Positions 1-64,000 of a DNA stretch of 64,000 nucleotides are shown piece by piece. Made by a program: the position numbers and the translations under genes. Location of the stretch: the NCBI RefSeq assembly GCF_026810505.1, contig NZ_CP101750.1, positions 2,757,254 to 2,821,253 of the forward strand, written 5' to 3'. The DNA is from Streptomyces sp. Je 1-369. Its GTDB lineage: Bacteria; Actinomycetota; Actinomycetes; Streptomycetales; Streptomycetaceae. The notes beneath the pieces are model-generated. The model made no database searches. It had not been told where the DNA came from and saw only the letters and a program-made list of their open reading frames with translations. Within the stretch, counting starts at the first letter, position 1; each line of letters opens with the position of its first letter.

Positions 1-77
1 CGGCAACCCGACCTGCGAGACTGGCCGGACAGTCGCACAGTCCGACCATCGCCCAGCCGAAGGGAACGTCCGGACAC

Positions 78-791
78 ATGACCCAGGAACAGCACGAACA
101 GTGGGACTCCGTCGACGACTACTTCACCACCCTCCTCGCCCCCGCCGACGAGACCCTGACCACCGCCCTCCGCGACAGCGACACCGCAGGCCTCCCACGC
201 ATCGCCGTCGCCCCGAACCAGGGCAAGCTGCTCCACCTCCTCGCCCAGATCCAGGGAGCCCGCCGCATCCTGGAGATCGGCACCCTCGGCGGCTACAGCA
301 CCATCTGGCTGGCCCGCGCCCTGCCCGCCGACGGCCGCCTCATCACCCTCGAACACAACCCCGCGCACGCCCACGTGGCCCGCGCCAACATCGCCCGCGC
401 CGGGCTCGACAAGATCGTCGAAATCCGCGTCGGCCCCGCCCTGGACTCGCTCGCCGTGCTCGGCGCCGAGCACGAGGAACACGCGGAACACGCGGAACGC
501 GCCGCGCGCCCTGAAGCCTTCGACCTCGTCTTCATCGACGCCGACAAGGTCAACAACGCGCACTACCTGGAGTGGGCGCTGGAACTCACCCGCCCCGGCA
601 GCCTGATCATCCTCGACAACGTCGTACGCGGCGGCGCGGTGACCGACGCCACCAGCACCGACCCGGCCATCCTCGGCACCCGCTCCGCACTCGAACTCAT
701 CGCGGAACACCCGAGGTTGACCGGCACAGCGGTACAGACGGTGGGCACCAAGGGCTACGACGGCTTCGCCCTGGCCCGCGTACTCGCCTGA
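78..791 (+). CDS. SAM-dependent O-methyltransferase (Methyltransf_3 / catechol OMT type)
   Basis: A 237-residue cytosolic methyltransferase predicted to move a methyl group from S-adenosylmethionine to a hydroxyl of a small molecule. The SAM-binding motif I is ILEIGTLGGYSTIWLA (residues ~68-83), followed by an acidic motif II near LITLEHN. The FIDADKVNNAHYLEWAL stretch (~150-167) and ILDNVV (~180) match the divalent-metal and substrate region of the caffeoyl-CoA/catechol O-methyltransferase family. Length is normal for the family. An EHEEHAEHAE micro-repeat at ~130-142 lies in a variable loop and comes from a short DNA repeat. The gene stands alone before a convergent gene. The true acceptor is unknown. 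Confidence 0.9.
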   Translation: MTQEQHEQWDSVDDYFTTLLAPADETLTTALRDSDTAGLPRIAVAPNQGKLLHLLAQIQGARRILEIGTLGGYSTIWLARALPADGRLITLEHNPAHAHVARANIARAGLDKIVEIRVGPALDSLAVLGAEHEEHAEHAERAARPEAFDLVFIDADKVNNAHYLEWALELTRPGSLIILDNVVRGGAVTDATSTDPAILGTRSALELIAEHPRLTGTAVQTVGTKGYDGFALARVLA

Positions 792-837
792 GGCCGCACA
801 AGAAACGTCACCCCAGCCACAGCAGACTGCCCCGCCC

Positions 838-1248
838 TCAACCCTCGTGGAAATACCCGACGTTCACACTCCGCGGCCCGGACCGGTCCAGGATGACGAC
901 CTCACCGGAGCCACCCCGGGGCAACGGCGCGATCCCTCCGTACACGAGGGCCCGCGCCGTATCGCCGGACACCAGCCGCACCTCGGAGGCCGGATCGGGG
1001 TGGGAACCGCGCAGCCAGCTCACGGACCAGACCCCGTCGGGCCCGCAGCGGAACTCCAGGTGCGTACGGGAGACGAACAGCCAGTCGTCGGGCGTCACCA
1101 GACGGCACACGTTCCGGTCCCGCCCCACCCGCAGCACCGCGCCCGGTTCGCTCGGCGACTCGGCCATGAGCATGCCCGCGGTGGCGCCCGCGTCCGCCCC
1201 GGACACCGAGGCCATGGTCAGTTCCAGCACGTAGATACGCTCCTTCAA
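838..1248 (-). CDS. FHA-like domain protein
   Basis: A 136-residue protein. The central part has the pattern of a forkhead-associated phosphothreonine-binding domain: LRVGRDRNVCRLVTPDDWL, then VSRTHLEFRCGPDGVWSVSW, i.e. the GR, the S-R-x-H and the following beta strands. The usual Asn after the SxxH motif is not obvious, and the C-terminal part (residues ~85-136) is variable. No membrane segment or catalytic motif is visible. Small stand-alone FHA proteins in actinomycetes usually work as adaptors for Ser/Thr kinases, and that role is inferred here. It converges on the methyltransferase gene. The FHA assignment is moderate. Confidence 0.7.
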   Translation of the reverse strand: MKERIYVLELTMASVSGADAGATAGMLMAESPSEPGAVLRVGRDRNVCRLVTPDDWLFVSRTHLEFRCGPDGVWSVSWLRGSHPDPASEVRLVSGDTARALVYGGIAPLPRGGSGEVVILDRSGPRSVNVGYFHEG

Positions 1249-1485
1249 CTCACCACATCACGCACCTGATTGACGGTTCACGCGCTGCCGCATCCTATGG
1301 GCGGCCGGGCGGGTGCACGACCTTCCTGCGACAAACGCCACCCAGACCGAGGACCGAGGACCGAGGCTCACACGGCCCCGTTTGGCGGCCCGATTCCGGG
1401 CAACTCGTTCCGGGGAACGGGTGTCGGGGCCCCTACCGGGCCCCGCGCCCCAGGCCGATCCCCGAGCCGAAAAGGGCACCCACCC

Positions 1486-2178
1486 ATGTCCACACTCATG
1501 ATCATTCTGCTGATCGTGGCCGTCGTAGTACTCGCCGTCGCCGCCTTCGTCGTACTGAACCGCAGGCAACAGGGTGCGGGCGGCAGGCGTGGTCTGCAGC
1601 GCCGCTTCGGACCCGAGTACGACCGCGCGGTCGCCCGGCACGACGGCGACACCAAGGCCGCCGAGCGCGACCTCGGCGAGCGTGTGAAGCGGCACGGTTC
1701 CCTGCACGTGCGGCCGCTGGACCCCGCGGCGCGCGAGCAGTACACGGCCCGCTGGACCGTCGCCCAGGAGCGCTTCGTCGACTCGCCGCGCGAGGCCGTG
1801 GCCGAGGCCGACCGCCTGATCGCCGAGCTGGCCGGCGCCCGCGGCTTCCCCGACGCCGGGCACTACGAGGACCAGATCGACGCGCTCTCCGTCCACCACG
1901 CCCACCACGTCCACGGCTACCGCAAGGTGCACCGCGCCGCCCTCGGCACGACGGGCACCATGGGCACGGACCCGATGGGCACGGAGGCGACGGGCGTGGA
2001 GCGGACCGGCGGCGCCGGCACCGAGGAGATGCGCGCGGCGCTGCTCGAGGCGCGCGGGCTCTTCGAGGCGCTGGTCGCGGAGCACCGCTCCGACGCCGAC
2101 GCGACCCCCACGACGGGTCGCCACGACACCCACAAGCACTCGACCGGCATCACCCACAAGGGAGTTCAGCATGGCTGA
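1486..2178 (+). CDS. Membrane-anchored helical protein, first of a tandem pair
   Basis: A 230-residue protein with one N-terminal transmembrane helix (residues ~2-22, MIILLIVAVVVLAVAAFVV) and a hydrophilic helical body. The ATG is preceded by an AAAGGG ribosome site, and an upstream in-frame extension looks unlike protein. The body contains ERFVDSPREAVAEADRLIAE (~95-115) and a second helix AALLEARGLFEALV (~190-203), separated by a Thr/Gly-rich linker with MGTD repeats. The next gene has the same two elements, so the two arose from a common domain. The stop overlaps the next start by 8 nt, which indicates translational coupling. Function unknown. Confidence 0.8.
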   Translation: MSTLMIILLIVAVVVLAVAAFVVLNRRQQGAGGRRGLQRRFGPEYDRAVARHDGDTKAAERDLGERVKRHGSLHVRPLDPAAREQYTARWTVAQERFVDSPREAVAEADRLIAELAGARGFPDAGHYEDQIDALSVHHAHHVHGYRKVHRAALGTTGTMGTDPMGTEATGVERTGGAGTEEMRAALLEARGLFEALVAEHRSDADATPTTGRHDTHKHSTGITHKGVQHG

Positions 2179-2536
2179 CGTACATCCCGAAGGGACCGCT
2201 CTCTTCCCCATCGACGCACGCGACAAACTGGCGCTCCGCCTCCAGAACGCGGTCAACGGTTTCGTGGACGGCCCGCGCGCCGCGGTCGAAAACGCGGACC
2301 GCGTCCTGGAGGAGGCGATAGCCGACCTCACCCGCACCCTGACGGAGCACCGAAACGCCCTGCGCACGACGTGGCAGTCCCACGCGGCGGAGGTCCCCCC
2401 GGGCGACCCCGGCACCCCGACCACCCCGGCCACCCCGGCCACCCCGGCGCAGACGCCCCCGGCAGGCGACACGGAACAACTCCGCCTGGCCCTGCAGGAC
2501 TACCGCGAAACAGCGGAACGCCTCCTGCGCCTCTAA
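2171..2536 (+). CDS. Small soluble helical protein, paralogue of the preceding gene
   Basis: A 121-residue protein without a signal or membrane helix. VNGFVDGPRAAVENADRVLE (residues ~28-47) is clearly related to the FVDSPREAV..ADRL motif of the upstream gene. The C-terminal LRLALQDYRETAERLL repeats the second helix of its neighbour. Between them lies a PATPATPATPA linker encoded by a tandem CACCCCGGC repeat. The start overlaps the end of the upstream gene, so the two are one transcript and one coupled translation unit. The arrangement suggests a membrane-anchored and a soluble version of one domain, possibly partners. Function unknown. Confidence 0.8.
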   Translation: MADVHPEGTALFPIDARDKLALRLQNAVNGFVDGPRAAVENADRVLEEAIADLTRTLTEHRNALRTTWQSHAAEVPPGDPGTPTTPATPATPAQTPPAGDTEQLRLALQDYRETAERLLRL

Positions 2537-2661
2537 CCACACCCCTCCTCCCCCGCCCCCGGACCGAGCCCCGGGACCCCACCCGCCGGACCTCCGTGAC
2601 ATCCGGCCCGGGGCCCCGGGGCTCACGCCGCTCCGACGCCCCCGTACGGCAGGATGGCCGT

Positions 2662-2979
2662 ATGAGCGTAGTCAAGATCAACGTCCTGACCGTCCCCGCC
2701 GACCAGCGCGAAACCCTCGAAAAGCGCTTCGCCTCCCGCGCCGGCGCCGTCGAGAACTCGGACGGCTTCGAGTGGTTCGAACTCCTCCGCCCCATCGAGG
2801 GCACCGACGACTACCTGGTGTACACGCGCTGGCGTGACGAGGAGTCGTTCCAGGCCTGGATGGAGGGCCCGATGAAGTCGGCCCATCAGGGCGGCGGCGA
2901 CCGCCCGAAGCCCGCCGCGAGCGGCTCCTCGGTCTGGTCCTTCGAGGTCGTCCAGCAGGCAGCGCCCAAGAGCGCATAA
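2662..2979 (+). CDS. ABM-superfamily (antibiotic biosynthesis monooxygenase) protein
   Basis: A 105-residue dimeric alpha+beta barrel protein by family resemblance. It starts VVKINVLTVPADQRETLEKRF, has an ENSDGFEWFELLRP strand, and ends with the TRWRDEESFQAWMEG segment typical of ABM and heme-degrading HmoA/IsdG-like proteins. The WFELLRP and the downstream Trp/Phe pattern fit the ABM fold, but no residue proves heme binding. Members either oxidise aromatic polyketides without cofactors or degrade heme. No polyketide cluster is adjacent, so a housekeeping role of the HmoA type is the better guess. Start chosen at the ATG with an upstream AGGA. Confidence 0.8.
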   Translation: MSVVKINVLTVPADQRETLEKRFASRAGAVENSDGFEWFELLRPIEGTDDYLVYTRWRDEESFQAWMEGPMKSAHQGGGDRPKPAASGSSVWSFEVVQQAAPKSA

Positions 2980-3240
2980 CCCACACCGTGCGTGCCCCTG
3001 TACCCGTGGCTTGGGTGCGGGGGTACGTCTGTCTGTCACCCAAGAGAAGCACTGCGGCTTGACCGAGCCTGTCACCGTGGCTCCCGCCGAGGACGCCGCC
3101 CGCGCGCTCGGGGCCGGGCGCGGCGCGTCGTCCTCGGCACCCGGACCGATCTCGTGGGGGCCTGCGCGCCGTACGCGCGACACGGGTGCGTGGAGACTGA
3201 ACCGTCGCCACCGGCGACACCCGGGCGACGCCGGGGAAAG

Positions 3241-6453
<3,213 letters not shown>

Positions 6454-6503
6454 GAAGAGCCCGAGGCGCGAGCACTCAGAGCGCGCGAGCCTCGGCTCAG
6501 CCG

Positions 6504-6567
6504 AACATCAGAACATCAGAACGCCGAAACGTCAGACCGTCAGAACGCCGGACCGTCAGAACGTCAG
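6504..6567. repeat. Eight tandem copies of a degenerate 8-bp unit
   Basis: Consecutive octamers read AACATCAG, AACATCAG, AACGCCGA, AACGTCAG, ACCGTCAG, AACGCCGG, ACCGTCAG, AACGTCAG. The array fills the gap between two convergent genes and runs into the last codons and stop of the HAD gene on the minus strand. No hairpin is evident. It looks like replication-slippage expansion or a short protein-binding array. Confidence 0.8.
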
Positions 6568-7242
6568 CCGTATCGACCCGTCACCCGCATCGGCGACCCC
6601 CACCGCCGTCAGGTCCTCGACGTGCACCGTGGGACCGAACCGCGCGGCGCGCGGGCCCACGCCCACGACGCGCATACCGGCCGCCTGCCCCGCCCGTATC
6701 CCCGCCTCGGAGTCCTCGAAGACGATGCAGTCCGCCGGGTCGAAGCCGAGCGCGGCCGCGCCCTTGAGGAAGCCCTCGGGGTCCGGCTTGCTCGCGCCGA
6801 CGCTCTCAGCGGTCACCCGTACGTCCGGCAGGGCGAGCCCGGCCGCGGCCATCCGTCCGGTGGACAGCGGCACGTCGGCGGAGGTCACGAGCGCGTGCGG
6901 CAGGCGCAGGGCGGTCAGCGACGCCAGGAACGCGGGAGCGCCCGGCACCGGGACGACGCCCTCCATGTCGGCGGTCTCGGCGGCGAGCATCTCGCGGTTC
7001 TCCGCGTAGTTCTCCTCCATGGACCGCTCGGGCAGCAGCACCGCCATGGACGCGTAGCCCTGCCGTCCGTGGACGACCTTGATGACCTCGTCGAAGTCGA
7101 GGCCGTGCCGCGCGGACCAGCGCTGCCAGCAGCGTTCGACGACGGCGTCGGAGTTGACGAGGGTGCCGTCCATGTCGAGGAGGACGGCCCGGGCGGTCAG
7201 GACGGGTGCGACAGGGTCGGCGGTCGTGGCCGTGGCCGTCAT
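6556..7242 (-). CDS. HAD-superfamily sugar-phosphate phosphatase / beta-phosphoglucomutase-like
   Basis: A 228-residue cytosolic phosphotransferase. HAD motif I is LLDMDGTLVNSD (~residues 20-31), with nucleophile and acid/base Asp both present. Motif II lies in ALVTSADVPL, motif III is the Lys of SKPDPEGFLKG, and motif IV is VFEDSEAGIRAG. The helical C1 cap sits between motifs I and II. This arrangement matches DOG1-like sugar phosphatases and beta-phosphoglucomutases. The substrate is probably a hexose phosphate, but the sequence does not decide it. It is transcribed toward the octamer repeat and converges on the peptidoglycan-binding protein. Confidence 0.88.
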   Translation of the reverse strand: MTATATTADPVAPVLTARAVLLDMDGTLVNSDAVVERCWQRWSARHGLDFDEVIKVVHGRQGYASMAVLLPERSMEENYAENREMLAAETADMEGVVPVPGAPAFLASLTALRLPHALVTSADVPLSTGRMAAAGLALPDVRVTAESVGASKPDPEGFLKGAAALGFDPADCIVFEDSEAGIRAGQAAGMRVVGVGPRAARFGPTVHVEDLTAVGVADAGDGSIRLTF

Positions 7243-7551
7243 CGGGATGCTCCAGAACGCAGAGGCGGCGGAAGATCAAGGCGGCCCCGCCCGCCGGTCA
7301 GGGAGTACGGGCGGAGCCACTTTGTTCCTGCACGGTACAAAAAGCGGGCCACAAAAGCCAACGCCGCAGGTCACACCGCCCAAGCGTCCCAAATAGGACG
7401 ACTGCCAACCAGGCCGCCGACCCGACTCGACACGCCCCGCTACGCCCGACACACCTGATACGCCCGGCACGCCCGGCGCCCCCGGGGGACATCACTCGGA
7501 ACGCCACCCGGGACGTCACCCGGGACCTCACCCGGGACGCCGCCCGAGACG
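7243..7551. other. Intergenic region, no gene seen
   Basis: A 309-bp gap upstream of the HAD gene and downstream of the GDT1-like gene, both on the minus strand. It holds the HAD promoter region and a degenerate run of GACGTCACCCGG-type units (about 7500-7556) that abuts the end of the GDT1-like gene. No convincing reading frame or RNA was found. Confidence 0.5.
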
Positions 7552-8133
7552 TCACCCAGCAATCGCCTCGTAAAGGCTCCACACCCCGAGCCCCAGCATC
7601 AGCAGCGCCGCGATCTTCGTGATGAGCGCCAGCGGCACCCGCTTCATCAGCGCCTTGCCGCCGACGATGCCGAGCCCGGCGACCGCCCACAGCGCGAGCA
7701 CCGCGCCGAGGCCCACGGAGAGCGGGTCGTTGTAACGGGCGGCGAGGTTCGCGGTCATGATCTGCGTCAGATCGCCGAACTCGGCGACCAGGATGAGCAT
7801 GAAGCCCGCGCCGGACACCTTCCAGAAGCTCTGGTTCTCGGGCTGCTTGATGTCTTCCTCGTCGTCGCCGCCCTTGAGCAGCAGCATCGCGGCACCGGCC
7901 AGGAAGAGGACGCCGGTCAGTGCGTGGACCAGCTGCTGCGGGAGCAGGGTCAGGACGCTGCCCGCCGCGACGGCGAGCACCACGTGGACGGTGAAGGCGG
8001 CGGCGACACCGGCGAAGACATAGGAGGCGCGGTAGCGCGTGCCGAGGACGAGACCGGCCAGTGCCGTCTTGTCCGGCAGTTCGGCCAGGAAGACGACGCC
8101 GAAGACGAGCGCCATCACGCTGAAGCTGATCAA
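7552..8133 (-). CDS. TMEM165/GDT1 (UPF0016) family divalent cation transporter
   Basis: A 193-residue membrane protein with about six helices in two homologous halves. Each half carries the family signature E-x-G-D-[KR]-[TS] or a close variant: ELPDKTALAG in helix 1 and EFGDLTQIM in the second half. Bacterial relatives (MneA/Mnx type) export Mn2+, and eukaryotic GDT1 proteins move Mn2+/Ca2+/H+. TTG is chosen as start because GAGGA precedes it by 4-5 nt; the ATG 18 bases downstream lacks a ribosome site. A yybP-ykoY riboswitch lies in the leader, which makes manganese export the most likely role. Confidence 0.92.
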   Translation of the reverse strand: MISFSVMALVFGVVFLAELPDKTALAGLVLGTRYRASYVFAGVAAAFTVHVVLAVAAGSVLTLLPQQLVHALTGVLFLAGAAMLLLKGGDDEEDIKQPENQSFWKVSGAGFMLILVAEFGDLTQIMTANLAARYNDPLSVGLGAVLALWAVAGLGIVGGKALMKRVPLALITKIAALLMLGLGVWSLYEAIAG

Positions 8134-8216
8134 GGGTTCCTCAATCGGTCGGGGCCGCCCCACCGAGAGTGTTCCACCATTTCGCGTACGACACCTCGGC
8201 ACGGCAGCGCACACGG

Positions 8217-8260
8217 ACGCACACGGGTGTGGACGTCTGGACGTACACGGGTGTGGACGT
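8217..8260 (-). repeat. Two near-identical 20-bp direct repeats in the riboswitch leader
   Basis: ACGCACACGGGTGTGGACGT and ACGTACACGGGTGTGGACGT occur 24 bp apart (19 of 20 identical). They lie between the aptamer and the start codon of the GDT1-like gene. Each copy can form a small imperfect hairpin around GGGT, so the pair may belong to the expression platform. Confidence 0.6.
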
Positions 8261-8302
8261 CACGACGTACGCGCCATGAGCTCGTCGCGTACGTCTGCAC
8301 TG

Positions 8303-8412
8303 CTTGCCGAAGGTCTCGCTGGCCTGCCCCGTGGGGCCTGCCTCCGGGCGCCGGCTCAGACGAGCTGAGCAGTATGTCGACGGTCCGGCGAAGAGCTACT
8401 CCCCTTCTGCGC
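8303..8412 (-). promoter_or_regulatory. yybP-ykoY manganese riboswitch
   Basis: On the minus strand the leader reads GAAGGGGAGTAGC, then CGTCGACATACTGC, then GCCAGCGAGACCTTCGG. These match the conserved yybP-ykoY (Rfam RF00080) elements: GGGGAGUAGC at the 5' side of P1, the GUCNACAUACU internal loop, and the closing GGCNAGACCUUC. GAAGG at the 5' side pairs with CCTTC at the 3' side to form P1. The known ligand is Mn2+, which turns on export genes. Its position about 170 bp upstream of a GDT1-family gene on the same strand is the expected context. Confidence 0.92.
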
Positions 8413-8682
8413 CGTCCATCCTACGGGACGGCGCACGGGTCGCGACCAGGGACTTTCGGTCCGCGCCGGAGTGACCTGGATCACGGACCGCGCGGAAACA
8501 CACGGGGAATGCACGGGAATGCAACTTCCCTCCCGCCCAATGCACTTGACGCCGCGCCAGAACCCTTGAAGTCGGCACCTCTTTGACGCGACCCTGTCAC
8601 TAGACGCACATCCATCCGTAACCCCCACCCGCGACTCTGGCCGCCCCTCCGGTCAATCACCCCCCACATCAAGGGAGTTCGC

Positions 8683-9408
8683 ATGTCCGCTGTCTACGCG
8701 CGTCGAAGCACCCAGCACATCCGGAACACCCAGCACACCCAGCACACCCAGCACATCCGGCGCATCCGGCCCGTCCGCCGCACCCGCGCCGCCTTCGCCG
8801 CCGCAGCCGTCGCCCTGGCCGCCGCCGCCACCCTCGTCACCGGCACCCCCGCCCAGGCCGCTCCTCCGGCCCCGGTCAGCGCCGCCACCGCCCGGACCTA
8901 CCTCGGCGGCCTCACCGTCAAGGCCGAGGGCTCCTCCGACGGCTACAGCCGCGACAAGTTCCCGCACTGGAAGACGCAGTCCGGGGCCTGCAACACCCGC
9001 GAGGTCGTCCTCAAGCGCGACGGCACGAACGTCGAGCAGGACTCCAGCTGCGCCGCCACCTCCGGCACCTGGAAGTCCGCCTACGACGGCGCGACCTGGA
9101 CCGTCGCGTCCGACCTCGACATCGACCACGTCGTGCCGCTCTCCGAGGCCTGGAAGTCCGGCGCGAACAGCTGGACCACCGCGCAGCGACAGGGCTTCGC
9201 CAACGATCTGACCCGGCCGCAGCTGATCGCCGTGACCGACAACGTGAACCAGGCGAAGGGCGACAAGGACCCGGCCGAGTGGATGCCGCCCACCGCCTCG
9301 TACCACTGCTACTACGCCCGCATGTGGGTGGACGTGAAGCACCACTACAAGCTGAGCGTGAACACCGAGGAGAAGAGCAAGCTCTCCTCGATCCTCAACG
9401 GCTGCTGA
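8683..9408 (+). CDS. Secreted HNH-family nuclease
   Basis: A 241-residue exported protein. The N-terminus is unusually long and His/Arg-rich, with TQHTQHTQHIRRIR repeats from a 9-bp DNA repeat. A signal peptide core AAAAVALAAAATLVTG (~38-54) ends at the likely cleavage site AQA|AP. The mature part has the DUF1524/HNH motif DIDHVVPLSEAW (~146-157) with the catalytic His, and DNVNQAKGDKDPAEWMPP (~187-204), the second half of the beta-beta-alpha-metal site. Four cysteines may form disulfides. Streptomyces export such nucleases to degrade extracellular DNA. ATG start follows AAGGGAG. Confidence 0.9.
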   Translation: MSAVYARRSTQHIRNTQHTQHTQHIRRIRPVRRTRAAFAAAAVALAAAATLVTGTPAQAAPPAPVSAATARTYLGGLTVKAEGSSDGYSRDKFPHWKTQSGACNTREVVLKRDGTNVEQDSSCAATSGTWKSAYDGATWTVASDLDIDHVVPLSEAWKSGANSWTTAQRQGFANDLTRPQLIAVTDNVNQAKGDKDPAEWMPPTASYHCYYARMWVDVKHHYKLSVNTEEKSKLSSILNGC

Positions 9409-9431
9409 ATCGTTCTCGCGGAACCGGCCCG

Positions 9432-9474
9432 CCCTCCCCCGTCGTTCCGTACCGTACGGGGCGACGGAGGAGGG
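9432..9474 (+). terminator. Hairpin terminator overlapping the next ribosome site
   Basis: CCCTCC..CCGTCG pairs with CGACGG..GGAGGG around a loop holding GTACCGTACG. It follows the nuclease gene directly, and its 3' arm doubles as the ribosome site (GGAGGAGGG) of the PhoD gene. Read-through could therefore mask the PhoD start. Confidence 0.65.
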
Positions 9475-9483
9475 TGATCATCT

Positions 9484-11181
9484 GTGGCACGGCTGCGCCT
9501 GGGTCCACTGCTGAGGTACGTCGACGGTTCCACGGCGACCGTCTGGGTCGAGTCCGACCGGCCCTGCACCGCCGAGGTGCGGTGCGCGGACGGCGCGGGC
9601 GGTACGGCGCGTACCTTCCAGATCGCCGGTCACCACTACGCGCTCGTCCCGGTCACCGGACTGACACCGGGCACGGAGACGGCGTACGAGGTGCGGCTCG
9701 GCGACGGCGCGGAGGCCGCCGTATGGCCGCTGCCCGATTCGCCCTTCCCCGCGAGCACCATCCGCACGCCCCCGCGCCCCGGCAACGGCGGTGAGGGCAA
9801 CGACAGCGAGGGCAGCGGCGGCGAGGGCGACGCGGAGCTGCGGGTCACGTTCGGCTCCTGCCGGTGGGCCGCCCCGCCGTCCGGTGAGCACGACCCCGTG
9901 GGGCCCGACGCGCTGGACACGCTCGCCGCCCGCATCGCCGCCGACCCGGACGCCGAACGCCCGGACGTCCTGCTGCTCCTGGGCGATCAGGTGTACGCGG
10001 ACCAGACCTCCAAGGCCACCCAGCGCTGGCTCGCCGCCCGCCGCGACCTCACCGAGGCGCCGGGCATGCAGGTCGCGGACTACGAGGAGTACACGCACCT
10101 CTATTACGAGTCCTGGCTCGACCCCGAGGTGCGCTGGCTCCTGTCGACCGTCCCCAGCAACATGATCTTCGACGACCACGATCTCGTCGACGATTGGAAC
10201 ACCAGCGCCGCCTGGGTCGCCGAGATGCGGGCCACGCCCTGGTGGCGCGAGCGCATCCTGAGCGGCCTCATGTCGTACTGGGTCCACCAGCACCTCGGCA
10301 ATCTGCCGCCCGACGAACTGGCCCACGACAAGCTCTACGCCTCCGTGTGCGCGGCCCCGGACGGCACGGACGTGCTGCGCGCCTTCGCCGCCGCGGCCGA
10401 CGCGGACGCGGGTGCCGCCCGCTGGAGCTACCGGCGGGACTTCGGGCGGGTCCGGCTGCTGATGGTGGACACCCGCGCGGCCCGCGTCCTCGCGGAGGGC
10501 GAGCGCGCGATGCTCGACGCCGCCGAGGCGGAGTGGGTGCGCGAACAGGCCCTCGCGGATCCGGGGTCGTACGACCATCTCCTCATCGGCACCTCGCTGC
10601 CCTGGCTGCTCCCCCACCTCATCCATGACGCCGAGGGGTGGAACGCCGCGCTGTGCCGCGGTGAGCGCGGCGAGCGCTGGGCCCGGTTCGGGGAGAACCT
10701 GCGCCGACGCTCCGACCTGGAACACTGGGCCGCCTTCCCCGCCTCCTTCGAAGCGCTCACCGAACTGATCGCGGAGGCGGGCTCGGGCCCGGGGGCTCCC
10801 GCGACGGTGTGCGTGCTCTCCGGCGACGTCCACCACGCCTACGTCGCCGAGCCGAGCTGGCCCGCGGGCGCGGGACCCGACGCGCGGGTGCTCCAGCTGA
10901 CCTGCTCCCCCGTCCACAACTCCATCCCCGCGTCGATCAGGCTCGGGTTCCGCTTCGGCTGGAGCCGGGTGGGGCGCAGCCTCGGACGGCGGTTCGCCCG
11001 GCACGCCAAGGTGTCGCAGGCGGGCATCGACTGGCGCAGGACGGGCGGGCCCTGGTTCGGCAACCAGCTCATGACCCTGACGCTGCGCGGCCGTTCGGCC
11101 CGGCTGCGGCTGGATCAGGCGCGGGCGGTGCGGGGTGGGGGCGTGCGGCTCGAGACGGCGGAGGAGACGCGGCTTTCGTAA
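9484..11181 (+). CDS. PhoD-like alkaline phosphatase / phosphodiesterase
   Basis: A 565-residue metallophosphatase. An N-terminal Fn3-like domain (residues ~1-95, RYVDGSTATVWVES) precedes the catalytic metallophosphatase part. That part has TFGSCRW (~122-128), LLLLGDQVYAD (~160-170), FDDHDLVDDWN (~225-235), and SGDVHHAYVAEPSW near residue 445, which supply the Fe/Ca ligands. No Tat or Sec signal is seen, so it is probably cytosolic or leaves by another route, unlike secreted PhoD. GTG start has GGAGGAGGG upstream. A basic stretch (LGRRFARHAK) is near the C-terminus. Confidence 0.9.
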   Translation: MARLRLGPLLRYVDGSTATVWVESDRPCTAEVRCADGAGGTARTFQIAGHHYALVPVTGLTPGTETAYEVRLGDGAEAAVWPLPDSPFPASTIRTPPRPGNGGEGNDSEGSGGEGDAELRVTFGSCRWAAPPSGEHDPVGPDALDTLAARIAADPDAERPDVLLLLGDQVYADQTSKATQRWLAARRDLTEAPGMQVADYEEYTHLYYESWLDPEVRWLLSTVPSNMIFDDHDLVDDWNTSAAWVAEMRATPWWRERILSGLMSYWVHQHLGNLPPDELAHDKLYASVCAAPDGTDVLRAFAAAADADAGAARWSYRRDFGRVRLLMVDTRAARVLAEGERAMLDAAEAEWVREQALADPGSYDHLLIGTSLPWLLPHLIHDAEGWNAALCRGERGERWARFGENLRRRSDLEHWAAFPASFEALTELIAEAGSGPGAPATVCVLSGDVHHAYVAEPSWPAGAGPDARVLQLTCSPVHNSIPASIRLGFRFGWSRVGRSLGRRFARHAKVSQAGIDWRRTGGPWFGNQLMTLTLRGRSARLRLDQARAVRGGGVRLETAEETRLS

Positions 11182-11323
11182 CGCGTGGGGTTCGGCGCGG
11201 CGGGGGCAGGGGGTGTGCGGCCTACCACCTGATGCGCAGTCAAGGCCGCGGTCACCCGGTCCGCGCCCCGAGCGAACCGAAGCGGAACTTCCGAATGACC
11301 GAATGTTGAACTTGCAAGCACTA

Positions 11324-11339
11324 ATTAGGTTGCCCTAAT
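11324..11339 (+). promoter_or_regulatory. IdeR/DmdR-like iron box at the doxX promoter
   Basis: ATTAGGTTGCCCTAAT is an inverted repeat (ATTAGG/CCTAAT, 4-bp centre) that matches much of the 19-bp DtxR/IdeR/DmdR1 consensus TTAGGTTAGSCTAACCTAA. TTGCAA lies 16 bp before CCTAAT, so the box overlaps a plausible -10 element. Iron repression of doxX is inferred. Confidence 0.6.
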
Positions 11340-11388
11340 CTTGGGCCTCCGCTCGGTTACCGTCCCCCAACCGAAGGAGTCCCCCACC

Positions 11389-11844
11389 ATGACTGGACGT
11401 CTCAACAACGCCCAGCCCTACGCCCTCGGCCTGTTCCGCATAGTGATCGGCCTGCTCTTCGCCTGCCACGGCGCCGCGTCCCTCTTCGGCGTCCTCGGCG
11501 GCGCCGCGGGCGGCGGCACGATCGACGTCGGCACGTGGCCCGGCTGGTACGCGGCCGTCATCCAGCTCGTCGGCGGCATCCTGGTCCTGCTGGGCCTCGG
11601 CACCCGCGCCGCCGCGTTCATCTCCTCCGGCTCGATGGCCTACGCGTACTTCAAGGTCCACCAGCCCGAGGCCCTGTGGCCCATGGAGAACGGCGGCGAG
11701 AGCGCGGCGATCTTCTGCTGGGCGATGCTGCTCTTCGTCTTCACCGGATCCGGTGCACTCGGCCTCGACCGGCTCTTCGCCTCACGGAGCGAGAGCGGCG
11801 ACAAGGAGGACGCGGACGCGAAGCGCACGCCGGTCGCGGCCTGA
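11389..11844 (+). CDS. DoxX-family membrane protein
   Basis: A 151-residue integral membrane protein with four predicted helices. It begins ALGLFRIVIGLLFACHG, the first DoxX helix with its conserved Arg, and continues through QLVGGILVLLGLGTRAAAFI and a last helix AIFCWAMLLFVFTGSGAL. The tail is short and acidic. DoxX proteins in actinobacteria work with SodA and a thiosulfate sulfurtransferase-like partner in redox-stress defence (established in mycobacteria). No such partner is adjacent here. The ATG has GAAGGAG at proper distance. The iron-box-like site upstream suggests iron or redox control. Confidence 0.9.
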   Translation: MTGRLNNAQPYALGLFRIVIGLLFACHGAASLFGVLGGAAGGGTIDVGTWPGWYAAVIQLVGGILVLLGLGTRAAAFISSGSMAYAYFKVHQPEALWPMENGGESAAIFCWAMLLFVFTGSGALGLDRLFASRSESGDKEDADAKRTPVAA

Positions 11845-11886
11845 CGGCCCGACGGCCTGACCCGCGCCGCACGCTCCGGCTCACCT

Positions 11887-11937
11887 GACGGCGCTCTCTC
11901 CCTCGTACGCACTACGTACGGGGAAGGGGGCGCCGTC
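11887..11937 (+). terminator. Long hairpin after doxX
   Basis: GACGGCGC pairs with GCGCCGTC, with a second inner pairing of CCCTCGTACG with CGTACGGGG. It lies 42 bp after the stop codon. No U-tract follows, as is usual in Streptomyces. Confidence 0.6.
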
Positions 11938-12122
11938 GCCGTACGTACGCCGCATCGGGGGAGGCAGCCGGGTGAACGTGATGTAGGGAACATCTAAGCC
12001 CCAGTGGATCTCTACGCCCCGCATGCGGCGTACGCTGTACAGCTGTCACCAAGGCCGCCCCTGCCGTTCTCCGCGACAACAGCGGCAACGCGCTGCCGAT
12101 CGGGGAGTAACGGGGAGTTACG

Positions 12123-12749
12123 GTGCTTGAAGTTGTGGGGGCGTTGACCGGCAGTCCGTGGATTTACGCGGTCGTGGCCCTGTCCGTCCTGTTCGACGTC
12201 TTCGTACCCGTCCTGCCGAGCGGGGTCATCGTCATCATGTCGGCGACCGCGGCCGCGGCGGCGGGGACAGGGGCGGCGGGGCAGGTCCCGCACGCCGTGC
12301 CCGACATCATGATGCTCACCCTCTGCGCGGCCACCGCGTCCGTGCTCGGCGACATGGTCGCCTTCCGGCTCGCCTGGCGCGGCGGCGAACGGCTCGACCG
12401 CGCGATCGCCCGTTCCCGGCGGCTGACCACCGCGCAGGAACGCCTCGGCACGGCGCTCGCGCGGGGCGGTGGCGTCCTGGTCGTCATCGCCCGCTTCGCA
12501 CCGGCCGGCCGATCGATCGTCTCCCTCGGCGCGGGCGCGGCCCACCGCAGGGTGCGCGAGTTCCTCCCGTGGTCCGTCCTGGCGGGCGTGGCCTGGGCCG
12601 GCTACAGCGTCGCCCTCGGCTACTTCGGCGCACAGTGGCTCGGCGCGACGTGGCTGGCGACGGGCGTCTCGCTGCTGGCGCTGTTCGCGGCGGGCGCGGG
12701 GGCGGCCTTCCTGGTACGCCGCCCGAAGCCGACGACGACACCCGGCTGA
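12123..12749 (+). CDS. DedA-family (SNARE-associated/VTT domain) membrane protein
   Basis: A 208-residue polytopic membrane protein. It carries the DedA signature around VVIARFAPAGRSIVSLGAG (the Arg-Phe-x-Pro-x-x-Arg motif) and an early re-entrant region FVPVLPSGVIVI. DedA proteins move or scramble undecaprenyl phosphate and other lipids and support membrane homeostasis; which lipid this member handles cannot be told. The start is a GTG with GGGAGTTAC upstream. The N-terminal half has an Ala-rich loop (~42-55). It converges on the DUF2277 gene. Confidence 0.88.
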   Translation: MLEVVGALTGSPWIYAVVALSVLFDVFVPVLPSGVIVIMSATAAAAAGTGAAGQVPHAVPDIMMLTLCAATASVLGDMVAFRLAWRGGERLDRAIARSRRLTTAQERLGTALARGGGVLVVIARFAPAGRSIVSLGAGAAHRRVREFLPWSVLAGVAWAGYSVALGYFGAQWLGATWLATGVSLLALFAAGAGAAFLVRRPKPTTTPG

Positions 12750-12832
12750 CGGACCACCGAAAGCCGGCCAGGGCGGCGTTTCAGCGCTGCCCGCCACCGG
12801 CTCGCGGCGCTCGGCGCTACGGCGCTACGGCG

Positions 12833-13078
12833 CTACGACACCCTCGCCGCAGTCGACGCAGTCGCCGCAGTCCCTCGTACCTCCAAGCCCGCCAGCAGCT
12901 CCGCCGTCGCCTTCGTGACCGCGTCCACCGCGTGGTCGAACACCTCGCGGTTGTGGGCGGCGGGCGCGCGGAAGCCGGAGACCTTGCGGACGTACTGGAG
13001 CGCGGCCGCGCGGATCTCCTCCTCGGTGGCGTCCTCGGGGATCGCGGGCGGGCGGAGCGTCTTGATGCTTCGGCACAT
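12833..13078 (-). CDS. DUF2277 family protein
   Basis: An 81-residue cytosolic protein beginning MCRSIKTLRPP, the conserved DUF2277 start. It continues ATEEEIRAAALQYVRKVSGF and ends in a helix HAVDAVTKATAELLAGL. These small proteins are widespread in bacteria and their function is not known. The ATG is placed by a GGAG 4 nt before it and by family length; longer upstream frames are not supported. The last ten codons fall in a short CGCAGTCG-type repeat, so the C-terminal tail is variable. Confidence 0.85.
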   Translation of the reverse strand: MCRSIKTLRPPAIPEDATEEEIRAAALQYVRKVSGFRAPAAHNREVFDHAVDAVTKATAELLAGLEVRGTAATASTAARVS

Positions 13079-13183
13079 GTCTCCAGCTTGCCACCGCGGC
13101 TCGTTCCCGTACCCGGAGAAGTCGGCTCGATCGTTCGCACGCTTCACTCGCACACGTAATTCGAACAGGAGTACCATTACGGT

Positions 13184-13540
13184 GTGCCTGCCACCCCAGC
13201 CCCCCATGACTTCCCGAGCGACCTCCTCGCCGGCCAGGAGGAACTGCACCAGGTCCGCTCCGTGCTCCTGGCGCTGCTCAAACGTCTGCCCTGGTCGGTG
13301 GAGCCCCACGACGGGTTCAGCGACTCCACCGGCTGGCGCAGAACGGAACGCCCCGCGTCCCCCGGATGGACCCCGGAAGAGCAGGCCGAGGTGGAGGAAC
13401 TACGCGCCAAGGAGCGGGAGTTGTCGGTCTTCGTGACGTGCCACGAGTACTGGGAACAGGTCACGGGACCGGACAACGTCGCCGCGCGCGCCGCACTCAA
13501 GCACGCCCACGAGAAGCCGGACGACTCCCTCTCCTCCTAG
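13184..13540 (+). CDS. Conserved actinomycete hypothetical protein
   Basis: A 118-residue soluble protein, likely all-helical. Recognisable stretches are EELHQVRSVLLALLKRLPWS (residues ~19-38), a central WTPEEQAEVEELRAKERELS helix, and CHEYWEQV near residue 87. It resembles a family of small proteins conserved in Streptomyces without assigned function. GTG start with AGGAG about 10 nt upstream. It is divergent from the DUF2277 gene and followed after 81 bp by another small gene. Confidence 0.72.
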   Translation: MPATPAPHDFPSDLLAGQEELHQVRSVLLALLKRLPWSVEPHDGFSDSTGWRRTERPASPGWTPEEQAEVEELRAKERELSVFVTCHEYWEQVTGPDNVAARAALKHAHEKPDDSLSS

Positions 13541-13621
13541 GCATTGACAGCCGCAGGAGGCGGGCGTTGACTCGCTATCAGCCACGCACGAGAGCCCCCT
13601 TCGAGCCACGGAGGTGCAGCC

Positions 13622-13930
13622 TTGAACGTCCTGATAGTCGTCGCGATCCTGGCCCTCTTCGGCCTGGGCTTCAGCCAGCCACTGCTCTGGCTCGCCGCGG
13701 CGGCACTCGCCTTCTACCTGGTGCGCTTCTACGAGGGCGGCTCCGCGTCCAAGAAGAGCAGTCCGGGCAGCGGCGCCGCGAACAGCAGCGGAGGCATGGG
13801 CGCAGGCGGCGGCAGCTCAGGTGGCGGTGGCGGCTACCCGAAGACGTACCGCGACTACCGCATCCGCAAGGAGCGCCAGGAACGCTGGGACCGCAGGTAC
13901 CGCAGAACGCACCCGGGATCCGGCCGCTGA
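13622..13930 (+). CDS. Small membrane protein with Gly/Ser-rich linker
   Basis: A 102-residue protein made of two adjoining hydrophobic segments (residues ~2-38), a flexible Gly/Ser linker (~45-75), and a very basic C-terminal helix RIRKERQERWDRRYRRTH. The basic tail could bind lipid head groups or nucleic acid. The TTG start has GGAGGTG 7 nt upstream, which is a strong ribosome site and supports this choice. No family assignment is possible. Confidence 0.7.
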   Translation: MNVLIVVAILALFGLGFSQPLLWLAAAALAFYLVRFYEGGSASKKSSPGSGAANSSGGMGAGGGSSGGGGGYPKTYRDYRIRKERQERWDRRYRRTHPGSGR

Positions 13931-14002
13931 CCCGCCCCTGACCCCGTAACGCAGCCGCCCACACACCCACAATGCGGCCGCCACGCGGCCGCCACGGGAC
14001 AG

Positions 14003-14038
14003 GCGAAGGCCCCCGCCGAGATCGGCGGGGGCCTTCGC
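14003..14038. terminator. Bidirectional intrinsic-type terminator
   Basis: GCGAAGGCCCCCGCCGA pairs with TCGGCGGGGGCCTTCGC, a perfect stem of about 17 bp. It sits between two convergent genes and can serve both. Confidence 0.9.
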
Positions 14039-14084
14039 ACCGGCACCGCAGCAGCGTTGCCCTGCCCTCGGGGGGCAGACCACG

Positions 14085-14975
14085 TCAGTGGCGCGGGCCC
14101 TGCTTCCGGTCACGCCAGCCCTCGCCCTTCGCGCCGCGCTCGCCCTTGGCGCGGTCGTACTCGATCTGCTCCTTGCGCACCGTGTCCGAGACCTCTTCCG
14201 TCTCGGTGACCTTCTCGGTCTCCAGCCGCACGCGCTCGACCGGCACGGACTCCTTGCGGACGACCGCCTTCTCGGCGTGCAGGGTCACCTCGGCCTCGGC
14301 CTCGCCGATGTTCGCGCGCGTGCCGTCGCCCTCGCGGATGGGCTCGCGGACGACGCGGACCTCCTCGTGCGAGAGCGGCACGGACGTCTTCACGTCCTCC
14401 GTGACGACGACCTTGCGCAGCCGGGCCTGCCCGACCACTTCCTCCTCCGTGCCGACCCGCAGCCGCTCCTCGGAGCGGATCATCTCGTCGGACCTGGTGT
14501 CGTCACGTCCCATGGAGCGGCTCGCGGCACCCGCTCCGGCCATACCGGCGCCCGCGCCCGCACCGGCCATGCCCTCACGGTCGCGCATGCCCTCACGGCC
14601 GCGCATACCGGCAGCCGGCGCGCCACCGGCCGCACCGCGAGTGGTCGCCTCGGGCCGGGTCAGCCCGTAATGGGCGTAGAGCTCGTGCTCCTCGCCCGGC
14701 TCGATGTGCTGGTCGGCGTCGATCCGGGGGGCGTCCTTCACTGCTTCCTTGGTCGTCGCCACGTGCAGCTGGTCGTCCTGGCGACGGGCTCCGGCGAGCG
14801 GGACGAAGCTCTGCTTCATGCCGAAGAGTCCGGTCTTGACGGTGACCCACTCGGGGCGGCCGCTGCGGTCGTCGAGATAGACCTGCTCGACGCTGCCGAT
14901 CTTCTCGCCGGTCCGGTCGTAGGCCGTCAGACCCGTGAGCCCGTCGGGGTTGGTGAAGCCTTCGCCCTGCGTCAT
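14085..14975 (-). CDS. PRC-barrel and DUF2382 domain stress protein
   Basis: A 296-residue hydrophilic protein. Residues ~1-90 form a PRC-barrel (GLTAYDRTGEKIGSVEQVYLDDRSG, then VPLAGA). A low-complexity linker with RGREGMRDREGM and MAGAGAGAG repeats follows (~118-150). Residues ~160-285 are a DUF2382 (YsnF/AvaK-like) domain: RSEERLRVGTEEEVVGQARL, then VPLSHEEVRVVREPI. The charged, repetitive C-terminus is typical of stress-induced YsnF-like proteins. It is a cytosolic protein probably under general-stress control; no promoter proof was found. The Met-Gly repeats vary between strains in such genes. Confidence 0.9.
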   Translation of the reverse strand: MTQGEGFTNPDGLTGLTAYDRTGEKIGSVEQVYLDDRSGRPEWVTVKTGLFGMKQSFVPLAGARRQDDQLHVATTKEAVKDAPRIDADQHIEPGEEHELYAHYGLTRPEATTRGAAGGAPAAGMRGREGMRDREGMAGAGAGAGMAGAGAASRSMGRDDTRSDEMIRSEERLRVGTEEEVVGQARLRKVVVTEDVKTSVPLSHEEVRVVREPIREGDGTRANIGEAEAEVTLHAEKAVVRKESVPVERVRLETEKVTETEEVSDTVRKEQIEYDRAKGERGAKGEGWRDRKQGPRH

Positions 14976-15250
14976 GGGTGATCACTCCCTCGGAGCGCGC
15001 GACGGGCGATGTCGTTACTCGCCACGGCAGACGCACGCTTCCCCTCCATCGCGCGCCGCGTCGCGGCACACCGCAACCAGGAAAGTGACGGAACGTACGC
15101 GGAGTGCGCTCCGAAGGCCCTTCAGCGGCGCGCCTGAGGCGATCCACCGGATCTGGCGCCTCACCAACCGATTAGCCCATTCGAGCTACCCGCTTGATCG
15201 ATCTTCCGGAACTCTCCCGGAACCGTTCCGGAGCTCTCCCGACCGATCGC

Positions 15251-15288
15251 AGCGGAGCCCCTCACCATGACTGGTGAGGGGCTCCGCT
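15251..15288 (-). terminator. Hairpin at the left element boundary; likely the original tRNA-Val terminator
   Basis: AGCGGAGCCCCTCACCA pairs perfectly with TGGTGAGGGGCTCCGCT. It lies 9 bp outside the left att repeat, just where a terminator of the tRNA-Val gene would be before the element inserted. Confidence 0.8.
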
Positions 15289-15297
15289 GTCTGTTCA

Positions 15298-15340
15298 ACC
15301 CGGTGGGCGCGGACGGTTTCGAACCGCCGACATCCTCCTT
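15298..15340 (-). repeat. Left attachment site, duplicate of the tRNA-Val 3' half
   Basis: 43 bp identical to 23026-23068. On the minus strand it starts AAGGAGGATGTCGGCGG, ends in GCGCCCACCGGGT, and covers the tRNA from the anticodon-loop 3' edge through the discriminator base. Identity stops sharply on both sides. This is the hallmark of tyrosine-integrase insertion in a tRNA. Confidence 0.93.
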
Positions 15341-15692
15341 CTCGATCGGGAGCCGCAGGTAGTCCGGGTGCTTCGTGATGTTCGTTGCGGTGCCAGGAGA
15401 TGAGCGGCCGGGTTGATACTGATCCACTTCCCCAGGGTGACCTTGCCGCGCTCGGGGCCGCGGCACTGCCATTCGCGTACGGCCGTGCGGGTCTTGTCGA
15501 GGGATGCTTCGGCCGCGGCCTTGCCGCCGTCCTCGGGAAGTTCTTCGACTTCTGCTTTCCTGTCGGATCGCGGAAACGTGCCTGTCACGAACCGATGCAG
15601 TCGCGCCGCGGTCGGCGGTCGCCGTGCTCGTCGGCTGAATACTCCTCAATGCACCGCTTGCAACCGCAGCTCTTGCTGGGGATCTGCCGTGG
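15341..15692 (-). pseudogene. Tyrosine integrase remnant (N-terminal arm-binding region)
   Basis: On the minus strand one frame reads SCGCKRCIEEYSADEHG then RRPRRDCIGS, hits TGA where Trp is expected, and goes on QARFRDPTGKQKSKNFPR. The sequence then continues one frame away as EASLDKTRTAVREWQ and RGPERGKVTLGKWI. This order, GS(W)QARFRDPxGKQ, then LDKTRTAVRE, then RGKVTLGKWI, is the N-terminal arm-binding part of Streptomyces phage/AICE integrases. The whole catalytic domain with the R-H-R-Y residues is absent; the copy stops at the att site. At least one nonsense change, one frameshift and a large deletion are therefore needed. Confidence 0.8.
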
Positions 15693-15912
15693 GTTGTTCA
15701 GCGCCCTACGCGCGCCATGCTTGATCGCCTGCCCGCTCCTTCGCTGGGTGGGTACGCGGGGCAGCACCGAGACGGGCGTGTGCGTAGCTGAGGGAGCCCG
15801 AAAGGACGATGACGCCCTTGGAGGCATCGAAGGGTGCTGGCTCACCCTGAGGCGAAAATCGAATGCGGACGCACACAGGAAACCACCGGTTCGACCATGG
15901 GCTCGTGTGGCA

Positions 15913-16275
15913 ATGCGGAAATCGCATCATCGGGGGGCCGTCGCAGAAAAGGCACCGCAGAGAAAGCGTCGTATACGTTGCTTAGCGATCTACTCAGCCG
16001 TCGCCCTGACCGCGGGGATCGCAATTCTGGGGCTGGCGCTATGGGCCGCCCCATCTGAGACCACGACTGCCCCGATGCCCCCCTCCACTCCGCCCGCGCC
16101 TACCGCCCCGGCTTACTCCGGGTCGCACGGTCGCCGACGCACGGTGATGACCCAGGCCCAACGCAGCCCACCAGCACGGCCGGGACCGCCCCCACGCCAG
16201 CGCCCACCACCGCATCCCCATCTGCCTCCAGGCCCCAACCCGGCGCCTCAGCTTCACCCACACCGCCAAGCATGA
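15913..16275 (+). CDS. Possible small membrane protein, perhaps frameshifted with the next gene
   Basis: A 120-residue reading frame with a basic N-terminus, one hydrophobic helix (CLAIYSAVALTAGIAILGLA, residues ~30-50) and a Pro/Thr-rich tail. The tail changes character near residue 75 from PPAPTAP to Arg/His-rich sequence. The alternate frame from there reads GPTQPTSTAGTAPTPAP and runs directly into the next gene. A single frameshift at about 16110-16145 would thus join both into one two-helix protein with an S/T/P-rich linker. The stop overlaps the next ATG as ATGA. It could instead be two coupled genes. Confidence 0.45.
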   Translation: MRKSHHRGAVAEKAPQRKRRIRCLAIYSAVALTAGIAILGLALWAAPSETTTAPMPPSTPPAPTAPAYSGSHGRRRTVMTQAQRSPPARPGPPPRQRPPPHPHLPPGPNPAPQLHPHRQA

Positions 16276-16496
16276 GCGGGGACGCGACTGGCACCCCGGA
16301 GGTACTCGCAGCCGTGACAGGGTTGATCTCCGCGCTTGGAGGTCTGTGCGGCGCCATCACCAGCGTGATCATGCTTGTGCGGACGCCTCGCCCCCCTCCG
16401 GCGCCTGATGACTCCGTGCCGCCCCCGCATCCGAGTAATGCGGTGCCGCGCCAGCATGATCGAAAAGGATCGTTTTCTGTGGAGCTTTGTAATTAA
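16272..16496 (+). CDS. Small single-pass membrane protein of the element
   Basis: A 74-residue protein with one transmembrane segment, VLAAVTGLISALGGLCGAITSV at about residues 11-33, and a Pro-rich tail (RPPPAPDDSVPPPHP). It begins ATGAGC overlapping the stop of the upstream frame. No family recognised. In-frame sequence upstream is S/T/P-rich and uninterrupted for over 40 codons, so the gene may be the 3' half of a longer, frameshifted gene. Confidence 0.5.
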   Translation: MSGDATGTPEVLAAVTGLISALGGLCGAITSVIMLVRTPRPPPAPDDSVPPPHPSNAVPRQHDRKGSFSVELCN

Positions 16497-16620
16497 CTGT
16501 CAAGCGGGTACGATTTAGCTAAATCAGCGCCACGCGAGACCGCGGCACAGAAGGGACTCGACCCCAGGGGCCTCACCCCCCAGAATCGAGCCCTCCGTTC
16601 AAATTTCTCACACGCGCCAC

Positions 16621-16716
16621 TTACCGCAGATACGTCCCCACGCACGCGGTGATCGACACGAACAGTCCGAGCACTTCGATGATCAACATCCCGCTAGGGT
16701 GCCACGGTCGTTTCAT
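16621..16716 (-). CDS. 31-residue hydrophobic peptide with a perfect Shine-Dalgarno sequence
   Basis: The translation is MKRPWHPSGMLIIEVLGLFV then SITACVGTYLR: a basic start, one transmembrane helix, and an Arg end. AAGGAGGTGA, fully complementary to the 16S anti-SD, lies a few bases before the ATG. This is far stronger than most sites here and argues for real, efficient translation. Size, single helix and charged ends resemble type I toxin or membrane-stress peptides, but no antisense RNA or partner is proven. It lies in the AT-rich part of the element with a long non-coding leader. Confidence 0.65.
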   Translation of the reverse strand: MKRPWHPSGMLIIEVLGLFVSITACVGTYLR

Positions 16717-17181
16717 TCGTCACCTCCTTCCCGTTTGCATGATCGACCGCACCGAGGCCTATCATCAAATCCTCAACAATGCGGCAAGTTCGATTGGATA
16801 GGACATTCGCAAGCTTACGCGAATAACAATCCGCCATTGGTGAGCGAGATGAGCCCGAGGCGAATGGGAAATAAGAATTAGGTAAGCAGTGGCAGTTGGG
16901 GAATGCCTCGGGCATATCGCTTTTATCAACAGTCGCTCGCTTAACAGGCGCCTCAGTATCGTGACCCCTGGGCTGATATCCCCCGAGTGCTCACCCCACG
17001 GTCGTCGCGCATTCGCCCGAGGCCGCAGCCTCTGCCGTTGTCACCCCGGCCGGCCCTAAGCGTCGTTGCACTCAGCGTCGCAGGCGCGTGAGGGAGATCT
17101 GGCACTGCCCGGGTGTGCGGCTCCGTCCCGTGCACAGGGAACTAGCAGCGAGACCTCCGCGCGTGAGGGAAATGGGAAGAC
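16717..17181. other. AT-rich non-coding region of the element
   Basis: About 465 bp, notably lower in GC than the rest of the window, with stops in all frames and no credible coding pattern. It holds the leader of the 31-codon ORF and an ATTCGC/GCGAAT inverted repeat (about 16804-16823). It could carry an element-specific promoter, origin or small RNA; nothing more can be claimed. Confidence 0.5.
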
Positions 17182-17574
17182 ATGGGAGACGTTGACCACG
17201 CAGCCGCCGACCGGCTCTGGCAACACGGACTGCACGAGGACAACGTCCGCTACCAGCAGGGCAACCTCTTCCTCGTCGCGCAGTCCTTACTGGCGGTGGC
17301 CTACAGCACGATCCTGACTGCGGGCAACGGAACCCAGCCCGCCCGGGTGATCGCGGCGTTCGGCGTCGCGCTCACGGTCATCTGGGTATATGTCGGGAAC
17401 CGCCACCGCATGTACGCTGCCGCCCTCCAATGCCGCATCAAGAGCGCGGTTCCTGACTATGCAGAAACGACCGCTGCTTGTGCACCCCGAGGCATTGGCA
17501 CCACTGCCATGCTCGTCTATGTACTGCCGTCACTCGCCGCCACCATGTGGCTGGTACTACTCGTGATCTCTTGA
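17182..17574 (+). CDS. Small polytopic membrane protein
   Basis: A 130-residue protein with a polar N-terminus (ADRLWQHGLHEDNVRYQQGN), then hydrophobic segments at about 29-47, 55-73 and 107-128. The W-x-H-G-x-x-E-D-N start followed by a helix LFLVAQSLLAVAYSTIL recalls short membrane proteins (RipA-like/SLATT-like) that often accompany mobile elements and defence loci, though similarity is only general. ATG with GGGAAG upstream. Convergent with another membrane protein across a terminator. Confidence 0.65.
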   Translation: MGDVDHAAADRLWQHGLHEDNVRYQQGNLFLVAQSLLAVAYSTILTAGNGTQPARVIAAFGVALTVIWVYVGNRHRMYAAALQCRIKSAVPDYAETTAACAPRGIGTTAMLVYVLPSLAATMWLVLLVIS

Positions 17575-17713
17575 TCGGTCCCTTGACTGACGCCACTTAT
17601 CCGATGAGAGACAGTCGAGCCAAGCCGCTTCACTGTCTACAGAGAGCCGGGATTGCATTCTCGCCGATCATCCTCCACACAGAGCCCGCAGATCCGGCAC
17701 GCCCGGAAACAAC

Positions 17714-17734
17714 AGGCCCGCCCCGTGCGGGCCT
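17714..17734. terminator. Short terminator hairpin between convergent genes
   Basis: AGGCCCGC pairs with GCGGGCCT around CCCGT, followed by TTC. It serves the upstream plus-strand gene and lies 9 bp from the end of the minus-strand gene. Confidence 0.75.
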
Positions 17735-17742
17735 TCGTCACC

Positions 17743-18267
17743 TCACTGGTCTGGCCTCGCTGACAACTCCTGCTCCAGCCGCTCCAACCGCCGCACCTCG
17801 CGTACTCGTGCGTCTAGCGGCTGCAGCGGAGCCCGGAGTAGACGGATCATGGGGGGAGTGGCCATCCCGTACATGCCGACGATAAGGGTGATCAAGCAGT
17901 AGATGGCCTGGCCCGTAGCGGGCTCGTGTTCTGGCTTAGCGAGCCAACCAAGCGACAAACTCTCAGCTACGACGAGCGCGAACACAAGAATGATCCAAGT
18001 AATCGCCTTGAAGTAGGTGCGCATCGACCTGGTGGTCCGTTGGCTTGCCTCGAGTGTCAGGGCTTCAAGTCGAGCCCGTGCTGCGCCCACTTGCTCTCTC
18101 GTTGGCTGTGCCGGAAGGGATTCCAGTACGGAGCGACACTCCTCCGAGGTGGCAGCCAAAGAGGCACCGAGAGCTTTGCGGTTCTGGTCCACCTCCACGA
18201 CACCCACGAGCAAAATCACTGGGGCGACCGCAGCCACCGTCGCGGCGAATGTCTCCGTCATGTGCAT
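17743..18267 (-). CDS. Three-helix membrane protein with periplasmic or cytosolic coiled segment
   Basis: A 174-residue protein. The first helix is VAAVAPVILLVGVVEV (about 11-27). A charged helical segment of ~65 residues follows (LAATSEECRSVLESLPAQP and ARARLEALTLEASQ). Two further helices are ITWIILVFALVVAESLSL and IYCLITLIVGMYG. A basic Arg/Leu/Glu helix closes the protein. ATG start with GGGGAAG at about 9 nt. It has no recognised family. The arrangement is of the sensor or holin-accessory type, but no evidence decides this. Confidence 0.65.
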   Translation of the reverse strand: MHMTETFAATVAAVAPVILLVGVVEVDQNRKALGASLAATSEECRSVLESLPAQPTREQVGAARARLEALTLEASQRTTRSMRTYFKAITWIILVFALVVAESLSLGWLAKPEHEPATGQAIYCLITLIVGMYGMATPPMIRLLRAPLQPLDARVREVRRLERLEQELSARPDQ

Positions 18268-18355
18268 AGAGCGAGACTTCCCCGCTTCGTCAAAACCAGC
18301 CCACCGGTAGACCGGCCCGCCCCCCCCTGTGAGTGGTCGGGCCTTCGGCGGGCTC

Positions 18356-18676
18356 ATGACGCGCGGACAGATCCGGGCCGCGGAACGCCGCTGGCGCCGC
18401 AGCGACATCTTCGCCGTCCTCGGCGCGGTCGTGCTGGGTGTTGCTGTCGCCTGGATCGTCTTAACGGTTCAGGCGATGGCGGACGACCTGCGCACGGCGA
18501 ATCAGGCGCGTGACCAGCTGGGGCGGCAGGTCGAGCAGATGGGGGGCACGCCGGTCGCTGGGCCACCCGGGTCTCGTGGGGAACCCGGCGAGTCGCGGCC
18601 CGGTCCTCAAGGAACGCAGAACAGCCCCTTCGGGCGGGAGGGGGCCTTTCGTCGTGCCCTCGGCTTGCCCAACTAG
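18356..18676 (+). CDS. Single-pass membrane protein with collagen-like tail
   Basis: A 106-residue protein with a basic N-terminus, a helix IFAVLGAVVLGVAVAWIVL (about 18-37), a short coiled segment MADDLRTANQARDQLGRQVE, and a Gly-Pro-rich stretch GPPGSRGEPGESRPGPQG with collagen-like G-x-x periodicity. Such proteins occur in actinomycete prophages and plasmids as structural or spacer proteins. A GTG 27 bases upstream is an alternative start. It ends 9 bp before the HAD gene, so the two are probably cotranscribed. Confidence 0.6.
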   Translation: MTRGQIRAAERRWRRSDIFAVLGAVVLGVAVAWIVLTVQAMADDLRTANQARDQLGRQVEQMGGTPVAGPPGSRGEPGESRPGPQGTQNSPFGREGAFRRALGLPN

Positions 18677-18685
18677 GGTCGCCGC

Positions 18686-19327
18686 ATGATCCGTACCATC
18701 GCATTCGACGTAGGCGAAACCCTCGTCCGTGACGACCGCTACTGGGCATCGTGGGCCGACTGGCTCCGCGTACCGCGCCACACCGTGTCAGCACTCGTCG
18801 GCGCCGTGGTCGCCCAAGGAAAGGACAACGCCGAGGCGCTCCGCCTCCTCCGCCCCACCATCGACATCGCCTCGGCGTATCAGGCCCGAGAGGAAGCGGG
18901 GCGGGGCGAATACCTCGACGAGACGGACGTGTACGAGGACGTCCGCCCCGCCCTCGCAGCGCTGCGCGACCAAGGCGCCCGCGTCATCATCGCGGGCAAC
19001 CAGACCGTGCGCGCCGGTGAGCTGCTGCGTGGCCTCGACCTGCCCGCCGACCTGATCGCGACGTCCGGGGAGTGGGGTGTCGCCAAGCCCGCTCCCGCGT
19101 TCTTCGAGCGGCTCGTCACAGAGGCTGGCGTCCCAGCGGCAGAGGTTCTCTACGTGGGGGACCACCCGCAGAACGACACGCTGCCCGCGCATACGGCCGG
19201 ACTGCGCACGGCGCACCTCCGGCGCGGCCCGTGGGGGCATCTGTGGGCGGATGACCCGCGGGTGATCGAGGCGGCGGACTACCGAGTCGACTCGCTCACA
19301 GATCTCACGGCAGCGCTCACGCGCTGA
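18686..19327 (+). CDS. HAD-like hydrolase with altered motif I
   Basis: A 213-residue HAD-fold protein. Motif I reads AFDVGETLVRDD: the nucleophile Asp is present, but the usual second Asp (DxD) is Gly, as in dehalogenase-like or non-phosphatase HADs. Motif II falls at VIIAGNQT, motif III Lys is in GVAKPAPAFF, and motif IV is VLYVGDHPQNDTLPA. The cap is small. The Asp-to-Gly change makes ordinary phosphatase activity doubtful. Such HADs are common next to XRE regulators in Streptomyces accessory regions. Substrate unknown. Confidence 0.85.
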   Translation: MIRTIAFDVGETLVRDDRYWASWADWLRVPRHTVSALVGAVVAQGKDNAEALRLLRPTIDIASAYQAREEAGRGEYLDETDVYEDVRPALAALRDQGARVIIAGNQTVRAGELLRGLDLPADLIATSGEWGVAKPAPAFFERLVTEAGVPAAEVLYVGDHPQNDTLPAHTAGLRTAHLRRGPWGHLWADDPRVIEAADYRVDSLTDLTAALTR

Positions 19328-19337
19328 TCAGCGAACA

Positions 19338-19374
19338 GAACGGCCCCACCTGCGAATGGCAGGCGGGGCCGTTC
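19338..19374 (+). terminator. Terminator after the HAD-like gene
   Basis: GAACGGCCCC pairs with GGGGCCGTTC, extended inward by CCTGC/GCAGG. It separates the HAD gene from the XRE regulator. Confidence 0.85.
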
Positions 19375-19435
19375 GCGCACCAGCGCGTTACCGCGCGGGT
19401 ACGGTTCGAAGTGGACGCCTCGAACTGGAGCCAGT

Positions 19436-20608
19436 ATGCCCGCATTTGGTGATCATGTGGGGCGGCGGATCGCCACCACCCGTAAGACGAAGCACATGCG
19501 GCAAATCGATCTGGCCCGTAAGGCGTTCCTGTCCCTGGCCACGATCAAAGGGATCGAGCGGGGCGCGCGTCATCCGAGTGACTCCGCTCTCGAAGCGATC
19601 GCTGCGGCGCTCGGCGTCGACCCGACTCGGCTCTTGGCCTCCTTCACCGGTACCGAGCGCCGCGTGCATGGCGCCCTGCCGGGGATCTCGGCGAGTATCG
19701 CTGGCTACGACGTCCCCCTTGATCCGCCCCGTCGCAGCCTCGACGAGTTGCACACCGCAGCAAGCGACGCCGTCACCTGGCGGCTCGGCGCCCAATACGG
19801 CCAGATCGCGCAGCACGCCCCGGCTCTCCTAAGTGACGCGCTCGCCGCCTTCCACACCGCACCGGACCGGCGGGCCGCGGCCCGACTCGTGGTCGGCGCC
19901 GCCCGCTCCGCCGATGCGGTCGCATACAAGTACGGCGCCCGCGACCTCTCGGCGCGCCTCATCGACCTGATGCGGTGGGCCGCCCCTCATACCGAAGACC
20001 CGCTCCTGACCGCGTCGGTGGCGTACGTACGAACCGAGATCTTCTTCATCGCGCGCGCCCATGAAGCAGGCGTCAAAGCCCTGGAAGCGGCCGTCGACGC
20101 AGCACCTGCCCCGACCGACCCTGAGGCCTCGGCAGCACGGGGCACCCTGCACATGCGAGCCGCCGTCATCGCTGGCAGGGCCGGAGACGCAGACGCTGCG
20201 GATGAACACCTGCGAGAAGCACGTCAACTGAGCGAGGACGTACCGGAAGGCACGTACCTGGGGACAGCATTCGGGCCGGAATCGGTACGGGTGCATGAGG
20301 TGTCGGTGGCCGTGAGCCTTGGCAGCGACCACATCCACCGCGCCTTCTCCATCGCCCGGGAGTGGGCTCCGTCCGATGATCTGCCGGCCGAACGACGCTC
20401 GGGATTCTGGATCGAGTTGGCGCGCGCCCAACTCTGGGGCAACAGGTTCGACGACGCCTTTGAGTCTCTGAAGGTGGCCCGGCTTATCGCTCCCCAGCAC
20501 ACGCGCGAGCACCCGTGGGCCCGCGACACAGCGGCTACCCTGCGTCGGCTGAAACGGGCGGACGCAGAGTCACTCGACAACTTCGTGGGGTGGCTCGGCG
20601 CCACCTGA
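19436..20608 (+). CDS. XRE-family regulator with C-terminal helical repeats
   Basis: A 390-residue protein. Residues ~5-62 are a lambda-repressor-type helix-turn-helix: MRQIDLARKAFLSLATIKGI, then ERGARHPSDSALEAIAAALG. The remaining ~300 residues are helical repeats of the TPR kind (AARGTLHMRAAVIAGRAGDADAAD region), as in large Streptomyces XRE regulators that sense peptides or small ligands. The ATG has GGAG upstream. The gene is flanked by a terminator upstream and a run of small genes downstream, including a DUF397-like protein, the frequent partner of XRE regulators in Streptomyces. It is the likely master regulator of the element cargo. Confidence 0.88.
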   Translation: MPAFGDHVGRRIATTRKTKHMRQIDLARKAFLSLATIKGIERGARHPSDSALEAIAAALGVDPTRLLASFTGTERRVHGALPGISASIAGYDVPLDPPRRSLDELHTAASDAVTWRLGAQYGQIAQHAPALLSDALAAFHTAPDRRAAARLVVGAARSADAVAYKYGARDLSARLIDLMRWAAPHTEDPLLTASVAYVRTEIFFIARAHEAGVKALEAAVDAAPAPTDPEASAARGTLHMRAAVIAGRAGDADAADEHLREARQLSEDVPEGTYLGTAFGPESVRVHEVSVAVSLGSDHIHRAFSIAREWAPSDDLPAERRSGFWIELARAQLWGNRFDDAFESLKVARLIAPQHTREHPWARDTAATLRRLKRADAESLDNFVGWLGAT

Positions 20609-20699
20609 CAAGCAGTTTCGGGGATACAAGGTGTAGCCCTTACCGCCTCTTCCAACGCTCATGATCTGTGCATCGACGCCGACAGGTCAGGGGTCCACG

Positions 20700-20918
20700 A
20701 TGACTGATACGACTGTCGAGGAGACACTCCTCGGATCCGTGGTGCAGGTGAGCATCGCACGCCTGCACGGGTTGGTGTGCTGGGACTGTGGCGCAGTCAC
20801 GCGCACCCTCGTCGAGTGCGGGTCCGTGCGTGACGAGCACGGCCAGGTGCGGCCCAAGAAGACGTGTGGGTGCGCTGCGGGCTCCTCGGGCCCGACGCTT
20901 CCTGCGGCGGTGTCCTGA
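20700..20918 (+). CDS. Small Cys-rich protein
   Basis: A 72-residue protein. Cysteines occur as CWDCG (residues ~29-33), one Cys in LVECGS, and KKTCGC near the end, a spacing that could build a zinc site. The ATG chosen begins MTDTTVEETLL; a longer frame exists but lacks a ribosome site. It ends in a TGATG overlap with the next gene, so the two are translationally coupled. No known family; a small zinc-ribbon is the best description. Confidence 0.6.
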   Translation: MTDTTVEETLLGSVVQVSIARLHGLVCWDCGAVTRTLVECGSVRDEHGQVRPKKTCGCAAGSSGPTLPAAVS

Positions 20919-21388
20919 TGACCACACCAAGAGGTGTCCCGGCGGCCATCGACTGGCTCGCCTGCGCTCAGGCAGAGCCGCACCAGGCCCATCAGGAACG
21001 GGCGGCGGGCGGAGCCGCGCTGTTGCCCCTTGGCCGACGGTTCAGCGCGGTGTGCCTGTCTGGCCGAATCGTGTACGCGGCGGTCGGGACGACCGACCTC
21101 GACACGGTCACCGCGGCACTGGCCGAGCTCCACGGCCCTGTGATCCACAACAGCCTCCTGCACACGTACCACGCGCTCATCACCCCGTACCCGCCCGCCC
21201 GGTGGGCCTACGGCGAGATCGCGCCCATGCTCAGCAGTGGCCAGTTCCTCAGCGTGCCCGCCGCCGACCTCACCGGACCGACCGGCCTGCGCTGGGCAGT
21301 GCGACCACACAGTGCCGGCGTCCTGTGCTCCGTACCGGCCGTGGCCGCGCTCGTGGCCCTCAGCCTGCGGCCAGGGGGCTCCCGATGA
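20918..21388 (+). CDS. Conserved hypothetical protein of Streptomyces accessory regions
   Basis: A 156-residue soluble alpha/beta protein. It shows alternating strands (FSAVCLSGRIVYAAVG, HALITPYPPARWAYG) and an FLSVPAADLTGPTGLRW segment. The pattern of a Pro-rich Y-H-A-L-I-x-P strand followed by G-x-x-L-x-V-P recurs in small proteins located beside XRE regulators, but the family has no assigned function that I can name. Both ends overlap neighbours (TGATG at the start, ATGA at the end), so it sits inside one translational unit. Confidence 0.65.
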   Translation: MTTPRGVPAAIDWLACAQAEPHQAHQERAAGGAALLPLGRRFSAVCLSGRIVYAAVGTTDLDTVTAALAELHGPVIHNSLLHTYHALITPYPPARWAYGEIAPMLSSGQFLSVPAADLTGPTGLRWAVRPHSAGVLCSVPAVAALVALSLRPGGSR

Positions 21389-21903
21389 AGCTCACCGACC
21401 GCCTCGCGGCGCCTCTGCTGCCCTCACCAGGGCTCCTGTCCGACGGGCAAGTCCGCGGACAAGACTGCGTGTTCTGCGTAATCACCTTGACCGACGACGC
21501 CGTCGAACTCGGCCGCCAGGACGCAAAGTGCCTCGGCGCGGTCGTGAGCTGGTACCCCCGCGCCTGCCGCGACTGTGCAGCTGGCGGATACGTCGACCAC
21601 CTCCTCAGCGCGGCGTTCTCCGCCTGCCGGGACCTGCCGCCCCCGGAGCAGTTGCTCGACCTGTACCTCCGCCTGCGGCACGAGGTACGCCGACGCCTCC
21701 CGACCGTCGAGCAGGCTGCCGCCACCGCCGGTCAGGGCACGATGAGCTACCACGCACACCAGCGGATCGTGGATGCCGCCACCGACGTGCTACTCGACAC
21801 GGTGGGTGACGACAATCCCAGCCCCCTCGTGCTGGCCATGCGCTGCTCGGAGCTCGGCCGCCGCCTGCGCGACCTCATTCCCTACCAGCCATGTGCGCAG
21901 TGA
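21385..21903 (+). CDS. DUF6415-like hypothetical protein
   Basis: A 172-residue protein. The N-terminal half has Cys pairs (DCVFCVITL and YPRACRDCAAGGYVDHLL) that could bind zinc. The C-terminal half is a helical bundle, LLDLYLRLRHEVRRRLPTVE to SPLVLAMRCSELGRRLRDL, with a layout like DUF6415 proteins of Streptomyces. The start ATG overlaps the previous stop (ATGA) and its end overlaps the next gene by 13 nt. Function unknown; similarity to DUF6415 is by eye. Confidence 0.6.
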   Translation: MKLTDRLAAPLLPSPGLLSDGQVRGQDCVFCVITLTDDAVELGRQDAKCLGAVVSWYPRACRDCAAGGYVDHLLSAAFSACRDLPPPEQLLDLYLRLRHEVRRRLPTVEQAAATAGQGTMSYHAHQRIVDAATDVLLDTVGDDNPSPLVLAMRCSELGRRLRDLIPYQPCAQ

Positions 21904-22130
21904 GCGCGCGCGTTCGCGTCCCGTGCCCGCCCTGCTTGCGGGCGATGCTGCGGAAGGCGCCCGCCGAGCCGCACGACTGCCAGCTGACGACGGCAGTGGC
22001 CATTGAGGGGGCCCACCTTGTCGTCGGGCCCATCACGGACTGCCCGTGCCGGTGCCCGGTCGTGCAGGAGAGCGAGGCGCTGCAAACGGCGCGCGCTCAG
22101 GCCCGGCTCGCGTCAGGCCCGCAGGGCTGA
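21891..22130 (+). CDS. Small Cys-rich protein, second in the run
   Basis: A 79-residue protein with two cysteine clusters: VPCPPCLRAM (~10-19) and DCPCRCPVVQ (~50-59), plus HDCQ between. Seven cysteines in under 60 residues point to a metal-binding or disulfide-rich small protein. The ATG lies inside the end of the preceding gene. No family recognised. Confidence 0.55.
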   Translation: MCAVSARVRVPCPPCLRAMLRKAPAEPHDCQLTTAVAIEGAHLVVGPITDCPCRCPVVQESEALQTARAQARLASGPQG

Positions 22131-22210
22131 CCACCCCAGAACCTCCTGCCGCGCACGCGGCAGGTGACCCAGCCCTGGCCCGGCCAGGACCTACCCCAAG
22201 GAGACGCCCC

Positions 22211-22546
22211 ATGGGCACGCTCACCAACGGCAGGACCACGATCCCCTTCGACAACTGGTCTGCGCCCCACCTCGACTGGCGTAAGGCGGGCCGGACCGAC
22301 CTCGACCCGATCCTGAAGGACTGCGTGATCCTCGCCGCGGCCCCGGACGCCAAGGGCCATCCGCACCACAGCATCCCGGACGGGACGCGCATGGTCGCGA
22401 TCAGCGACGACAAGGACCAGGAGTCGCCAGTGCTGTACATGAGCCGACTCGAGATCAGTAAGTTCTTCGACGGGGTGATCGCGGGTGAGTTCGACGAGTT
22501 CCGGGCGAGCGAGAGCGAGCTCGAAGCAGCTGCCGCCACAACCTGA
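22211..22546 (+). CDS. DUF397-like protein
   Basis: A 111-residue protein. The core CVILAAAPDAKGHPHH, VAISDDKDQESPVLYMS and ISKFFDGVIAGEFDEF matches the order seen in DUF397 proteins: C-V-x-V-A, then R-D-S-K-D-P..PVL, then a helix ending FVAGVRAGEFD. DUF397 proteins are BldB relatives and commonly pair with XRE regulators in Streptomyces, where they act as an antitoxin-like partner (Scr1/Scr2 type). AAGGAG precedes the ATG. Its location in the run downstream of an XRE gene supports the call. The longer insert before SDDKD is unusual. Confidence 0.65.
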   Translation: MGTLTNGRTTIPFDNWSAPHLDWRKAGRTDLDPILKDCVILAAAPDAKGHPHHSIPDGTRMVAISDDKDQESPVLYMSRLEISKFFDGVIAGEFDEFRASESELEAAAATT

Positions 22547-22775
22547 CCCGGGCGGCGAGACGCCGCGCGACAACGGGCGCTCGCTGGCGAGCGGTCCGAT
22601 CTGTACGGAGCACGACGGGCCGCCGATGCGTACGATCCGCAGCTCGGCGGGGTCCAGCATCTGCCCTGTCTGTACACCCCTCGGTGCGACGCCGGCGCAG
22701 ACGGCCTTGATCGTGCATAGGCAGAACGCGATTCTCGACGGCCCGTACTGGCGTGCGGGCGGACGGGCCACCTGA
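22485..22775 (+). CDS. Possible small zinc-binding protein
   Basis: A 96-residue frame. The last two thirds look protein-like, with GPICTEHDGPPMRTIRSS and SSICPVCTPLG giving C-x2-H and C-x2-C pairs, then a helix. The first ~25 codons overlap the DUF397-like gene in another frame and may not be translated. The GTG used is the first possible start; a later ATG would cut off the first Cys/His pair. Uncertain gene with plausible metal-site spacing. Confidence 0.4.
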   Translation: MSSTSSGRARASSKQLPPQPDPGGETPRDNGRSLASGPICTEHDGPPMRTIRSSAGSSICPVCTPLGATPAQTALIVHRQNAILDGPYWRAGGRAT

Positions 22776-22795
22776 CCCGCCATCCCTACCTGACC

Positions 22796-22833
22796 GCGGC
22801 CTCGGCCGGTTCCCCCGATCCGGCCGAGGCCGC
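22796..22833 (+). terminator. Terminator of the small-gene run
   Basis: GCGGCCTCGGCCGG pairs perfectly with CCGGCCGAGGCCGC (14 bp, 10-nt loop). It ends the plus-strand run that starts at the XRE gene. Confidence 0.85.
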
Positions 22834-22834
22834 T

Positions 22835-22921
22835 CTGCACGAGGTCGCGCAGCGGGATGTCGAGTGCATCGGCGATGACGAGTAGGTGATCGAGCAGCGT
22901 GGAGTGTGTGCCGCGTCTCAT
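22835..22921 (-). pseudogene. XRE regulator fragment
   Basis: On the minus strand the translation is MRRGTHSTLLDHLLVIADAL then DIPLRDLVQ. This is the end of a lambda-type helix-turn-helix domain (ERGxHSPxLDHLLxIADALDIPLxDLV). Only about 29 residues remain. The first helices and any C-terminal domain are missing, and a terminator hairpin follows immediately. It is a relic of a regulator at the right end of the element. Confidence 0.7.
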
Positions 22922-22964
22922 GATCGACGGGGGATGTGGACTCTTAGTGGACTCCGACCTCAAA

Positions 22965-22998
22965 AGGGCCCCCTAGCCGATCACGACTAGGGGGCCCT
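22965..22998 (-). terminator. tRNA-Val terminator supplied by the element
   Basis: AGGGCCCCCTAG pairs with CTAGGGGGCCCT (12 bp). On the minus strand it is followed by TTTTG, giving a U-tract 30-65 nt after the tRNA 3' end. It lies inside the element, so the element has replaced the original terminator (15251-15288). Confidence 0.88.
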
Positions 22999-23025
22999 AA
23001 AACAGGCTCTCACCTGCTACTTACT

Positions 23026-23068
23026 ACCCGGTGGGCGCGGACGGTTTCGAACCGCCGACATCCTCCTT
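23026..23068 (-). repeat. Right attachment site, 3' half of tRNA-Val
   Basis: 43 bp identical to 15298-15340. It overlaps the tRNA-Val gene from the anticodon-loop edge to 6 bp past the discriminator base, so insertion regenerated a full tRNA. Confidence 0.93.
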
Positions 23069-23103
23069 GTAAGGGAGGCGCTCTACCCCTGAGCTACGCG
23101 CCC
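23032..23103 (-). tRNA. tRNA-Val (anticodon UAC)
   Basis: A 72-nt cloverleaf with acceptor GGGCGCG/CGCGCCC, D arm GCTC-AGGGGTA-GAGC, anticodon stem CCTCC/GGAGG with loop CTTACAA (anticodon TAC), variable ATGTC, and T arm GGCGG-TTCGAAA-CCGTC. The discriminator is A and CCA is not encoded. It reads GUA valine codons, which are rare in this GC-rich genome. The 3' half is the att site. Confidence 0.97.
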
Positions 23104-23290
23104 GGGAACGAGTGGACAGCCTACCTTGCCGCAGGCAGTGCCCCGCAAACCCCTTTTGCGCCGCCCCGAGGGAAGGCGGCATGCGGGGGTTAACCCCACC
23201 CCGGATTCTGCGGCGGCCTGGATCCCCCCGTCGCGGGCTGTTCCGTAGAGTCTGCCGGAGAGAACAAGATCATTTCTGGGGGAGTCCGTC

Positions 23291-24175
23291 ATGACCGTCG
23301 TCCGCGTCGCCCGCGTCGTCCGCACCCACCGTCCACGCGCAGCCCGCGCCACCCGCGCCCTCGCCGCCGTCGGCGGAACCGTGGCCGTTGTCCTGCTCGT
23401 CGGCGCGTGCGGGGCGGATGCCGACGACGACACCGAGCCGGAGCACCGGACGTTCGCCCTGGCGGGGAAGACACTGACCGTCGAGGCGAGCGACACCTCG
23501 CTCGAACTGGTCCCGGCGGGCCGGGGCGCCAAGGGCGTGCGGGTGACCCGGTGGTTCGACGGGGAGACCATGCTCGGCGGCGACCCCAAGGTGACGTGGG
23601 AGATGGACGGGGACCGACTCAAGCTGGACATGTCGTGCTCCGGAGTCATCGCCAACTGCTCCGCCAAGCACCGCGTGGAGGTGCCCCGCGGAGTCGCCGT
23701 GAACGTCGAGAGCAAGGACGGCCGGGTCACGGCCGGCGGGTTCCGGGATGCGATGAAGGTGCGTACGTGGGACGGCTCCGTCACCGTCAAGGACGCCGGC
23801 GCCGCGCTCGACCTGCACAGCTCCGATGGTTCGATCACCGTCGACGGAGCCGAGGGCGACCTCGACCTGCGCAGTTCCGATGGGGCCATCACCGCGCGGG
23901 ACGTGACATCCCGGCGCGTGGGCGTCGACGCCAAGGACGGGTCCGTACGACTTGAGCTGGCCTCCGTGCCCGACCGTGTCGAGACGCGGAGCAAGGACGG
24001 GTCCGTCGACATCGCGGTGCCGGGCTCGAAGGACGGCGAGCGCGTCCGGTACGACGTGCGGACCGAGACCTCCGACAGCGCCGTCGACGTGTCGGTGCCC
24101 AAGGACGACAGCAGCCCCCACCACGTCTCCGTCCACAGCACCGACGGCAAAGTCACCGTGCGCAGCGCGAACTAA
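23291..24175 (+). CDS. DUF4097-like beta-repeat lipoprotein
   Basis: A 294-residue exported lipoprotein. Basic start, hydrophobic core (GGTVAVVLLVGAC), and lipobox VGAC with Cys ~40. The mature part is a repeating beta helix with recurrent S-x-D-G-S units: VESKDGRVTAGG, VRTWDGSVTVKD, LHSSDGSITVDG, LRSSDGAITARD. This is the DUF4097 (adhesin-like) fold, with about eight turns. It is likely anchored on the outer face of the membrane; a partner or signal is unknown. ATG preceded by GGGGGAG. Confidence 0.88.
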   Translation: MTVVRVARVVRTHRPRAARATRALAAVGGTVAVVLLVGACGADADDDTEPEHRTFALAGKTLTVEASDTSLELVPAGRGAKGVRVTRWFDGETMLGGDPKVTWEMDGDRLKLDMSCSGVIANCSAKHRVEVPRGVAVNVESKDGRVTAGGFRDAMKVRTWDGSVTVKDAGAALDLHSSDGSITVDGAEGDLDLRSSDGAITARDVTSRRVGVDAKDGSVRLELASVPDRVETRSKDGSVDIAVPGSKDGERVRYDVRTETSDSAVDVSVPKDDSSPHHVSVHSTDGKVTVRSAN

Positions 24176-24252
24176 CAGGCCCGTGTATTCGTCCTTAACC
24201 GGTGGGAGAATGTGACACCGGGCAGGGCGGATGACAGCACGGGAGAGGGACA

Positions 24253-25752
24253 GTGACGGCGACACCTTCGCAGCCGTGCACACCGGGCAGTAGAGCAGGA
24301 GTGGGGAGCGCGACCGAGACGGCAGACGCGGGATCCGAGGCGGCAACCGGGCCAGCTGGGGCGGCCAGGGCGGGTGTGGTCCCTGTGGCTTTCCGGTCTT
24401 CCCGCGTGCGCGTACGCCGCGGGCACCTGCGTGGCACCCTCGCCCTGGTCACCGCCGTCACCGTCTCCCTGCCACTGCTCGCCCTCGCCGTCCCGGCCGC
24501 CTTCGCGGGCGGCGGCACCCGGCGCTGGTTCGGCGGGCGCGGCGAGAGCCAGCGTGCCGAGGCGCAGGCCGCGAAGGACGCCGCCGCCGCGGCCTTCTAC
24601 GAACTGGACACCGCCCAGCGCGACCTCCGCATCTCCATCGAGACGATCGTCGCCGTCGACTCCTCGCCCGCGGCCCGGCGCGCCGTCTCCGACTTCGAGG
24701 CGATCGGGCACCGCATCGACGAGGTCAGCCGCCAGTACATCAGCGCGGTGGACGCCCACGACCTGGACCGGGACGACCTGGAGTCCTCCGTCGCGGCCCG
24801 CGCGAGGACCGAGCTCACCGCCGCGAAGACGGAGCTCGGCAAGGCCAAGCAGGACCTGGAGCGCTTCCAGCAGGGCCTCGGGCCGCTGCTCGACAAGGCC
24901 GAGACCCAGCTCGCCCGGCTCGCCCCCGCGGTGGAGCGGGCCCGCCAGACCCTGCTCGCCGCGAGCAACGCCCTCGACTCCGTGCGGGCGGCCGGCCTCA
25001 AGGCCGACGACCTCGCCGCCCGCCTCGCGGCCCTCGGCCCCGAACTGACCAAGCTCAACCAGGGCGCGGGCCGCCACGGCGTGCCGGAGACGCTGCAGCG
25101 CGCCGACCGCGTCCTGCGCGACGCCGAAGCCGTGCGCGCCGAGGCCGAGCGGCTCCCCGAGCGGGCCGCCGAGATCGACCGGCGCCTGGTCTCGCTGCGC
25201 ACCCGCGCACAGGCCCTGACGACCCGTACGGGCCAGGTCGACCCGGTCCTCAGCGAACTGCGGCGCCGGTTCGCCGCCGCGTGCTGGCAGGACCTGCAGC
25301 ACGTCCCCGACCAGGCCGCGGAGAACGTGCGCCAGGCCGAGTCCAAGCTGAAGGAGGCCCAGCAGGCGCGCGACGAGCAGCGCTGGCCCGACGCCACCTC
25401 GCGGCTCTCCACGGTCCGGGCGCTCCTGAACACCACGGACGAGGCGGTCTCCGCGGCCGGCGACCGCCTCCAGCGGCTCAACGCGGTGTCGAAGGACCCG
25501 CAGCAGGAGATCGAGCGCACCCGCTTCGCGATCCGGGACGCGCAGCGCCTGGCGATGGCGGGCCGGCAGACGCCCGAGCAGCGCCACGCCCGCCCGCTCG
25601 ACGAGTCCGTGGCCCGCCTGGACCGCGCGGTGGCGTCCCTGGAGGGCCGCCACCCCGACTACTGGCACTTCCTGACCGAGACCGAGGGGGTCCGCACGAC
25701 CGTGGCCCGCGTGGTCGCGCAGATACGGGAGGAGCGGGGGCAGGGCGCCTGA
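24253..25752 (+). CDS. Membrane-anchored coiled-coil protein
   Basis: A 499-residue protein with a disordered, Ala-rich cytosolic start (~1-55), one transmembrane helix (TLALVTAVTVSLPLLALAVP, ~62-85), and an extended, heptad-rich extracytoplasmic region (~100-490). That region is rich in Ala, Arg, Glu and Leu with almost no Gly or Pro. The helix series (EAQAAKDAAAAAF, RTELTAAKTELGKAKQDLER, VRAEAERLPERAAEIDRRL) indicates a long antiparallel coiled coil. No enzyme motif. Actinomycetes have similar proteins of unknown role in envelope organisation. GTG start with GGGAGAGGGA upstream. Confidence 0.8.
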   Translation: MTATPSQPCTPGSRAGVGSATETADAGSEAATGPAGAARAGVVPVAFRSSRVRVRRGHLRGTLALVTAVTVSLPLLALAVPAAFAGGGTRRWFGGRGESQRAEAQAAKDAAAAAFYELDTAQRDLRISIETIVAVDSSPAARRAVSDFEAIGHRIDEVSRQYISAVDAHDLDRDDLESSVAARARTELTAAKTELGKAKQDLERFQQGLGPLLDKAETQLARLAPAVERARQTLLAASNALDSVRAAGLKADDLAARLAALGPELTKLNQGAGRHGVPETLQRADRVLRDAEAVRAEAERLPERAAEIDRRLVSLRTRAQALTTRTGQVDPVLSELRRRFAAACWQDLQHVPDQAAENVRQAESKLKEAQQARDEQRWPDATSRLSTVRALLNTTDEAVSAAGDRLQRLNAVSKDPQQEIERTRFAIRDAQRLAMAGRQTPEQRHARPLDESVARLDRAVASLEGRHPDYWHFLTETEGVRTTVARVVAQIREERGQGA

Positions 25753-25853
25753 CGGCCCCGCCCCGAGGGCCGCGTGCGTACGTGCCCGCCCCCCTACTGG
25801 AAGGCGCGCCACCCGGATCCGTCCGGCTGAAACGGCTGTGCGAATGTGGGGAG

Positions 25854-26504
25854 ATGCTCGACTCTCCCCCGGCCTTCCCCGCGGCTCTCCGGGCGCGGCG
25901 CCTCGTCGCCATCGTGCGCGGCTCCGACCCCGACGCCTCTTTCCGTACGGTCATGACGCTCGTGGAGTCCGGCGTCCCCCTCGTCGAGGTCTCCCTCAGC
26001 GGCGCCGACGCGCTCGGCGTGCTGCGGCGGGCGCGGGCCGAGCTGGGCGCGGGCGCGTGGCTCGGCGCGGGGACGGTGCTCAGCGCCGACGACGCCCGCC
26101 GGGCCGCCGACGCGGGCGCCAACCTCATCGTGACGCCCGGCCTCGGCGCGGGAGTCGACGAGGCCGTCCGCCTGGGCCTCCCAGTGCTCGGCGGCGTCCT
26201 GACGCCCACCGACGTCATCGCGGCCCGGGCGGCGAACGTGACGGCGCTGAAGATCTTCCCCGCGTCGGCGATGGGCGGCCCCACCTATCTCAAGGCGTTG
26301 CGCGCCCCGTTCCCCGACGTCCCGTTCGTGCCGGTCGGCGGCGTAGACGCGGTGGCCGCGGAGGCGTACCTGGAGCTCGGAGCGGTCGCGGTGGGCGTCG
26401 GCTCACCGCTGATCGGCGATGCGGCGGACGGCGGCGACCTGGACGCGTTGCGCGCGCGGGCGGCGGAGTTCGTGCGGGTGGCGGAGAAGGCGACGCCCCG
26501 ATGA
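25854..26504 (+). CDS. eda: 2-keto-3-deoxy-6-phosphogluconate (KDPG/KHG) aldolase
   Basis: A 216-residue class I aldolase that splits KDPG into pyruvate and glyceraldehyde 3-phosphate. It has RRLVAIVRGSDP at the first strand, the catalytic Glu in PLVEVSLSG, GAGTVLSADDARRA, and the Schiff-base Lys in TALKIFPASAMGG (about residues 125-140). It ends with FVPVGGVDA and GVGSPLIG as in the family. Its stop overlaps the start of the KDG kinase gene (ATGA), so the two form one unit for 2-keto-3-deoxygluconate use. The ATG has a GGGGAG unusually close by, so the exact start is less sure. Confidence 0.9.
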   Translation: MLDSPPAFPAALRARRLVAIVRGSDPDASFRTVMTLVESGVPLVEVSLSGADALGVLRRARAELGAGAWLGAGTVLSADDARRAADAGANLIVTPGLGAGVDEAVRLGLPVLGGVLTPTDVIAARAANVTALKIFPASAMGGPTYLKALRAPFPDVPFVPVGGVDAVAAEAYLELGAVAVGVGSPLIGDAADGGDLDALRARAAEFVRVAEKATPR

Positions 26505-27517
26505 ACACCGTCCCCGACACCCTTGCCACCCCCACCGCCCCGGACGTCCCGGACGTCCCGGACGTCCCGGACGTCCTCACCCTCGGCGAGACCATGGTCG
26601 CCCTGCGCGGCAGCGGACCCCTCAAGCTGGGCGGGACCATGGCAGTCTCCGTCGCCGGGGCCGAGAGCAATGTCGCCATCGGCCTGTCGCGCCTCGGCCA
26701 CGCCGTCCGCTGGGCGGGGGCGGTCGGCGACGACGAGGCCGGCGAGCTGGTGCTGCGCACGCTGCGCGCGGAGGGCGTCGACGTCGCCGCCGCCACGCGG
26801 GATGCGTCGGCGCCGACGGGTCTGCTGCTCTTCGAGCCGCGACTGCCCGATGTGACCCGCGTGCACTACTACCGCGCGGGCTCGGCCGGTTCGCGGCTGA
26901 CTCCCGCCGCGGCGGACGCGGCGTTCGCGGCGGGGCCGCCACGCGTCCTCCACCTCACCGGCATCACCCCGGCCCTCGGCCCGTCGGCGGCGGAAGCCTG
27001 CCGACGCGCCCTTCACCTCGCCCGTGAGCACGGTACGCAGGTCTGCCTGGACGTCAACTTCCGCTCGCGCCTGTGGAGTTCGGACGAGGCGGCGAAGGAG
27101 CTGCGCGGGTGGCTCCCGTACGTCGACGTACTCATCGCCTCCGACGACGAACTCCCCCTGTGCCTCCCGTCCCGGCCCTCGTCCTCGGGGACCGAGCCGG
27201 AAAAGTCCCTCCTGGCCGAGGGAATCCGCGAACTCGTGGTCAAGCTCGGCGCCCGGGGAGCCACCGTCCACACCGCCGACGACACGCTGCACTCCCCCGC
27301 ACGGCAGGTCCACGCGGTGGACGCGGTGGGCGCGGGCGACGCGTTCGTGGCCGGCTACTTGTCGGCGCTGCTCGACGGCGCGGACGTCACGACGCGCCTG
27401 GACCGCGCCATCATCACGGGCGCGTTCGCGGTGACCTCCCGGGGCGACTGGGAGGGAGCCCCCACAAGATCGGAGCTGGGCCTGCTGTCGGCGGGGCCGG
27501 GGACGGTGGTCCGCTAG
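26501..27517 (+). CDS. kdgK: 2-keto-3-deoxygluconate kinase (PfkB family)
   Basis: A 338-residue carbohydrate kinase that phosphorylates KDG for the adjacent aldolase. The second PfkB signature is DAVGAGDAFVAGYLSALL (~residues 275-292) with the catalytic Asp. LTLGETMVALRGSGPLKLGG and GAESNVAIGLSRLGHAVRW form the first lobe, LDVNFRSRLWS (~185-195) binds the sugar acid, and VVKLGARGATVH precedes the ATP site. The N-terminus is extended by PDVPDVPDVPDV, from a 9-bp repeat that may be length-variable. Specificity for KDG is inferred from the neighbour and the DVNFRxxLW motif. Confidence 0.88.
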   Translation: MNTVPDTLATPTAPDVPDVPDVPDVLTLGETMVALRGSGPLKLGGTMAVSVAGAESNVAIGLSRLGHAVRWAGAVGDDEAGELVLRTLRAEGVDVAAATRDASAPTGLLLFEPRLPDVTRVHYYRAGSAGSRLTPAAADAAFAAGPPRVLHLTGITPALGPSAAEACRRALHLAREHGTQVCLDVNFRSRLWSSDEAAKELRGWLPYVDVLIASDDELPLCLPSRPSSSGTEPEKSLLAEGIRELVVKLGARGATVHTADDTLHSPARQVHAVDAVGAGDAFVAGYLSALLDGADVTTRLDRAIITGAFAVTSRGDWEGAPTRSELGLLSAGPGTVVR

Positions 27518-27646
27518 CTACGGGGCCACGGCTGAGACGCAGGCCGGGGCGGACCACCTAGGGGTGCGGGGAACTGCGCGACCAGCCACGACGCGCCCGC
27601 GGAGGAACACGACCGCGCGCCCCCCAGACCTCCCCCAAGGACGACC

Positions 27647-27865
27647 TCAGCCGCAGCAACCGCCCCCACAGCATCCGCCTCCGCCCGCCGCAGGCGAGGG
27701 CGCGGACGAGGACGACGCGGAACCCCCCACCGCCACCGTGGACAACAGCTTCACCGTGTCCTCGTGCCCCGCGGGGCACGACGCCGGCGCCCCCGACTCC
27801 GCCATCGGGCGCGACAGCTCGAACGTGTCACCACAGGACCGGCACCGGTACTCATAACGAGGCAT
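27647..27865 (-). CDS. FmdB-family zinc-ribbon protein
   Basis: A 72-residue protein beginning PRYEYRCRSCGDTFELSRPM, the FmdB/CxxC_CxxC_SSSS regulatory zinc ribbon, with the second Cys in ASCPAGHE. It ends in Gly/Cys-rich GGGGCCGGGCCG, the usual tail of this family. The role is not defined; some members are linked to formamidase control. It lies 9 bp downstream of the HAD hydrolase gene on the same strand and may be cotranscribed with it. Confidence 0.88.
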   Translation of the reverse strand: MPRYEYRCRSCGDTFELSRPMAESGAPASCPAGHEDTVKLLSTVAVGGSASSSSAPSPAAGGGGCCGGGCCG

Positions 27866-27874
27866 GGGCCCAGG

Positions 27875-28690
27875 TTACTGGGACCCCACCGCCGACAGGA
27901 ACGCCCCGGCGATCTTCTCCCCCGCCGCGATCCCCCGCTCCGGCAACACCGTGAGTCCCGCCGCCACGAACCCCGTGTCCGCGAGCTCCCCGTGATCCGG
28001 CCGCCACGAGCGGTCCGCCGCGAGCAGCAGATCCGCGTCGAGCAGCGAATCGCCCGCGGCGAGGATCTCCTCCGCCCCGGCCCGCCGCGCGACCTCCCGC
28101 ACGGCCGCGCTCTTGGTGAGCGGCTTCGGCACGGCGTACAGCTTGCGGCCCTGCAGCGAGACCGTCCAGCCGCGCTCCTCCGCCCAGACGGCGAGCTCCT
28201 TGACCCACGCCTCGGGCAGCAGCGCCCGCTCGACGACGAGGTACGCGAAGAGGTCCTCGGCGACGCGTTCCTTGAGCAGCCAGGCGGGGTCGGCGGTGCG
28301 CACGAGGTGGGCGCGGACCTCGTCGAGCGTCGCGCACTCCGCGGCGAGACGGCGGGCGACCGCCGTCTGCCAGTCGGGGTCGGAGACGCCGTCGACGAGC
28401 AGGTGCCCGCCGTTGGCGCAGACCGCGAACTTCGGCGCGGGGCCGGGCAGATGGATGCGTCCGTACTGTTCGCGCGTACGCGTCGTGGTCGGCACGAAGA
28501 CGGCCGTGCGGGCCAGCTCGTCGAGGAGCCCGGCGGCGGTCTCGGTGACGTACGACAGCGGCTTGCCCTCGTACACCTCGACGCAGAGCAGTCGCGGCGC
28601 CGCCGCGTCCGGCATGGTGAGGCCGAGCGCGGCGGCGGAGTAGATGAGGGTGCGGTCGAGGTCGCTGGCGACGATCCTGGTCACGGTCAT
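27875..28690 (-). CDS. HAD-IIB hydrolase of the Ter-associated operon
   Basis: A 271-residue HAD phosphatase of the Cof/SupH-like type. Motif I is IVASDLDRTLIYS (residues ~5-17), and motif IV is ILAAGDSLLDADLLLAAD (~222-239) with Lys in KPLTKSAAV (~195-203). The C2-type cap lies between motifs. It is the last of three genes whose ends overlap by 1-4 nt (ATGA with the upstream gene), which fixes the ATG. In Ter stress loci such HADs belong to a predicted pathway that makes a nucleoside-like metabolite (Anantharaman and Aravind's analysis); the actual substrate is unknown. Confidence 0.88.
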   Translation of the reverse strand: MTVTRIVASDLDRTLIYSAAALGLTMPDAAAPRLLCVEVYEGKPLSYVTETAAGLLDELARTAVFVPTTTRTREQYGRIHLPGPAPKFAVCANGGHLLVDGVSDPDWQTAVARRLAAECATLDEVRAHLVRTADPAWLLKERVAEDLFAYLVVERALLPEAWVKELAVWAEERGWTVSLQGRKLYAVPKPLTKSAAVREVARRAGAEEILAAGDSLLDADLLLAADRSWRPDHGELADTGFVAAGLTVLPERGIAAGEKIAGAFLSAVGSQ

Positions 28691-31212
28691 CGGGACACCA
28701 CCGCCTTGCCGTCCGCGCCCGTCGCGCCGCGCGTGTACTGGGGGTGGATCAACCCGACGCAGGTGTACGGGAGTTCGTCGACCTCTTCCACCGGCACGCC
28801 TCGCTGCTCGGCGAGCAGACGTACGTGGTCGAGGTCCGCGCCCGCGCCCTTGCGGGCCAGGATCTTCCAGGGGACGCGGCGCAGCAGCACGCGCGTCGTC
28901 TCGCCGACGCCGGGCTTGACGAGGTTGACGTCGTGGATGCCGTACTCCTCGCTGATCCGCTCGACGGCGGCCCAGCCCTCCCAGGTCGGCGCGCGGTCGG
29001 CCGAGAGCAGTTCCTTGACGCGTACGTCCACCGCCCCGGTGACCTCGTCGAAGCGCGCGGCGATCGCGTCGACGAAGTGGTTGGACACGTCGGCGTCGGC
29101 GAGTTCGCGGTAGAACTTGCCGCCGTGGAAGTCGTCGGGGCCGACGAGGTCGGCGCGGAGCACCGTACGCGAGACCAGCCCGGACACCGTGGAGTTGAGG
29201 CAGGCGGAGGGGATGAGGAAGTCCTCGCGGGTGCCGTAGGTGCGGACGCACGAGCCGGGGTCGGCGAGCACGGCGATCTCGGGTACGAAGCCGACGGGGC
29301 CGCCCGACTCCTCGAACTCCCGTACCGCGTCGGCCAGTTCGCGGGTGATCGCGCCCTTGCCGGTCCAGCCGTCGACGAAGACGACGTCGGCCGGGTCGTG
29401 GTGGGCGGCGAGCCAGCGCAGGGCGTTGGCGTCGATGCCGCGGCCTCGGACGATCGAGACGGCGTAGTGCGGCAGGTCGAGGCCGTGCCGGTGGGCGGCC
29501 CAGCGGCGCATCAGGACGCCGACGGGGGTGCCCGCGCGGGCCAGGGAGACCAGGACCGGGCGCGGGGACCGCTCGGTGAGCACGGTCTCGGTGACGGTTC
29601 CGACGGCCTGTGCGATACGGGCGGCGGAGGTGTCGAGGGCGGCGCGGAACAGGTCCTGGTAGCGCTCGCTCGGCTGGTACTCGACGGGCAGCGACTCGGC
29701 ATAGTGCGCGCCACCGCTCTGTATCGCCTCCTCGCGTTCCTCCGTGGGCGCTTCGAGCGTCACGTCCGAGAGGTCCTGGAGCAGCCAGCCGACGTCTTCG
29801 GGCGCGTACGAGGAGAAGGCGGGGCCACGGAGCGGCTCGGGAAGCATGCGGGACCTTTCAGGGACGTGCTCAGGGACGTACTCGGGTACGTACGACGGGA
29901 CCACGGCCAGCAGGACGCGTCCGGTGTGTGCGGACAGCTGCGCCAACAGCCCCCCGTCGGCGTGCAGTTCGGGCGTGTCGGCGACCGAGTCCACGACGGC
30001 GACGATCGCGTCGAAGCCCGCGCCCGCGACGTTGTAGGCATACCGCGTGCCGGGCCCGTCGGCGGGCTCGTCGTGCGCGGGGAAGGCGAGGCGGGTGCGG
30101 ATCGCGTAGCCGGGGTCGTCCACGGCGAGGACGGGCGAGCGGGTCGTGGTGGAGAACCGCACCTCCGCGCCGGTACGCCGTTCCAGTTCGACGCCGAGCG
30201 CCAGTGGGGCGTACATGAGCTCTTCGAAGCCGAGGACGAGCACGCGGCCGGGGCCGCGGCGGGCGCTGTCGGGCAGGGCCTCCGCGATCCGGGCCGCCAT
30301 GCCCGGCAGGGCCGCGTCGAGGGCCGCCCGGTGCGCGGGCGTGAAGCCGTGCCGTCCGCCGTCGGGGACGCCCGCGGGCCAGCCGAGGTCGACGCGGTCG
30401 ACCGGACCGCGCTCCCCCCGCGGCTGGGGGACGGGCAGAGCGGCAGCACCCTCGTGACCCTCGTACTCGGCGACCAGCGCCTGCCCCTTCTCCAGGACTC
30501 CGTCGGGCAGCCGCACCGTGCCGGACGCGGCCGCGACCAGGTCGACGCGCGCGCCGATCTCGCGGGCGAAGTCGGCGAGCCGCCCCTGGTCCTCGGGGGA
30601 GCGCATGTCGACGAGCGCCACGATGACGTACCGCTCGCGCGGGTAGCGCTCGTGGAGGGCGCGGACGGTGTTCAGGACGGTGTTGCCGGTGGAGAACTCG
30701 TCGTCGACGAGGACGAGCGGCCCTTCCCCGGCGAGCAGCCGGGGGTCCTCGGGGAGCAGCAGGTGCGAGGTGGCGTGCGAGTGGGACTCCTCGAAGCCGC
30801 CCGCGCGCTCGACGCCGTCCACGGGGCGCCGGGTGGAGTGCAGGTAGGGGGCGAGGGCGACGCCGTCGGCGACGGCGTGACCGAGGCCCGTCGCGGTCTC
30901 CGCGTAGCCGAGGACGACGGCGCGGCCGGCCGCCTCGTCGCCGAGGAGGTGCCGGACCCGGACGCCGAGGTCGCACCCGGCCGCGTACACGACCGAAGGG
31001 AGCTGCGGGACGTGCTTGCCCAGGACGTTCGACACCAGGAGGTGGGCCCGCTTGGGGTTGCGGCGCAGGGCGAGGCCGAGCATGCCGCGCAGCGCGTCCG
31101 CCTCGTCGCCGTCGAGGCCGACCCCGAGCCGCTCGGCGACCCAGGTCCCCGACCACACCGACGTGTCCGGCACCGCGTTCTCAGATATGTGCGTCATGTT
31201 CCTCTTGTTCAT
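28687..31212 (-). CDS. Phosphoribosyltransferase-TRSP and StiP fusion protein
   Basis: An 841-residue two-part protein. Residues ~1-250 are a type I phosphoribosyltransferase with PRPP loop LVLVDDEFSTGNTVLNTV (~173-190). A TRSP domain follows (~290-440; VLVLGFEELMYAPLALG). Residues ~465-841 match StiP (stress-induced, Ter-associated) proteins: FSSYAPEDVGWLLQDLS, EREEAIQSGGAHYAE, LPVEYQPSERYQDLF, VFVDGWTGKGAIT, ending YTCVGLIHPQYT. A VPEYVPEHVPE linker joins them. An internal ATG (29847) with AAAGG upstream starts exactly at StiP and could give a separate 386-residue StiP. In many species the two parts are separate genes. The start overlaps the lyase stop (TGATG). Confidence 0.85.
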   Translation of the reverse strand: MNKRNMTHISENAVPDTSVWSGTWVAERLGVGLDGDEADALRGMLGLALRRNPKRAHLLVSNVLGKHVPQLPSVVYAAGCDLGVRVRHLLGDEAAGRAVVLGYAETATGLGHAVADGVALAPYLHSTRRPVDGVERAGGFEESHSHATSHLLLPEDPRLLAGEGPLVLVDDEFSTGNTVLNTVRALHERYPRERYVIVALVDMRSPEDQGRLADFAREIGARVDLVAAASGTVRLPDGVLEKGQALVAEYEGHEGAAALPVPQPRGERGPVDRVDLGWPAGVPDGGRHGFTPAHRAALDAALPGMAARIAEALPDSARRGPGRVLVLGFEELMYAPLALGVELERRTGAEVRFSTTTRSPVLAVDDPGYAIRTRLAFPAHDEPADGPGTRYAYNVAGAGFDAIVAVVDSVADTPELHADGGLLAQLSAHTGRVLLAVVPSYVPEYVPEHVPERSRMLPEPLRGPAFSSYAPEDVGWLLQDLSDVTLEAPTEEREEAIQSGGAHYAESLPVEYQPSERYQDLFRAALDTSAARIAQAVGTVTETVLTERSPRPVLVSLARAGTPVGVLMRRWAAHRHGLDLPHYAVSIVRGRGIDANALRWLAAHHDPADVVFVDGWTGKGAITRELADAVREFEESGGPVGFVPEIAVLADPGSCVRTYGTREDFLIPSACLNSTVSGLVSRTVLRADLVGPDDFHGGKFYRELADADVSNHFVDAIAARFDEVTGAVDVRVKELLSADRAPTWEGWAAVERISEEYGIHDVNLVKPGVGETTRVLLRRVPWKILARKGAGADLDHVRLLAEQRGVPVEEVDELPYTCVGLIHPQYTRGATGADGKAVVSR

Positions 31213-32414
31213 CAGCCGGGCAGGCCCGCTGTCAGCAGTTCCACGAAACCGACGTCCTCCCGGGCGACGCCGAAGACCTCGGCACGGCGCAGGGTCCGCT
31301 CGGCCCAGGCGCGGTGCGGCTTCACCTCGTTCATCTTGTTCGTGTACGAGGAGCGCAGCACCCCGCCGCCGCCCCGCTCCGGGCGCAGGATGTCCTCGGC
31401 GTCGCTGAACTCCTCGTGGCTGACCACGGAGAGCGCGTGTACGGGCAGCACGTGCGAGGGGTGGATGCAGGTCTTGCCCTGCAGGCCGTTGGCGCGGTCG
31501 AGCTCGATCTCGCGGAGCAGGCCGTCCATGTCGTGCTCGATGAGGGCCTGGCGGAGTTCGTCGGCACGGCCCTCGAGGAAGGGGCTGCGGCGCAGCTGCG
31601 GCTTGAACATCCGCTCCTGTACGCGGAAGTACTCCCAGACGGGCCCGGTCACGGTGAAGCCGGTGCCGTCGGCCCTGCCGAGGACGTTGACCACGTCGGC
31701 GATGACGGAGGCGACGATCTGCACGTCGTACGCCGTCATGTCCGGCGGCCTGCGCAGTCCGTACGCCGAGCAGAAGTCGGTGACGCCGAGGCGCAGCGCG
31801 AGGATCCGGTCGCGGTACTTGTCGACGGTGCGGGCTATGCCGGAGAGGGTCTCGCCGCGGCTCTCCAGGTGGAGCAGCTCGGGGGACTCCAGGACAGGCA
31901 TGGCGAAGAGCCGCCGCGCCCGGCCGTCATGTCCGTCGCGTCCCTCCGGCCCCGGCGGAAGCTCCGCCTCCGCGGCCACGAGCGCCTCCAGGAACGGAGC
32001 GCCCCGCTCCTCGGTGAACTTGGGCAGTACGAATCCGGACAGCAGCCGGACGCTCGGGCCGAGCCTGCGGACCAGGTCGGGTATCTGCTCGGCGGCGCGC
32101 ACCCGGATGAAGAGCAGGGGCGGCTCGACGCCCCGCTCCGCCAGGTCGGCGAACTGCCGGACCAGGTTCTCCTCGGCGTCGGCGACCTCGGCGTCGTCGA
32201 TGGAGTCCTCCAGGCAGACCACCATGGACACCACGCCGCGCCCGGCCTGTTTCAGGATGTCCTCGGCAAGCCGGGGACGGGTGGCCGGGCTGTAGAGCGT
32301 CGCACCCAGGGCGGGCGCGAGCAGGTGGGGCGGGGAGTCCGCGGTGAAGGCACACGGCTCCCGGTGGAAGAGGCGGTGCCGCACCTCTGGGGCGATATGC
32401 CCGAAATGACGCAT
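31212..32414 (-). CDS. HpcH/HpaI aldolase / citrate lyase-like (CitE) enzyme of the Ter operon
   Basis: A 400-residue TIM-barrel enzyme. The N-terminal LGATLYSPATRPRLAEDIL and VVCLEDSIDD motifs (with the metal-binding acidic residues) match CitE-like C-C lyases. A second conserved block is FVLPKFTEE, and NGLQGKTCIHPSHVLPVHAL near residue 310-330 is typical. It is the first of three overlapping genes with the PRT-StiP protein and HAD. In Ter-linked operons this lyase takes part in the proposed biosynthetic module. The natural substrate is unknown. It is divergent from the proline-tailed TerD gene across a 246-bp shared promoter region. Confidence 0.88.
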   Translation of the reverse strand: MRHFGHIAPEVRHRLFHREPCAFTADSPPHLLAPALGATLYSPATRPRLAEDILKQAGRGVVSMVVCLEDSIDDAEVADAEENLVRQFADLAERGVEPPLLFIRVRAAEQIPDLVRRLGPSVRLLSGFVLPKFTEERGAPFLEALVAAEAELPPGPEGRDGHDGRARRLFAMPVLESPELLHLESRGETLSGIARTVDKYRDRILALRLGVTDFCSAYGLRRPPDMTAYDVQIVASVIADVVNVLGRADGTGFTVTGPVWEYFRVQERMFKPQLRRSPFLEGRADELRQALIEHDMDGLLREIELDRANGLQGKTCIHPSHVLPVHALSVVSHEEFSDAEDILRPERGGGGVLRSSYTNKMNEVKPHRAWAERTLRRAEVFGVAREDVGFVELLTAGLPG

Positions 32415-32660
32415 GTGATTCCCTGCTATCGCCTGTTTCGTCGACGTGGGCCGTTCCGATGTGGCCGGTAATAGTACGTAGAGACGGGTGCCGGGGGTTC
32501 CCTCCGGGCATGAACTTCAGGTAACCCGGCCATGTCACACATGCTCACCACACCACCGTCGCACGCTCGCACCACCCGCAGGTCAGGAGCATGATGACGC
32601 GGCCGGGACTCCGGGCCCCCCGCGTTGTCCCACCCCTGCGGGGGAAGGCAGGATAACCGC

Positions 32661-33512
32661 ATGACGCACGCGATGTTGAAGGGGTCGAACGTCCCTCTCG
32701 AAGCCTCGGCCGTCCGCGCCGTGCTGCGCTGGACCCCCGGACAGGGCGTTCCCGACGTCGACGCGTCGGCGCTGCTGCTCGGCGGCGACGGGCGGGTGCG
32801 CTCGGACGAGGACTTCGTCTTCTACAACCAGCCGCGCCACCCGGCGGGCAAGGTCTGGCGGCTCGGCAAGAAGCGGACCGCCGAAGGCCTGACGGACACC
32901 ATCCAGACGGACCTGGCGGGCATGGACCCGGCCGTGGGCCGCGTGCTCCTTGCCGCGTCGGCGGAGGGCATCGCCTTCGAGCGCGTGCCCGCGCTGCGGA
33001 TCCTGCTGTACGACGCCACCGTCGCCGACGGCGAACCGCTCGCCTACTTCGACATCACCCCGCAGACCGGCGAGGAGACGGCACTGATCTGCGGCGAGCT
33101 CTACCGCCGCGGTGAGGGCTGGAAGTTCCGCGCACTCGGCGAGGGGTACTCCAACGGCCTGGAGGGCCTCGCCTCCGACTTCGGCATCTCGGTGGACGAA
33201 TCGGACTCCGCGGCTCCGGAGCCCGCGCCCTCGGCGTCCTTCCCGCTGCCGCCGCAGCAGCCCATGCCGCAGCACCAGCCCGCCCCGCAGTCGCCGCCAC
33301 AGCCGTCGTACGGCTATCCGCCCGAGCCGCCCCGGCACCCGGCACCCCAGCCCTCCTACGGCTATCCGCCGGCCGCGCCCACCCAGCCGACCCCGATCGT
33401 GCAGCCGGCCCCGGTCGCCCAGCCGTCGTACGGCTATCCGCAGCCGGTGGCCCCGATGCCGGACCCGAACTTCCGGCTGCCTCCGCAGGGGCCGCAGTTC
33501 CTGTCCCGCTGA
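32661..33512 (+). CDS. TerD-domain protein with Pro/Tyr-rich C-terminal tail
   Basis: A 283-residue protein. Residues ~1-180 are a TerD domain: VLRWTPGQGVPDVDASALLL, DFVFYNQPRHP, LRILLYDATVADGEPLAYFD and CGELYRRGEGWKFRALGEGY. The acidic residues that bind Ca2+ in TerD are only partly kept (GVPDVDASA, SDEDF). Residues ~190-283 are a disordered tail with three PSYGYP units and many Gln/Pro, suited for protein contacts or phase-type assembly. It is divergent from the lyase operon. Tailed TerD proteins are usual in Streptomyces Ter loci. Confidence 0.9.
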   Translation: MTHAMLKGSNVPLEASAVRAVLRWTPGQGVPDVDASALLLGGDGRVRSDEDFVFYNQPRHPAGKVWRLGKKRTAEGLTDTIQTDLAGMDPAVGRVLLAASAEGIAFERVPALRILLYDATVADGEPLAYFDITPQTGEETALICGELYRRGEGWKFRALGEGYSNGLEGLASDFGISVDESDSAAPEPAPSASFPLPPQQPMPQHQPAPQSPPQPSYGYPPEPPRHPAPQPSYGYPPAAPTQPTPIVQPAPVAQPSYGYPQPVAPMPDPNFRLPPQGPQFLSR

Positions 33513-33533
33513 CGGGGCCCGCACCGGGTCAGC
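33508..33533. terminator. Compact hairpin overlapping two convergent stop codons
   Basis: GCTGAC pairs with GTCAGC, with inner GGGCC/CCGGG-type pairing. Both the plus-strand TerD stop and the minus-strand TerD-related stop lie inside the stem, so translation and termination are coupled there. Confidence 0.6.
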
Positions 33534-34266
33534 CCACCTTGGTCTTGTAGCCACGGCCCCACTGGAGCCCCCAGCCGTACAGCCGGTCGAGCTCGGCCTG
33601 GAAGCCGTAGACGAACTTGACCTCGCGGCGCACGATCAGCTCGTCCTTGACGTTCTCGACGGAGACCACGGCGCACGAGCGGGCCTGCGGCTGCCGCTCG
33701 TCCAGGTCGATCTCGATCCGGGGGCCGTTGCTGGGATAGAGCGTGACCTTCGCGTGGGTGCGGTCGAAGGCCGGCGTCTGGTCGTAGATGTAGACGAAGA
33801 TCAGCAGCCGCTTGATCGACTCGCGGTGGTCGAGGTTCACGTAGAGCGTCTCGCCCGAGCCGGAACCGAACCGGTCGTCGCCGCTGCCCTTCACGTACGG
33901 CGGCGAGTTGAGGCTGCCGAAGAAGTTGCCCAGCGGCTGCACCACGCCCTTGTCGCCGTCGGCCAGCTCGTACAGACAGCCCAGGTCCAGGTCGACGTTG
34001 ACCATGCTCTGGGTGTGCGCCTGGACCGGCTCGGGCCGGAACATCTGGAAGGGGTGCCGCAGCAGACCGCCGCCGCGCGGCTTGCCGATGAGGTCGGACG
34101 TCCGCATCTGCCAGGACAGGTTGACGCGCAGGTTGCCGGTGGCCGCGCCCTGTTTGGAGAGCGAGACCGTCGGGTGCCGTTTGGTCAGTTCGATGGAGTT
34201 GGTGGCGGCGCTGCCCGACTCGTAGTCCATCGAACGCCCACGCCACAGACCGTCCCAGAAGGACAT
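33529..34266 (-). CDS. TerD-related tellurium-resistance-family protein (TerA-like)
   Basis: A 245-residue protein starting MSFWDGLWRGRSMDYESGS, the conserved start of a Streptomyces TerD-superfamily branch. Later parts match the fold: IELTKRHPTVSLSKQG, MVNVDLDLGCLYELADG, RLLIFVYIYDQTPAFDRT, VTLYPSNGPRIEIDLDE. DLDLGC and the following Asp residues correspond to the Ca2+ loop. An in-frame ATG 51 bases upstream has GAGGAG before it, but that stretch is part of the terC-like terminator hairpin, so the later ATG, which fits the family, is preferred. Located directly downstream of the terC-like gene on the same strand. Confidence 0.85.
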   Translation of the reverse strand: MSFWDGLWRGRSMDYESGSAATNSIELTKRHPTVSLSKQGAATGNLRVNLSWQMRTSDLIGKPRGGGLLRHPFQMFRPEPVQAHTQSMVNVDLDLGCLYELADGDKGVVQPLGNFFGSLNSPPYVKGSGDDRFGSGSGETLYVNLDHRESIKRLLIFVYIYDQTPAFDRTHAKVTLYPSNGPRIEIDLDERQPQARSCAVVSVENVKDELIVRREVKFVYGFQAELDRLYGWGLQWGRGYKTKVG

Positions 34267-34305
34267 TCCGCCCCCAAGTGCCCTTGTGCCGCCTACGAAT
34301 ACCGA

Positions 34306-34344
34306 CGGGGCGGCCATGAGGACATCTCCTCGACGGCCGCCCCG
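34306..34344 (-). terminator. Terminator of the terC-like transcript
   Basis: CGGGGCGGCC pairs with GGCCGCCCCG, with an inner GAGGA/TCCTC stem. It lies about 80 bp past the stop of the terC-like gene and 40 bp before the next start. Confidence 0.78.
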
Positions 34345-34423
34345 CACAGAGCGTTCCTCACCCTGGCCGTCGTCACACTCCGGGGACCGGAATCGGACAG
34401 CGCGGCGAGGGAATCAGTCAGCC

Positions 34424-35569
34424 TCAGACGCCTGAGGAGACCTCTGCTTTATCTCCTGAGCTGCCTTGCCCCTCGGCCGCGGCGAGCCGCTTGTTCCTGA
34501 TCACCGACGAGATGAAGGACCAGGCGATCAGGATGACGCCGACGGAGCCGGTGATGACCTCGTGGATCTCGTACTGAATGGTGATCAGGAGGATCACGGC
34601 GAGGGCACCGATCGCGTAGTGCGCGCCGTGCTCCAGGTACACGTAGTCGTCGAGGGTGCCCTGGCGGACCAGGTAGACCGTGAGGGACCGGACGTACATG
34701 GCGCCGATGCCGAGGCCGAGGGCCATCAGCACGATGTCGTTGGTGACGGCGAAGGCGCCGATGACACCGTCGAAGGAGAAGGACGCGTCCAGGACCTCGA
34801 GGTAGAGGAACATGAAGAACGCGGCCTTGCCGGCCAGGACGACCGCAGGAACCTTCTTGCCCGACTTGGCGGCCGCTTCCTCCTGCTCGTGCTCGCGCTC
34901 CTCCTCTTCCTCGAGCTTGTTCTCGAAGTATCCGGAGAGGCCGCCGACCACGAGATAGGTGATCAGACCCGCGATGCCTGAGATGAGGACGGTCTGTGCC
35001 TTGTCCACATGGGCGCCGCCGTGCTGGTGGGCGTGGGTGGCGACGGTCATCGCGGAGACCAGGAGCACGACGAGCGCGATGCAGACCGAAAGCATGTCGA
35101 CCTTGCCGAGCTTGGCGAGCGGACGCTCCAGCCAGCCCAGCCACTTGATGTCCCGGTCCTCGAAGATGAAGTCCAGGAAGATCATCAGCAGGAACATGCC
35201 ACCGAAGGCGGCGATCGACGGGTGGGCGTCGGTGACCAGCTGCTGGTACTGGTCCTTGTCGTTGAGCGCGAGGCGGACGGCCTCGATCGGGCCGATCTTG
35301 GCGCTGATCGCCACGATGACGACGGGGAAGACCAGCCGCATGCCGAAGACCGCGATCAGCACGCCGACGGTGAGGAAGATCTTCTGCCAGAAGGCATTCA
35401 TCTTCTTCAGGATTCCGGCGTTGACCACGGCGTTGTCGAAGGACAGCGAGATCTCGAGGACGGACAGGATCGCCACGACACCGAAGCCTGTCCACCCCCC
35501 GTAGAACACCGCGGCGACCAGGCCGAGCGCGGTAACCGCGAACGACCAGCCGAAGGTTTTCAGAAGCAC
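34424..35569 (-). CDS. TerC-like DUF475 integral membrane protein
   Basis: A 381-residue membrane protein with about nine helices. It has the TerC-superfamily core EISLSFDNAVVNAG (residues ~42-55) and SFSFDGVIGAFAVTND (~266-281), whose Asp residues probably bind metal. A central cytosolic loop (KLEEEEEREHEQEEAAAKSG) is very acidic, and a HAHQHGGAH loop is His-rich, both suited to metal ions. DUF475 proteins are the YkoY/TerC branch. TerC-like proteins help metallate exoenzymes with Mn and work with TerD. GTG start; spacing suggests cotranscription with the two TerD genes upstream. No riboswitch precedes it. Confidence 0.9.
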   Translation of the reverse strand: MLLKTFGWSFAVTALGLVAAVFYGGWTGFGVVAILSVLEISLSFDNAVVNAGILKKMNAFWQKIFLTVGVLIAVFGMRLVFPVVIVAISAKIGPIEAVRLALNDKDQYQQLVTDAHPSIAAFGGMFLLMIFLDFIFEDRDIKWLGWLERPLAKLGKVDMLSVCIALVVLLVSAMTVATHAHQHGGAHVDKAQTVLISGIAGLITYLVVGGLSGYFENKLEEEEEREHEQEEAAAKSGKKVPAVVLAGKAAFFMFLYLEVLDASFSFDGVIGAFAVTNDIVLMALGLGIGAMYVRSLTVYLVRQGTLDDYVYLEHGAHYAIGALAVILLITIQYEIHEVITGSVGVILIAWSFISSVIRNKRLAAAEGQGSSGDKAEVSSGV

Positions 35570-35633
35570 TGGCTACCCAATCGTGTGTGTACGGGCTCCC
35601 GTGTAGCGGTCTCCCCCGCGCCGGTCCCCTGCT

Positions 35634-36209
35634 TTACGAAACGTTGACCCCGAAGTCTAGAGCGATACCGCGCAGACCGGACGCGTACCCCTGCCCGACT
35701 GCACGGAACTTCCACTCTCCCCCGTACCGGTACACCTCGCCGAAGATCATCGCTGTCTCCGATGACGCGTCCTCACTGAGGTCGTAGCGCGCGAGTTCCT
35801 GGCCGTCCGCCTGGTTCACCACGCGGATGAACGCGTTGCTGACCTGGCCGAACGTCTGGCCCCTGTTGTCCGCGTCGTGGATCGAGACCGGAAAGATGAT
35901 CTTGTCGCAGTTCTCCGGGACCTTGGAGAGGTCGATCAGGAGCGACTCGTCGTCGCCGTCACCCTCGCCCGTGAGGTTGTCGCCGGTGTGCTCGACGGAG
36001 CCGTCGGGGCTCTTCAGGTTGTTGTAGAAGACGAACCACTCGTCGCCGAGGACCCGGCCCGCGTTGCACAGCAGCGCGCTGGCGTCGAGGTCGAAGGGGG
36101 CGCCGGTGGTGGAGCGCGCGTCCCAGCCCAGGCCGACGAGGATCTGGGTGAGGTTCGGTGCGGCCTTGGAGAGGGAGACGTTGCCTCCCTTGGCGAGCGT
36201 GACGCCCAT
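35634..36209 (-). CDS. terD: TerD-family calcium-binding stress protein
   Basis: A 191-residue TerD of standard length. It starts [18 protein letters not shown]. The Ca2+-binding loops are [10 protein letters not shown] (~40-49) and [18 protein letters not shown] (~72-89), both rich in Asp. The [16 protein letters not shown] box, [16 protein letters not shown] loop and [17 protein letters not shown] end are all present. Such cytosolic proteins protect against tellurite and oxidative or phage stress and influence development in Streptomyces. ATG with GAGGA upstream. About 70% identical by eye to the next TerD, so a recent duplication. Confidence 0.95.
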
Positions 36210-36276
36210 GGTGAAGTCCTCCCCGTGGTGACGGAAACCCCCGGGCAGCGGAGACTGCGCCCGGGGCGGTGAGCGC

Positions 36277-36313
36277 GTCCGGCGCCGCACCTCGGAACTG
36301 TGCGGCGCCGGAC
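36277..36313 (-). terminator. Hairpin between the two TerD genes
   Basis: GTCCGGCGCCGCAC pairs perfectly with GTGCGGCGCCGGAC (14 bp, 9-nt loop). It may partly end transcription after the first TerD and set different levels of the two. Confidence 0.8.
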
Positions 36314-36337
36314 GGAGAGCGCTGGGGCGTGCTCGGC

Positions 36338-36913
36338 TCAGACGTTGACGCCGAAGTCCTGCGCGATGCCGCGCAGGCCCGAGGCGTAGCCCTGGCCGAC
36401 CGCGCGGAACTTCCACTCGGCGCCGTGGCGGTACAGCTCGCCGAAGACCATGGCGGTCTCCGTCGAGGCGTCCTCGGAGAGGTCGTACCGCGCGATCTCC
36501 GCGCCGCCCGCCTGGTTCACGACGCGGATGAACGCGTTGCGCACCTGGCCGAACGACTGCTGACGGTTCTCGGCGTCGTAGATCGACACCGGGAAGACGA
36601 TCTTCTCGACGTCGGCGGGGACCGCGGCCAGGTCGACCTTGATCGCCTCGTCGTCGCCCTCGCCCTCACCGGTGGTGTTGTCACCGGTGTGCTCGACGGA
36701 GCCGTCGGGGCTCTTCAGGTTGTTGAAGAAGACGAAGTTCTGGTCACTGCTGACCTTGCCCTCCGCGTTCGTCAGGATCGCGCTTGCGTCGAGGTCGAAG
36801 TCCGTACCGGTAGTGGTGCGGACGTCCCAGCCGAGGCCGACCAGAACCGCGGTCAGGCCCGGCGCCTCCTTGCTCAGCGATACGTTGCCGCCCTTGCTGA
36901 GGCTGACTCCCAC
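36338..36913 (-). CDS. terD: TerD-family calcium-binding stress protein
   Basis: A 191-residue TerD, first gene of the minus-strand terD-terD-terC-like series. Motifs are those of the family: [28 protein letters not shown] (Ca loop), [36 protein letters not shown], and the C-terminal [17 protein letters not shown] with IAQDFGVNV. The GTG start follows GGGAGGA at 4-5 nt. Cytosolic. The strong ribosome site and first position suggest high expression. Confidence 0.95.
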
Positions 36914-37026
36914 GAGTCCTCCCAATTGGTGTCCAGGGGCGGGGAGCCCCAAGCGTTGCGTTGCCATCGGATCAACGTGTGGATCCTAGTGACCGGTTCC
37001 CGGCCGCGAGCGAAAACAGGGCTCGC

Positions 37027-37494
37027 TCAGAGCGTTTCGAGCGCTTCGACGTACTCGTTCAGGTCACGCGCGTCGGGCAGACCGTTGACGACGGTCCAGC
37101 GCACCACGCCCTCCTTGTCGATGATGAAGGTGCCGCGCACCGCGCAGCCCTTCTCCTCGTCGAAGACGCCGTACGCCCGCGAGACCTCGCCGTGCGGCCA
37201 GAAGTCGGAGACCAGCGGGTACTCCAGACCCTCCTGGTCGGCGAAGACGCGCAGCGTGTGGATGGAGTCGTTGGAGACCGCGAGCAGCTGGGTGTCGTCG
37301 TTGACGAACTTCGGGAGCTCGTCGCGGAGCGCGCAGAGCTCGCCGGTGCACACGCCGGTGAACGCGAACGGGTAGAACAGCAGCACCACGTTCTTCTCGC
37401 CGCGGAAGTCGGACAGCTTCACGGTCCTGCCGTGGTTGTCCTTCAGCTCGAAATCCGGGGCCTTGGTGCCGGCCGCGATTCCATCGAGCGCCAT
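37027..37494 (-). CDS. AhpE-type peroxiredoxin
   Basis: A 155-residue thiol peroxidase. The peroxidatic site is [14 protein letters not shown] (~residues 41-54): Cys in the V-C-T-G-E context, with Thr and Pro upstream, as in actinobacterial AhpE/Bcp proteins. The following [20 protein letters not shown] and [13 protein letters not shown] strands are normal. A second Cys (ELC) is three residues after the peroxidatic Cys, and another is in EKGCAVRG; whether either resolves the sulfenate is unclear. Located between terD and DUF3052. In Streptomyces this gene order is stable. Confidence 0.92.
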
Positions 37495-37594
37495 GTGTAC
37501 GCATCCCTTCGACGGGTCCCCATCGGGTGGGGCTGTTCGGGTGAGTCCACCCTACGTCCGCACCATCCGCACGGCCCGTACCCCACGCATGCGC

Positions 37595-37632
37595 GAGGCT
37601 CCCCGCCGACCCACAGGTCGGCGAGGAGCCTC
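37595..37632 (-). terminator. Terminator after the DUF3052 gene
   Basis: GAGGCTCC..GCCGACC pairs with GGTCGGC..GGAGCCTC around CACA, with a 2-nt internal bulge on each side. It lies just past the DUF3052 stop on the minus strand and before the peroxiredoxin promoter. Confidence 0.85.
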
Positions 37633-37656
37633 ACCAGCACTCGTTCCGGCGGAGTG

Positions 37657-38088
37657 CTATCGCTTCTTGACGGCCGCCTTCGGCGTATTGAGACGGCTGC
37701 CGTTCCAGTCTTTGCCTGCGTTGATGCTCTTCGTCTGGGACAGGCCCGCGGTGGTGGCCGCCTCGCCGATCTCGCTCGGCTCGACGTAACCGTCACGACC
37801 GGTCTTCGGAGTCAGCAGCAGAATCGCGCCGCCGTCCTCCATGTACGCGATGGCATCCACCAACGCATCAGTCAGGTCCCCGTCGCCCTCACGGAACCAG
37901 AGCACCACGGCATCAGCCACGTCGTCGTAGTCCTCGTCGACGAGCTCTGTGCCAGTGGCCTCCTCGATGGCCTCGCGGAGCTCCTGGTCGACGTCGTCGT
38001 CGTAGCCGATCTCCTGGACCACCTGGTCGGGCTGGAAACCAAGCCTTACGGCAAGGTTCGTCTCCGCGTGGTCCGCGGTCGCGCTCAC
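37657..38088 (-). CDS. DUF3052 family protein
   Basis: A 143-residue acidic cytosolic protein beginning VSATADHAETNLAVRLGFQP. It goes on with VVQEIGYDDDVDQELREAIE, then DAVVLWFREGDGDLTDALVD and GAILLLTPKTGRDGYVEPSE, the DUF3052 pattern found in almost all actinobacteria. The C-terminus is basic (PKAAVKKR). Function unknown; conservation next to aceE suggests a general role. The GTG start is set by AGGAGG 5 nt upstream; a far longer open frame on this strand is the antisense of aceE and not a gene. Confidence 0.93.
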   Translation of the reverse strand: MSATADHAETNLAVRLGFQPDQVVQEIGYDDDVDQELREAIEEATGTELVDEDYDDVADAVVLWFREGDGDLTDALVDAIAYMEDGGAILLLTPKTGRDGYVEPSEIGEAATTAGLSQTKSINAGKDWNGSRLNTPKAAVKKR

Positions 38089-38457
38089 GGATTGCCTCCT
38101 GATCATGTTTTTGGGAATGCCTGTCAGCCACGCGCGTGCGCGGGGCGTTGGCCGTAGTCCACACGGGCGGGACCGATCGCGCAAGTACCCGGCCGCCGAG
38201 ACCGCCGAAACGGTGACGTTCCCGACCGTGTCGCCGCAACTGCCGCCACATCCGTACGAGACCGAACGGCTCTGCGAAGCGGTTAGGCAGGATGGGCGTA
38301 TCGTTGCGATTTGGGCCGAGCCTACCCCAGGGGCGGCTGTCGGAGCGTCTCGGTTACCTCTCAGTAGACATGACGTTTGCTTCCGCGAGGTACACGATGG
38401 GGAGCGGTGCACGGCCAGGCATGACCCAGGCGAAAGCCCCAACAGCGAAGGAACAGC
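38089..38457. other. Divergent intergenic region (DUF3052 / aceE)
   Basis: 369 bp with no gene. It must hold promoters for both genes. An early CGGCCGCCGAGACCGCCG stretch and a less GC-rich tract (about 38280-38400) are visible, but no clear -35/-10 or operator could be assigned. Confidence 0.5.
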
Positions 38458-41190
<2,733 letters not shown>

Positions 41191-41217
41191 CACGTCAGGC
41201 CCGACAGGGCGGTACGA

Positions 41218-41256
41218 GCCGGAGGGCGACGGGATCGGATCCCGTCGCCCTCCGGC
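41218..41256 (+). terminator. Strong terminator of aceE
   Basis: GCCGGAGGGCGACGGGATC pairs perfectly with GATCCCGTCGCCCTCCGGC and is followed by TTTC. The longest hairpin in the window. Confidence 0.92.
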
Positions 41257-41436
41257 TTTCCCGCGGCGTCCGCGGGCCCGTCGGGACATGTCGTGCGTCG
41301 CGCGATCCGGCCGGTTCCGCGACCCCGTACGGCCGCGTGAGCCGGGGAGCTTGCGCGTGGTGCGTCCGGGGCCCGCCACCGTCCGGGTACCCGTCTCCGG
41401 CTCGCTCAGACCTTCCTCAGCTCTCCCACACCTTCC

Positions 41437-41811
41437 TCAGCTCTCCCAGACCTTGAAGGCCCGGACGCGGTACGGCGATGCGGGCGCCCAGGTGCCGCCG
41501 CCCGGGTATGTGTCGAACTCGCCGGTCTCCGCGCACTCCGCCGACTGGTACGTGGTGACGGGGCGTCCCGTGCGGTTGGCGAGGGCTTGCGCGCTGCTCC
41601 CCTCCGGCAGCGCGGTGCAGCTCTCGATGTCGATGTCCGACAGCTCGTACACGTGGCGGGCGCCCTTGAAGTCCGCCTTCTGCCAGAGACAGAGCTCCCC
41701 CGGGCCGCAGGGGCGCAGCGTCGGCGGGGCGGCGGCTCCGGCGTGTGCGGGTGTGAGGATGACGGCGGCGAGCGCGGCTGCCGTGACGGTCGTGGGCATG
41801 GTCTTACGCAT
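41437..41811 (-). CDS. Secreted peptidase-inhibitor I36-like protein
   Basis: A 124-residue exported protein. The signal peptide KTMPTTVTAAALAAVILTPAHA ends at about residue 25. The mature part has RPCGPGELCLWQKADFKGAR and VYELSDIDIESCTALP, ending in SPYRVRAFKVWES. This is the beta/gamma-crystallin-like I36 fold of Streptomyces metalloproteinase inhibitors and related proteins, with four Cys. Function as inhibitor is inferred. The ATG used has a GGGGG sequence 9 nt upstream, and in-frame upstream codons do not look like a signal peptide. Confidence 0.82.
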   Translation of the reverse strand: MRKTMPTTVTAAALAAVILTPAHAGAAAPPTLRPCGPGELCLWQKADFKGARHVYELSDIDIESCTALPEGSSAQALANRTGRPVTTYQSAECAETGEFDTYPGGGTWAPASPYRVRAFKVWES

Positions 41812-41907
41812 GTGCTGAACCCCCGTGTGCTGCGGATCTTCTGACTGCACTGTGGACCCGGCCGCCGGGGCGTCGGAAGGGGTACGAATGCCGCTCATCC
41901 TGATAGG

Positions 41908-41942
41908 CGAAAGCCCCCCAGGATGTCCCTGAGGGGCTTTCC
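41908..41942 (-). terminator. Terminator of the second DHA2 exporter
   Basis: GAAAGCCCC pairs with GGGGCTTTC, extended by CAGG/CCTG inside. It follows the exporter stop on the minus strand. Confidence 0.8.
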
Positions 41943-41982
41943 CCGATACGCGTCATTCAGATGTGCGGCTCAGATGTACGGC

Positions 41983-43593
41983 TCAGATGTGGCCGACGCC
42001 CGCGCCCGCCTCGGCGTTGTCGCCGCGCTTGGTCAGGAACGCGACGAACACCGCGACCACGGCGACGCCGGTGGCGACCAGGCAGGCCATGCCCATGCCC
42101 GACATGAAGGTGTCGTGCGCGACCGAGGTGATCTGGTCGGCGACGGACGGCGGAGCCTTCGGCGGCACCGGCGCCACACCGACCTGGACGGCCTCCGCCG
42201 CCTTGTCGAGCTGGGCCTCGCTGAGCGGCGGGAGCTTCGCATCGGCCCAGTTGTCGGGGAGGTCGCTGTCGACCTTGGAGGCCATGACGGCGCCGAGGAC
42301 GGCCGTGCCGAGGCTGCCGCCGATCTGCATCGCGGCCTGCTGGAGGCCGCCGGCGACGCCGGAGAGCTCCATCGGCGCGTTGCCCACGATGACCTCGGTG
42401 GCGCCGACCATGACGGGGGCGAGGCCGAGGCCGAGGAGGGCGAACCAGATAGACATGAGGCCGCTGCCGGTGCCCGCCTCCAGCGTGGACATGCCGTACA
42501 TGGCGATGGCCGTGCAGAGCATGCCGCCCGCCAGCGGGATGCGCGGGCCCATCTTGGTGATCATGGCGCCCGCGAGGGGCGACCCGATGATCATCATGCC
42601 GGTGAGCGGCAGCAGGTGCAGACCGCTGTCGACGGGGCTCATCCCGTGCACGTTCTGCAGGTAGAAGGTGACGAAGAACAGTCCGCCCATGAACGCGATG
42701 GCCATGAGCACCATCAGGACCACGCCCGCGGACAGCGGCACCGAACGGAACAGGGCCAGCGGGATGAGCGGTTCCTTGACCTTCGACTCCCAGACCGCGA
42801 AGAGCGCGAAGCTCACCACGGAGACGACGATGAAGGTCCAGGTCATGCCCGCGCCCCAGCCCCACTCCGGGGCCTTGATGAGCGCCCAGACCAGGCAGAA
42901 CATGGCCGCCGAGAGCAGCACGATGCCGACGACGTCGAAGGACTTCGGCGCGTTCTCGGCGCGGTGGTCCCTGAGGATGACGATGCCGAGCACCAGGGCG
43001 ATGATGCCGACCGGCACGTTGATGAAGAAGACGGACTGCCAGCTGACGTGCTGGACCAGGAGACCGCCGAGGATCGGGCCGCCGGCCGTGGAGGCACCGA
43101 TGACCATGCCCCAGATGCCGATGGCCATGTTGAGCTTCTCGGCCGGGAACGTGGCCCGGAGCAGGCCCAGCGCGGCGGGCATCAGCAGGGCGCCGAAGAG
43201 CCCCTGGAGCACGCGGAAGGTGACCACCAGCGCGATGCTGTCCGAGAGGCCGATGGCTCCGGAGGCGGCGGCGAAGCCGACCACGCCGATGAGGAAGGTC
43301 TGCCGGTGGCCGAAGCGGTCACCCAGCTTGCCGGCGGTGATCAGTGCGACGGCGAGCGCGAGGAAGTAGCCGTTGGTGATCCACTGGACGTCCGCGAAGG
43401 TGGCGCCGAGGTCCTTCTGGATGGCCGGGTTGGCTATCGCCACGATGGTGCCGTCGAGGGCGACCATCATCACGCCGATCGCCACGGCGAACAGCGTCAG
43501 CCAGGGGTGGCCACGGAGCCCCTTGGCCGGGGCCGGAACGGGTGCGGGCTCCGGCGCCTCGTCCGCCTTGTCGACGGTGATCTGACTAGTCAT
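41983..43593 (-). CDS. DHA2-family (EmrB/QacA) multidrug exporter
   Basis: A 536-residue 14-helix major facilitator. Helix 1 carries ALDGTIVAIANPAI, motif A is GKLGDRFGHRQTFLIG, and helix 5 has GASTAGGPILGGLL (motif C). A disordered Pro/Ala-rich cytosolic start (~1-28) precedes. Helix 13/14 are separated by a periplasmic stretch of ~60 residues (DSDLPDNWADAKLPPLSE). Typical of antibiotic or dye exporters. The ATG has no GGAGG; the transcript may be leaderless. Divergent TetR across a 114-bp operator region is the likely repressor. Unlike the first DHA2 protein, no winged-helix tail. Confidence 0.93.
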   Translation of the reverse strand: MTSQITVDKADEAPEPAPVPAPAKGLRGHPWLTLFAVAIGVMMVALDGTIVAIANPAIQKDLGATFADVQWITNGYFLALAVALITAGKLGDRFGHRQTFLIGVVGFAAASGAIGLSDSIALVVTFRVLQGLFGALLMPAALGLLRATFPAEKLNMAIGIWGMVIGASTAGGPILGGLLVQHVSWQSVFFINVPVGIIALVLGIVILRDHRAENAPKSFDVVGIVLLSAAMFCLVWALIKAPEWGWGAGMTWTFIVVSVVSFALFAVWESKVKEPLIPLALFRSVPLSAGVVLMVLMAIAFMGGLFFVTFYLQNVHGMSPVDSGLHLLPLTGMMIIGSPLAGAMITKMGPRIPLAGGMLCTAIAMYGMSTLEAGTGSGLMSIWFALLGLGLAPVMVGATEVIVGNAPMELSGVAGGLQQAAMQIGGSLGTAVLGAVMASKVDSDLPDNWADAKLPPLSEAQLDKAAEAVQVGVAPVPPKAPPSVADQITSVAHDTFMSGMGMACLVATGVAVVAVFVAFLTKRGDNAEAGAGVGHI

Positions 43594-43616
43594 GCGAGGA
43601 GATTAGTGACAGCGAC

Positions 43617-43655
43617 TGACAGTTGACAAACCATTTCACAAGTCGGTAACTGTCA
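43617..43655. promoter_or_regulatory. Inverted repeat between exporter and TetR gene
   Basis: TGACAGTT and AACTGTCA form an 8-bp inverted repeat with a 23-bp spacer. The TGACAG unit also occurs at 43606-43611 with one further variant. TTGACA and TAACTG are spaced 18 bp and may be the TetR promoter on the plus strand. A TetR operator controlling both genes is likely. Confidence 0.55.
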
Positions 43656-43707
43656 CGTAGCTCACAGGTATGGTGAACTGGGAAAACGCGAGGAAGAGGG
43701 CCACGGT

Positions 43708-44361
43708 GTGAAGACGACCCAGCCGGCGACGGGACTGCGCGAACGCAAGAAGCAGCGCACCCGGGACACCCTCCTGCGCGTGGCACTCGAACTCTTCACG
43801 ACCAAGGGGTACGAGGAGACGACCGTCGACGAGATCGTCGAAGCGGTCGACGTCTCGCAGCGCACCTTCTTCCGGTACTTCGCCAACAAGCAGGAAGCCG
43901 CCTTCGCCGTCCAGGAGATGATCGAGGCGCGCTTCGTGCAGGCCGTGCGCGACCGCCCCGCCCACGAGGCCCCGCTGGAGGCGCTGCGCGGCGCCGTCCT
44001 CGGCACCTGGGAGGCGATGGGGCAGTCCATCGAGGAGGTCGTCCCGGTCGAGCTCCACATGCGCACCTACCAGATGATCGAGTCGACGCCCACGCTGCTC
44101 GCCGTCCACCTGCGCCGCTCCATCGAGACCGAGGACGAGGTCGCCCGTGTGATCGCCGAGCGCGAGGGACTCGACCTGGAGACCGACCCGCGGCCGCGCG
44201 TGGCGGTGGCCGCGTTCAGCGGGGTCATGCGGATCACGGGGCGCCAGTGGGGCGCGGGCGAGGACACCAGCCCGGAGTCGATCCGCGCGCTGACGGAGAC
44301 CTACCTCGACCACCTGGGGCCCGCCCTGGCGGAGGGCTGGCGCACCCCTCACGGAGCGTGA
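43708..44361 (+). CDS. TetR-family regulator, likely repressor of the divergent exporter
   Basis: A 217-residue protein. Residues ~10-56 are the DNA-binding domain: RKKQRTRDTLLRVALELFTT, then KGYEETTVDEIVEAVDVSQR and TFFRYFANKQE. The rest is the ligand-binding helical domain. Sequence of the recognition helix (VSQRTFFRYFANK) is as in actinomycete TetR regulators of DHA2 exporters. The GTG is preceded by GAGGAAGAGGG. The divergent position and the inverted repeat between the genes point to control of the exporter; the ligand is unknown. Some in-frame upstream alternatives exist but are not needed. Confidence 0.9.
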   Translation: MKTTQPATGLRERKKQRTRDTLLRVALELFTTKGYEETTVDEIVEAVDVSQRTFFRYFANKQEAAFAVQEMIEARFVQAVRDRPAHEAPLEALRGAVLGTWEAMGQSIEEVVPVELHMRTYQMIESTPTLLAVHLRRSIETEDEVARVIAEREGLDLETDPRPRVAVAAFSGVMRITGRQWGAGEDTSPESIRALTETYLDHLGPALAEGWRTPHGA

Positions 44362-44468
44362 CCCGGCGGCAGCGGATGCGCCCGCTATGCCTCAATTCAC
44401 CCATCAGAAACGTGATCTGCACCACGCGATGCACGGTAAACATCACGGTTCTCCTAGGGTGTTCCGTA

Positions 44469-45680
44469 GTGACTTCCTTCGACTCCTCCCCTCAACTCAA
44501 CGCATGGCGCGCTCTGCTCGCGCTGGCCGTCGTGTTCGTCATGCTGGCGACCACCGGCTGGACCGCCGTGCGCCACAACAGGGGCGACGCGTCGCCCCTC
44601 CAAGCCGCGCTCTCCGCCTGGGAGCGGGGAAGCATCGACGGGCGCGCCCTGCCCGACCCCGATGCCTCCGCAGGCCGGCTCGCCCGTTTCTTCGCCTCCC
44701 TCGACGGACACCAGCGCAACCGGCTCGCCGGCCGCTACCCGCTCGCGGTCGGCAACATGAACGGCGCACCCACCACGCTCCGCTACCGCGCGAACCACAT
44801 CGCACTGGGGCAGGCCCGCAAGGTCGAACGTGAGCGCATGCACGACAAGCGCCTCTCCCCGCTCGGTCAGCAGGAGGCCGAGCGCAGGATGAAGCGGTTC
44901 GGCGTGATGATGCGCCCGGGACGCCAGGTCCTCGCCTTCGACCCGATGGGCTCCGGACGCATGGCGGAGGTCTTCGGGGACCTGGACAAGGCCCGCCGCG
45001 TCTCCGTCGTCGTACCGGGTGTCGACACCAACGTGCTGACCTTCGAGCGGACGTTCCGCAAGTACTCGGCGCCGGTGGGCATGGCGAAGTCGCTCTACCG
45101 CGCGGAGCGCGCGGTCAGCCCCCGCGCGCGTACCGCCGTGATCGCCTGGGCCGACTACACCGCGCCCGTCGGCATCGGCGTGGACGCGGCCACCGCCATG
45201 CGCGCCGAGGACGGGGCGACCCGCCTCGAAGCGATGGTGCGCGGCCTGCCCGGTCGTACGCCGGTCGCGCTGTACTGCCACAGCTACGGCTCCGTGGTGT
45301 GCGGTGTGGCGGCGCGCGACCTGCCCTCGCGGGTCAAGGACATCGCGGTGGCGGGGAGCCCCGGCATGCGGGCCGACTCGGCTTCCCAGCTGGGCACGGG
45401 CGCCCGGGTCTGGGCGACCCGGGACGGTGACGACTGGATCCAGGACGTCCCGAACATGGAGTTCGGCGGGCTCGGCCACGGCGCCGACCCGGTGGCCGCG
45501 GGCTTCGGTGCGCGCGTGTTCTCCGCGGCGGGCGCTCGCGGCCACACCGGCTATTTCGAGCCGGGCACGGAGAGCCTGCGGAACTTCGCGGAAATCGGGA
45601 CTGGTTCGTACCACGCCGTGCGGTGCGCGAGCGAGGACGGTGCCTGCCGGAAGAATATTTCCGGCGGGGCAGCGGCCTGA
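44469..45680 (+). CDS. Membrane-anchored alpha/beta hydrolase (DUF1023)
   Basis: A 403-residue protein. Residues ~14-33 form one N-terminal membrane helix (ALLALAVVFVMLATTGWTAV). The exported part includes the DUF1023 block: SVVVPGVDTNVLTFERTFRK (~184-203), then a nucleophile elbow ALYCHSYGSVVCGV (~270-283; H-S-Y-G) and FGARVFSAAGARGHTGYFEP toward the end with the His. Catalytic Ser, Asp and His are compatible with a lipase/esterase. The GTG is an estimate; another GTG lies 9 bases upstream in a poor context. No substrate is known. Similar proteins occur in all streptomycetes. Confidence 0.86.
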   Translation: MTSFDSSPQLNAWRALLALAVVFVMLATTGWTAVRHNRGDASPLQAALSAWERGSIDGRALPDPDASAGRLARFFASLDGHQRNRLAGRYPLAVGNMNGAPTTLRYRANHIALGQARKVERERMHDKRLSPLGQQEAERRMKRFGVMMRPGRQVLAFDPMGSGRMAEVFGDLDKARRVSVVVPGVDTNVLTFERTFRKYSAPVGMAKSLYRAERAVSPRARTAVIAWADYTAPVGIGVDAATAMRAEDGATRLEAMVRGLPGRTPVALYCHSYGSVVCGVAARDLPSRVKDIAVAGSPGMRADSASQLGTGARVWATRDGDDWIQDVPNMEFGGLGHGADPVAAGFGARVFSAAGARGHTGYFEPGTESLRNFAEIGTGSYHAVRCASEDGACRKNISGGAAA

Positions 45681-45755
45681 CGCGCGTAGAAATCGATGAA
45701 ACAGCGGACCGCCGCAGGAGGGACGGAGGCGCGCGTGCCGCCTACGATGAGCCGC

Positions 45756-46637
45756 ATGGGTGATGTTCTGGCCGGATTTCATGCCGCCTGGGAGTTCGAG
45801 TCCGACTCTGTGCTCATCCGCTTCGAACGGGGAATCCGCACGCCGAAGCTGTTCCAGGCGCTCGGCGAACGGCGCATCCCCCATGAGGCGATCTCGGCGG
45901 TGACGCTCTCCCCCGGCAAACGCGGGACCGTGGTGCTGCACGCCGTGCCGAGACCGGGCGCCGATCCTCTGATGGAGGCCGCGGCGGGTCAGCTCAAGGA
46001 GAGCTGCGACCCGTACCGCCTGGTGCTGCCCGCGGAGCGGGAGACGCTCGCCGAGTACTACGCGGACGAGCTGCGGGCGCAGCTGCCGCCCGACGACGGC
46101 GAGAGCGCGGACCGCTTCCTGGTGGCGCCGCCCGAGGCGCCGCTGCAGTTCAAGGCGTACGACGGGAAGGCGTCCTTCGACGGGAAGCTGGTGTCGTTCC
46201 GCTGGTTCTGGACGGGGGCGTCCTCGGCGAAGTGGAAGGCCGGTGACCAGAGCTTCCTGGTCACCGACCTGAGCGGCATCGAGTGGCGCTCCCCCGAGGT
46301 GTTCGAGGGTCATCTGCGGCTGCTGCGGCGCGAGACGCCGGTGGCGCAGCCCGCACAGGCCGACCAGGACCCGGCGGCCGTCGTCTTCGGCCTCGGCTAC
46401 GGGCCGGTCCACGAGTCGCTGCCGTTCGCCGCGTCGGTCCTCGCCGCGGTGCGGGCGTCGGGCCCGGCACCGAACTCCGACGGCATGAGCACCGTCGCCG
46501 CCGTGGCGCCGGCCGTGCGGCGCGACCCCGCGGACATCGCGGAGCGCATCCGGCACCTGGGCGAGCTGCACCGGGCGGGCCTGCTCACGGACGACGAGTT
46601 CACGGTGAAGAAGACCGAGCTGCTCGCCGAGCTGTGA
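45756..46637 (+). CDS. DUF4429 domain protein with C-terminal SHOCT
   Basis: A 293-residue soluble protein. A DUF4429 PH-like repeat occurs twice: FHAAWEFESDSVLIRFERGI (~9-28) and LQFKAYDGKASFDGKLVSFR (~130-150). Each is followed by an IP..I..V or G-x-x-S-F-L strand series. The last ~35 residues (IAERIRHLGELHRAGLLTDD then EFTVKKTELL) are a SHOCT oligomerisation helix pair. Role unknown; it may bind lipids or assemble. ATG chosen to start MGDVLAGF; upstream frame is without sign of coding. Confidence 0.88.
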   Translation: MGDVLAGFHAAWEFESDSVLIRFERGIRTPKLFQALGERRIPHEAISAVTLSPGKRGTVVLHAVPRPGADPLMEAAAGQLKESCDPYRLVLPAERETLAEYYADELRAQLPPDDGESADRFLVAPPEAPLQFKAYDGKASFDGKLVSFRWFWTGASSAKWKAGDQSFLVTDLSGIEWRSPEVFEGHLRLLRRETPVAQPAQADQDPAAVVFGLGYGPVHESLPFAASVLAAVRASGPAPNSDGMSTVAAVAPAVRRDPADIAERIRHLGELHRAGLLTDDEFTVKKTELLAEL

Positions 46638-46652
46638 GCTGCCGGGCAGGAG

Positions 46653-47669
46653 CTACTCGCGTCCCGCCGACGTGAAGGTCATGTCGGCGTAGCGGTCGCC
46701 CGCGACGGCGGCGGCGATCGGTTCGAGGGCGGCGAGGTCGTCCTCGGTGAGGGTGATGCGGGTGGCCGCGGTGTTCTCCTCGACCCGGGTGGCCTTGCGG
46801 GTGCCGGGGATCGGGACGACGGGCAGGCCGTGGAGGTCCGCCTGCTGTTGTACCCAGGCCAGCGCGACCTGGCCGACGCTGGCTCCGTGCGCCTCGGCGA
46901 CGGAGCGTACGGGGGCCAGGAGGGCGGCGTTGGCGGTGGCGTTGGCGCCGGTGAAGCGGGGCTGCTGGCGCCGGAAGTCGTCCTCGCCGAGCTCCTTGTC
47001 GGCGCTGACGAACGAGCCGGTGAGGAAGCCGCGGCCGAGCGGGGAGTAGGGCACGAGGGCCACGCCGAGGTCGGCGGCCGCGGGGACCACGCCGCGCTCG
47101 ATGTCGCGGCTGAAGAGCGACCACTCGGACTGCACGGCCGCGATCGGGTGCACGGCGTGCGCGGCGCGCAGTTCGTCGCCGGTGACCTCGCTCAGGCCGA
47201 TGTGCTTGACCTTGCCCGCGGCGACGAGCTCCGCGAGGACGCCCGCGGTCTCCTCGATCGGCACGTCCGGGTCGCGGCGGTGCATGTAGTAGAGGTCGAT
47301 GACGTCCGTGCCGAGGCGGCGCAGGCTCGCGTCGATGCTGGCGCGGATGTACGCGGGGCTGTTGTCGATGCGCCGCTTCGTCGGCTCCGCCGGGTCGATG
47401 CCCAGGGCGAACTTGGTGGCGATGACGATCTCGTCACGGTGTGCCTTGACGAAGGGGGCGAGGAACTTCTCGTTCTCGCCCATGCCGTAGACGTCGGCGG
47501 TGTCGTAGAGGGTGACGCCGAGGTCCAGGGCGCGGTCCAGGGTGGCGCGGGCCTGCTCGGTATCCGTGGGGCCGTAGGCGAAGCTCATGCCCATGCAGCC
47601 GAGCCCCTGGACGCCGACCTCGGGGCCGCCCGTGCCGAGCCGCACCTTCGCGATTGCCTTGTCCGTCAT
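46653..47669 (-). CDS. Aldo/keto reductase
   Basis: A 338-residue NADPH-dependent oxidoreductase of the AKR fold. The catalytic tetrad residues are seen as Asp in YDTADVYGMGENE (~54-66, with Tyr), Lys in IVIATKFALG and His in DLYYMHRRDP. SEWSLFSRDIE and VPIPGTRKATRVEENTAA (the NADPH-binding end) are of the AKR11/13-type (YajO/general stress protein 69 group). It follows the MerR regulator by 3 bp and is in one transcript with it, so it is likely induced by reactive aldehydes or redox compounds sensed by MerR. Confidence 0.93.
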   Translation of the reverse strand: MTDKAIAKVRLGTGGPEVGVQGLGCMGMSFAYGPTDTEQARATLDRALDLGVTLYDTADVYGMGENEKFLAPFVKAHRDEIVIATKFALGIDPAEPTKRRIDNSPAYIRASIDASLRRLGTDVIDLYYMHRRDPDVPIEETAGVLAELVAAGKVKHIGLSEVTGDELRAAHAVHPIAAVQSEWSLFSRDIERGVVPAAADLGVALVPYSPLGRGFLTGSFVSADKELGEDDFRRQQPRFTGANATANAALLAPVRSVAEAHGASVGQVALAWVQQQADLHGLPVVPIPGTRKATRVEENTAATRITLTEDDLAALEPIAAAVAGDRYADMTFTSAGRE

Positions 47670-47672
47670 CAG

Positions 47673-48092
47673 TCAGGGCCTTTCCGACGCCTTGCGGGCG
47701 CACGCATAGTTGTCGATCTTGTAGTCGAGGACGGCGAGGGTGTCCTGCAGCTCGGTGATGCGCGCGCGGACGTCGCGCCGGGTCCGCTCCAGGAGTTCCT
47801 GGCGCTGCGGGAAGGTGTGCTGTCCTTCGCGCACCAGCTCCGCGTACCGGACCATGTCCGCCACGGGCATCCCGGTCAGCCGCAGCTTGCCGACGAAGGC
47901 CAGCCACTCCAGGTCGCGGTCGCGGTAGCGGCGCTGGCCCGTGTGGGAGCGGTCGATGTGCGGCATCAGGCCGATCCGCTCGTACCACCGCAGGGTGTAG
48001 GCGGAGAGACCGGTGCGGTCGACGACTTCACTGATCGTGTAGTGGTCCTGTCCGTCCGGTTTCGCCTGGGCGCTGATCTCCGTCACCGTCAT
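47673..48092 (-). CDS. MerR-family regulator of the aldo/keto reductase
   Basis: A 139-residue activator. Residues ~14-82 are the MerR winged helix: YTISEVVDRTGLSAYTLRWY, then ERIGLMPHIDRSHTGQRRYR, DRDLEWLAFVGKLRLTGMPV. The dimer helix follows, ending in a short Cys-containing tail (DNYACARKA). The ATG lies 7 nt after a -10 element (TAGCGT) separated 19 bp from TTGCTT, the elongated spacer of MerR promoters, so the transcript is probably leaderless and a GTG upstream falls in the -10. The 18-bp palindrome overlies the spacer. The tail Cys may sense electrophiles. Confidence 0.92.
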   Translation of the reverse strand: MTVTEISAQAKPDGQDHYTISEVVDRTGLSAYTLRWYERIGLMPHIDRSHTGQRRYRDRDLEWLAFVGKLRLTGMPVADMVRYAELVREGQHTFPQRQELLERTRRDVRARITELQDTLAVLDYKIDNYACARKASERP

Positions 48093-48109
48093 GACCCTCA
48101 CGCTAGAAC

Positions 48110-48127
48110 CTTGGAGTGCACTCCAAG
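48110..48127 (-). promoter_or_regulatory. MerR operator: perfect 18-bp palindrome
   Basis: CTTGGAGTGCACTCCAAG is its own complement. On the minus strand it sits inside the 19-bp spacer between TTGCTT (-35) and TAGCGT (-10), the classical MerR activation geometry, driving merR-akr. Confidence 0.9.
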
Positions 48128-48187
48128 CAAGCCGGTCGGGAAGAAATTCGGGAGACGTCTCAGCCCCTGGTCACTACGGTCCCCCGC

Positions 48188-48685
48188 ATGAGTCCCGTAC
48201 GCCGTGCCACGCCGGAAGACGCCGCAGAACTGCTCAGACTGAGGCAGGTGATGATCGACTCCGTGTTCGCGGGCCGCTCCGCGGCCGCCGGGGGCGCCGC
48301 CGGGTCCGACACGAGCTGGCACGCCGAGTCCCTGCCGACCGTACGGCGTCGGCTCGCGGAGCCCGAGGGTGACTTCGCGGCGTTCGTCGTCGATCATCCG
48401 GAGCGCCCCGGCGGGCTCGCGGCGCTGGCCGTCGGCACGATCGACTACCGGATCGGGCGCGCGGGCAATCCGCACGGCCTGACCGGCTCCGTCTTCAGCG
48501 TCGCGACCGACCCGGACCAGCGGCGCAAGGGGTACGCGCGGGCGGCCATGGAGGTGCTGCTCGACTGGTTCCGTGAGCGCGGGGCGGGCAGCGTCGACCT
48601 CAACGCGTCGGTGGACGCGGAGCCGCTGTACGCGTCGCTCGGCTTCGTCCGCAAGCCGGACCCCTCGATGCGCCTCAACCTGTGA
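48188..48685 (+). CDS. GNAT-family N-acetyltransferase
   Basis: A 165-residue protein starting RRATPEDAAELLRLRQVMID (first GNAT helix). The acetyl-CoA loop is VATDPDQRRKGYARAAMEVL (Q/R-R-x-x-G-x-G/A motif, ~100-120). The fold ends in YASLGFVRKPDPSMRL. It has an insert of ~20 residues after the first helix (FAGRSAAAGGAAG). Substrate unknown. The ATG follows at 60 bp from the MerR operator, but on the other strand, so the palindrome may also affect this gene. Followed closely by a serine hydrolase on the same strand. Confidence 0.9.
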   Translation: MSPVRRATPEDAAELLRLRQVMIDSVFAGRSAAAGGAAGSDTSWHAESLPTVRRRLAEPEGDFAAFVVDHPERPGGLAALAVGTIDYRIGRAGNPHGLTGSVFSVATDPDQRRKGYARAAMEVLLDWFRERGAGSVDLNASVDAEPLYASLGFVRKPDPSMRLNL

Positions 48686-48703
48686 GCCGCTTAGGCTCGG
48701 GGC

Positions 48704-49525
48704 ATGCAGAGCCTCGCGATGATCGAGAACTGGCCGGTCCCCACCGCCGCCGCGGCCGTCGTCCGGGCGGACGGCACCGTCGTGGGGGCGCACGGCCCCA
48801 CGGACCGGCGGTTCGCGCTCGCCTCAGTCACCAAGCCCCTCGCGGCGTACGCGGCGCTCGTCGCGTACGAGGAGGGGGCGATCGAGCTCGACGAGCCCGC
48901 GGGGCCCGAGGGGTCGACGGTGCGGCACCTGCTCGCGCACACCAGTGGCCTCGCGTTCGACGAGCACCGGGTGACGTCGGCGCCGGGGACGCGGCGGCTG
49001 TACTCCAACGCGGGGTTCGAGGTGCTCGGCGACCACATCGCCAAGGCGACCGACATTGCCTTCGAGGAGTATCTGCGGCAGGCGGTGCTGGTGCCGCTGG
49101 GAATGACCGGCACCGCGCTGGAGGGCGGTCTTTCGCCCGCCAAGGACGGCGTGTCCACGGTCGATGACCTGGTGCGGTTCGCGGCGGAGGTGCAGGCCCC
49201 GCAGTTGCTGGACGCGCGGACCGTGGCGGCGGCGATGACCGTGACGTACCCCGGGCTGAAGGGCGTCCTTCCCGGGTACGGGCATCAGAACCCCAACGAC
49301 TGGGGGCTCGGCTTCGAGATCCGGGACTCCAAGACGCCCCACTGGACCGGCACCTCCTCGTCTCCCCGGACCTTCGGGCACTTCGGGCAGGCGGGTACGT
49401 TCCTGTGGATCGACCCCGACGCGCAGGCGGCCTGCGTCGCGCTCACCGACCGGCCCTTCGGACCGTGGGCCGCCGAGGTGTGGCCCCCGTTCACCGACGC
49501 GGTGCTCGCCGACCTCCGCGGCTGA
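48704..49525 (+). CDS. Serine hydrolase of the beta-lactamase/PBP-like family
   Basis: A 273-residue protein. The SxxK motif is in ALASVTKPLAAY (~residues 40-51), YxN is in LYSNAGFEVLG (~102-112), and the third motif is HFGQAGTFLWID (~225-236). This set matches class C beta-lactamase-related esterases and D-aminopeptidases (Pfam beta-lactamase). No signal peptide, so cytosolic. It starts 18 bp after the GNAT gene and is likely cotranscribed. Real substrate unknown; a beta-lactamase function is unlikely without export. Confidence 0.9.
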   Translation: MQSLAMIENWPVPTAAAAVVRADGTVVGAHGPTDRRFALASVTKPLAAYAALVAYEEGAIELDEPAGPEGSTVRHLLAHTSGLAFDEHRVTSAPGTRRLYSNAGFEVLGDHIAKATDIAFEEYLRQAVLVPLGMTGTALEGGLSPAKDGVSTVDDLVRFAAEVQAPQLLDARTVAAAMTVTYPGLKGVLPGYGHQNPNDWGLGFEIRDSKTPHWTGTSSSPRTFGHFGQAGTFLWIDPDAQAACVALTDRPFGPWAAEVWPPFTDAVLADLRG

Positions 49526-49533
49526 GGCCCGGG

Positions 49534-50205
49534 TCAGGAGGCGCTCGTCATCTCCCAGATGAGCACCTCGGCCCCGCCCGACGCCTCCCCTTCCAGCGCC
49601 GGCTCCGCGCCGATCCGCGCGGAGTCCCCCGGCCTCAGCAGATCACCCGCGAGCGACAGCGCGCCGCGCACCACGTGGACGTACACGAACGGCGCCTCCG
49701 GGACGGCGAGACGCTCCCCCGCCGCCAGATGCCGCACGTGCAGGAGCGCCCCCGCGCCCGGCACCGCGTACGGCGTCGAGTCGGCGATCCCGCGCACCAC
49801 CTCGTAGGACGGGTCGCCGCCCGGGGCGAGCGGGGCCAGCCACATCTGGACGAAGACCAGCGGGTCGGGGCCGTCGTTGCGTTCCACGTGGCGGACGCCG
49901 CCCGCGGCGGAGAGGTGCTGCACGTCGCCGGGGCGGACCAGGGACGAGTGGCCCTCCGAATCCCGGTGGGTGAGCTCGCCCTCGACGACCCAGGTCACGA
50001 TCTCCGTGTGGCTGTGCGGATGCTCGTCGAAGCCCGCGCCGGGCGCCAGGCGCTCTTCGTTGCAGGCCAGGACCGCGCCGAAGCGGAGGTTGTCGGGGTC
50101 GTAGTGGGGGCCGAAGGAGAAGGCGTGGCAGGACTCGATGCCGGCCGCGGTCTCCCCGCCGCGGTACCGGTCGCCGGAGCGCCGTACATCAATCACGCTC
50201 CCCAC
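49534..50205 (-). CDS. Pirin-family (bicupin) protein
   Basis: A 223-residue bicupin. The N-cupin has FGAVLACNEERLAPGAGF then DEHPHSHTEIVTWVVEGEL and HRDSEGH, which supply the three His and one Glu for a metal. The second cupin (from ~130) has no His set. This is the YhaK-type pirin group, which can act as quercetin dioxygenase or redox sensors. GTG at the listed end starts MGSVIDV; a second GTG 9 bases later begins closer to a GGGGAG sequence and is also possible. Convergent with the serine hydrolase. Confidence 0.88.
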   Translation of the reverse strand: MGSVIDVRRSGDRYRGGETAAGIESCHAFSFGPHYDPDNLRFGAVLACNEERLAPGAGFDEHPHSHTEIVTWVVEGELTHRDSEGHSSLVRPGDVQHLSAAGGVRHVERNDGPDPLVFVQMWLAPLAPGGDPSYEVVRGIADSTPYAVPGAGALLHVRHLAAGERLAVPEAPFVYVHVVRGALSLAGDLLRPGDSARIGAEPALEGEASGGAEVLIWEMTSAS

Positions 50206-50266
50206 GGTAGGACAGGTCCCGGCCCCTGCACCGCATGTCCCCGCCCCGATAAGGCAGTCTTGTCCC

Positions 50267-51475
50267 GTGCCCGAACCTTCAGCGAACGCAGCCCATCAGG
50301 ACGCCCGCCGGTCCGCCCACGCCCACGCCGCGACCCTGAAGCGCCTGGAGAAGTCGTCCGGGAGCCTCGCGGCGCAGGCCATCGCGCGCATGGACGAGAC
50401 GCTGTCCTGGTACCGGGCGATGCCGCCGGAGAACCGCTCCTGGATCGGCCTGGTCGCCCAGGCCGGTATCGCCGCGTTCACCGAGTGGTTCCGGCACCCG
50501 GACGCCCCCCAGGCCATCTCCACCGACGTCTTCGGCACCGCCCCCCGCGAACTGACCAGGGCGATCACCCTGCGCCAGACGGTGGAGATGGTGCGTACGA
50601 CGATCGAGGTGATGGAGTCGGCGATCGACGAGGTCGCCGCGCCGGGCGACGAGTCGGTGCTGCGGGAGGCCCTCCTCGTCTACGCCCGCGAGATCGCCTT
50701 CGCCACCGCGCAGGTCTACGCGCAGGCCGCCGAGGCACGCGGTGCCTGGGACGCCCGGCTCGAATCGCTCGTCGTGAACGCGGTGCTCTCCGGCGAGGCC
50801 GACGAAGGCGCCGTCTCGCGTGCAGCCGCCCTCGGCTGGAACTCCCCCGACCACGTCTGCGTGGTCCTCGGCACCGCCCCCGACGGCGACAGCGAACTCA
50901 CCGTGGAGGCCATCCGCCGCGCCGCCCGGCACGCGAAACTGCAGGTCCTCACGGGTGTCCTCGGCAATCGCCTGGTCGTGATCGCGGGCGGCAACGACAA
51001 TCCGCTGCACGTCGCGAAGTCCCTGATCGGGCCGTACGCCGCCGGTCCCGTGGTGGCCGGTCCCATCGTCCCCGACCTGCTCGCCGCCACCCGTTCCGCG
51101 CAGGCCGCGGCCGCCGGACTCAAGGCCTCCGCCGCCTGGCAGGATGCCCCGCGGCCCGTCCTGGCGGACGATCTGCTGCCCGAACGCGCGATGGCGGGGG
51201 ATCCGGCGGCGCGCGAGCAGTTGGTGGAGGAGATCTACAGACCGTTGGAGGAAGCGGGCTCGGCGCTCCTGGAGACGCTCAGCGTCTATCTGGAACAAGC
51301 CAGCAGTCTCGAGGGCGCGGCCAGAATGCTCTTCGTCCACCCCAACACCGTGCGATACCGGCTCCGACGTGTGACTGACGTCACCGGTTGGTCACCTTCC
51401 GATGTGCGCTCCGCCTTCACGCTGCGGATCGCGCTGATCCTGGGGCGGCTGGCCGACGGCGATCCTCAGTCGTAG
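50267..51475 (+). CDS. fasR: Transcriptional activator of fatty acid biosynthesis (FasR, PucR-type HTH)
   Basis: A 402-residue regulator. It has a variable N-terminus, a central GGDEF-like/ligand region (~150-330), and a C-terminal PucR-type helix-turn-helix: YLEQASSLEGAARMLFVHPN, TVRYRLRRVTDVTG. The conserved TWF-like start (SLAAQAIARMDETLSWYRAM) is that of FasR. In S. coelicolor FasR activates the fabD-fabH-acpP-fabF operon, and the same order occurs here with 100 bp between fasR and fabD. GTG start. The stop overlaps the repeats upstream of fabD. Confidence 0.95.
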   Translation: MPEPSANAAHQDARRSAHAHAATLKRLEKSSGSLAAQAIARMDETLSWYRAMPPENRSWIGLVAQAGIAAFTEWFRHPDAPQAISTDVFGTAPRELTRAITLRQTVEMVRTTIEVMESAIDEVAAPGDESVLREALLVYAREIAFATAQVYAQAAEARGAWDARLESLVVNAVLSGEADEGAVSRAAALGWNSPDHVCVVLGTAPDGDSELTVEAIRRAARHAKLQVLTGVLGNRLVVIAGGNDNPLHVAKSLIGPYAAGPVVAGPIVPDLLAATRSAQAAAAGLKASAAWQDAPRPVLADDLLPERAMAGDPAAREQLVEEIYRPLEEAGSALLETLSVYLEQASSLEGAARMLFVHPNTVRYRLRRVTDVTGWSPSDVRSAFTLRIALILGRLADGDPQS

Positions 51476-51508
51476 GGTTTGTCGGCGGGTTTGTCGGCCT
51501 CCTACAAA
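51475..51508 (+). promoter_or_regulatory. Repeat/operator region before fabD
   Basis: GGGTTTGTCGGC occurs twice in tandem (51475-51486, 51487-51498). TTTGT at 51490-51494 and ACAAA at 51504-51508 form an inverted pair. FasR is a probable binder, since the region lies just upstream of its target operon; this has not been tested. Confidence 0.55.
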
Positions 51509-51575
51509 TCCCCCAGCGGTTCTTCGTCCCTGTCCCCACGGGCGTGCCCCACCGTCCACAAGAGAGAGTGTAAGA

Positions 51576-52487
51576 GTGCTCGTACTCGTCGCTCCCGGCC
51601 AAGGCGCTCAGACGCCCGGCTTCCTGACCCCCTGGCTCGACCTCCCCGGTGCCGCCGACCGCATCGCTGCCTGGTCGGACGCCATCGGGCTCGACCTCGC
51701 CCACTACGGCACCCAGGCCGACGCGGACGCGATCCGCGACACGGCGGTGGCCCAGCCGCTGCTCGTGGCCGCCGGACTGCTCTCCGCCGCGGCACTCGGT
51801 GACATCACGCCGGGCGCCGTCGCCGGGCACAGCGTCGGCGAGATCACCGCGGCCGCGTACGCCGGTGTGCTCGGCGAGGACGACGCGCTGCGCCTCGTAC
51901 GCAAGCGCGGGCTCGCCATGGCCGACGCCGCCGCCGTCACGGAGACCGGCATGGCCGCCCTCCTCGGCGGCGACCCCGACGTCACCGTGCCGCATCTGGA
52001 GAAGCTCGGGCTGACCCCGGCGAACGTGAACGGCGCGGGCCAGATCGTTGCCGCAGGCACCCTCGACCAGCTCGCGGCGCTGCAGGAGGACAAGCCCGAG
52101 GGTGTCCGCAAGGTCGTCGCCCTCAAGGTCGCGGGCGCGTTCCACACCGAGCACATGGCGCCCGCGGTCGCCGCGCTGGAAGAGGCCGCCAAGGACCTCA
52201 CCGTCGCCGACCCGCGCCTCACCTACGTCTCGAACCGCGACGGCAGGACGGTCGCCGACGGCGCCGAGGTGATCTCCCGCCTGGTCGGGCAGGTCGCCAA
52301 CCCGGTCCGCTGGGATCTGTGCATGGAGACCTTCCAGGAGCTCGGCGTGACGGCGCTGATCGAGGTGTGCCCCGGCGGCACGCTGACCGGTCTGGCCAAG
52401 CGCGCCCTCAAGGGCGTCCAGACGCTCGCGGTGAAGACCCCCGATGACCTCGACGCGGCCCGCGCGCTCGTCGCCGAGCATTCCTGA
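51576..52487 (+). CDS. fabD: Malonyl-CoA:ACP transacylase
   Basis: A 303-residue enzyme that loads malonyl units from CoA to AcpP. The active Ser is in VAGHSVGEITAAAYAGVL (~residues 88-105; G-H-S-V-G), the His in GAFHTEHMAPA (~188-198), and the Gln in VAPGQGAQTPGFL at the start. Ends with GTLTGLAKRALKG. The GTG start is the first in frame after the operator; first gene of the fab operon, followed after 28 bp by fabH. It can also serve polyketide synthases that lack their own MCAT, as known in Streptomyces. Confidence 0.97.
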   Translation: MLVLVAPGQGAQTPGFLTPWLDLPGAADRIAAWSDAIGLDLAHYGTQADADAIRDTAVAQPLLVAAGLLSAAALGDITPGAVAGHSVGEITAAAYAGVLGEDDALRLVRKRGLAMADAAAVTETGMAALLGGDPDVTVPHLEKLGLTPANVNGAGQIVAAGTLDQLAALQEDKPEGVRKVVALKVAGAFHTEHMAPAVAALEEAAKDLTVADPRLTYVSNRDGRTVADGAEVISRLVGQVANPVRWDLCMETFQELGVTALIEVCPGGTLTGLAKRALKGVQTLAVKTPDDLDAARALVAEHS

Positions 52488-52515
52488 GCCGACGACAGAC
52501 AAGGAGCCGTAGCGC

Positions 52516-53520
52516 ATGTCGAAGATCAAGGCCGCACAAGGCCATCCGTACGCGCGGATCATGGGCGTCGGCGGCTACCGTCCCACCCGGGTCGTGCCGA
52601 ACGAGGTCATCCTCGAGACGATCGACTCGTCCGACGAATGGATCCGCTCCCGCTCCGGCATCGCGACCCGCCACTGGGCCTCCGAGGAGGAGACCGTGGC
52701 CGCGATGTCCGTCGAGGCGGCGGGCAAGGCGATCGCCGACGCCGGCATCACGCCCGAGCAGGTCGGAGCCGTCGTCGTCTCCACCGTCTCGCACTTCAAG
52801 CAGACCCCGGCCATCGCGACCGAGATCGCGGACAAGATCGGCGCGGGCAAGCCCGCCGCGTTCGACATCTCCGCGGGCTGTGCCGGTTTCGGCTACGGCC
52901 TGACCCTCGCCAAGGGCATGATCGTCGACGGTTCCGCCGAGTACGTCCTGGTGATCGGTGTGGAGCGGCTGAGCGACCTCACCGACCTGCACGACCGTGC
53001 GACGGCGTTCCTCTTCGGTGACGGCGCGGGCGCCGTGGTCGTGGGCCCCGCCAAGGAGCCGCGGATCGGCCCGACGGTGTGGGGCTCGGAGGGCGACAAG
53101 GCCGAGACGATCAAGCAGACCGAGTCGTGGGACGTGTACCGCAACGGTGGCGCCCCCGCCAAGTACCCTGCCATTACGCAGGAGGGCCAGGCGGTCTTCC
53201 GCTGGGCCGTGTTCGAGATGGCGAAGGTCGCCCAGCAGGCGCTGGACGCGGCCGGAATCACCGCGGACGACCTGGACGTCTTCATTCCGCACCAGGCCAA
53301 CGAGCGGATCATCGACTCGATGGTGAAGACTCTGAAACTGCCGGAACATGTCACGGTCGCCCGTGACGTGCGCACCACCGGGAACACCTCGGCCGCCTCG
53401 ATCCCGCTCGCGATGGAGCGGCTCCTGGCGACCGGCGAGGCGAAGAGCGGCGACACCGCCCTCGTCATCGGCTTCGGGGCGGGTCTCGTCTACGCCGCCA
53501 CGGTCGTTACCCTCCCCTAG
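52516..53520 (+). CDS. fabH: 3-oxoacyl-ACP synthase III
   Basis: A 334-residue condensing enzyme that joins an acyl-CoA starter (acetyl or branched-chain in Streptomyces) with malonyl-ACP. Catalytic Cys is in FDISAGCAGFGYGL (~residues 117-130), His in FIPHQANERI (~256-265) and Asn in TTGNTSAASIPLAMER (~289-304). The W-x-x-x-R-x-G-I motif WIRSRSGIATRHWA is normal. ATG with AAGGAG. Followed by acpP after 99 bp. Branched starter use, typical for the genus, is inferred. Confidence 0.97.
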   Translation: MSKIKAAQGHPYARIMGVGGYRPTRVVPNEVILETIDSSDEWIRSRSGIATRHWASEEETVAAMSVEAAGKAIADAGITPEQVGAVVVSTVSHFKQTPAIATEIADKIGAGKPAAFDISAGCAGFGYGLTLAKGMIVDGSAEYVLVIGVERLSDLTDLHDRATAFLFGDGAGAVVVGPAKEPRIGPTVWGSEGDKAETIKQTESWDVYRNGGAPAKYPAITQEGQAVFRWAVFEMAKVAQQALDAAGITADDLDVFIPHQANERIIDSMVKTLKLPEHVTVARDVRTTGNTSAASIPLAMERLLATGEAKSGDTALVIGFGAGLVYAATVVTLP

Positions 53521-53619
53521 GCGTCACCGTCCGGATCTTCCGATCCGTACAGCTGTGCCCAGCCTGCCGCTGCCGCGGCGGGTGCCCCACCCTCTGGATA
53601 CACAAGAAGGAGCGCCAAC

Positions 53620-53868
53620 ATGGCCGCCACTGAGAAGGAGATCGTTGACGGTCTCGCGGAGATCGTCAACGAGATCGCCGGCATCCCGGTCGAGGACGTC
53701 GAGCTGGGCAAGTCCTTCACCGACGACCTGGACGTCGACTCGCTGTCCATGGTCGAGGTCGTCGTCGCCGCCGAAGAGCGCTTCGACGTGAAGATCCCGG
53801 ACGACGACGTCAAGAACCTCAAGACGGTCGGCGACGCGACCAAGTACATCCTCGAGCACCAGGGCTGA
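53620..53868 (+). CDS. acpP: Acyl carrier protein
   Basis: An 82-residue acidic helical carrier. The 4'-phosphopantetheine Ser is in DDLDVDSLSMVEVVVAAEER (D-S-L, ~residues 37-56). Helices II and III continue DVKIPDDDVKNLKTVGD. AAGGAG at normal distance before the ATG. It shuttles growing fatty acyl chains between FabD, FabH and FabF encoded next to it. Confidence 0.98.
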   Translation: MAATEKEIVDGLAEIVNEIAGIPVEDVELGKSFTDDLDVDSLSMVEVVVAAEERFDVKIPDDDVKNLKTVGDATKYILEHQG

Positions 53869-53938
53869 CCTGCCCCGTGCTCTGTCGCCACCCGGCGGTG
53901 GCGCCGCTGATCCCCTCAACACCGTGGAGAATTTTCCT

Positions 53939-55201
53939 GTGAACTCGACCAATCGCACCGTGGTCGTCACCGGTATCGGCGCAACCACACCGCTGGGTGG
54001 CGACGCAGCGTCGACGTGGGAGGGCCTGCTCGCGGGCCGCTCCGGCGTCAGCGCGCTGGAGCAGGACTGGGCAGCCGAGCTGCCCGTCCGCATCGCCGGT
54101 CAGATCGCCGTGGAGCCGGGCGAGGTCATCCCCCGCCCGCAGGCCCGCAAGCTGGACCGGTCGGCGCAGTTCGCGCTGATCGCGGCCAAGGAGGCCTGGG
54201 CGGACGCCGGATTCACCGCCAAGGCGGGCGAGGACACGTCCGTGGACCCGCACCGTCTCGGCGCGGTCATCGCCTCCGGCATCGGCGGCGTGACCACGCT
54301 TCTGGACCAGTACGACGTGCTGAAGGAGAAGGGCGTACGCCGCGTCTCCCCGCACACCGTGCCGATGCTGATGCCCAACTCCCCGGCGGCCAACGTCGGC
54401 ATCGAGCTGGGCGCCCGGTCGGGCGTCCACACCCCGGTGTCGGCCTGCGCCTCGGGCGCGGAGGCCATCGGCTACGCGATCGAGATGATCCGCACCGGCC
54501 GCGCCGACGTCGTCGTCGCGGGCGGCACGGAGGCGGCGATCCACCCGCTGCCGATCGTCGCGTTCGGCAACATGATGGCGATGTCGAAGAACAACGACGA
54601 CCCGCAGGGCGCCTCGCGTCCCTACGACGCGGACCGCAACGGCTTCGTGCTGGGCGAGGGCGCGGGCGTGATCGTCCTCGAGTCCGAGGAGCACGCCAAG
54701 GCCCGCGGCGCGAAGATCTACGCGGAGGCCGTCGGCCAGGGCATCTCGGCCGACGCGCACCACATCACGCAGCCCGAGCCGTCCGGCAACGGCATCGCCG
54801 CGGCGCTGCAGAACCTGATCGACACGACGGACCTCAAGCCCGCCGAGATCGTGCACGTGAACGCGCACGCGACCTCGACGCCGCAGGGTGACGTCGCGGA
54901 GATCAAGGCGCTGCGCAAGGCGTTCGGCGACGACGTGGACCACATGGCGATCGCCAGCACCAAGTCGATGACGGGTCACCTGCTCGGTGGCGCGGGCGGC
55001 GTGGAGACCGTGGCCACGGTCCTCGCGCTGAAGCATCGGATGGCCCCGCCGACGATCAACATCGAGAACCTCGACCCCGAGGTCGACGCGGACGTCATCC
55101 GTGACGAGGCCCGCGCGCTGCCCGAGGGCAGGATCGCGGCGCTGAACGACTCGTTCGGCTTCGGCGGCCACAACGTCGTCCTGGCGTTCCGTACCGTCTG
55201 A
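53939..55201 (+). CDS. fabF: 3-oxoacyl-ACP synthase II
   Basis: A 420-residue elongating KAS. Catalytic Cys is in PVSACASGAEAIGYAIEM (~158-176), the two His in NAHATSTPQGD (~300-310) and SMTGHLLGGAGGVE (~335-348), and Lys in the KSMTG context. N-terminus VVVTGIGATTPLGGDAAST is standard. The GTG has GGAG 9 nt upstream; a GTG 15 bases earlier lacks this. Last gene of the fab operon, ended by a 17-bp hairpin. It sets chain length and elongates the branched starters. Confidence 0.97.
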   Translation: MNSTNRTVVVTGIGATTPLGGDAASTWEGLLAGRSGVSALEQDWAAELPVRIAGQIAVEPGEVIPRPQARKLDRSAQFALIAAKEAWADAGFTAKAGEDTSVDPHRLGAVIASGIGGVTTLLDQYDVLKEKGVRRVSPHTVPMLMPNSPAANVGIELGARSGVHTPVSACASGAEAIGYAIEMIRTGRADVVVAGGTEAAIHPLPIVAFGNMMAMSKNNDDPQGASRPYDADRNGFVLGEGAGVIVLESEEHAKARGAKIYAEAVGQGISADAHHITQPEPSGNGIAAALQNLIDTTDLKPAEIVHVNAHATSTPQGDVAEIKALRKAFGDDVDHMAIASTKSMTGHLLGGAGGVETVATVLALKHRMAPPTINIENLDPEVDADVIRDEARALPEGRIAALNDSFGFGGHNVVLAFRTV

Positions 55202-55218
55202 GTCACCCGCAGCACGTA

Positions 55219-55256
55219 CGCGAAGGGGCCCCACCGCTCGGTGGGGCCCCTTCGCG
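55219..55256. terminator. Terminator of the fab operon
   Basis: CGCGAAGGGGCCCCACC pairs perfectly with GGTGGGGCCCCTTCGCG around GCTC. It also faces the convergent DUF3145 gene and can serve both. Confidence 0.93.
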
Positions 55257-55272
55257 CGTGTCGGACGTCTTC

Positions 55273-55767
55273 TCAGACCACCTGGTGGAGCCACCGCACG
55301 GGCGCGCCCTCGCCCGCGTACCTGAACGGTTCGAGTTCGTCGTCCCAGGGCTTGCCGAGGAGCTTGGCGAGTTCCGCCTCCAGGTCGCTCTCGCCGCGCT
55401 GTGAGCGGGCCAGCGCGGCGCGGAGCCGGTCCTCGGGGATGAGGATGTCACCGTGCATTCCGGTGACGGCGTGGTAGATGCCGAGCTCGGGCGTGGCGCT
55501 GTACCGCTCGCCCTCGGCGCCGGCGCAGGGCTCCGCCGTGACCTCGAAGCGCAGCAGATCCCAGCCGCGCAGGGCGGAGGCGAGCTTGGAGGCGGTGCCC
55601 ACCGAGCCCCGCCAGGAGAATTCGGATCTCCAGGTGCCCGGCGCCGCGGGCTGCCTGATCCAGTCGAGGCTCACGCGCGCGCCGAGCACGCCCGCGACGG
55701 CCCACTCGACGTGTGGGCACAGCGCGCGCGGAGCGGAGTGCACGTACAGAACTCCACGTGTCGTCAC
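55273..55767 (-). CDS. DUF3145 family protein
   Basis: A 164-residue actinobacterial protein starting VTTRGVLYVHSAPRALCPHV. It continues DWIRQPAAPGTWRSEFSWRG, ALRGWDLLRFEVTAEP and ELGIYHAVTGMHGDILIPED. It ends GKPWDDELEPFRYAGEGAPV. Its location after fabF is conserved in Streptomyces. Function unknown. GTG start is chosen because GGAGG lies 5 nt before it and the length matches family members; an upstream extension would add 24 unsupported residues. Confidence 0.93.
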   Translation of the reverse strand: MTTRGVLYVHSAPRALCPHVEWAVAGVLGARVSLDWIRQPAAPGTWRSEFSWRGSVGTASKLASALRGWDLLRFEVTAEPCAGAEGERYSATPELGIYHAVTGMHGDILIPEDRLRAALARSQRGESDLEAELAKLLGKPWDDELEPFRYAGEGAPVRWLHQVV

Positions 55768-56109
55768 CGGGACCTCCAGTGTGGGTCGAGGTTCGCCTTC
55801 CCCAGCGGCCTCGCGCCCGTGCCGAGCTGTTTTCCCCAAATACTAGATAAACCTGGGAAAAGGGGACAGATGTGACGTGATGTAATTTAGCGGAACCACT
55901 AGAGCGATGCGCCACCGGGTGGCTCACCCGCCCTGTCGCTGCCGTGACAGCAGGGGCCCGGCGGCTATGGGCCGAGGCTACCGTGCGGCGGCGCAAGGAG
56001 TGTGACGTACCGTCGGTCCGGAGGCCAGGAAACTCCGACCTTTCACCCGGCGGGGCGCAACCCCGGCCACGCGCACGACGTCACGTTGAACGACTGAGGG
56101 GAGCAGGGG
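55768..56109. other. Divergent intergenic region
   Basis: 342 bp without a gene between DUF3145 and the SGNH lipoprotein. The middle (about 55830-55900) is AT-richer, with AAATACTAGATAAACC and TGTGACGTGATGTAATTT, and is the likely promoter site. No known operator recognised. Confidence 0.5.
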
Positions 56110-57021
56110 ATGCGGAACCGCAGGCGCCGGTCGCGCGCCGTCGTCGCCCTCGCGACGGCGGCCCTGCTCTGCGGCGGGGCGCTGACCGCGTGCGACGCGC
56201 AGGGCGGGAACTCGGGTGCGCCGGGCGGCTCGTCCGCCCCTCGCAAGCCGTCGCCGAAACCCACCCCCGCGTGGGACACCTCGCCCCGCTCGCTGGCCGC
56301 CGTCGGCGACTCCATCACGCGCGGCTTCGACGCCTGCTCGGTGCTCTCCGACTGCCCCGAGGCGTCCTGGGCGACCGGCACGGACACCGAGGTCGACAGC
56401 CTGGCGACGCGGCTGCTCGGGAAGGGCCGGGCCGCGTCGCACAGTTGGAACCACGCGAAGACCGGCGCCCGGATGGAGCACCTGACCGGGCAGGTCGAGG
56501 AGGCCGCGGCGGACCGTCCGGAGCTGGTGACGGTGATGACGGGCGCCAATGACGCGTGCCGTCCGACGGCCGCCTCGATGACGCCGGTCGGCGAGTTCCG
56601 CGCCGACTTCGAGCGGGCGATGCGCACGCTGCGCCGCGAGCTGCCGAAGGCGCAGGTGTACGTGGCGTCCGTGCCCGACCTCAAGCGGCTCTGGTCCCAG
56701 GGGCGGACGAACCCGCTGGGCAAGCAGGTGTGGAAGCTGGGCATCTGCGCCTCCATGCTGGCCGACCCGGACGACCTGAACGCCACGGCGACGCAGCGGC
56801 GCGCGTCGGTGCAGGACCGCGTGGTCGCGTACAACGAGGTCCTGGAGGACGTCTGCGACAAGGACCGCCGCTGCCGTTACGACGGCGGGGCGGTCTTCGA
56901 CTACCGCTTCGACGGCGACCAGTTGAGCCACTGGGACTGGTTCCACCCGAGCAAGAACGGCCAGGCGCGGCTCGCGGAGATCGCGTACCGGCAGGTGACG
57001 TCGAGGAAGCCCGTGGCGTAG
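56110..57021 (+). CDS. SGNH/GDSL-family exported lipoprotein hydrolase
   Basis: A 303-residue esterase-type protein. Signal peptide with RRRRSRAVVALATAALLCGG and lipobox LTAC (Cys ~28), then a Pro-rich linker (SSAPRKPSPKPTPAW). Block I is AAVGDSITRGFDACS (~63-77) with the Ser, block III TGANDACRP (~143), and block V HWDWFHPSKNGQ (~278-289) with Asp and His. Four Cys in CSVLSDC and CDKDRRC may pair. It is anchored on the outer face and probably acts on lipids or acylated polymers; substrate unknown. ATG with GAGGGGAGC. Confidence 0.92.
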   Translation: MRNRRRRSRAVVALATAALLCGGALTACDAQGGNSGAPGGSSAPRKPSPKPTPAWDTSPRSLAAVGDSITRGFDACSVLSDCPEASWATGTDTEVDSLATRLLGKGRAASHSWNHAKTGARMEHLTGQVEEAAADRPELVTVMTGANDACRPTAASMTPVGEFRADFERAMRTLRRELPKAQVYVASVPDLKRLWSQGRTNPLGKQVWKLGICASMLADPDDLNATATQRRASVQDRVVAYNEVLEDVCDKDRRCRYDGGAVFDYRFDGDQLSHWDWFHPSKNGQARLAEIAYRQVTSRKPVA

Positions 57022-57070
57022 GTCTTTCCGGCGCGGGTACTGGCGGCGGCGTCCGCGTAGGGTCTCGATC

Positions 57071-58060
57071 ATGCGTAGTGAACTCTTCGGGACGCTTCCC
57101 GACGGCAGCCCCGTCCACCGCTGGACATTGGAGAGGGCCGGGGTTCGGATACGCGTCCTGACCTACGGCGGCATCGTGCAGTCGGCGCACGTGCCCGACC
57201 GGGCGGGACAGGTGGCGTCGGTGGCGCTGGGGTTCGACGAGCTCGCGGGGTATCTGGCGCACCCGGGGCCGTACTTCGGGGCGCTGGTGGGGCGGTACGC
57301 GAACCGGATCGCGGGCGGCTCCTTCTCCCTCGACGGGCGTGCGTACCGGCTCGCGCGGAACAACGGGCCCAACGGGCTGCACGGCGGCGAGCGCGGCTTC
57401 GACAAGCACGTGTGGGACGCGGAGCCCGCGGGCGACGGTCACGGGGTGCGGCTCTCGCGGGTCTCCCCCGACGGCGAGGAGGGCTATCCGGGACGGCTCG
57501 CGGTCTCGGTGACGTACACGCTGGACGAGTCGGGTGCGCTACGCATCGCCTACGAGGCGACGACCGACGCGCCGACCGTCGTGAACCTCACCAACCACAC
57601 GTACTGGAACCTCGCGGGCGCGCGGGCCGGGACCGCGCTCGGGCACGACGTGCGGATCGCCGCCTCCCGCTACACCCCGGTCGACGGCGACGGTGTGCCC
57701 ACCGGGGAGTACGCGGACGTGGCGGGGACGCGGTGCGACTTCCGCACGGCGCGTGAGGCCGGGCCGGGCTTCGACCACAACTACGTCCTGGACAAGGGCG
57801 TCACCGCGGAGCCGGTCGAGGTGGCCGAGCTGCGCGACCCCGTCTCCGGCCGGACACTGACCGTCGCGACGACGGAGCCGGGGCTGCAGCTCTACACGGC
57901 GGACCACTTCGCGCCGGACCTGCCGTTCGCGCCGGGCGCCGGGATCGCGCTGGAGACCCAGCACTTCCCGGACTCCCCGAACCGGCCGGAGTTTCCCGCG
58001 ACGGAGCTGCGGCCGGGCGGGGTGTACCGGTCGGAGACGGTGTACGGCTTCTCGTGGTGA
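57071..58060 (+). CDS. galM: Aldose 1-epimerase (galactose mutarotase)
   Basis: A 329-residue enzyme interconverting alpha- and beta-anomers of galactose and other aldoses. It has RYANRIAGGSFSLDGRAYRL (~73-92), GLHGGERGFDKHVWDAE (~100-116), NLTNHTYWNLAG (catalytic His, ~173-184), and the Glu in ALETQHFPDSPNRPEFPAT (~293-311). No signal peptide. Neighbour to a GH3 beta-glucosidase on the other strand, so both likely belong to sugar use. Convergent gap of 15 bp. Confidence 0.93.
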   Translation: MRSELFGTLPDGSPVHRWTLERAGVRIRVLTYGGIVQSAHVPDRAGQVASVALGFDELAGYLAHPGPYFGALVGRYANRIAGGSFSLDGRAYRLARNNGPNGLHGGERGFDKHVWDAEPAGDGHGVRLSRVSPDGEEGYPGRLAVSVTYTLDESGALRIAYEATTDAPTVVNLTNHTYWNLAGARAGTALGHDVRIAASRYTPVDGDGVPTGEYADVAGTRCDFRTAREAGPGFDHNYVLDKGVTAEPVEVAELRDPVSGRTLTVATTEPGLQLYTADHFAPDLPFAPGAGIALETQHFPDSPNRPEFPATELRPGGVYRSETVYGFSW

Positions 58061-58075
58061 CGCGGGGCGTCCCCC

Positions 58076-60562
58076 TCAGGCGATGAGTGTCTCGTCCAGC
58101 CGGAGGTCGGCCACGGAGCGACCTGCCTGCACTTCGTACGAACCACTTTGGTACGCCCAGGAGTTGGCGTCCTCGTCCCAGGTCTCGAAGGCGCGGCGCG
58201 GGATTTCCACGGTCACTTCGGCACGCTCCCCCGGCGCCGCCTCGGCGCCCGCGAACCCGGCGAGCCGGCGGGCCGGGCGGTCCGGGTCTCCCGTGGTGGG
58301 AGCCAGATAGACCTGGACGACTTCGCGGCCCGCGCGGTCGCCGGTGTTGCGGACGCGGACGGTGACGGTCGTGCCTTCGACGGTGAGTGATTCATACGTC
58401 CAGTCGGTGTAGCCGAGGCCGTGCCCGAAGGCGTAGGAGGGGGTGGCGCCCGCCTTCTCCCAGGCGCGGTAGCCGATGAACACGCCTTCGGTGTAGTCGA
58501 GTTCGCCGCCGTCGGGGGTTACTCCGGTGACGGGGGCGGCGGTCAGGTCGCCCCAGGTGGTGGGGAGGCGGCCGCCGGGCTCCTCGGCGCCGAGCAGGAC
58601 GTCGGCGAGGGCGGCGCCACCCTCCTGGCCGGGGAACCAGCCGAGCAGGACGGCCGCGACGTCATCGCGCCACGGCAGCTCCACCGGGGAGCCGGAGTTG
58701 ACGACGACCACGGTCTTGCGATTGGCGGCGGCCACCGCGCGGACCAGGTCGTCCTGGCGTCCCGGCAGCTTCAGGTCGCGGCGGTCGAAGCCCTCGGACT
58801 CGACGCGTTCGGTGGTGCCGACGACCACGACGGCGGTGTCGGCGGCGCGCGCGGCCTCTACGGCCTCGGCGATCAGTTCGTCGGGGTCGCGGCGCGGGCC
58901 GAGGTGGACGAGGGAGAACACGACGCCGGGCAGCGGCGCCGCGGGCTGCTTGCCGAGCGGGTGGCGCAGGGAGATCTCGACGGGTTCGCCCGCGGTGAGC
59001 CGCACCCTCCCGCGCTCGACGGGCGAGCCGAAGAACGCCTCGAAGGGGTCGGAGGCCGGGCCCATCTCCTGGACGCCGTCGTACAGGGTCTCGCCGCCGA
59101 CGGTGAGCGTGAAGGCGCCGAGGCCGCTCGTGCCGAAGACGTGCTCACCGCTCTCGCGCGGGGTGAAGGTGCCGACGACGTCGATGCCCGCGAGGGTCTC
59201 GTGGGTGACGCCTTCGGGCAGGTCGTCGCCGATCCACTGGACGTGGCCGGAGGGGAGGCTGCCCTCGCCGAGGACGGCGCCGGTGGCATCGCGGCAGATC
59301 GCGCGGAGCGTGAATCCCTGCTCCGCGGCGGCGAGTTCGTCGCTGGGGTCGGCGCCGACGGCGTAGGTGAGCGCGCCGTCGGGCAGGGCGGCGGTCAGGC
59401 CGTCGAGCGGGGAGACGACGTGGGCGGGGAAGACGGTGGCGGAGCCGCCGCCGAGGATGCGGGCGTCGCGGGCGGCGGCGCCGATGAGGGCGACGGTGCC
59501 CGCGTTCGCGCCGCTGCCGTCGGGGCTCAGCGGGAGGGCGCGGTTCTCGTTGCGTACGAGGACGAAGGCGCGGCGGGCGATCTCGCGGGCCAGGGCCTCG
59601 CCGTCGACCTCGGCGGGGAGGTCCGCCGGGGCGACGACCGGTTCGGCGCCTTCGAGGATGCCGACGCGGGCGGCGAGGCGCAGGACGTTGCGGACGGCGG
59701 CGTCGACGGTCTCCTCGGCGACCTCGCCCGCGCGGACGGCGGCGGCGAGCGGCTCTCCGTAGACGGTCTTCGGGCCCGGCATGGCGACGTCGAGGCCGCC
59801 CTCGATGCCGCCGGTGGTGGAGCGGACGGCCATCCAGTCGGAGACGTTGCAGCCGTCGAAGCCCCACTCGCCGCGCAGCACGTCCTCGACGAGGTGCCGG
59901 TGCTCGGTCATGGTCACGCCGTTGACCTGGTTGTACGCGGTCATGATGCCCCACGGGTGGGCGCCCGCGACGATGGCCTCGAAGGGCGCCAGGTACAGCT
60001 CGCGCAGGGCGCGCGGGGGCACCTTGTTGTCGACGGTGAAGCGGTCGGTCTCGGCGTCGTTGGCGACGAAGTGCTTGACGGTCGTACCGACACCGCCGGA
60101 CTGCACGCCGCGCACGTAGCCGGTGCCGATGACGCCGGTCAGGTACGGGTCCTCGCTGTACGCCTCGAAGTGCCGGCCGCCGAGCGGGGAGCGGTGGAGG
60201 TTGACGGTCGGGGAGAGGAGTACGTGCACACCTTTGCGGCGGGCCTCCTGCGCGAGGAGCGCCCCGGCGCGGCGGGCCAGGTCCTGGTCCCAGGTGGCGG
60301 CGAGGGCCGTCGGGGAGGGCAGCGCGATGGACGGGTCGTCGGCGGTCCAGCGGGTGCCGCGCACGCCGATCGGGCCGTCGGACATCACGAGGGACCGGAG
60401 GCCGACCTCGGGCAGGGCGTGCAGGGCCCACATGGTGCGGCCGCCGAGGAGGCGGGCCTTGGCGTCGAGGCCGAGCTCGCGGAGCGCGGCCTCCACAACT
60501 GTCTCGCGTGCCTGGTCCTGGTCGCGCTCGTGTCCCTGCTCGGTGGGCCCGGTCTCCGCCAT
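58076..60562 (-). CDS. Glycoside hydrolase family 3 beta-glucosidase
   Basis: An 828-residue cytosolic enzyme without signal peptide. The GH3 N domain (~20-300) has the nucleophile Asp in GFDGCNVSDWMAVRS, plus KHFVANDAETDR and GIMTAYNQVNG. The C domain (~310-640) is interrupted by a PA14-like insert (FTPRESGEHVFGTSGLGAFT). It closes with an Fn3-like domain (~700-790; VRVRNTGDRAGREVVQVYL). It probably hydrolyses cello-oligosaccharides or similar beta-glucosides taken up by the cell. ATG selected by GAGGAGG 8 nt upstream. Divergent TetR is likely its repressor. Confidence 0.95.
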   Translation of the reverse strand: MAETGPTEQGHERDQDQARETVVEAALRELGLDAKARLLGGRTMWALHALPEVGLRSLVMSDGPIGVRGTRWTADDPSIALPSPTALAATWDQDLARRAGALLAQEARRKGVHVLLSPTVNLHRSPLGGRHFEAYSEDPYLTGVIGTGYVRGVQSGGVGTTVKHFVANDAETDRFTVDNKVPPRALRELYLAPFEAIVAGAHPWGIMTAYNQVNGVTMTEHRHLVEDVLRGEWGFDGCNVSDWMAVRSTTGGIEGGLDVAMPGPKTVYGEPLAAAVRAGEVAEETVDAAVRNVLRLAARVGILEGAEPVVAPADLPAEVDGEALAREIARRAFVLVRNENRALPLSPDGSGANAGTVALIGAAARDARILGGGSATVFPAHVVSPLDGLTAALPDGALTYAVGADPSDELAAAEQGFTLRAICRDATGAVLGEGSLPSGHVQWIGDDLPEGVTHETLAGIDVVGTFTPRESGEHVFGTSGLGAFTLTVGGETLYDGVQEMGPASDPFEAFFGSPVERGRVRLTAGEPVEISLRHPLGKQPAAPLPGVVFSLVHLGPRRDPDELIAEAVEAARAADTAVVVVGTTERVESEGFDRRDLKLPGRQDDLVRAVAAANRKTVVVVNSGSPVELPWRDDVAAVLLGWFPGQEGGAALADVLLGAEEPGGRLPTTWGDLTAAPVTGVTPDGGELDYTEGVFIGYRAWEKAGATPSYAFGHGLGYTDWTYESLTVEGTTVTVRVRNTGDRAGREVVQVYLAPTTGDPDRPARRLAGFAGAEAAPGERAEVTVEIPRRAFETWDEDANSWAYQSGSYEVQAGRSVADLRLDETLIA

Positions 60563-60635
60563 GGCGGTGCCTCCTCGTTCGGCGCCTCGGTCTTGTTCCG
60601 TCCGTCCCGTACTCGTACCTCCATCGTGCACCTGG

Positions 60636-60651
60636 TACCTGTAGAGAGGTA
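60636..60651. promoter_or_regulatory. TetR operator candidate between the GH3 and tetR genes
   Basis: TACCT-GTAGAG-AGGTA is an inverted repeat in the 185-bp divergent region. It fits a TetR half-site pair and overlaps the minus-strand leader region of the GH3 gene. The sequence around it (CACCTGGTACCTG, AGGTAGG) repeats the same ACCT/AGGT words. Confidence 0.55.
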
Positions 60652-60747
60652 GGTTTTGTTATCTTGCTGTTACTTTGAGGCCTCCGTTCGCCGCTGTCTG
60701 TCGTACGGTCCTCCGAGCGGCGACGTAGCACGGAAGGGGTGCGGGCC

Positions 60748-61377
60748 ATGGCGGCCAGGGCCAGGAGCGAGGAGCGGCGCGCGGAGATCCTGCGCGCGGC
60801 GTTCGAGGTGATCGCCGAGCGCGGCTACCGGGGCGCGAGCCTGGGGGCGGTCGCCGAGCGCGTCGGGCTCACGCAGCAGGGCCTGCTGCACCACTTCCCC
60901 ACGAAGGAGGCGCTGCTGGTCGCCGTCCTGGAGGCACGCGACCAGTGGGACGCGGTGCCGCGCGGCGAGTGGCGCCTGGACCTGCTCGGGTCGCTGGTGG
61001 AGTACAACGCGATGCGCCCCGGCATCGTGCAGACGTTCTCCGCGCTGCTCGGTGAGAGCGTCACGGACGGGCATCCGGCCCGCGGGTTCTTCACCACCCG
61101 GTACGGGGCGGTACGCGAAAACTTCGCGGCGGTGCTGCGCGCCGAGTACGGCGACAGGCTGCCGGGCGGCCTCAGTCCGGAGGCGGCGGCGCCGCTGATG
61201 GTGGCGGTGATGGACGGGTTGCAGTACCAGTGGCTGCTCGCCCCCGACGCGGTGGACATGCCGGGGGCGTTCACGGACTTCCTGCGGCTACTGGGTACTG
61301 GTGCGGGCTCCCCCGGTGCCGGGGAGGGCGGCGACGACCTCGACCTCGACCAGCGCCCGCGGCGGGACGAGACGTGA
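60748..61377 (+). CDS. TetR-family regulator, divergent from the GH3 gene
   Basis: A 209-residue protein. The HTH is RRAEILRAAFEVIAERGYRG, ASLGAVAERVGLTQQGLLHH, then FPTKEALLVAVLEARD. The ligand domain has EYNAMRPGIVQTFSALLGES. ATG with GGAAGGGG upstream; a GTG 9 bases upstream is less likely. Its 3' end overlaps the convergent RidA-like gene by 90 bp. The position opposite the beta-glucosidase suggests control by a glucoside; the actual inducer is unknown. Confidence 0.9.
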   Translation: MAARARSEERRAEILRAAFEVIAERGYRGASLGAVAERVGLTQQGLLHHFPTKEALLVAVLEARDQWDAVPRGEWRLDLLGSLVEYNAMRPGIVQTFSALLGESVTDGHPARGFFTTRYGAVRENFAAVLRAEYGDRLPGGLSPEAAAPLMVAVMDGLQYQWLLAPDAVDMPGAFTDFLRLLGTGAGSPGAGEGGDDLDLDQRPRRDET

Positions 61378-61695
61378 GACGGCGACGGTGGTGCTGGTGG
61401 GCGGGGTCGCGGTGAGGAACTCCTTGCGTACGGCGGCGTAGTCGGCGAAGCCGTCCATGTCCGTGAGGTACGTACGGATGTTGATGATGTCGTCGAGCCC
61501 CGCGCCGTGCGCGGCGAGCAGCCGCTTCAGGGCCTCGAAGACGCCGCGGGACTGGGCGGCCATGTCGTCCCCTTCCGCGCACTGCCCGGAGACGTACAAC
61601 AGGACGCCTCCGTCGGCGTGTTCGACGCGGGCGACCTGCGAGTAGGGCCCGAAGGGCTGCGGGGCGTCGGCGGGGTTGCCGATGGATATCTGCAT
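61288..61695 (-). CDS. RidA-family (YjgF/Rid) protein
   Basis: A 135-residue trimeric imine/enamine deaminase-like protein. It has QPFGPYSQVARV (~12-23), LLYVSGQCAEGDDMAAQSRG, IINIRTYLTDMDGFADYAAV, and VAVSRLVPPRALVEVEVVAALP with the conserved Arg that binds the substrate carboxylate in true RidA. The C-terminal Glu is present. Its last 90 bp lie antisense to the end of the TetR gene. The upstream neighbour is a 3-hydroxyisobutyrate-dehydrogenase-like gene 16 bp away on the same strand, so they share a transcript. Confidence 0.9.
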   Translation of the reverse strand: MQISIGNPADAPQPFGPYSQVARVEHADGGVLLYVSGQCAEGDDMAAQSRGVFEALKRLLAAHGAGLDDIINIRTYLTDMDGFADYAAVRKEFLTATPPTSTTVAVSRLVPPRALVEVEVVAALPGTGGARTSTQ

Positions 61696-61711
61696 GTCTG
61701 TCCGGTACTCC

Positions 61712-62535
61712 TCAGTTGTCGCGGCGGGTGTGGGCGCGGATGTGGGTGACGGCACGGGCGACGTCCTCGTGGACGACGTCGGGGTCGGCGGCGGCTGCCT
61801 GGAAGTGCCGCAACACGGCTTCCATGGCGGGGAGTCGGGTGGTGCGCGTCGCGAGGGAGACATCCTTGACGGCGAGGTCGCTGCCGAAGTGCACGTCGGT
61901 CGCGAAGGCGCGGGCGACGGCGCCGCCGAGCGGGCCCGCGGCGAGGGCGTCCCTGGCGGTGCCCTCGTCCAGGCCGAGCGCGTCGGCGAGCTTCATCGCC
62001 TCGGCGACCAGGGCGACGCCGCCGATGACGGCGGTGTTGACGACGAGCTTGAGCGCGGCGCCCGAGCCGAGGGGGCCGGTACGGGTGACCGGCCCGAAGT
62101 GGGTGAGTACGTGCTCGACGCCGCTCGCGTCACCGCCCGCCAGAATGCCGAGCCGCCCCGCGGCGGCCTTGTCCGTGCTGCCCATGACGGGGGCGTCGAC
62201 GAGGGTGACACCGTCCGGCACGCGCCCCGCCAGCTCCTTCACGGTGTCCGGTCCGACGGTCGACATCTCCACCCAGTACGCGCCGGGGCGCAGCGCCGGA
62301 ACGATGGCGTCGGCGACTTCGCGTACGGCGTCGGGACCGGCGAGCATGGTGATGACGACGTCGGCGTCGCGGACGGCGTCGGCGGGGCCGGGGGCAACAG
62401 TGGCACCCTCGGCGGCGAGCCGTCGGCTTTCGCCGGGGTCCGGTTCCAGACTACCAACGGATGCTTGGCGGCGATTAGTTGACGGGCCATCGGCACACCC
62501 ATGTGTCCCAGACCGAGGAATGCGATCTTTTCCAT
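61712..62535 (-). pseudogene. 3-hydroxyisobutyrate-dehydrogenase-like oxidoreductase, broken by a frameshift
   Basis: Two frames together make one beta-hydroxyacid dehydrogenase. The N-terminal frame reads MEKIAFLGLGHMGVPMARQL, IAAKHPLVVWNRTPAKA, the Rossmann G-x-G-x-x-G NAD(P) site. About 40 codons in, the frame is lost. The other frame then reads LAAEGATVAPGPADAVRDAD, VVITMLAGPDAVREV, followed by STVGPDTVKELAGRVPDG, VDAPVMGSTDKAAAG, and the catalytic Lys in GSGAALKLVVNT. A single missing base near 62419-62426 explains it. Total length (824 bp) fits a ~275-residue enzyme with one base lost. The product cannot be full-length unless the frame is restored or the base is a sequencing error. Confidence 0.85.
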
Positions 62536-62593
62536 GGGCCCGACGCTAGGCCCGGCCACGGGATGCGACAAGCGAATGTCTAGCATGCGAGCC

Positions 62594-63655
62594 ATGCCGA
62601 ACCCGCATGCCGTACAGCCCTCCTCCTCCCTCAGTGCGGGGGCCGCGCCGCCCGACCTGTCGACCGTCTGGCTCCGGACCTTCCTGGACGTGGCCCGGCA
62701 CGGGTCGTTCACGGTGGCGGCGCGGGAGCTGGGCTGGACGCAGTCCGCCGTGTCGCGGCAGATCGCCGCGCTGGAGGCGGCGCTCGGCGGGGCGCCGCTC
62801 TTCGACCGGCGGCCGCGCGGGGTACGGCCGACGGCGCAGGGCAGGGCGCTGCTGCCGCACGCGGAGGAGGTCATGTCCCGACTGCGGGTCATGGCACGGG
62901 AGTTGACCGCGCTGCGGGACGCGGCGGGTGGGCTGCTGCGGGTCGGGGCGTTCGCGACGGCGGACGCGGGGCTCGTGCCGAGGGCGATCGCCGGGTTCCG
63001 TACCCGGCACCCCGGTGTGACGCTCACCCGCGAGGAGGGCCTGACACCCGCGCTTCTCGCCCGCCTCGTGGAGGGCGAGCTCGACGTGGCGGTGGTGTCG
63101 ACGACGGGCGGGGCGCTGGCCGGTCCCGGCGGGGACGTCGGCAACGGCGCGCGCGGGAGCATCGAGAAGGCGGCGTACGAATTGCACCATCTGCTCGACG
63201 AGAAGCTGTACGTCGCGCTGCCCGCGGGACACGCGCTGGCGGGCGAGCCCGAGCTGCCGCTGCACACCCTCGCCGGGGAGGACTGGATCTCCGGCAGCCC
63301 GCGCGTAGAGGGCTCCCTGCTCGACCCGGCCCTCCACCTCGGCTTCCGGCCGCGCGTCGCGCACGTCGTCGCGGAGTGGACGGCGAAGCAGGGGTACGTG
63401 GCGGCGGGCCTCGGCGTGGCCCTCGTCCCCGCGCTGGCGGCGGAGGGCGTCCGGCCGGACATCGCGCTGGTACCGGTACGGGACGAGGATGTACCTGCGC
63501 GCGCGGTGTACGCGGCGACGGCGCGGGGGCGGGTACCGGCGCCTGCGGTGGGGCCGTTCCTGGGGGCGCTGCGGGGGGCGGCGCGGGGGGCTGGGGCTGG
63601 GACTAGGACTGGGGCTGGGGCCGGGGCTTCTGGCTACGCCACGGGTGGGTGCTAG
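62594..63655 (+). CDS. LysR-family regulator, divergent from the dehydrogenase gene
   Basis: A 353-residue regulator. Residues ~22-82 are the LysR HTH: WLRTFLDVARHGSFTVAARE, LGWTQSAVSRQIAALEAALG, APLFDRRPRGV. The inducer-binding domain follows (LLRVGAFATADAGLVPRAIA to LPLHTLAGEDW). The last ~30 residues are an Ala/Gly/Thr repeat (GAGTRTGAGAGASG) from slippage-prone DNA. Three nearby in-frame ATGs exist; the third is used since it leaves room for a promoter. Likely controls the divergent dehydrogenase-ridA pair, even though the dehydrogenase is now broken. Confidence 0.9.
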   Translation: MPNPHAVQPSSSLSAGAAPPDLSTVWLRTFLDVARHGSFTVAARELGWTQSAVSRQIAALEAALGGAPLFDRRPRGVRPTAQGRALLPHAEEVMSRLRVMARELTALRDAAGGLLRVGAFATADAGLVPRAIAGFRTRHPGVTLTREEGLTPALLARLVEGELDVAVVSTTGGALAGPGGDVGNGARGSIEKAAYELHHLLDEKLYVALPAGHALAGEPELPLHTLAGEDWISGSPRVEGSLLDPALHLGFRPRVAHVVAEWTAKQGYVAAGLGVALVPALAAEGVRPDIALVPVRDEDVPARAVYAATARGRVPAPAVGPFLGALRGAARGAGAGTRTGAGAGASGYATGGC

Positions 63656-63874
63656 GAGCTGTCCCGGCGATCACCAAGTCCGGTTACCTTCTCGATGGGA
63701 CCCAGCGCAGTGCGGCCCTGCATGACGACGGCCGTCATGACATGCATCTGCACGCCCGAATCCGCGGCTCGTCCACGCGGACGTGCAGGTGGCCCTCGCC
63801 CGGACAGTCGGGCGGGAAGGGCGGGAGCGTGGAGTGGAAGGCGGGCCCCTCCGGGCGTCCGACGAGGGAGAGTT

Positions 63875-64000
63875 GTGGATACGGGGAAGATGCACGCCGA
63901 CGAAGTCGGCATCGACGAGGCGCTGGTGCGTCGGCTGGTCGAGGAGCAGTTTCCGGCGTGGGGCGGGCTTTCCGTGGAGCGCGTCGGCTCCGCGGGGACG
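63875..64000 (+). CDS. Aminoglycoside phosphotransferase-family protein, 5' end only
   Basis: Forty-two codons up to the window edge. The translation VDTGKMHADEVGIDEALVRR, LVEEQFPAWGGLSVERVGSA, GT is the usual start of actinomycete APH/choline-kinase-like proteins, with the strand that precedes the Gly-rich ATP loop. GTG preceded by GAGGGAG at 5 nt. The active-site part is outside, so phosphotransferase activity is inferred from the start only. Confidence 0.8.
   Translation, partial: MDTGKMHADEVGIDEALVRRLVEEQFPAWGGLSVERVGSAGT

Follow-up and report, generated by a model that had tools for sequence, protein, structure and literature searches.

A 7.7-kb element in a Streptomyces tRNA-Val(UAC) gene, probably the remnant of a temperate phage

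Introduction

Streptomyces phage VWB (NC_005345) is a complete phage with the gene order attP, integrase (minus strand), early genes, structural genes, HAD gene, XRE gene, and end. In one report, 46 bp are common to its attP and a tRNA gene, and a VWB-based vector enters tRNA-Arg in Saccharopolyspora erythraea (PMC13346255). Decayed actinomycete integrative and conjugative elements (AICEs), or DAICEs, are described in another as carrying cargo and an incomplete integrase, with two direct repeats (PMC9513070). In a third, an intact prophage is recognized by an integrase plus at least 1 capsid, tail, or portal gene (PMC10023795).

We analyzed a window of 64,000 nucleotides from Streptomyces sp. 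Je 1-369, which contains an element of 7.7 kb. With VWB, the element shares the integrase family, the position of int by attP, and a HAD gene followed by an XRE gene near the right end; it differs in its site, which for the VWB vector is tRNA-Arg, and lacks everything between the ends of the complete phage. The element has these three traits of DAICEs as well, but DAICEs derive from conjugative elements and not from phages (PMC9513070). Measured against an intact prophage, the integrase is broken and only a truncated tail-fiber-like gene is present. We read the element as what remains of a VWB- or G278-type temperate phage (probability about 0.93); G278 is our label for a genome with a prophage in the same tRNA-Val.

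The insertion site

An exact 43-bp direct repeat, the longest repeat family reported within positions 12000-27000, bounds the element (Table 1). We take such a repeat, spaced 7.7 kb apart, to be beyond chance, as a judgment and not a computed probability. The right copy lies in an intact tRNA-Val gene (anticodon tac). Directly outside, CTCGATC adjoins the left copy and the anticodon GTA (23069-23071) the right. When a 78-base att-tRNA query is compared with the element's own genome, the only full-length match is this tRNA-Val locus; the first 43 bases have a second match only at 15298, and a third match (77% over query bases 18-73) lies elsewhere. The element's attL stops at the anticodon, which is retained in all 8 of the 8 other second att copies. 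An Rfam scan of 12000-27000 found this tRNA and no other known RNA element.

Both ends fold strongly. For 15235-15301 the folding energy is -44.4 kcal/mol (z -5.85), and the hairpin region there is homologous to the sequence just 3' of tRNA-Val in the empty sites of G271 and G187; for 22955-23029 it is -41.6 kcal/mol (z -5.79). The GTGGACTC pair recurs, with identical motifs and spacing, at the right end of the G278 prophage.

A query made by joining the window's own flanks was compared with 9 chosen loci, and 5 of them align well across the join (G271, 92%; G187, 92%; G108, 84%; G244, 78%; G313, 77%). In G105, the left-flank homologue begins 67 bp from the tRNA and only 44 bp align left of the join. 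Left-flank genes lie close to one tRNA copy in G117 and G240; a left-flank match was not found in G111, nor past the join in G313. The original prediction had placed an exact 43-bp repeat at these coordinates, its right copy forming the 3' part of an intact tRNA-Val and the copies diverging directly outside, all of which is borne out. It had also named beforehand an empty site in relatives as the check on an insertion, and relatives do have the flanks joined.

Table 1. Coordinates in the window of the att sites, genes, and other features of the element
Feature	Position	Strand	Evidence
Original tRNA-Val terminator hairpin, stranded outside attL	15250..15289	-	Folding, empty-site homology
attL, left copy of tRNA-Val 3' part, ends at anticodon	15298..15340		Repeat search, att comparison
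Integrase pseudogene (VWB / mu1/6 / G278 type)	about 15346..15718	-	tblastn, blastn
OnionKnight gp31 homologue, broken, two pieces in two frames	15711..15876	-	Homology to gp31
Small membrane protein (our reading)	17182..17574	+	PF24838 8xMP match below cut-off
Membrane protein (reading of sequence), no family	17743..18264	-	Sequence reading
Collagen-like phage protein, truncated	18356..18676	+	OnionKnight gp25 61% aa; PHROGs
HAD family hydrolase	18686..19327	+	VWB gp55 75% aa
XRE-type regulator, weak TPR matches in C-terminal part	19436..20608	+	VWB gp56 60% aa; phrog_5823 E 1.1e-72
Small protein	20700..20918	+	20745-20873: 52% aa to VWB ORF after XRE (script-called ORF)
Right-arm protein	20942..21388	+	Resident prophage 86% aa; viral contig L139 41% aa
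DUF6415 protein	21385..21903	+	Resident prophage 98.6% aa over 144 residues
Small right-arm protein	21891..22130	+	Resident prophage 98% aa over 61 residues
DUF397-like protein (below Pfam cut-off)	22211..22546	+	Resident prophage 97% aa; viral contig L139 84% aa
Two GTGGACTC motifs 11 bp apart, putative integrase arm sites	22936..22954	+	G278 comparison
Terminator-like hairpin, now 3' of tRNA, element side of attR	22965..22998	-	Folding
attR, right copy, within intact tRNA	23026..23068		ARAGORN, repeat search
tRNA-Val(UAC), left intact by insertion	23030..23103	-	ARAGORN, Rfam

Gene content of the element

The left end carries a broken tyrosine integrase gene. Of 430 residues, the pseudogene retains roughly 2-99 and, as DNA alignment shows, 176-204; it has an in-frame stop, a frameshift, and an internal deletion, and its last ~226 residues are gone. 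The stretch 15713-15424 is 75-77% identical in amino acids, in two frames, to the integrase of G278; identity of the fragment is 65% to mu1/6, 55-60% to VWB, and 43-55% to OnionKnight. The catalytic Pfam domain of the G278 integrase spans residues 219-404 and the window copy has nothing past ~204; the pseudogene lacks the whole catalytic domain. The next gene upstream of int in OnionKnight is gp31.

A phage right arm makes up most of the cargo: collagen-like, HAD, XRE, and small right-arm genes are present in phage order. The region 18329-18676 matches a tail fiber family (phrog_18350, E 9.2e-9). The HAD-XRE pair alone is no proof of phage origin because it is not confined to phages: plasmids carry it, and in G009 it lies near tRNA-Val, where a second att copy was not found within the 20 kb fetched. 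Searches of viral contigs gave no close relative for the window XRE protein and one for the DUF397-like protein, on a 56.9-kb contig (L139) that carries, in order, an amidase gene, an XRE gene (34% aa), a homologue of the gene at 20942, and the DUF397-like gene. As a separate matter, we considered a defence island. PADLOC, run on 8 proteins, matched the XRE gene product alone, via its helix-turn-helix part; NCBIfam returned just general HAD and helix-turn-helix matches plus a single hit at chance level, with no equivalog above cut-off. We rejected this candidate.

The middle ~2.4 kb of cargo (15880-18330) stays outside the phage-right-arm explanation. No phage homologue was found there, and the ORFs scanned in it have no match above the Pfam cut-off. 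The 17182-17574 protein has relatives up to 82% identical, none of them in the viral contigs searched with it.

Complete relatives

The G278 prophage lies between two tRNA-Val copies 44.6 kb apart (about G278:C1:3550129-3594813), with int on the minus strand at one end. By PHROGs it has terminase, portal, major head, tape measure, and endolysin genes, and it is apparently complete. It shares with the element the tRNA-Val site, the closest integrase found, and a similar right-end sequence (78% alignment to 22919-23110); it differs in its size of ~44.6 kb and its intact integrase frame. HAD and the DUF6415/DUF397-like small-gene cassette have no match among its 69 called proteins, so no single complete phage among those examined matches both ends. 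The search for complete relatives that had been proposed turned up this prophage in the same tRNA-Val, though its right arm differs.

Related integrases lie beside a tRNA-Val 3' part in G034 and G150 too. In G166, the related integrase and tRNA-Val are on different contigs, with one core in all in the two stretches fetched. Genome contigs scanned with the G278 integrase gave one locus, in Streptomyces indicus, where the tRNA-Val core was not found in the available DNA around the integrase.

The cassette has its counterpart at home. Window positions 20949-22891 recur at 96% at the end of a second prophage of the same genome (G000:C1:1152023-1209299; 57 kb, with a 20-bp repeat), which has integrase, terminase, portal, head, tape measure, amidase, and holin families and is apparently complete. 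Over 1.3 kb (window 21173-22472) the right-arm cassettes are 99-100% identical. The resident prophage differs from the element in its attachment, the 20-bp repeat at the start of an AAA/NUDIX gene, and in its full set of phage gene types.

Origin of the element

From the phage-type ends and the G278 prophage in the same tRNA-Val, we read the element as the two ends of a G278-like prophage. Recombination by a tyrosine integrase between attP and the 3' part of tRNA-Val(UAC) would have displaced the original terminator by 7.7 kb and brought in a new 3' part from the phage, which presumably is why the tRNA gene stayed intact. Perhaps 40 kb of prophage DNA would then have been lost by deletion: the genes for replication, packaging, structure, and lysis, most of int, and the part of attL on the anticodon side. 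What survived would be pieces from near int at one end and, at the other, the late right arm. The order of these deletions and the former length of attL are what we infer. The element is probably immobile, stuck in place because its integrase and one insertion end are broken.

An AICE-like origin had been proposed, and AICEs do use tRNA-Val: one in G030 has integrase, RepSA, FtsK-type, and GntR genes, and a published account describes tRNA-Val as an AICE site with a 46-nt repeat, along with decayed AICEs whose integrases are partial (PMC9513070). However, 0 of 5 proteins of the G030 AICE (integrase, excisionase-like, RepSA, FtsK-type transfer, and GntR, all Pfam-assigned except the excisionase-like one, which is our reading) match the element at E 0.01. 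Its integrase, gp31, collagen-like, and right-arm genes are all of phage type; both ends match temperate phages, and the apparently complete G278 prophage sits in the same tRNA. We therefore replace that reading, and a decayed AICE is now very improbable. The reduced content that had been noted is supported, and replication and FtsK/TraB-type transfer genes have no Pfam match in 20 ORFs, as had also been noted; the observation of no excision genes had missed the broken integrase.

In favor of a phage satellite (PICI-like) dependent on the resident prophage are the 1.3-kb shared block and the size, since elements below 15 kb form a class assumed to include many satellites (PMC10023795). A satellite is expected to have a working integrase, whereas here damage affects both integrase and attL; scans for an excisionase, primase, or packaging gene recognized none (20 ORFs against Pfam, 10 against PHROGs), and a truncated collagen-like tail-type gene is what deletion leaves. 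We rate a satellite a shade less probable still than an AICE, and retain the phage remnant.

Implications

Prophage remnants of this kind are common, and the correction from AICE to prophage remnant otherwise concerns ordinary genome biology. The locus illustrates cleanly how an element would become fixed by losing the integrase catalytic domain and one att core. Because remnant and resident prophage have a near-identical block in common, recombination between the two can be tested. A bolder view, which we consider unlikely, is that the remnant is under selection and swaps DNA with live phages: the intact HAD-XRE pair and the right-arm cassette would serve the host as an island for regulation or immunity, and the block would be a trace of recent same-cell recombination between a grounded and an active prophage.

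Between remnant and resident prophage, dN/dS is 0.006/0 for the DUF6415 gene, 0.007/0 for the small gene, and 0.012/0.054 for the DUF397-like gene, too few changes to interpret, and 0.075/0.220 for the gene at 20942. The HAD and XRE values (0.21/0.67 and 0.36/1.36 against VWB; 0.20/0.99 and 0.29/1.28 against G009) describe the gene families, not the remnant since its decay.

tRNA-Val(UAC) is documented here as a site for both phages and AICEs in Streptomyces, and tRNA-Val is a hotspot, with at least 2 nearby copies in 20 of 101 genomes.

A tRNA-Val insertion and its empty site

The original prediction placed a reduced, AICE-like element in a tRNA-Val gene. The insertion stands, on the repeat and on empty sites in relatives, as does its reduced state; its origin is instead phage, as both ends are phage-type. 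The element is a real tRNA-Val insertion, phage-derived and decayed, and as a kind it is ordinary. The exact 43-bp repeat is real, with its right copy in an intact tRNA-Val gene, and no repeat family of greater length is reported in 12000-27000. Within the host genome, a single contig of 8.82 Mb, a 78-base att-tRNA query finds one full-length match, a second through its first 43 bases at 15298, and a third, partial match (77%) elsewhere.

Features of the element and its surroundings
Feature	Coordinates	Strand	Match or property
Hairpin left of attL	15250-15289
attL	15298-15340		43-bp repeat
Integrase start	15713-15424	minus	stop codon and frameshift in protein alignments
Integrase region	15493-15761		DNA 71.5% to OnionKnight integrase start and next gene; parts 74.6% to SF3 and 72% to mu1/6 integrase
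Middle	15880-18330		unaccounted for by any complete phage compared
Middle protein	17182-17574		matches in 14/291 genomes, own included
Middle protein	17743-18264		matches in 9/291 genomes, own included
HAD gene	18686-19327		75% aa identity to VWB gp55
XRE gene	19436-20608		60% aa identity to VWB gp56
Right-arm cassette, duplicated part	20949-22891		96% to right end of resident prophage
Near-identical block	21173-22472		99-100% to resident prophage
Present tRNA-Val hairpin	22965-22998		similar to G117 hairpin
attR	23026-23068		43-bp repeat
tRNA-Val	23030-23103	minus	anticodon tac
Resident prophage	G000:C1:1152023-1209299		20-bp repeat
Its right arm sharing the block	L110:16569-18519 (G000:C1:1206569-1208519)

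A query of the joined flanks has a match in 295 of 295 genus genomes (E <= 0.001); among the matches listed, most cover the tRNA and right flank only. Of nine loci, a non-random set picked mainly from the better matches, five give good alignments of the joined flanks through the junction (L100/G271 92%, L101/G187 92%, L112/G108 84%, L107/G244 78%, L113/G313 77%), as predicted for an empty site; in the other four, alignment begins within or beside the repeat itself. Among these four, the left-flank homologue of genome G105 (window 11944-15189, 85%) starts 67 bp from the tRNA, and left-flank genes in G117 and G240 lie close to one tRNA copy only. At E <= 1e-8, G111 has no left-flank match and G313 none past the join.

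We read the hairpin left of attL as the original tRNA-Val terminator, because in G271 and G187 its homologue immediately follows the tRNA. The gene now has a different hairpin, resembling one in G117 (91% over 22967-23107), where no second tRNA-Val copy occurs within the 16 kb examined; it may thus be phage-borne or come from another host.

Phage-type ends

The closest integrase found for the left-end remnant adjoins attL in a G278 prophage, apparently complete and flanked by two tRNA-Val copies 44.6 kb apart. PHROGs confirm its terminase, portal, major head, tape measure, and endolysin; its holin is found only below the Pfam cut-off. Of this 430-aa integrase, the window retains residues ~2-99 and 176-204 (the latter from an 88-nt DNA alignment at 74%) and nothing beyond, stopping 5 bp from the att copy; since the Pfam catalytic domain spans residues 219-404, it is wholly lost. 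The neighboring gene, similar to OnionKnight gp31, is likewise broken. At the right end, window 22919-23110 is 78% identical to that of the G278 prophage, and both share two GTGGACTC motifs 11 bp apart (four occurrences in the 64-kb window, both strands counted). Among 69 called G278 prophage proteins, none matches the HAD or cassette proteins; a small XRE matches the window XRE weakly (36%).

Integrases of this type (E <= 1e-60, 42-100% identical) occur in 14 of 295 genus genomes. Within 1.5-kb flanks, a tRNA-Val 3' part lies ~200 bp past the integrase in three of the 14 (G278, G034, G150), and a diverged one lies by a related integrase in G114; G034 has a second copy, with one mismatch, 40.8 kb off on the same contig.

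The right-end genes also resemble a phage right arm: on the map of phage VWB, gp55 and gp56 are close to the right end, and a truncated collagen-like gene ahead of the HAD-XRE pair matches gp25 of phage OnionKnight, a gene located after the holins. The pair also occurs in many genus genomes and on plasmids; family searches give it no specific function. Viral contig L139 (56.9 kb) carries, in order, an amidase, XRE (34% aa), a 20942 homologue (41%), and a DUF397-like gene (84%), with no HAD match. None of the phages compared matches both element ends as a complete phage; phage right arms are modular.

Eight non-own relatives of the 17743-18264 protein are 25-37% identical. In G150 and G203 its homologue shares a contig with a related integrase, ~25 and ~27 kb off (51% and 42% identical to the G278 integrase), weakly hinting at phage accessory genes.

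Two further loci were observed. In G009 (L094:12548-17993), a HAD-XRE pair lies near tRNA-Val with genes read from sequence as ATP-grasp-like and methyltransferase-like, and the 20 kb examined there include no additional att copy. In G105 (L095:7263-10456), relatives of the cassette and collagen-like gene adjoin genes for tRNA-Asn and tRNA-Met, which suggests a further remnant at a tRNA other than tRNA-Val.

Probable immobility and a shared integration site

When tyrosine recombinases act on tRNA genes, crossover is often close to the anticodon loop. The window's left copy ends exactly before the anticodon, so its crossover site is probably lost; identity runs through the anticodon in all eight other second copies readable in full (G278, 1; L098, 2; L099, 3; L108, 1; L109, 1), reading TTGTAA in seven and TTGCAA in one. 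With a shortened attL and a broken integrase, the element would be immobile.

This tRNA-Val is an integration hotspot. A 32-base piece of it (<=1 mismatch, counted by eye) is present in 78 of 101 genus genomes, and its backward-read control is absent from the rows listed. Twenty of the 101, the host included, have at least two copies on one contig, neighboring copies being 1.6 to 63.5 kb apart. AICEs also use this gene: the first element there in G030 carries integrase, RepSA, FtsK-type, and GntR genes. One study reports tRNA-Val AICEs flanked by 46-nt repeats, as well as decayed AICEs carrying partial integrases (PMC9513070); another counts remnants as 47% (984/2106) of actinobacterial prophages (PMC10023795). 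In G024 (L099:5022-16475), four successive tRNA-Val 3' parts with partial integrase genes between them read as tandem small elements.

Possible exchange with a resident prophage

The second cassette copy lies in an apparently complete 57-kb prophage of the same genome, with integrase, terminase large subunit, portal, major head, tape measure, amidase, and holin genes (PHROGs and Pfam). In 100-column steps, identity is 99-100% across the 21173-22472 block, 75-87% in the two steps before it, and 94-98%, then 80%, after it. This ~1.3-kb block is a modestly interesting sign of possible exchange between remnant and prophage.
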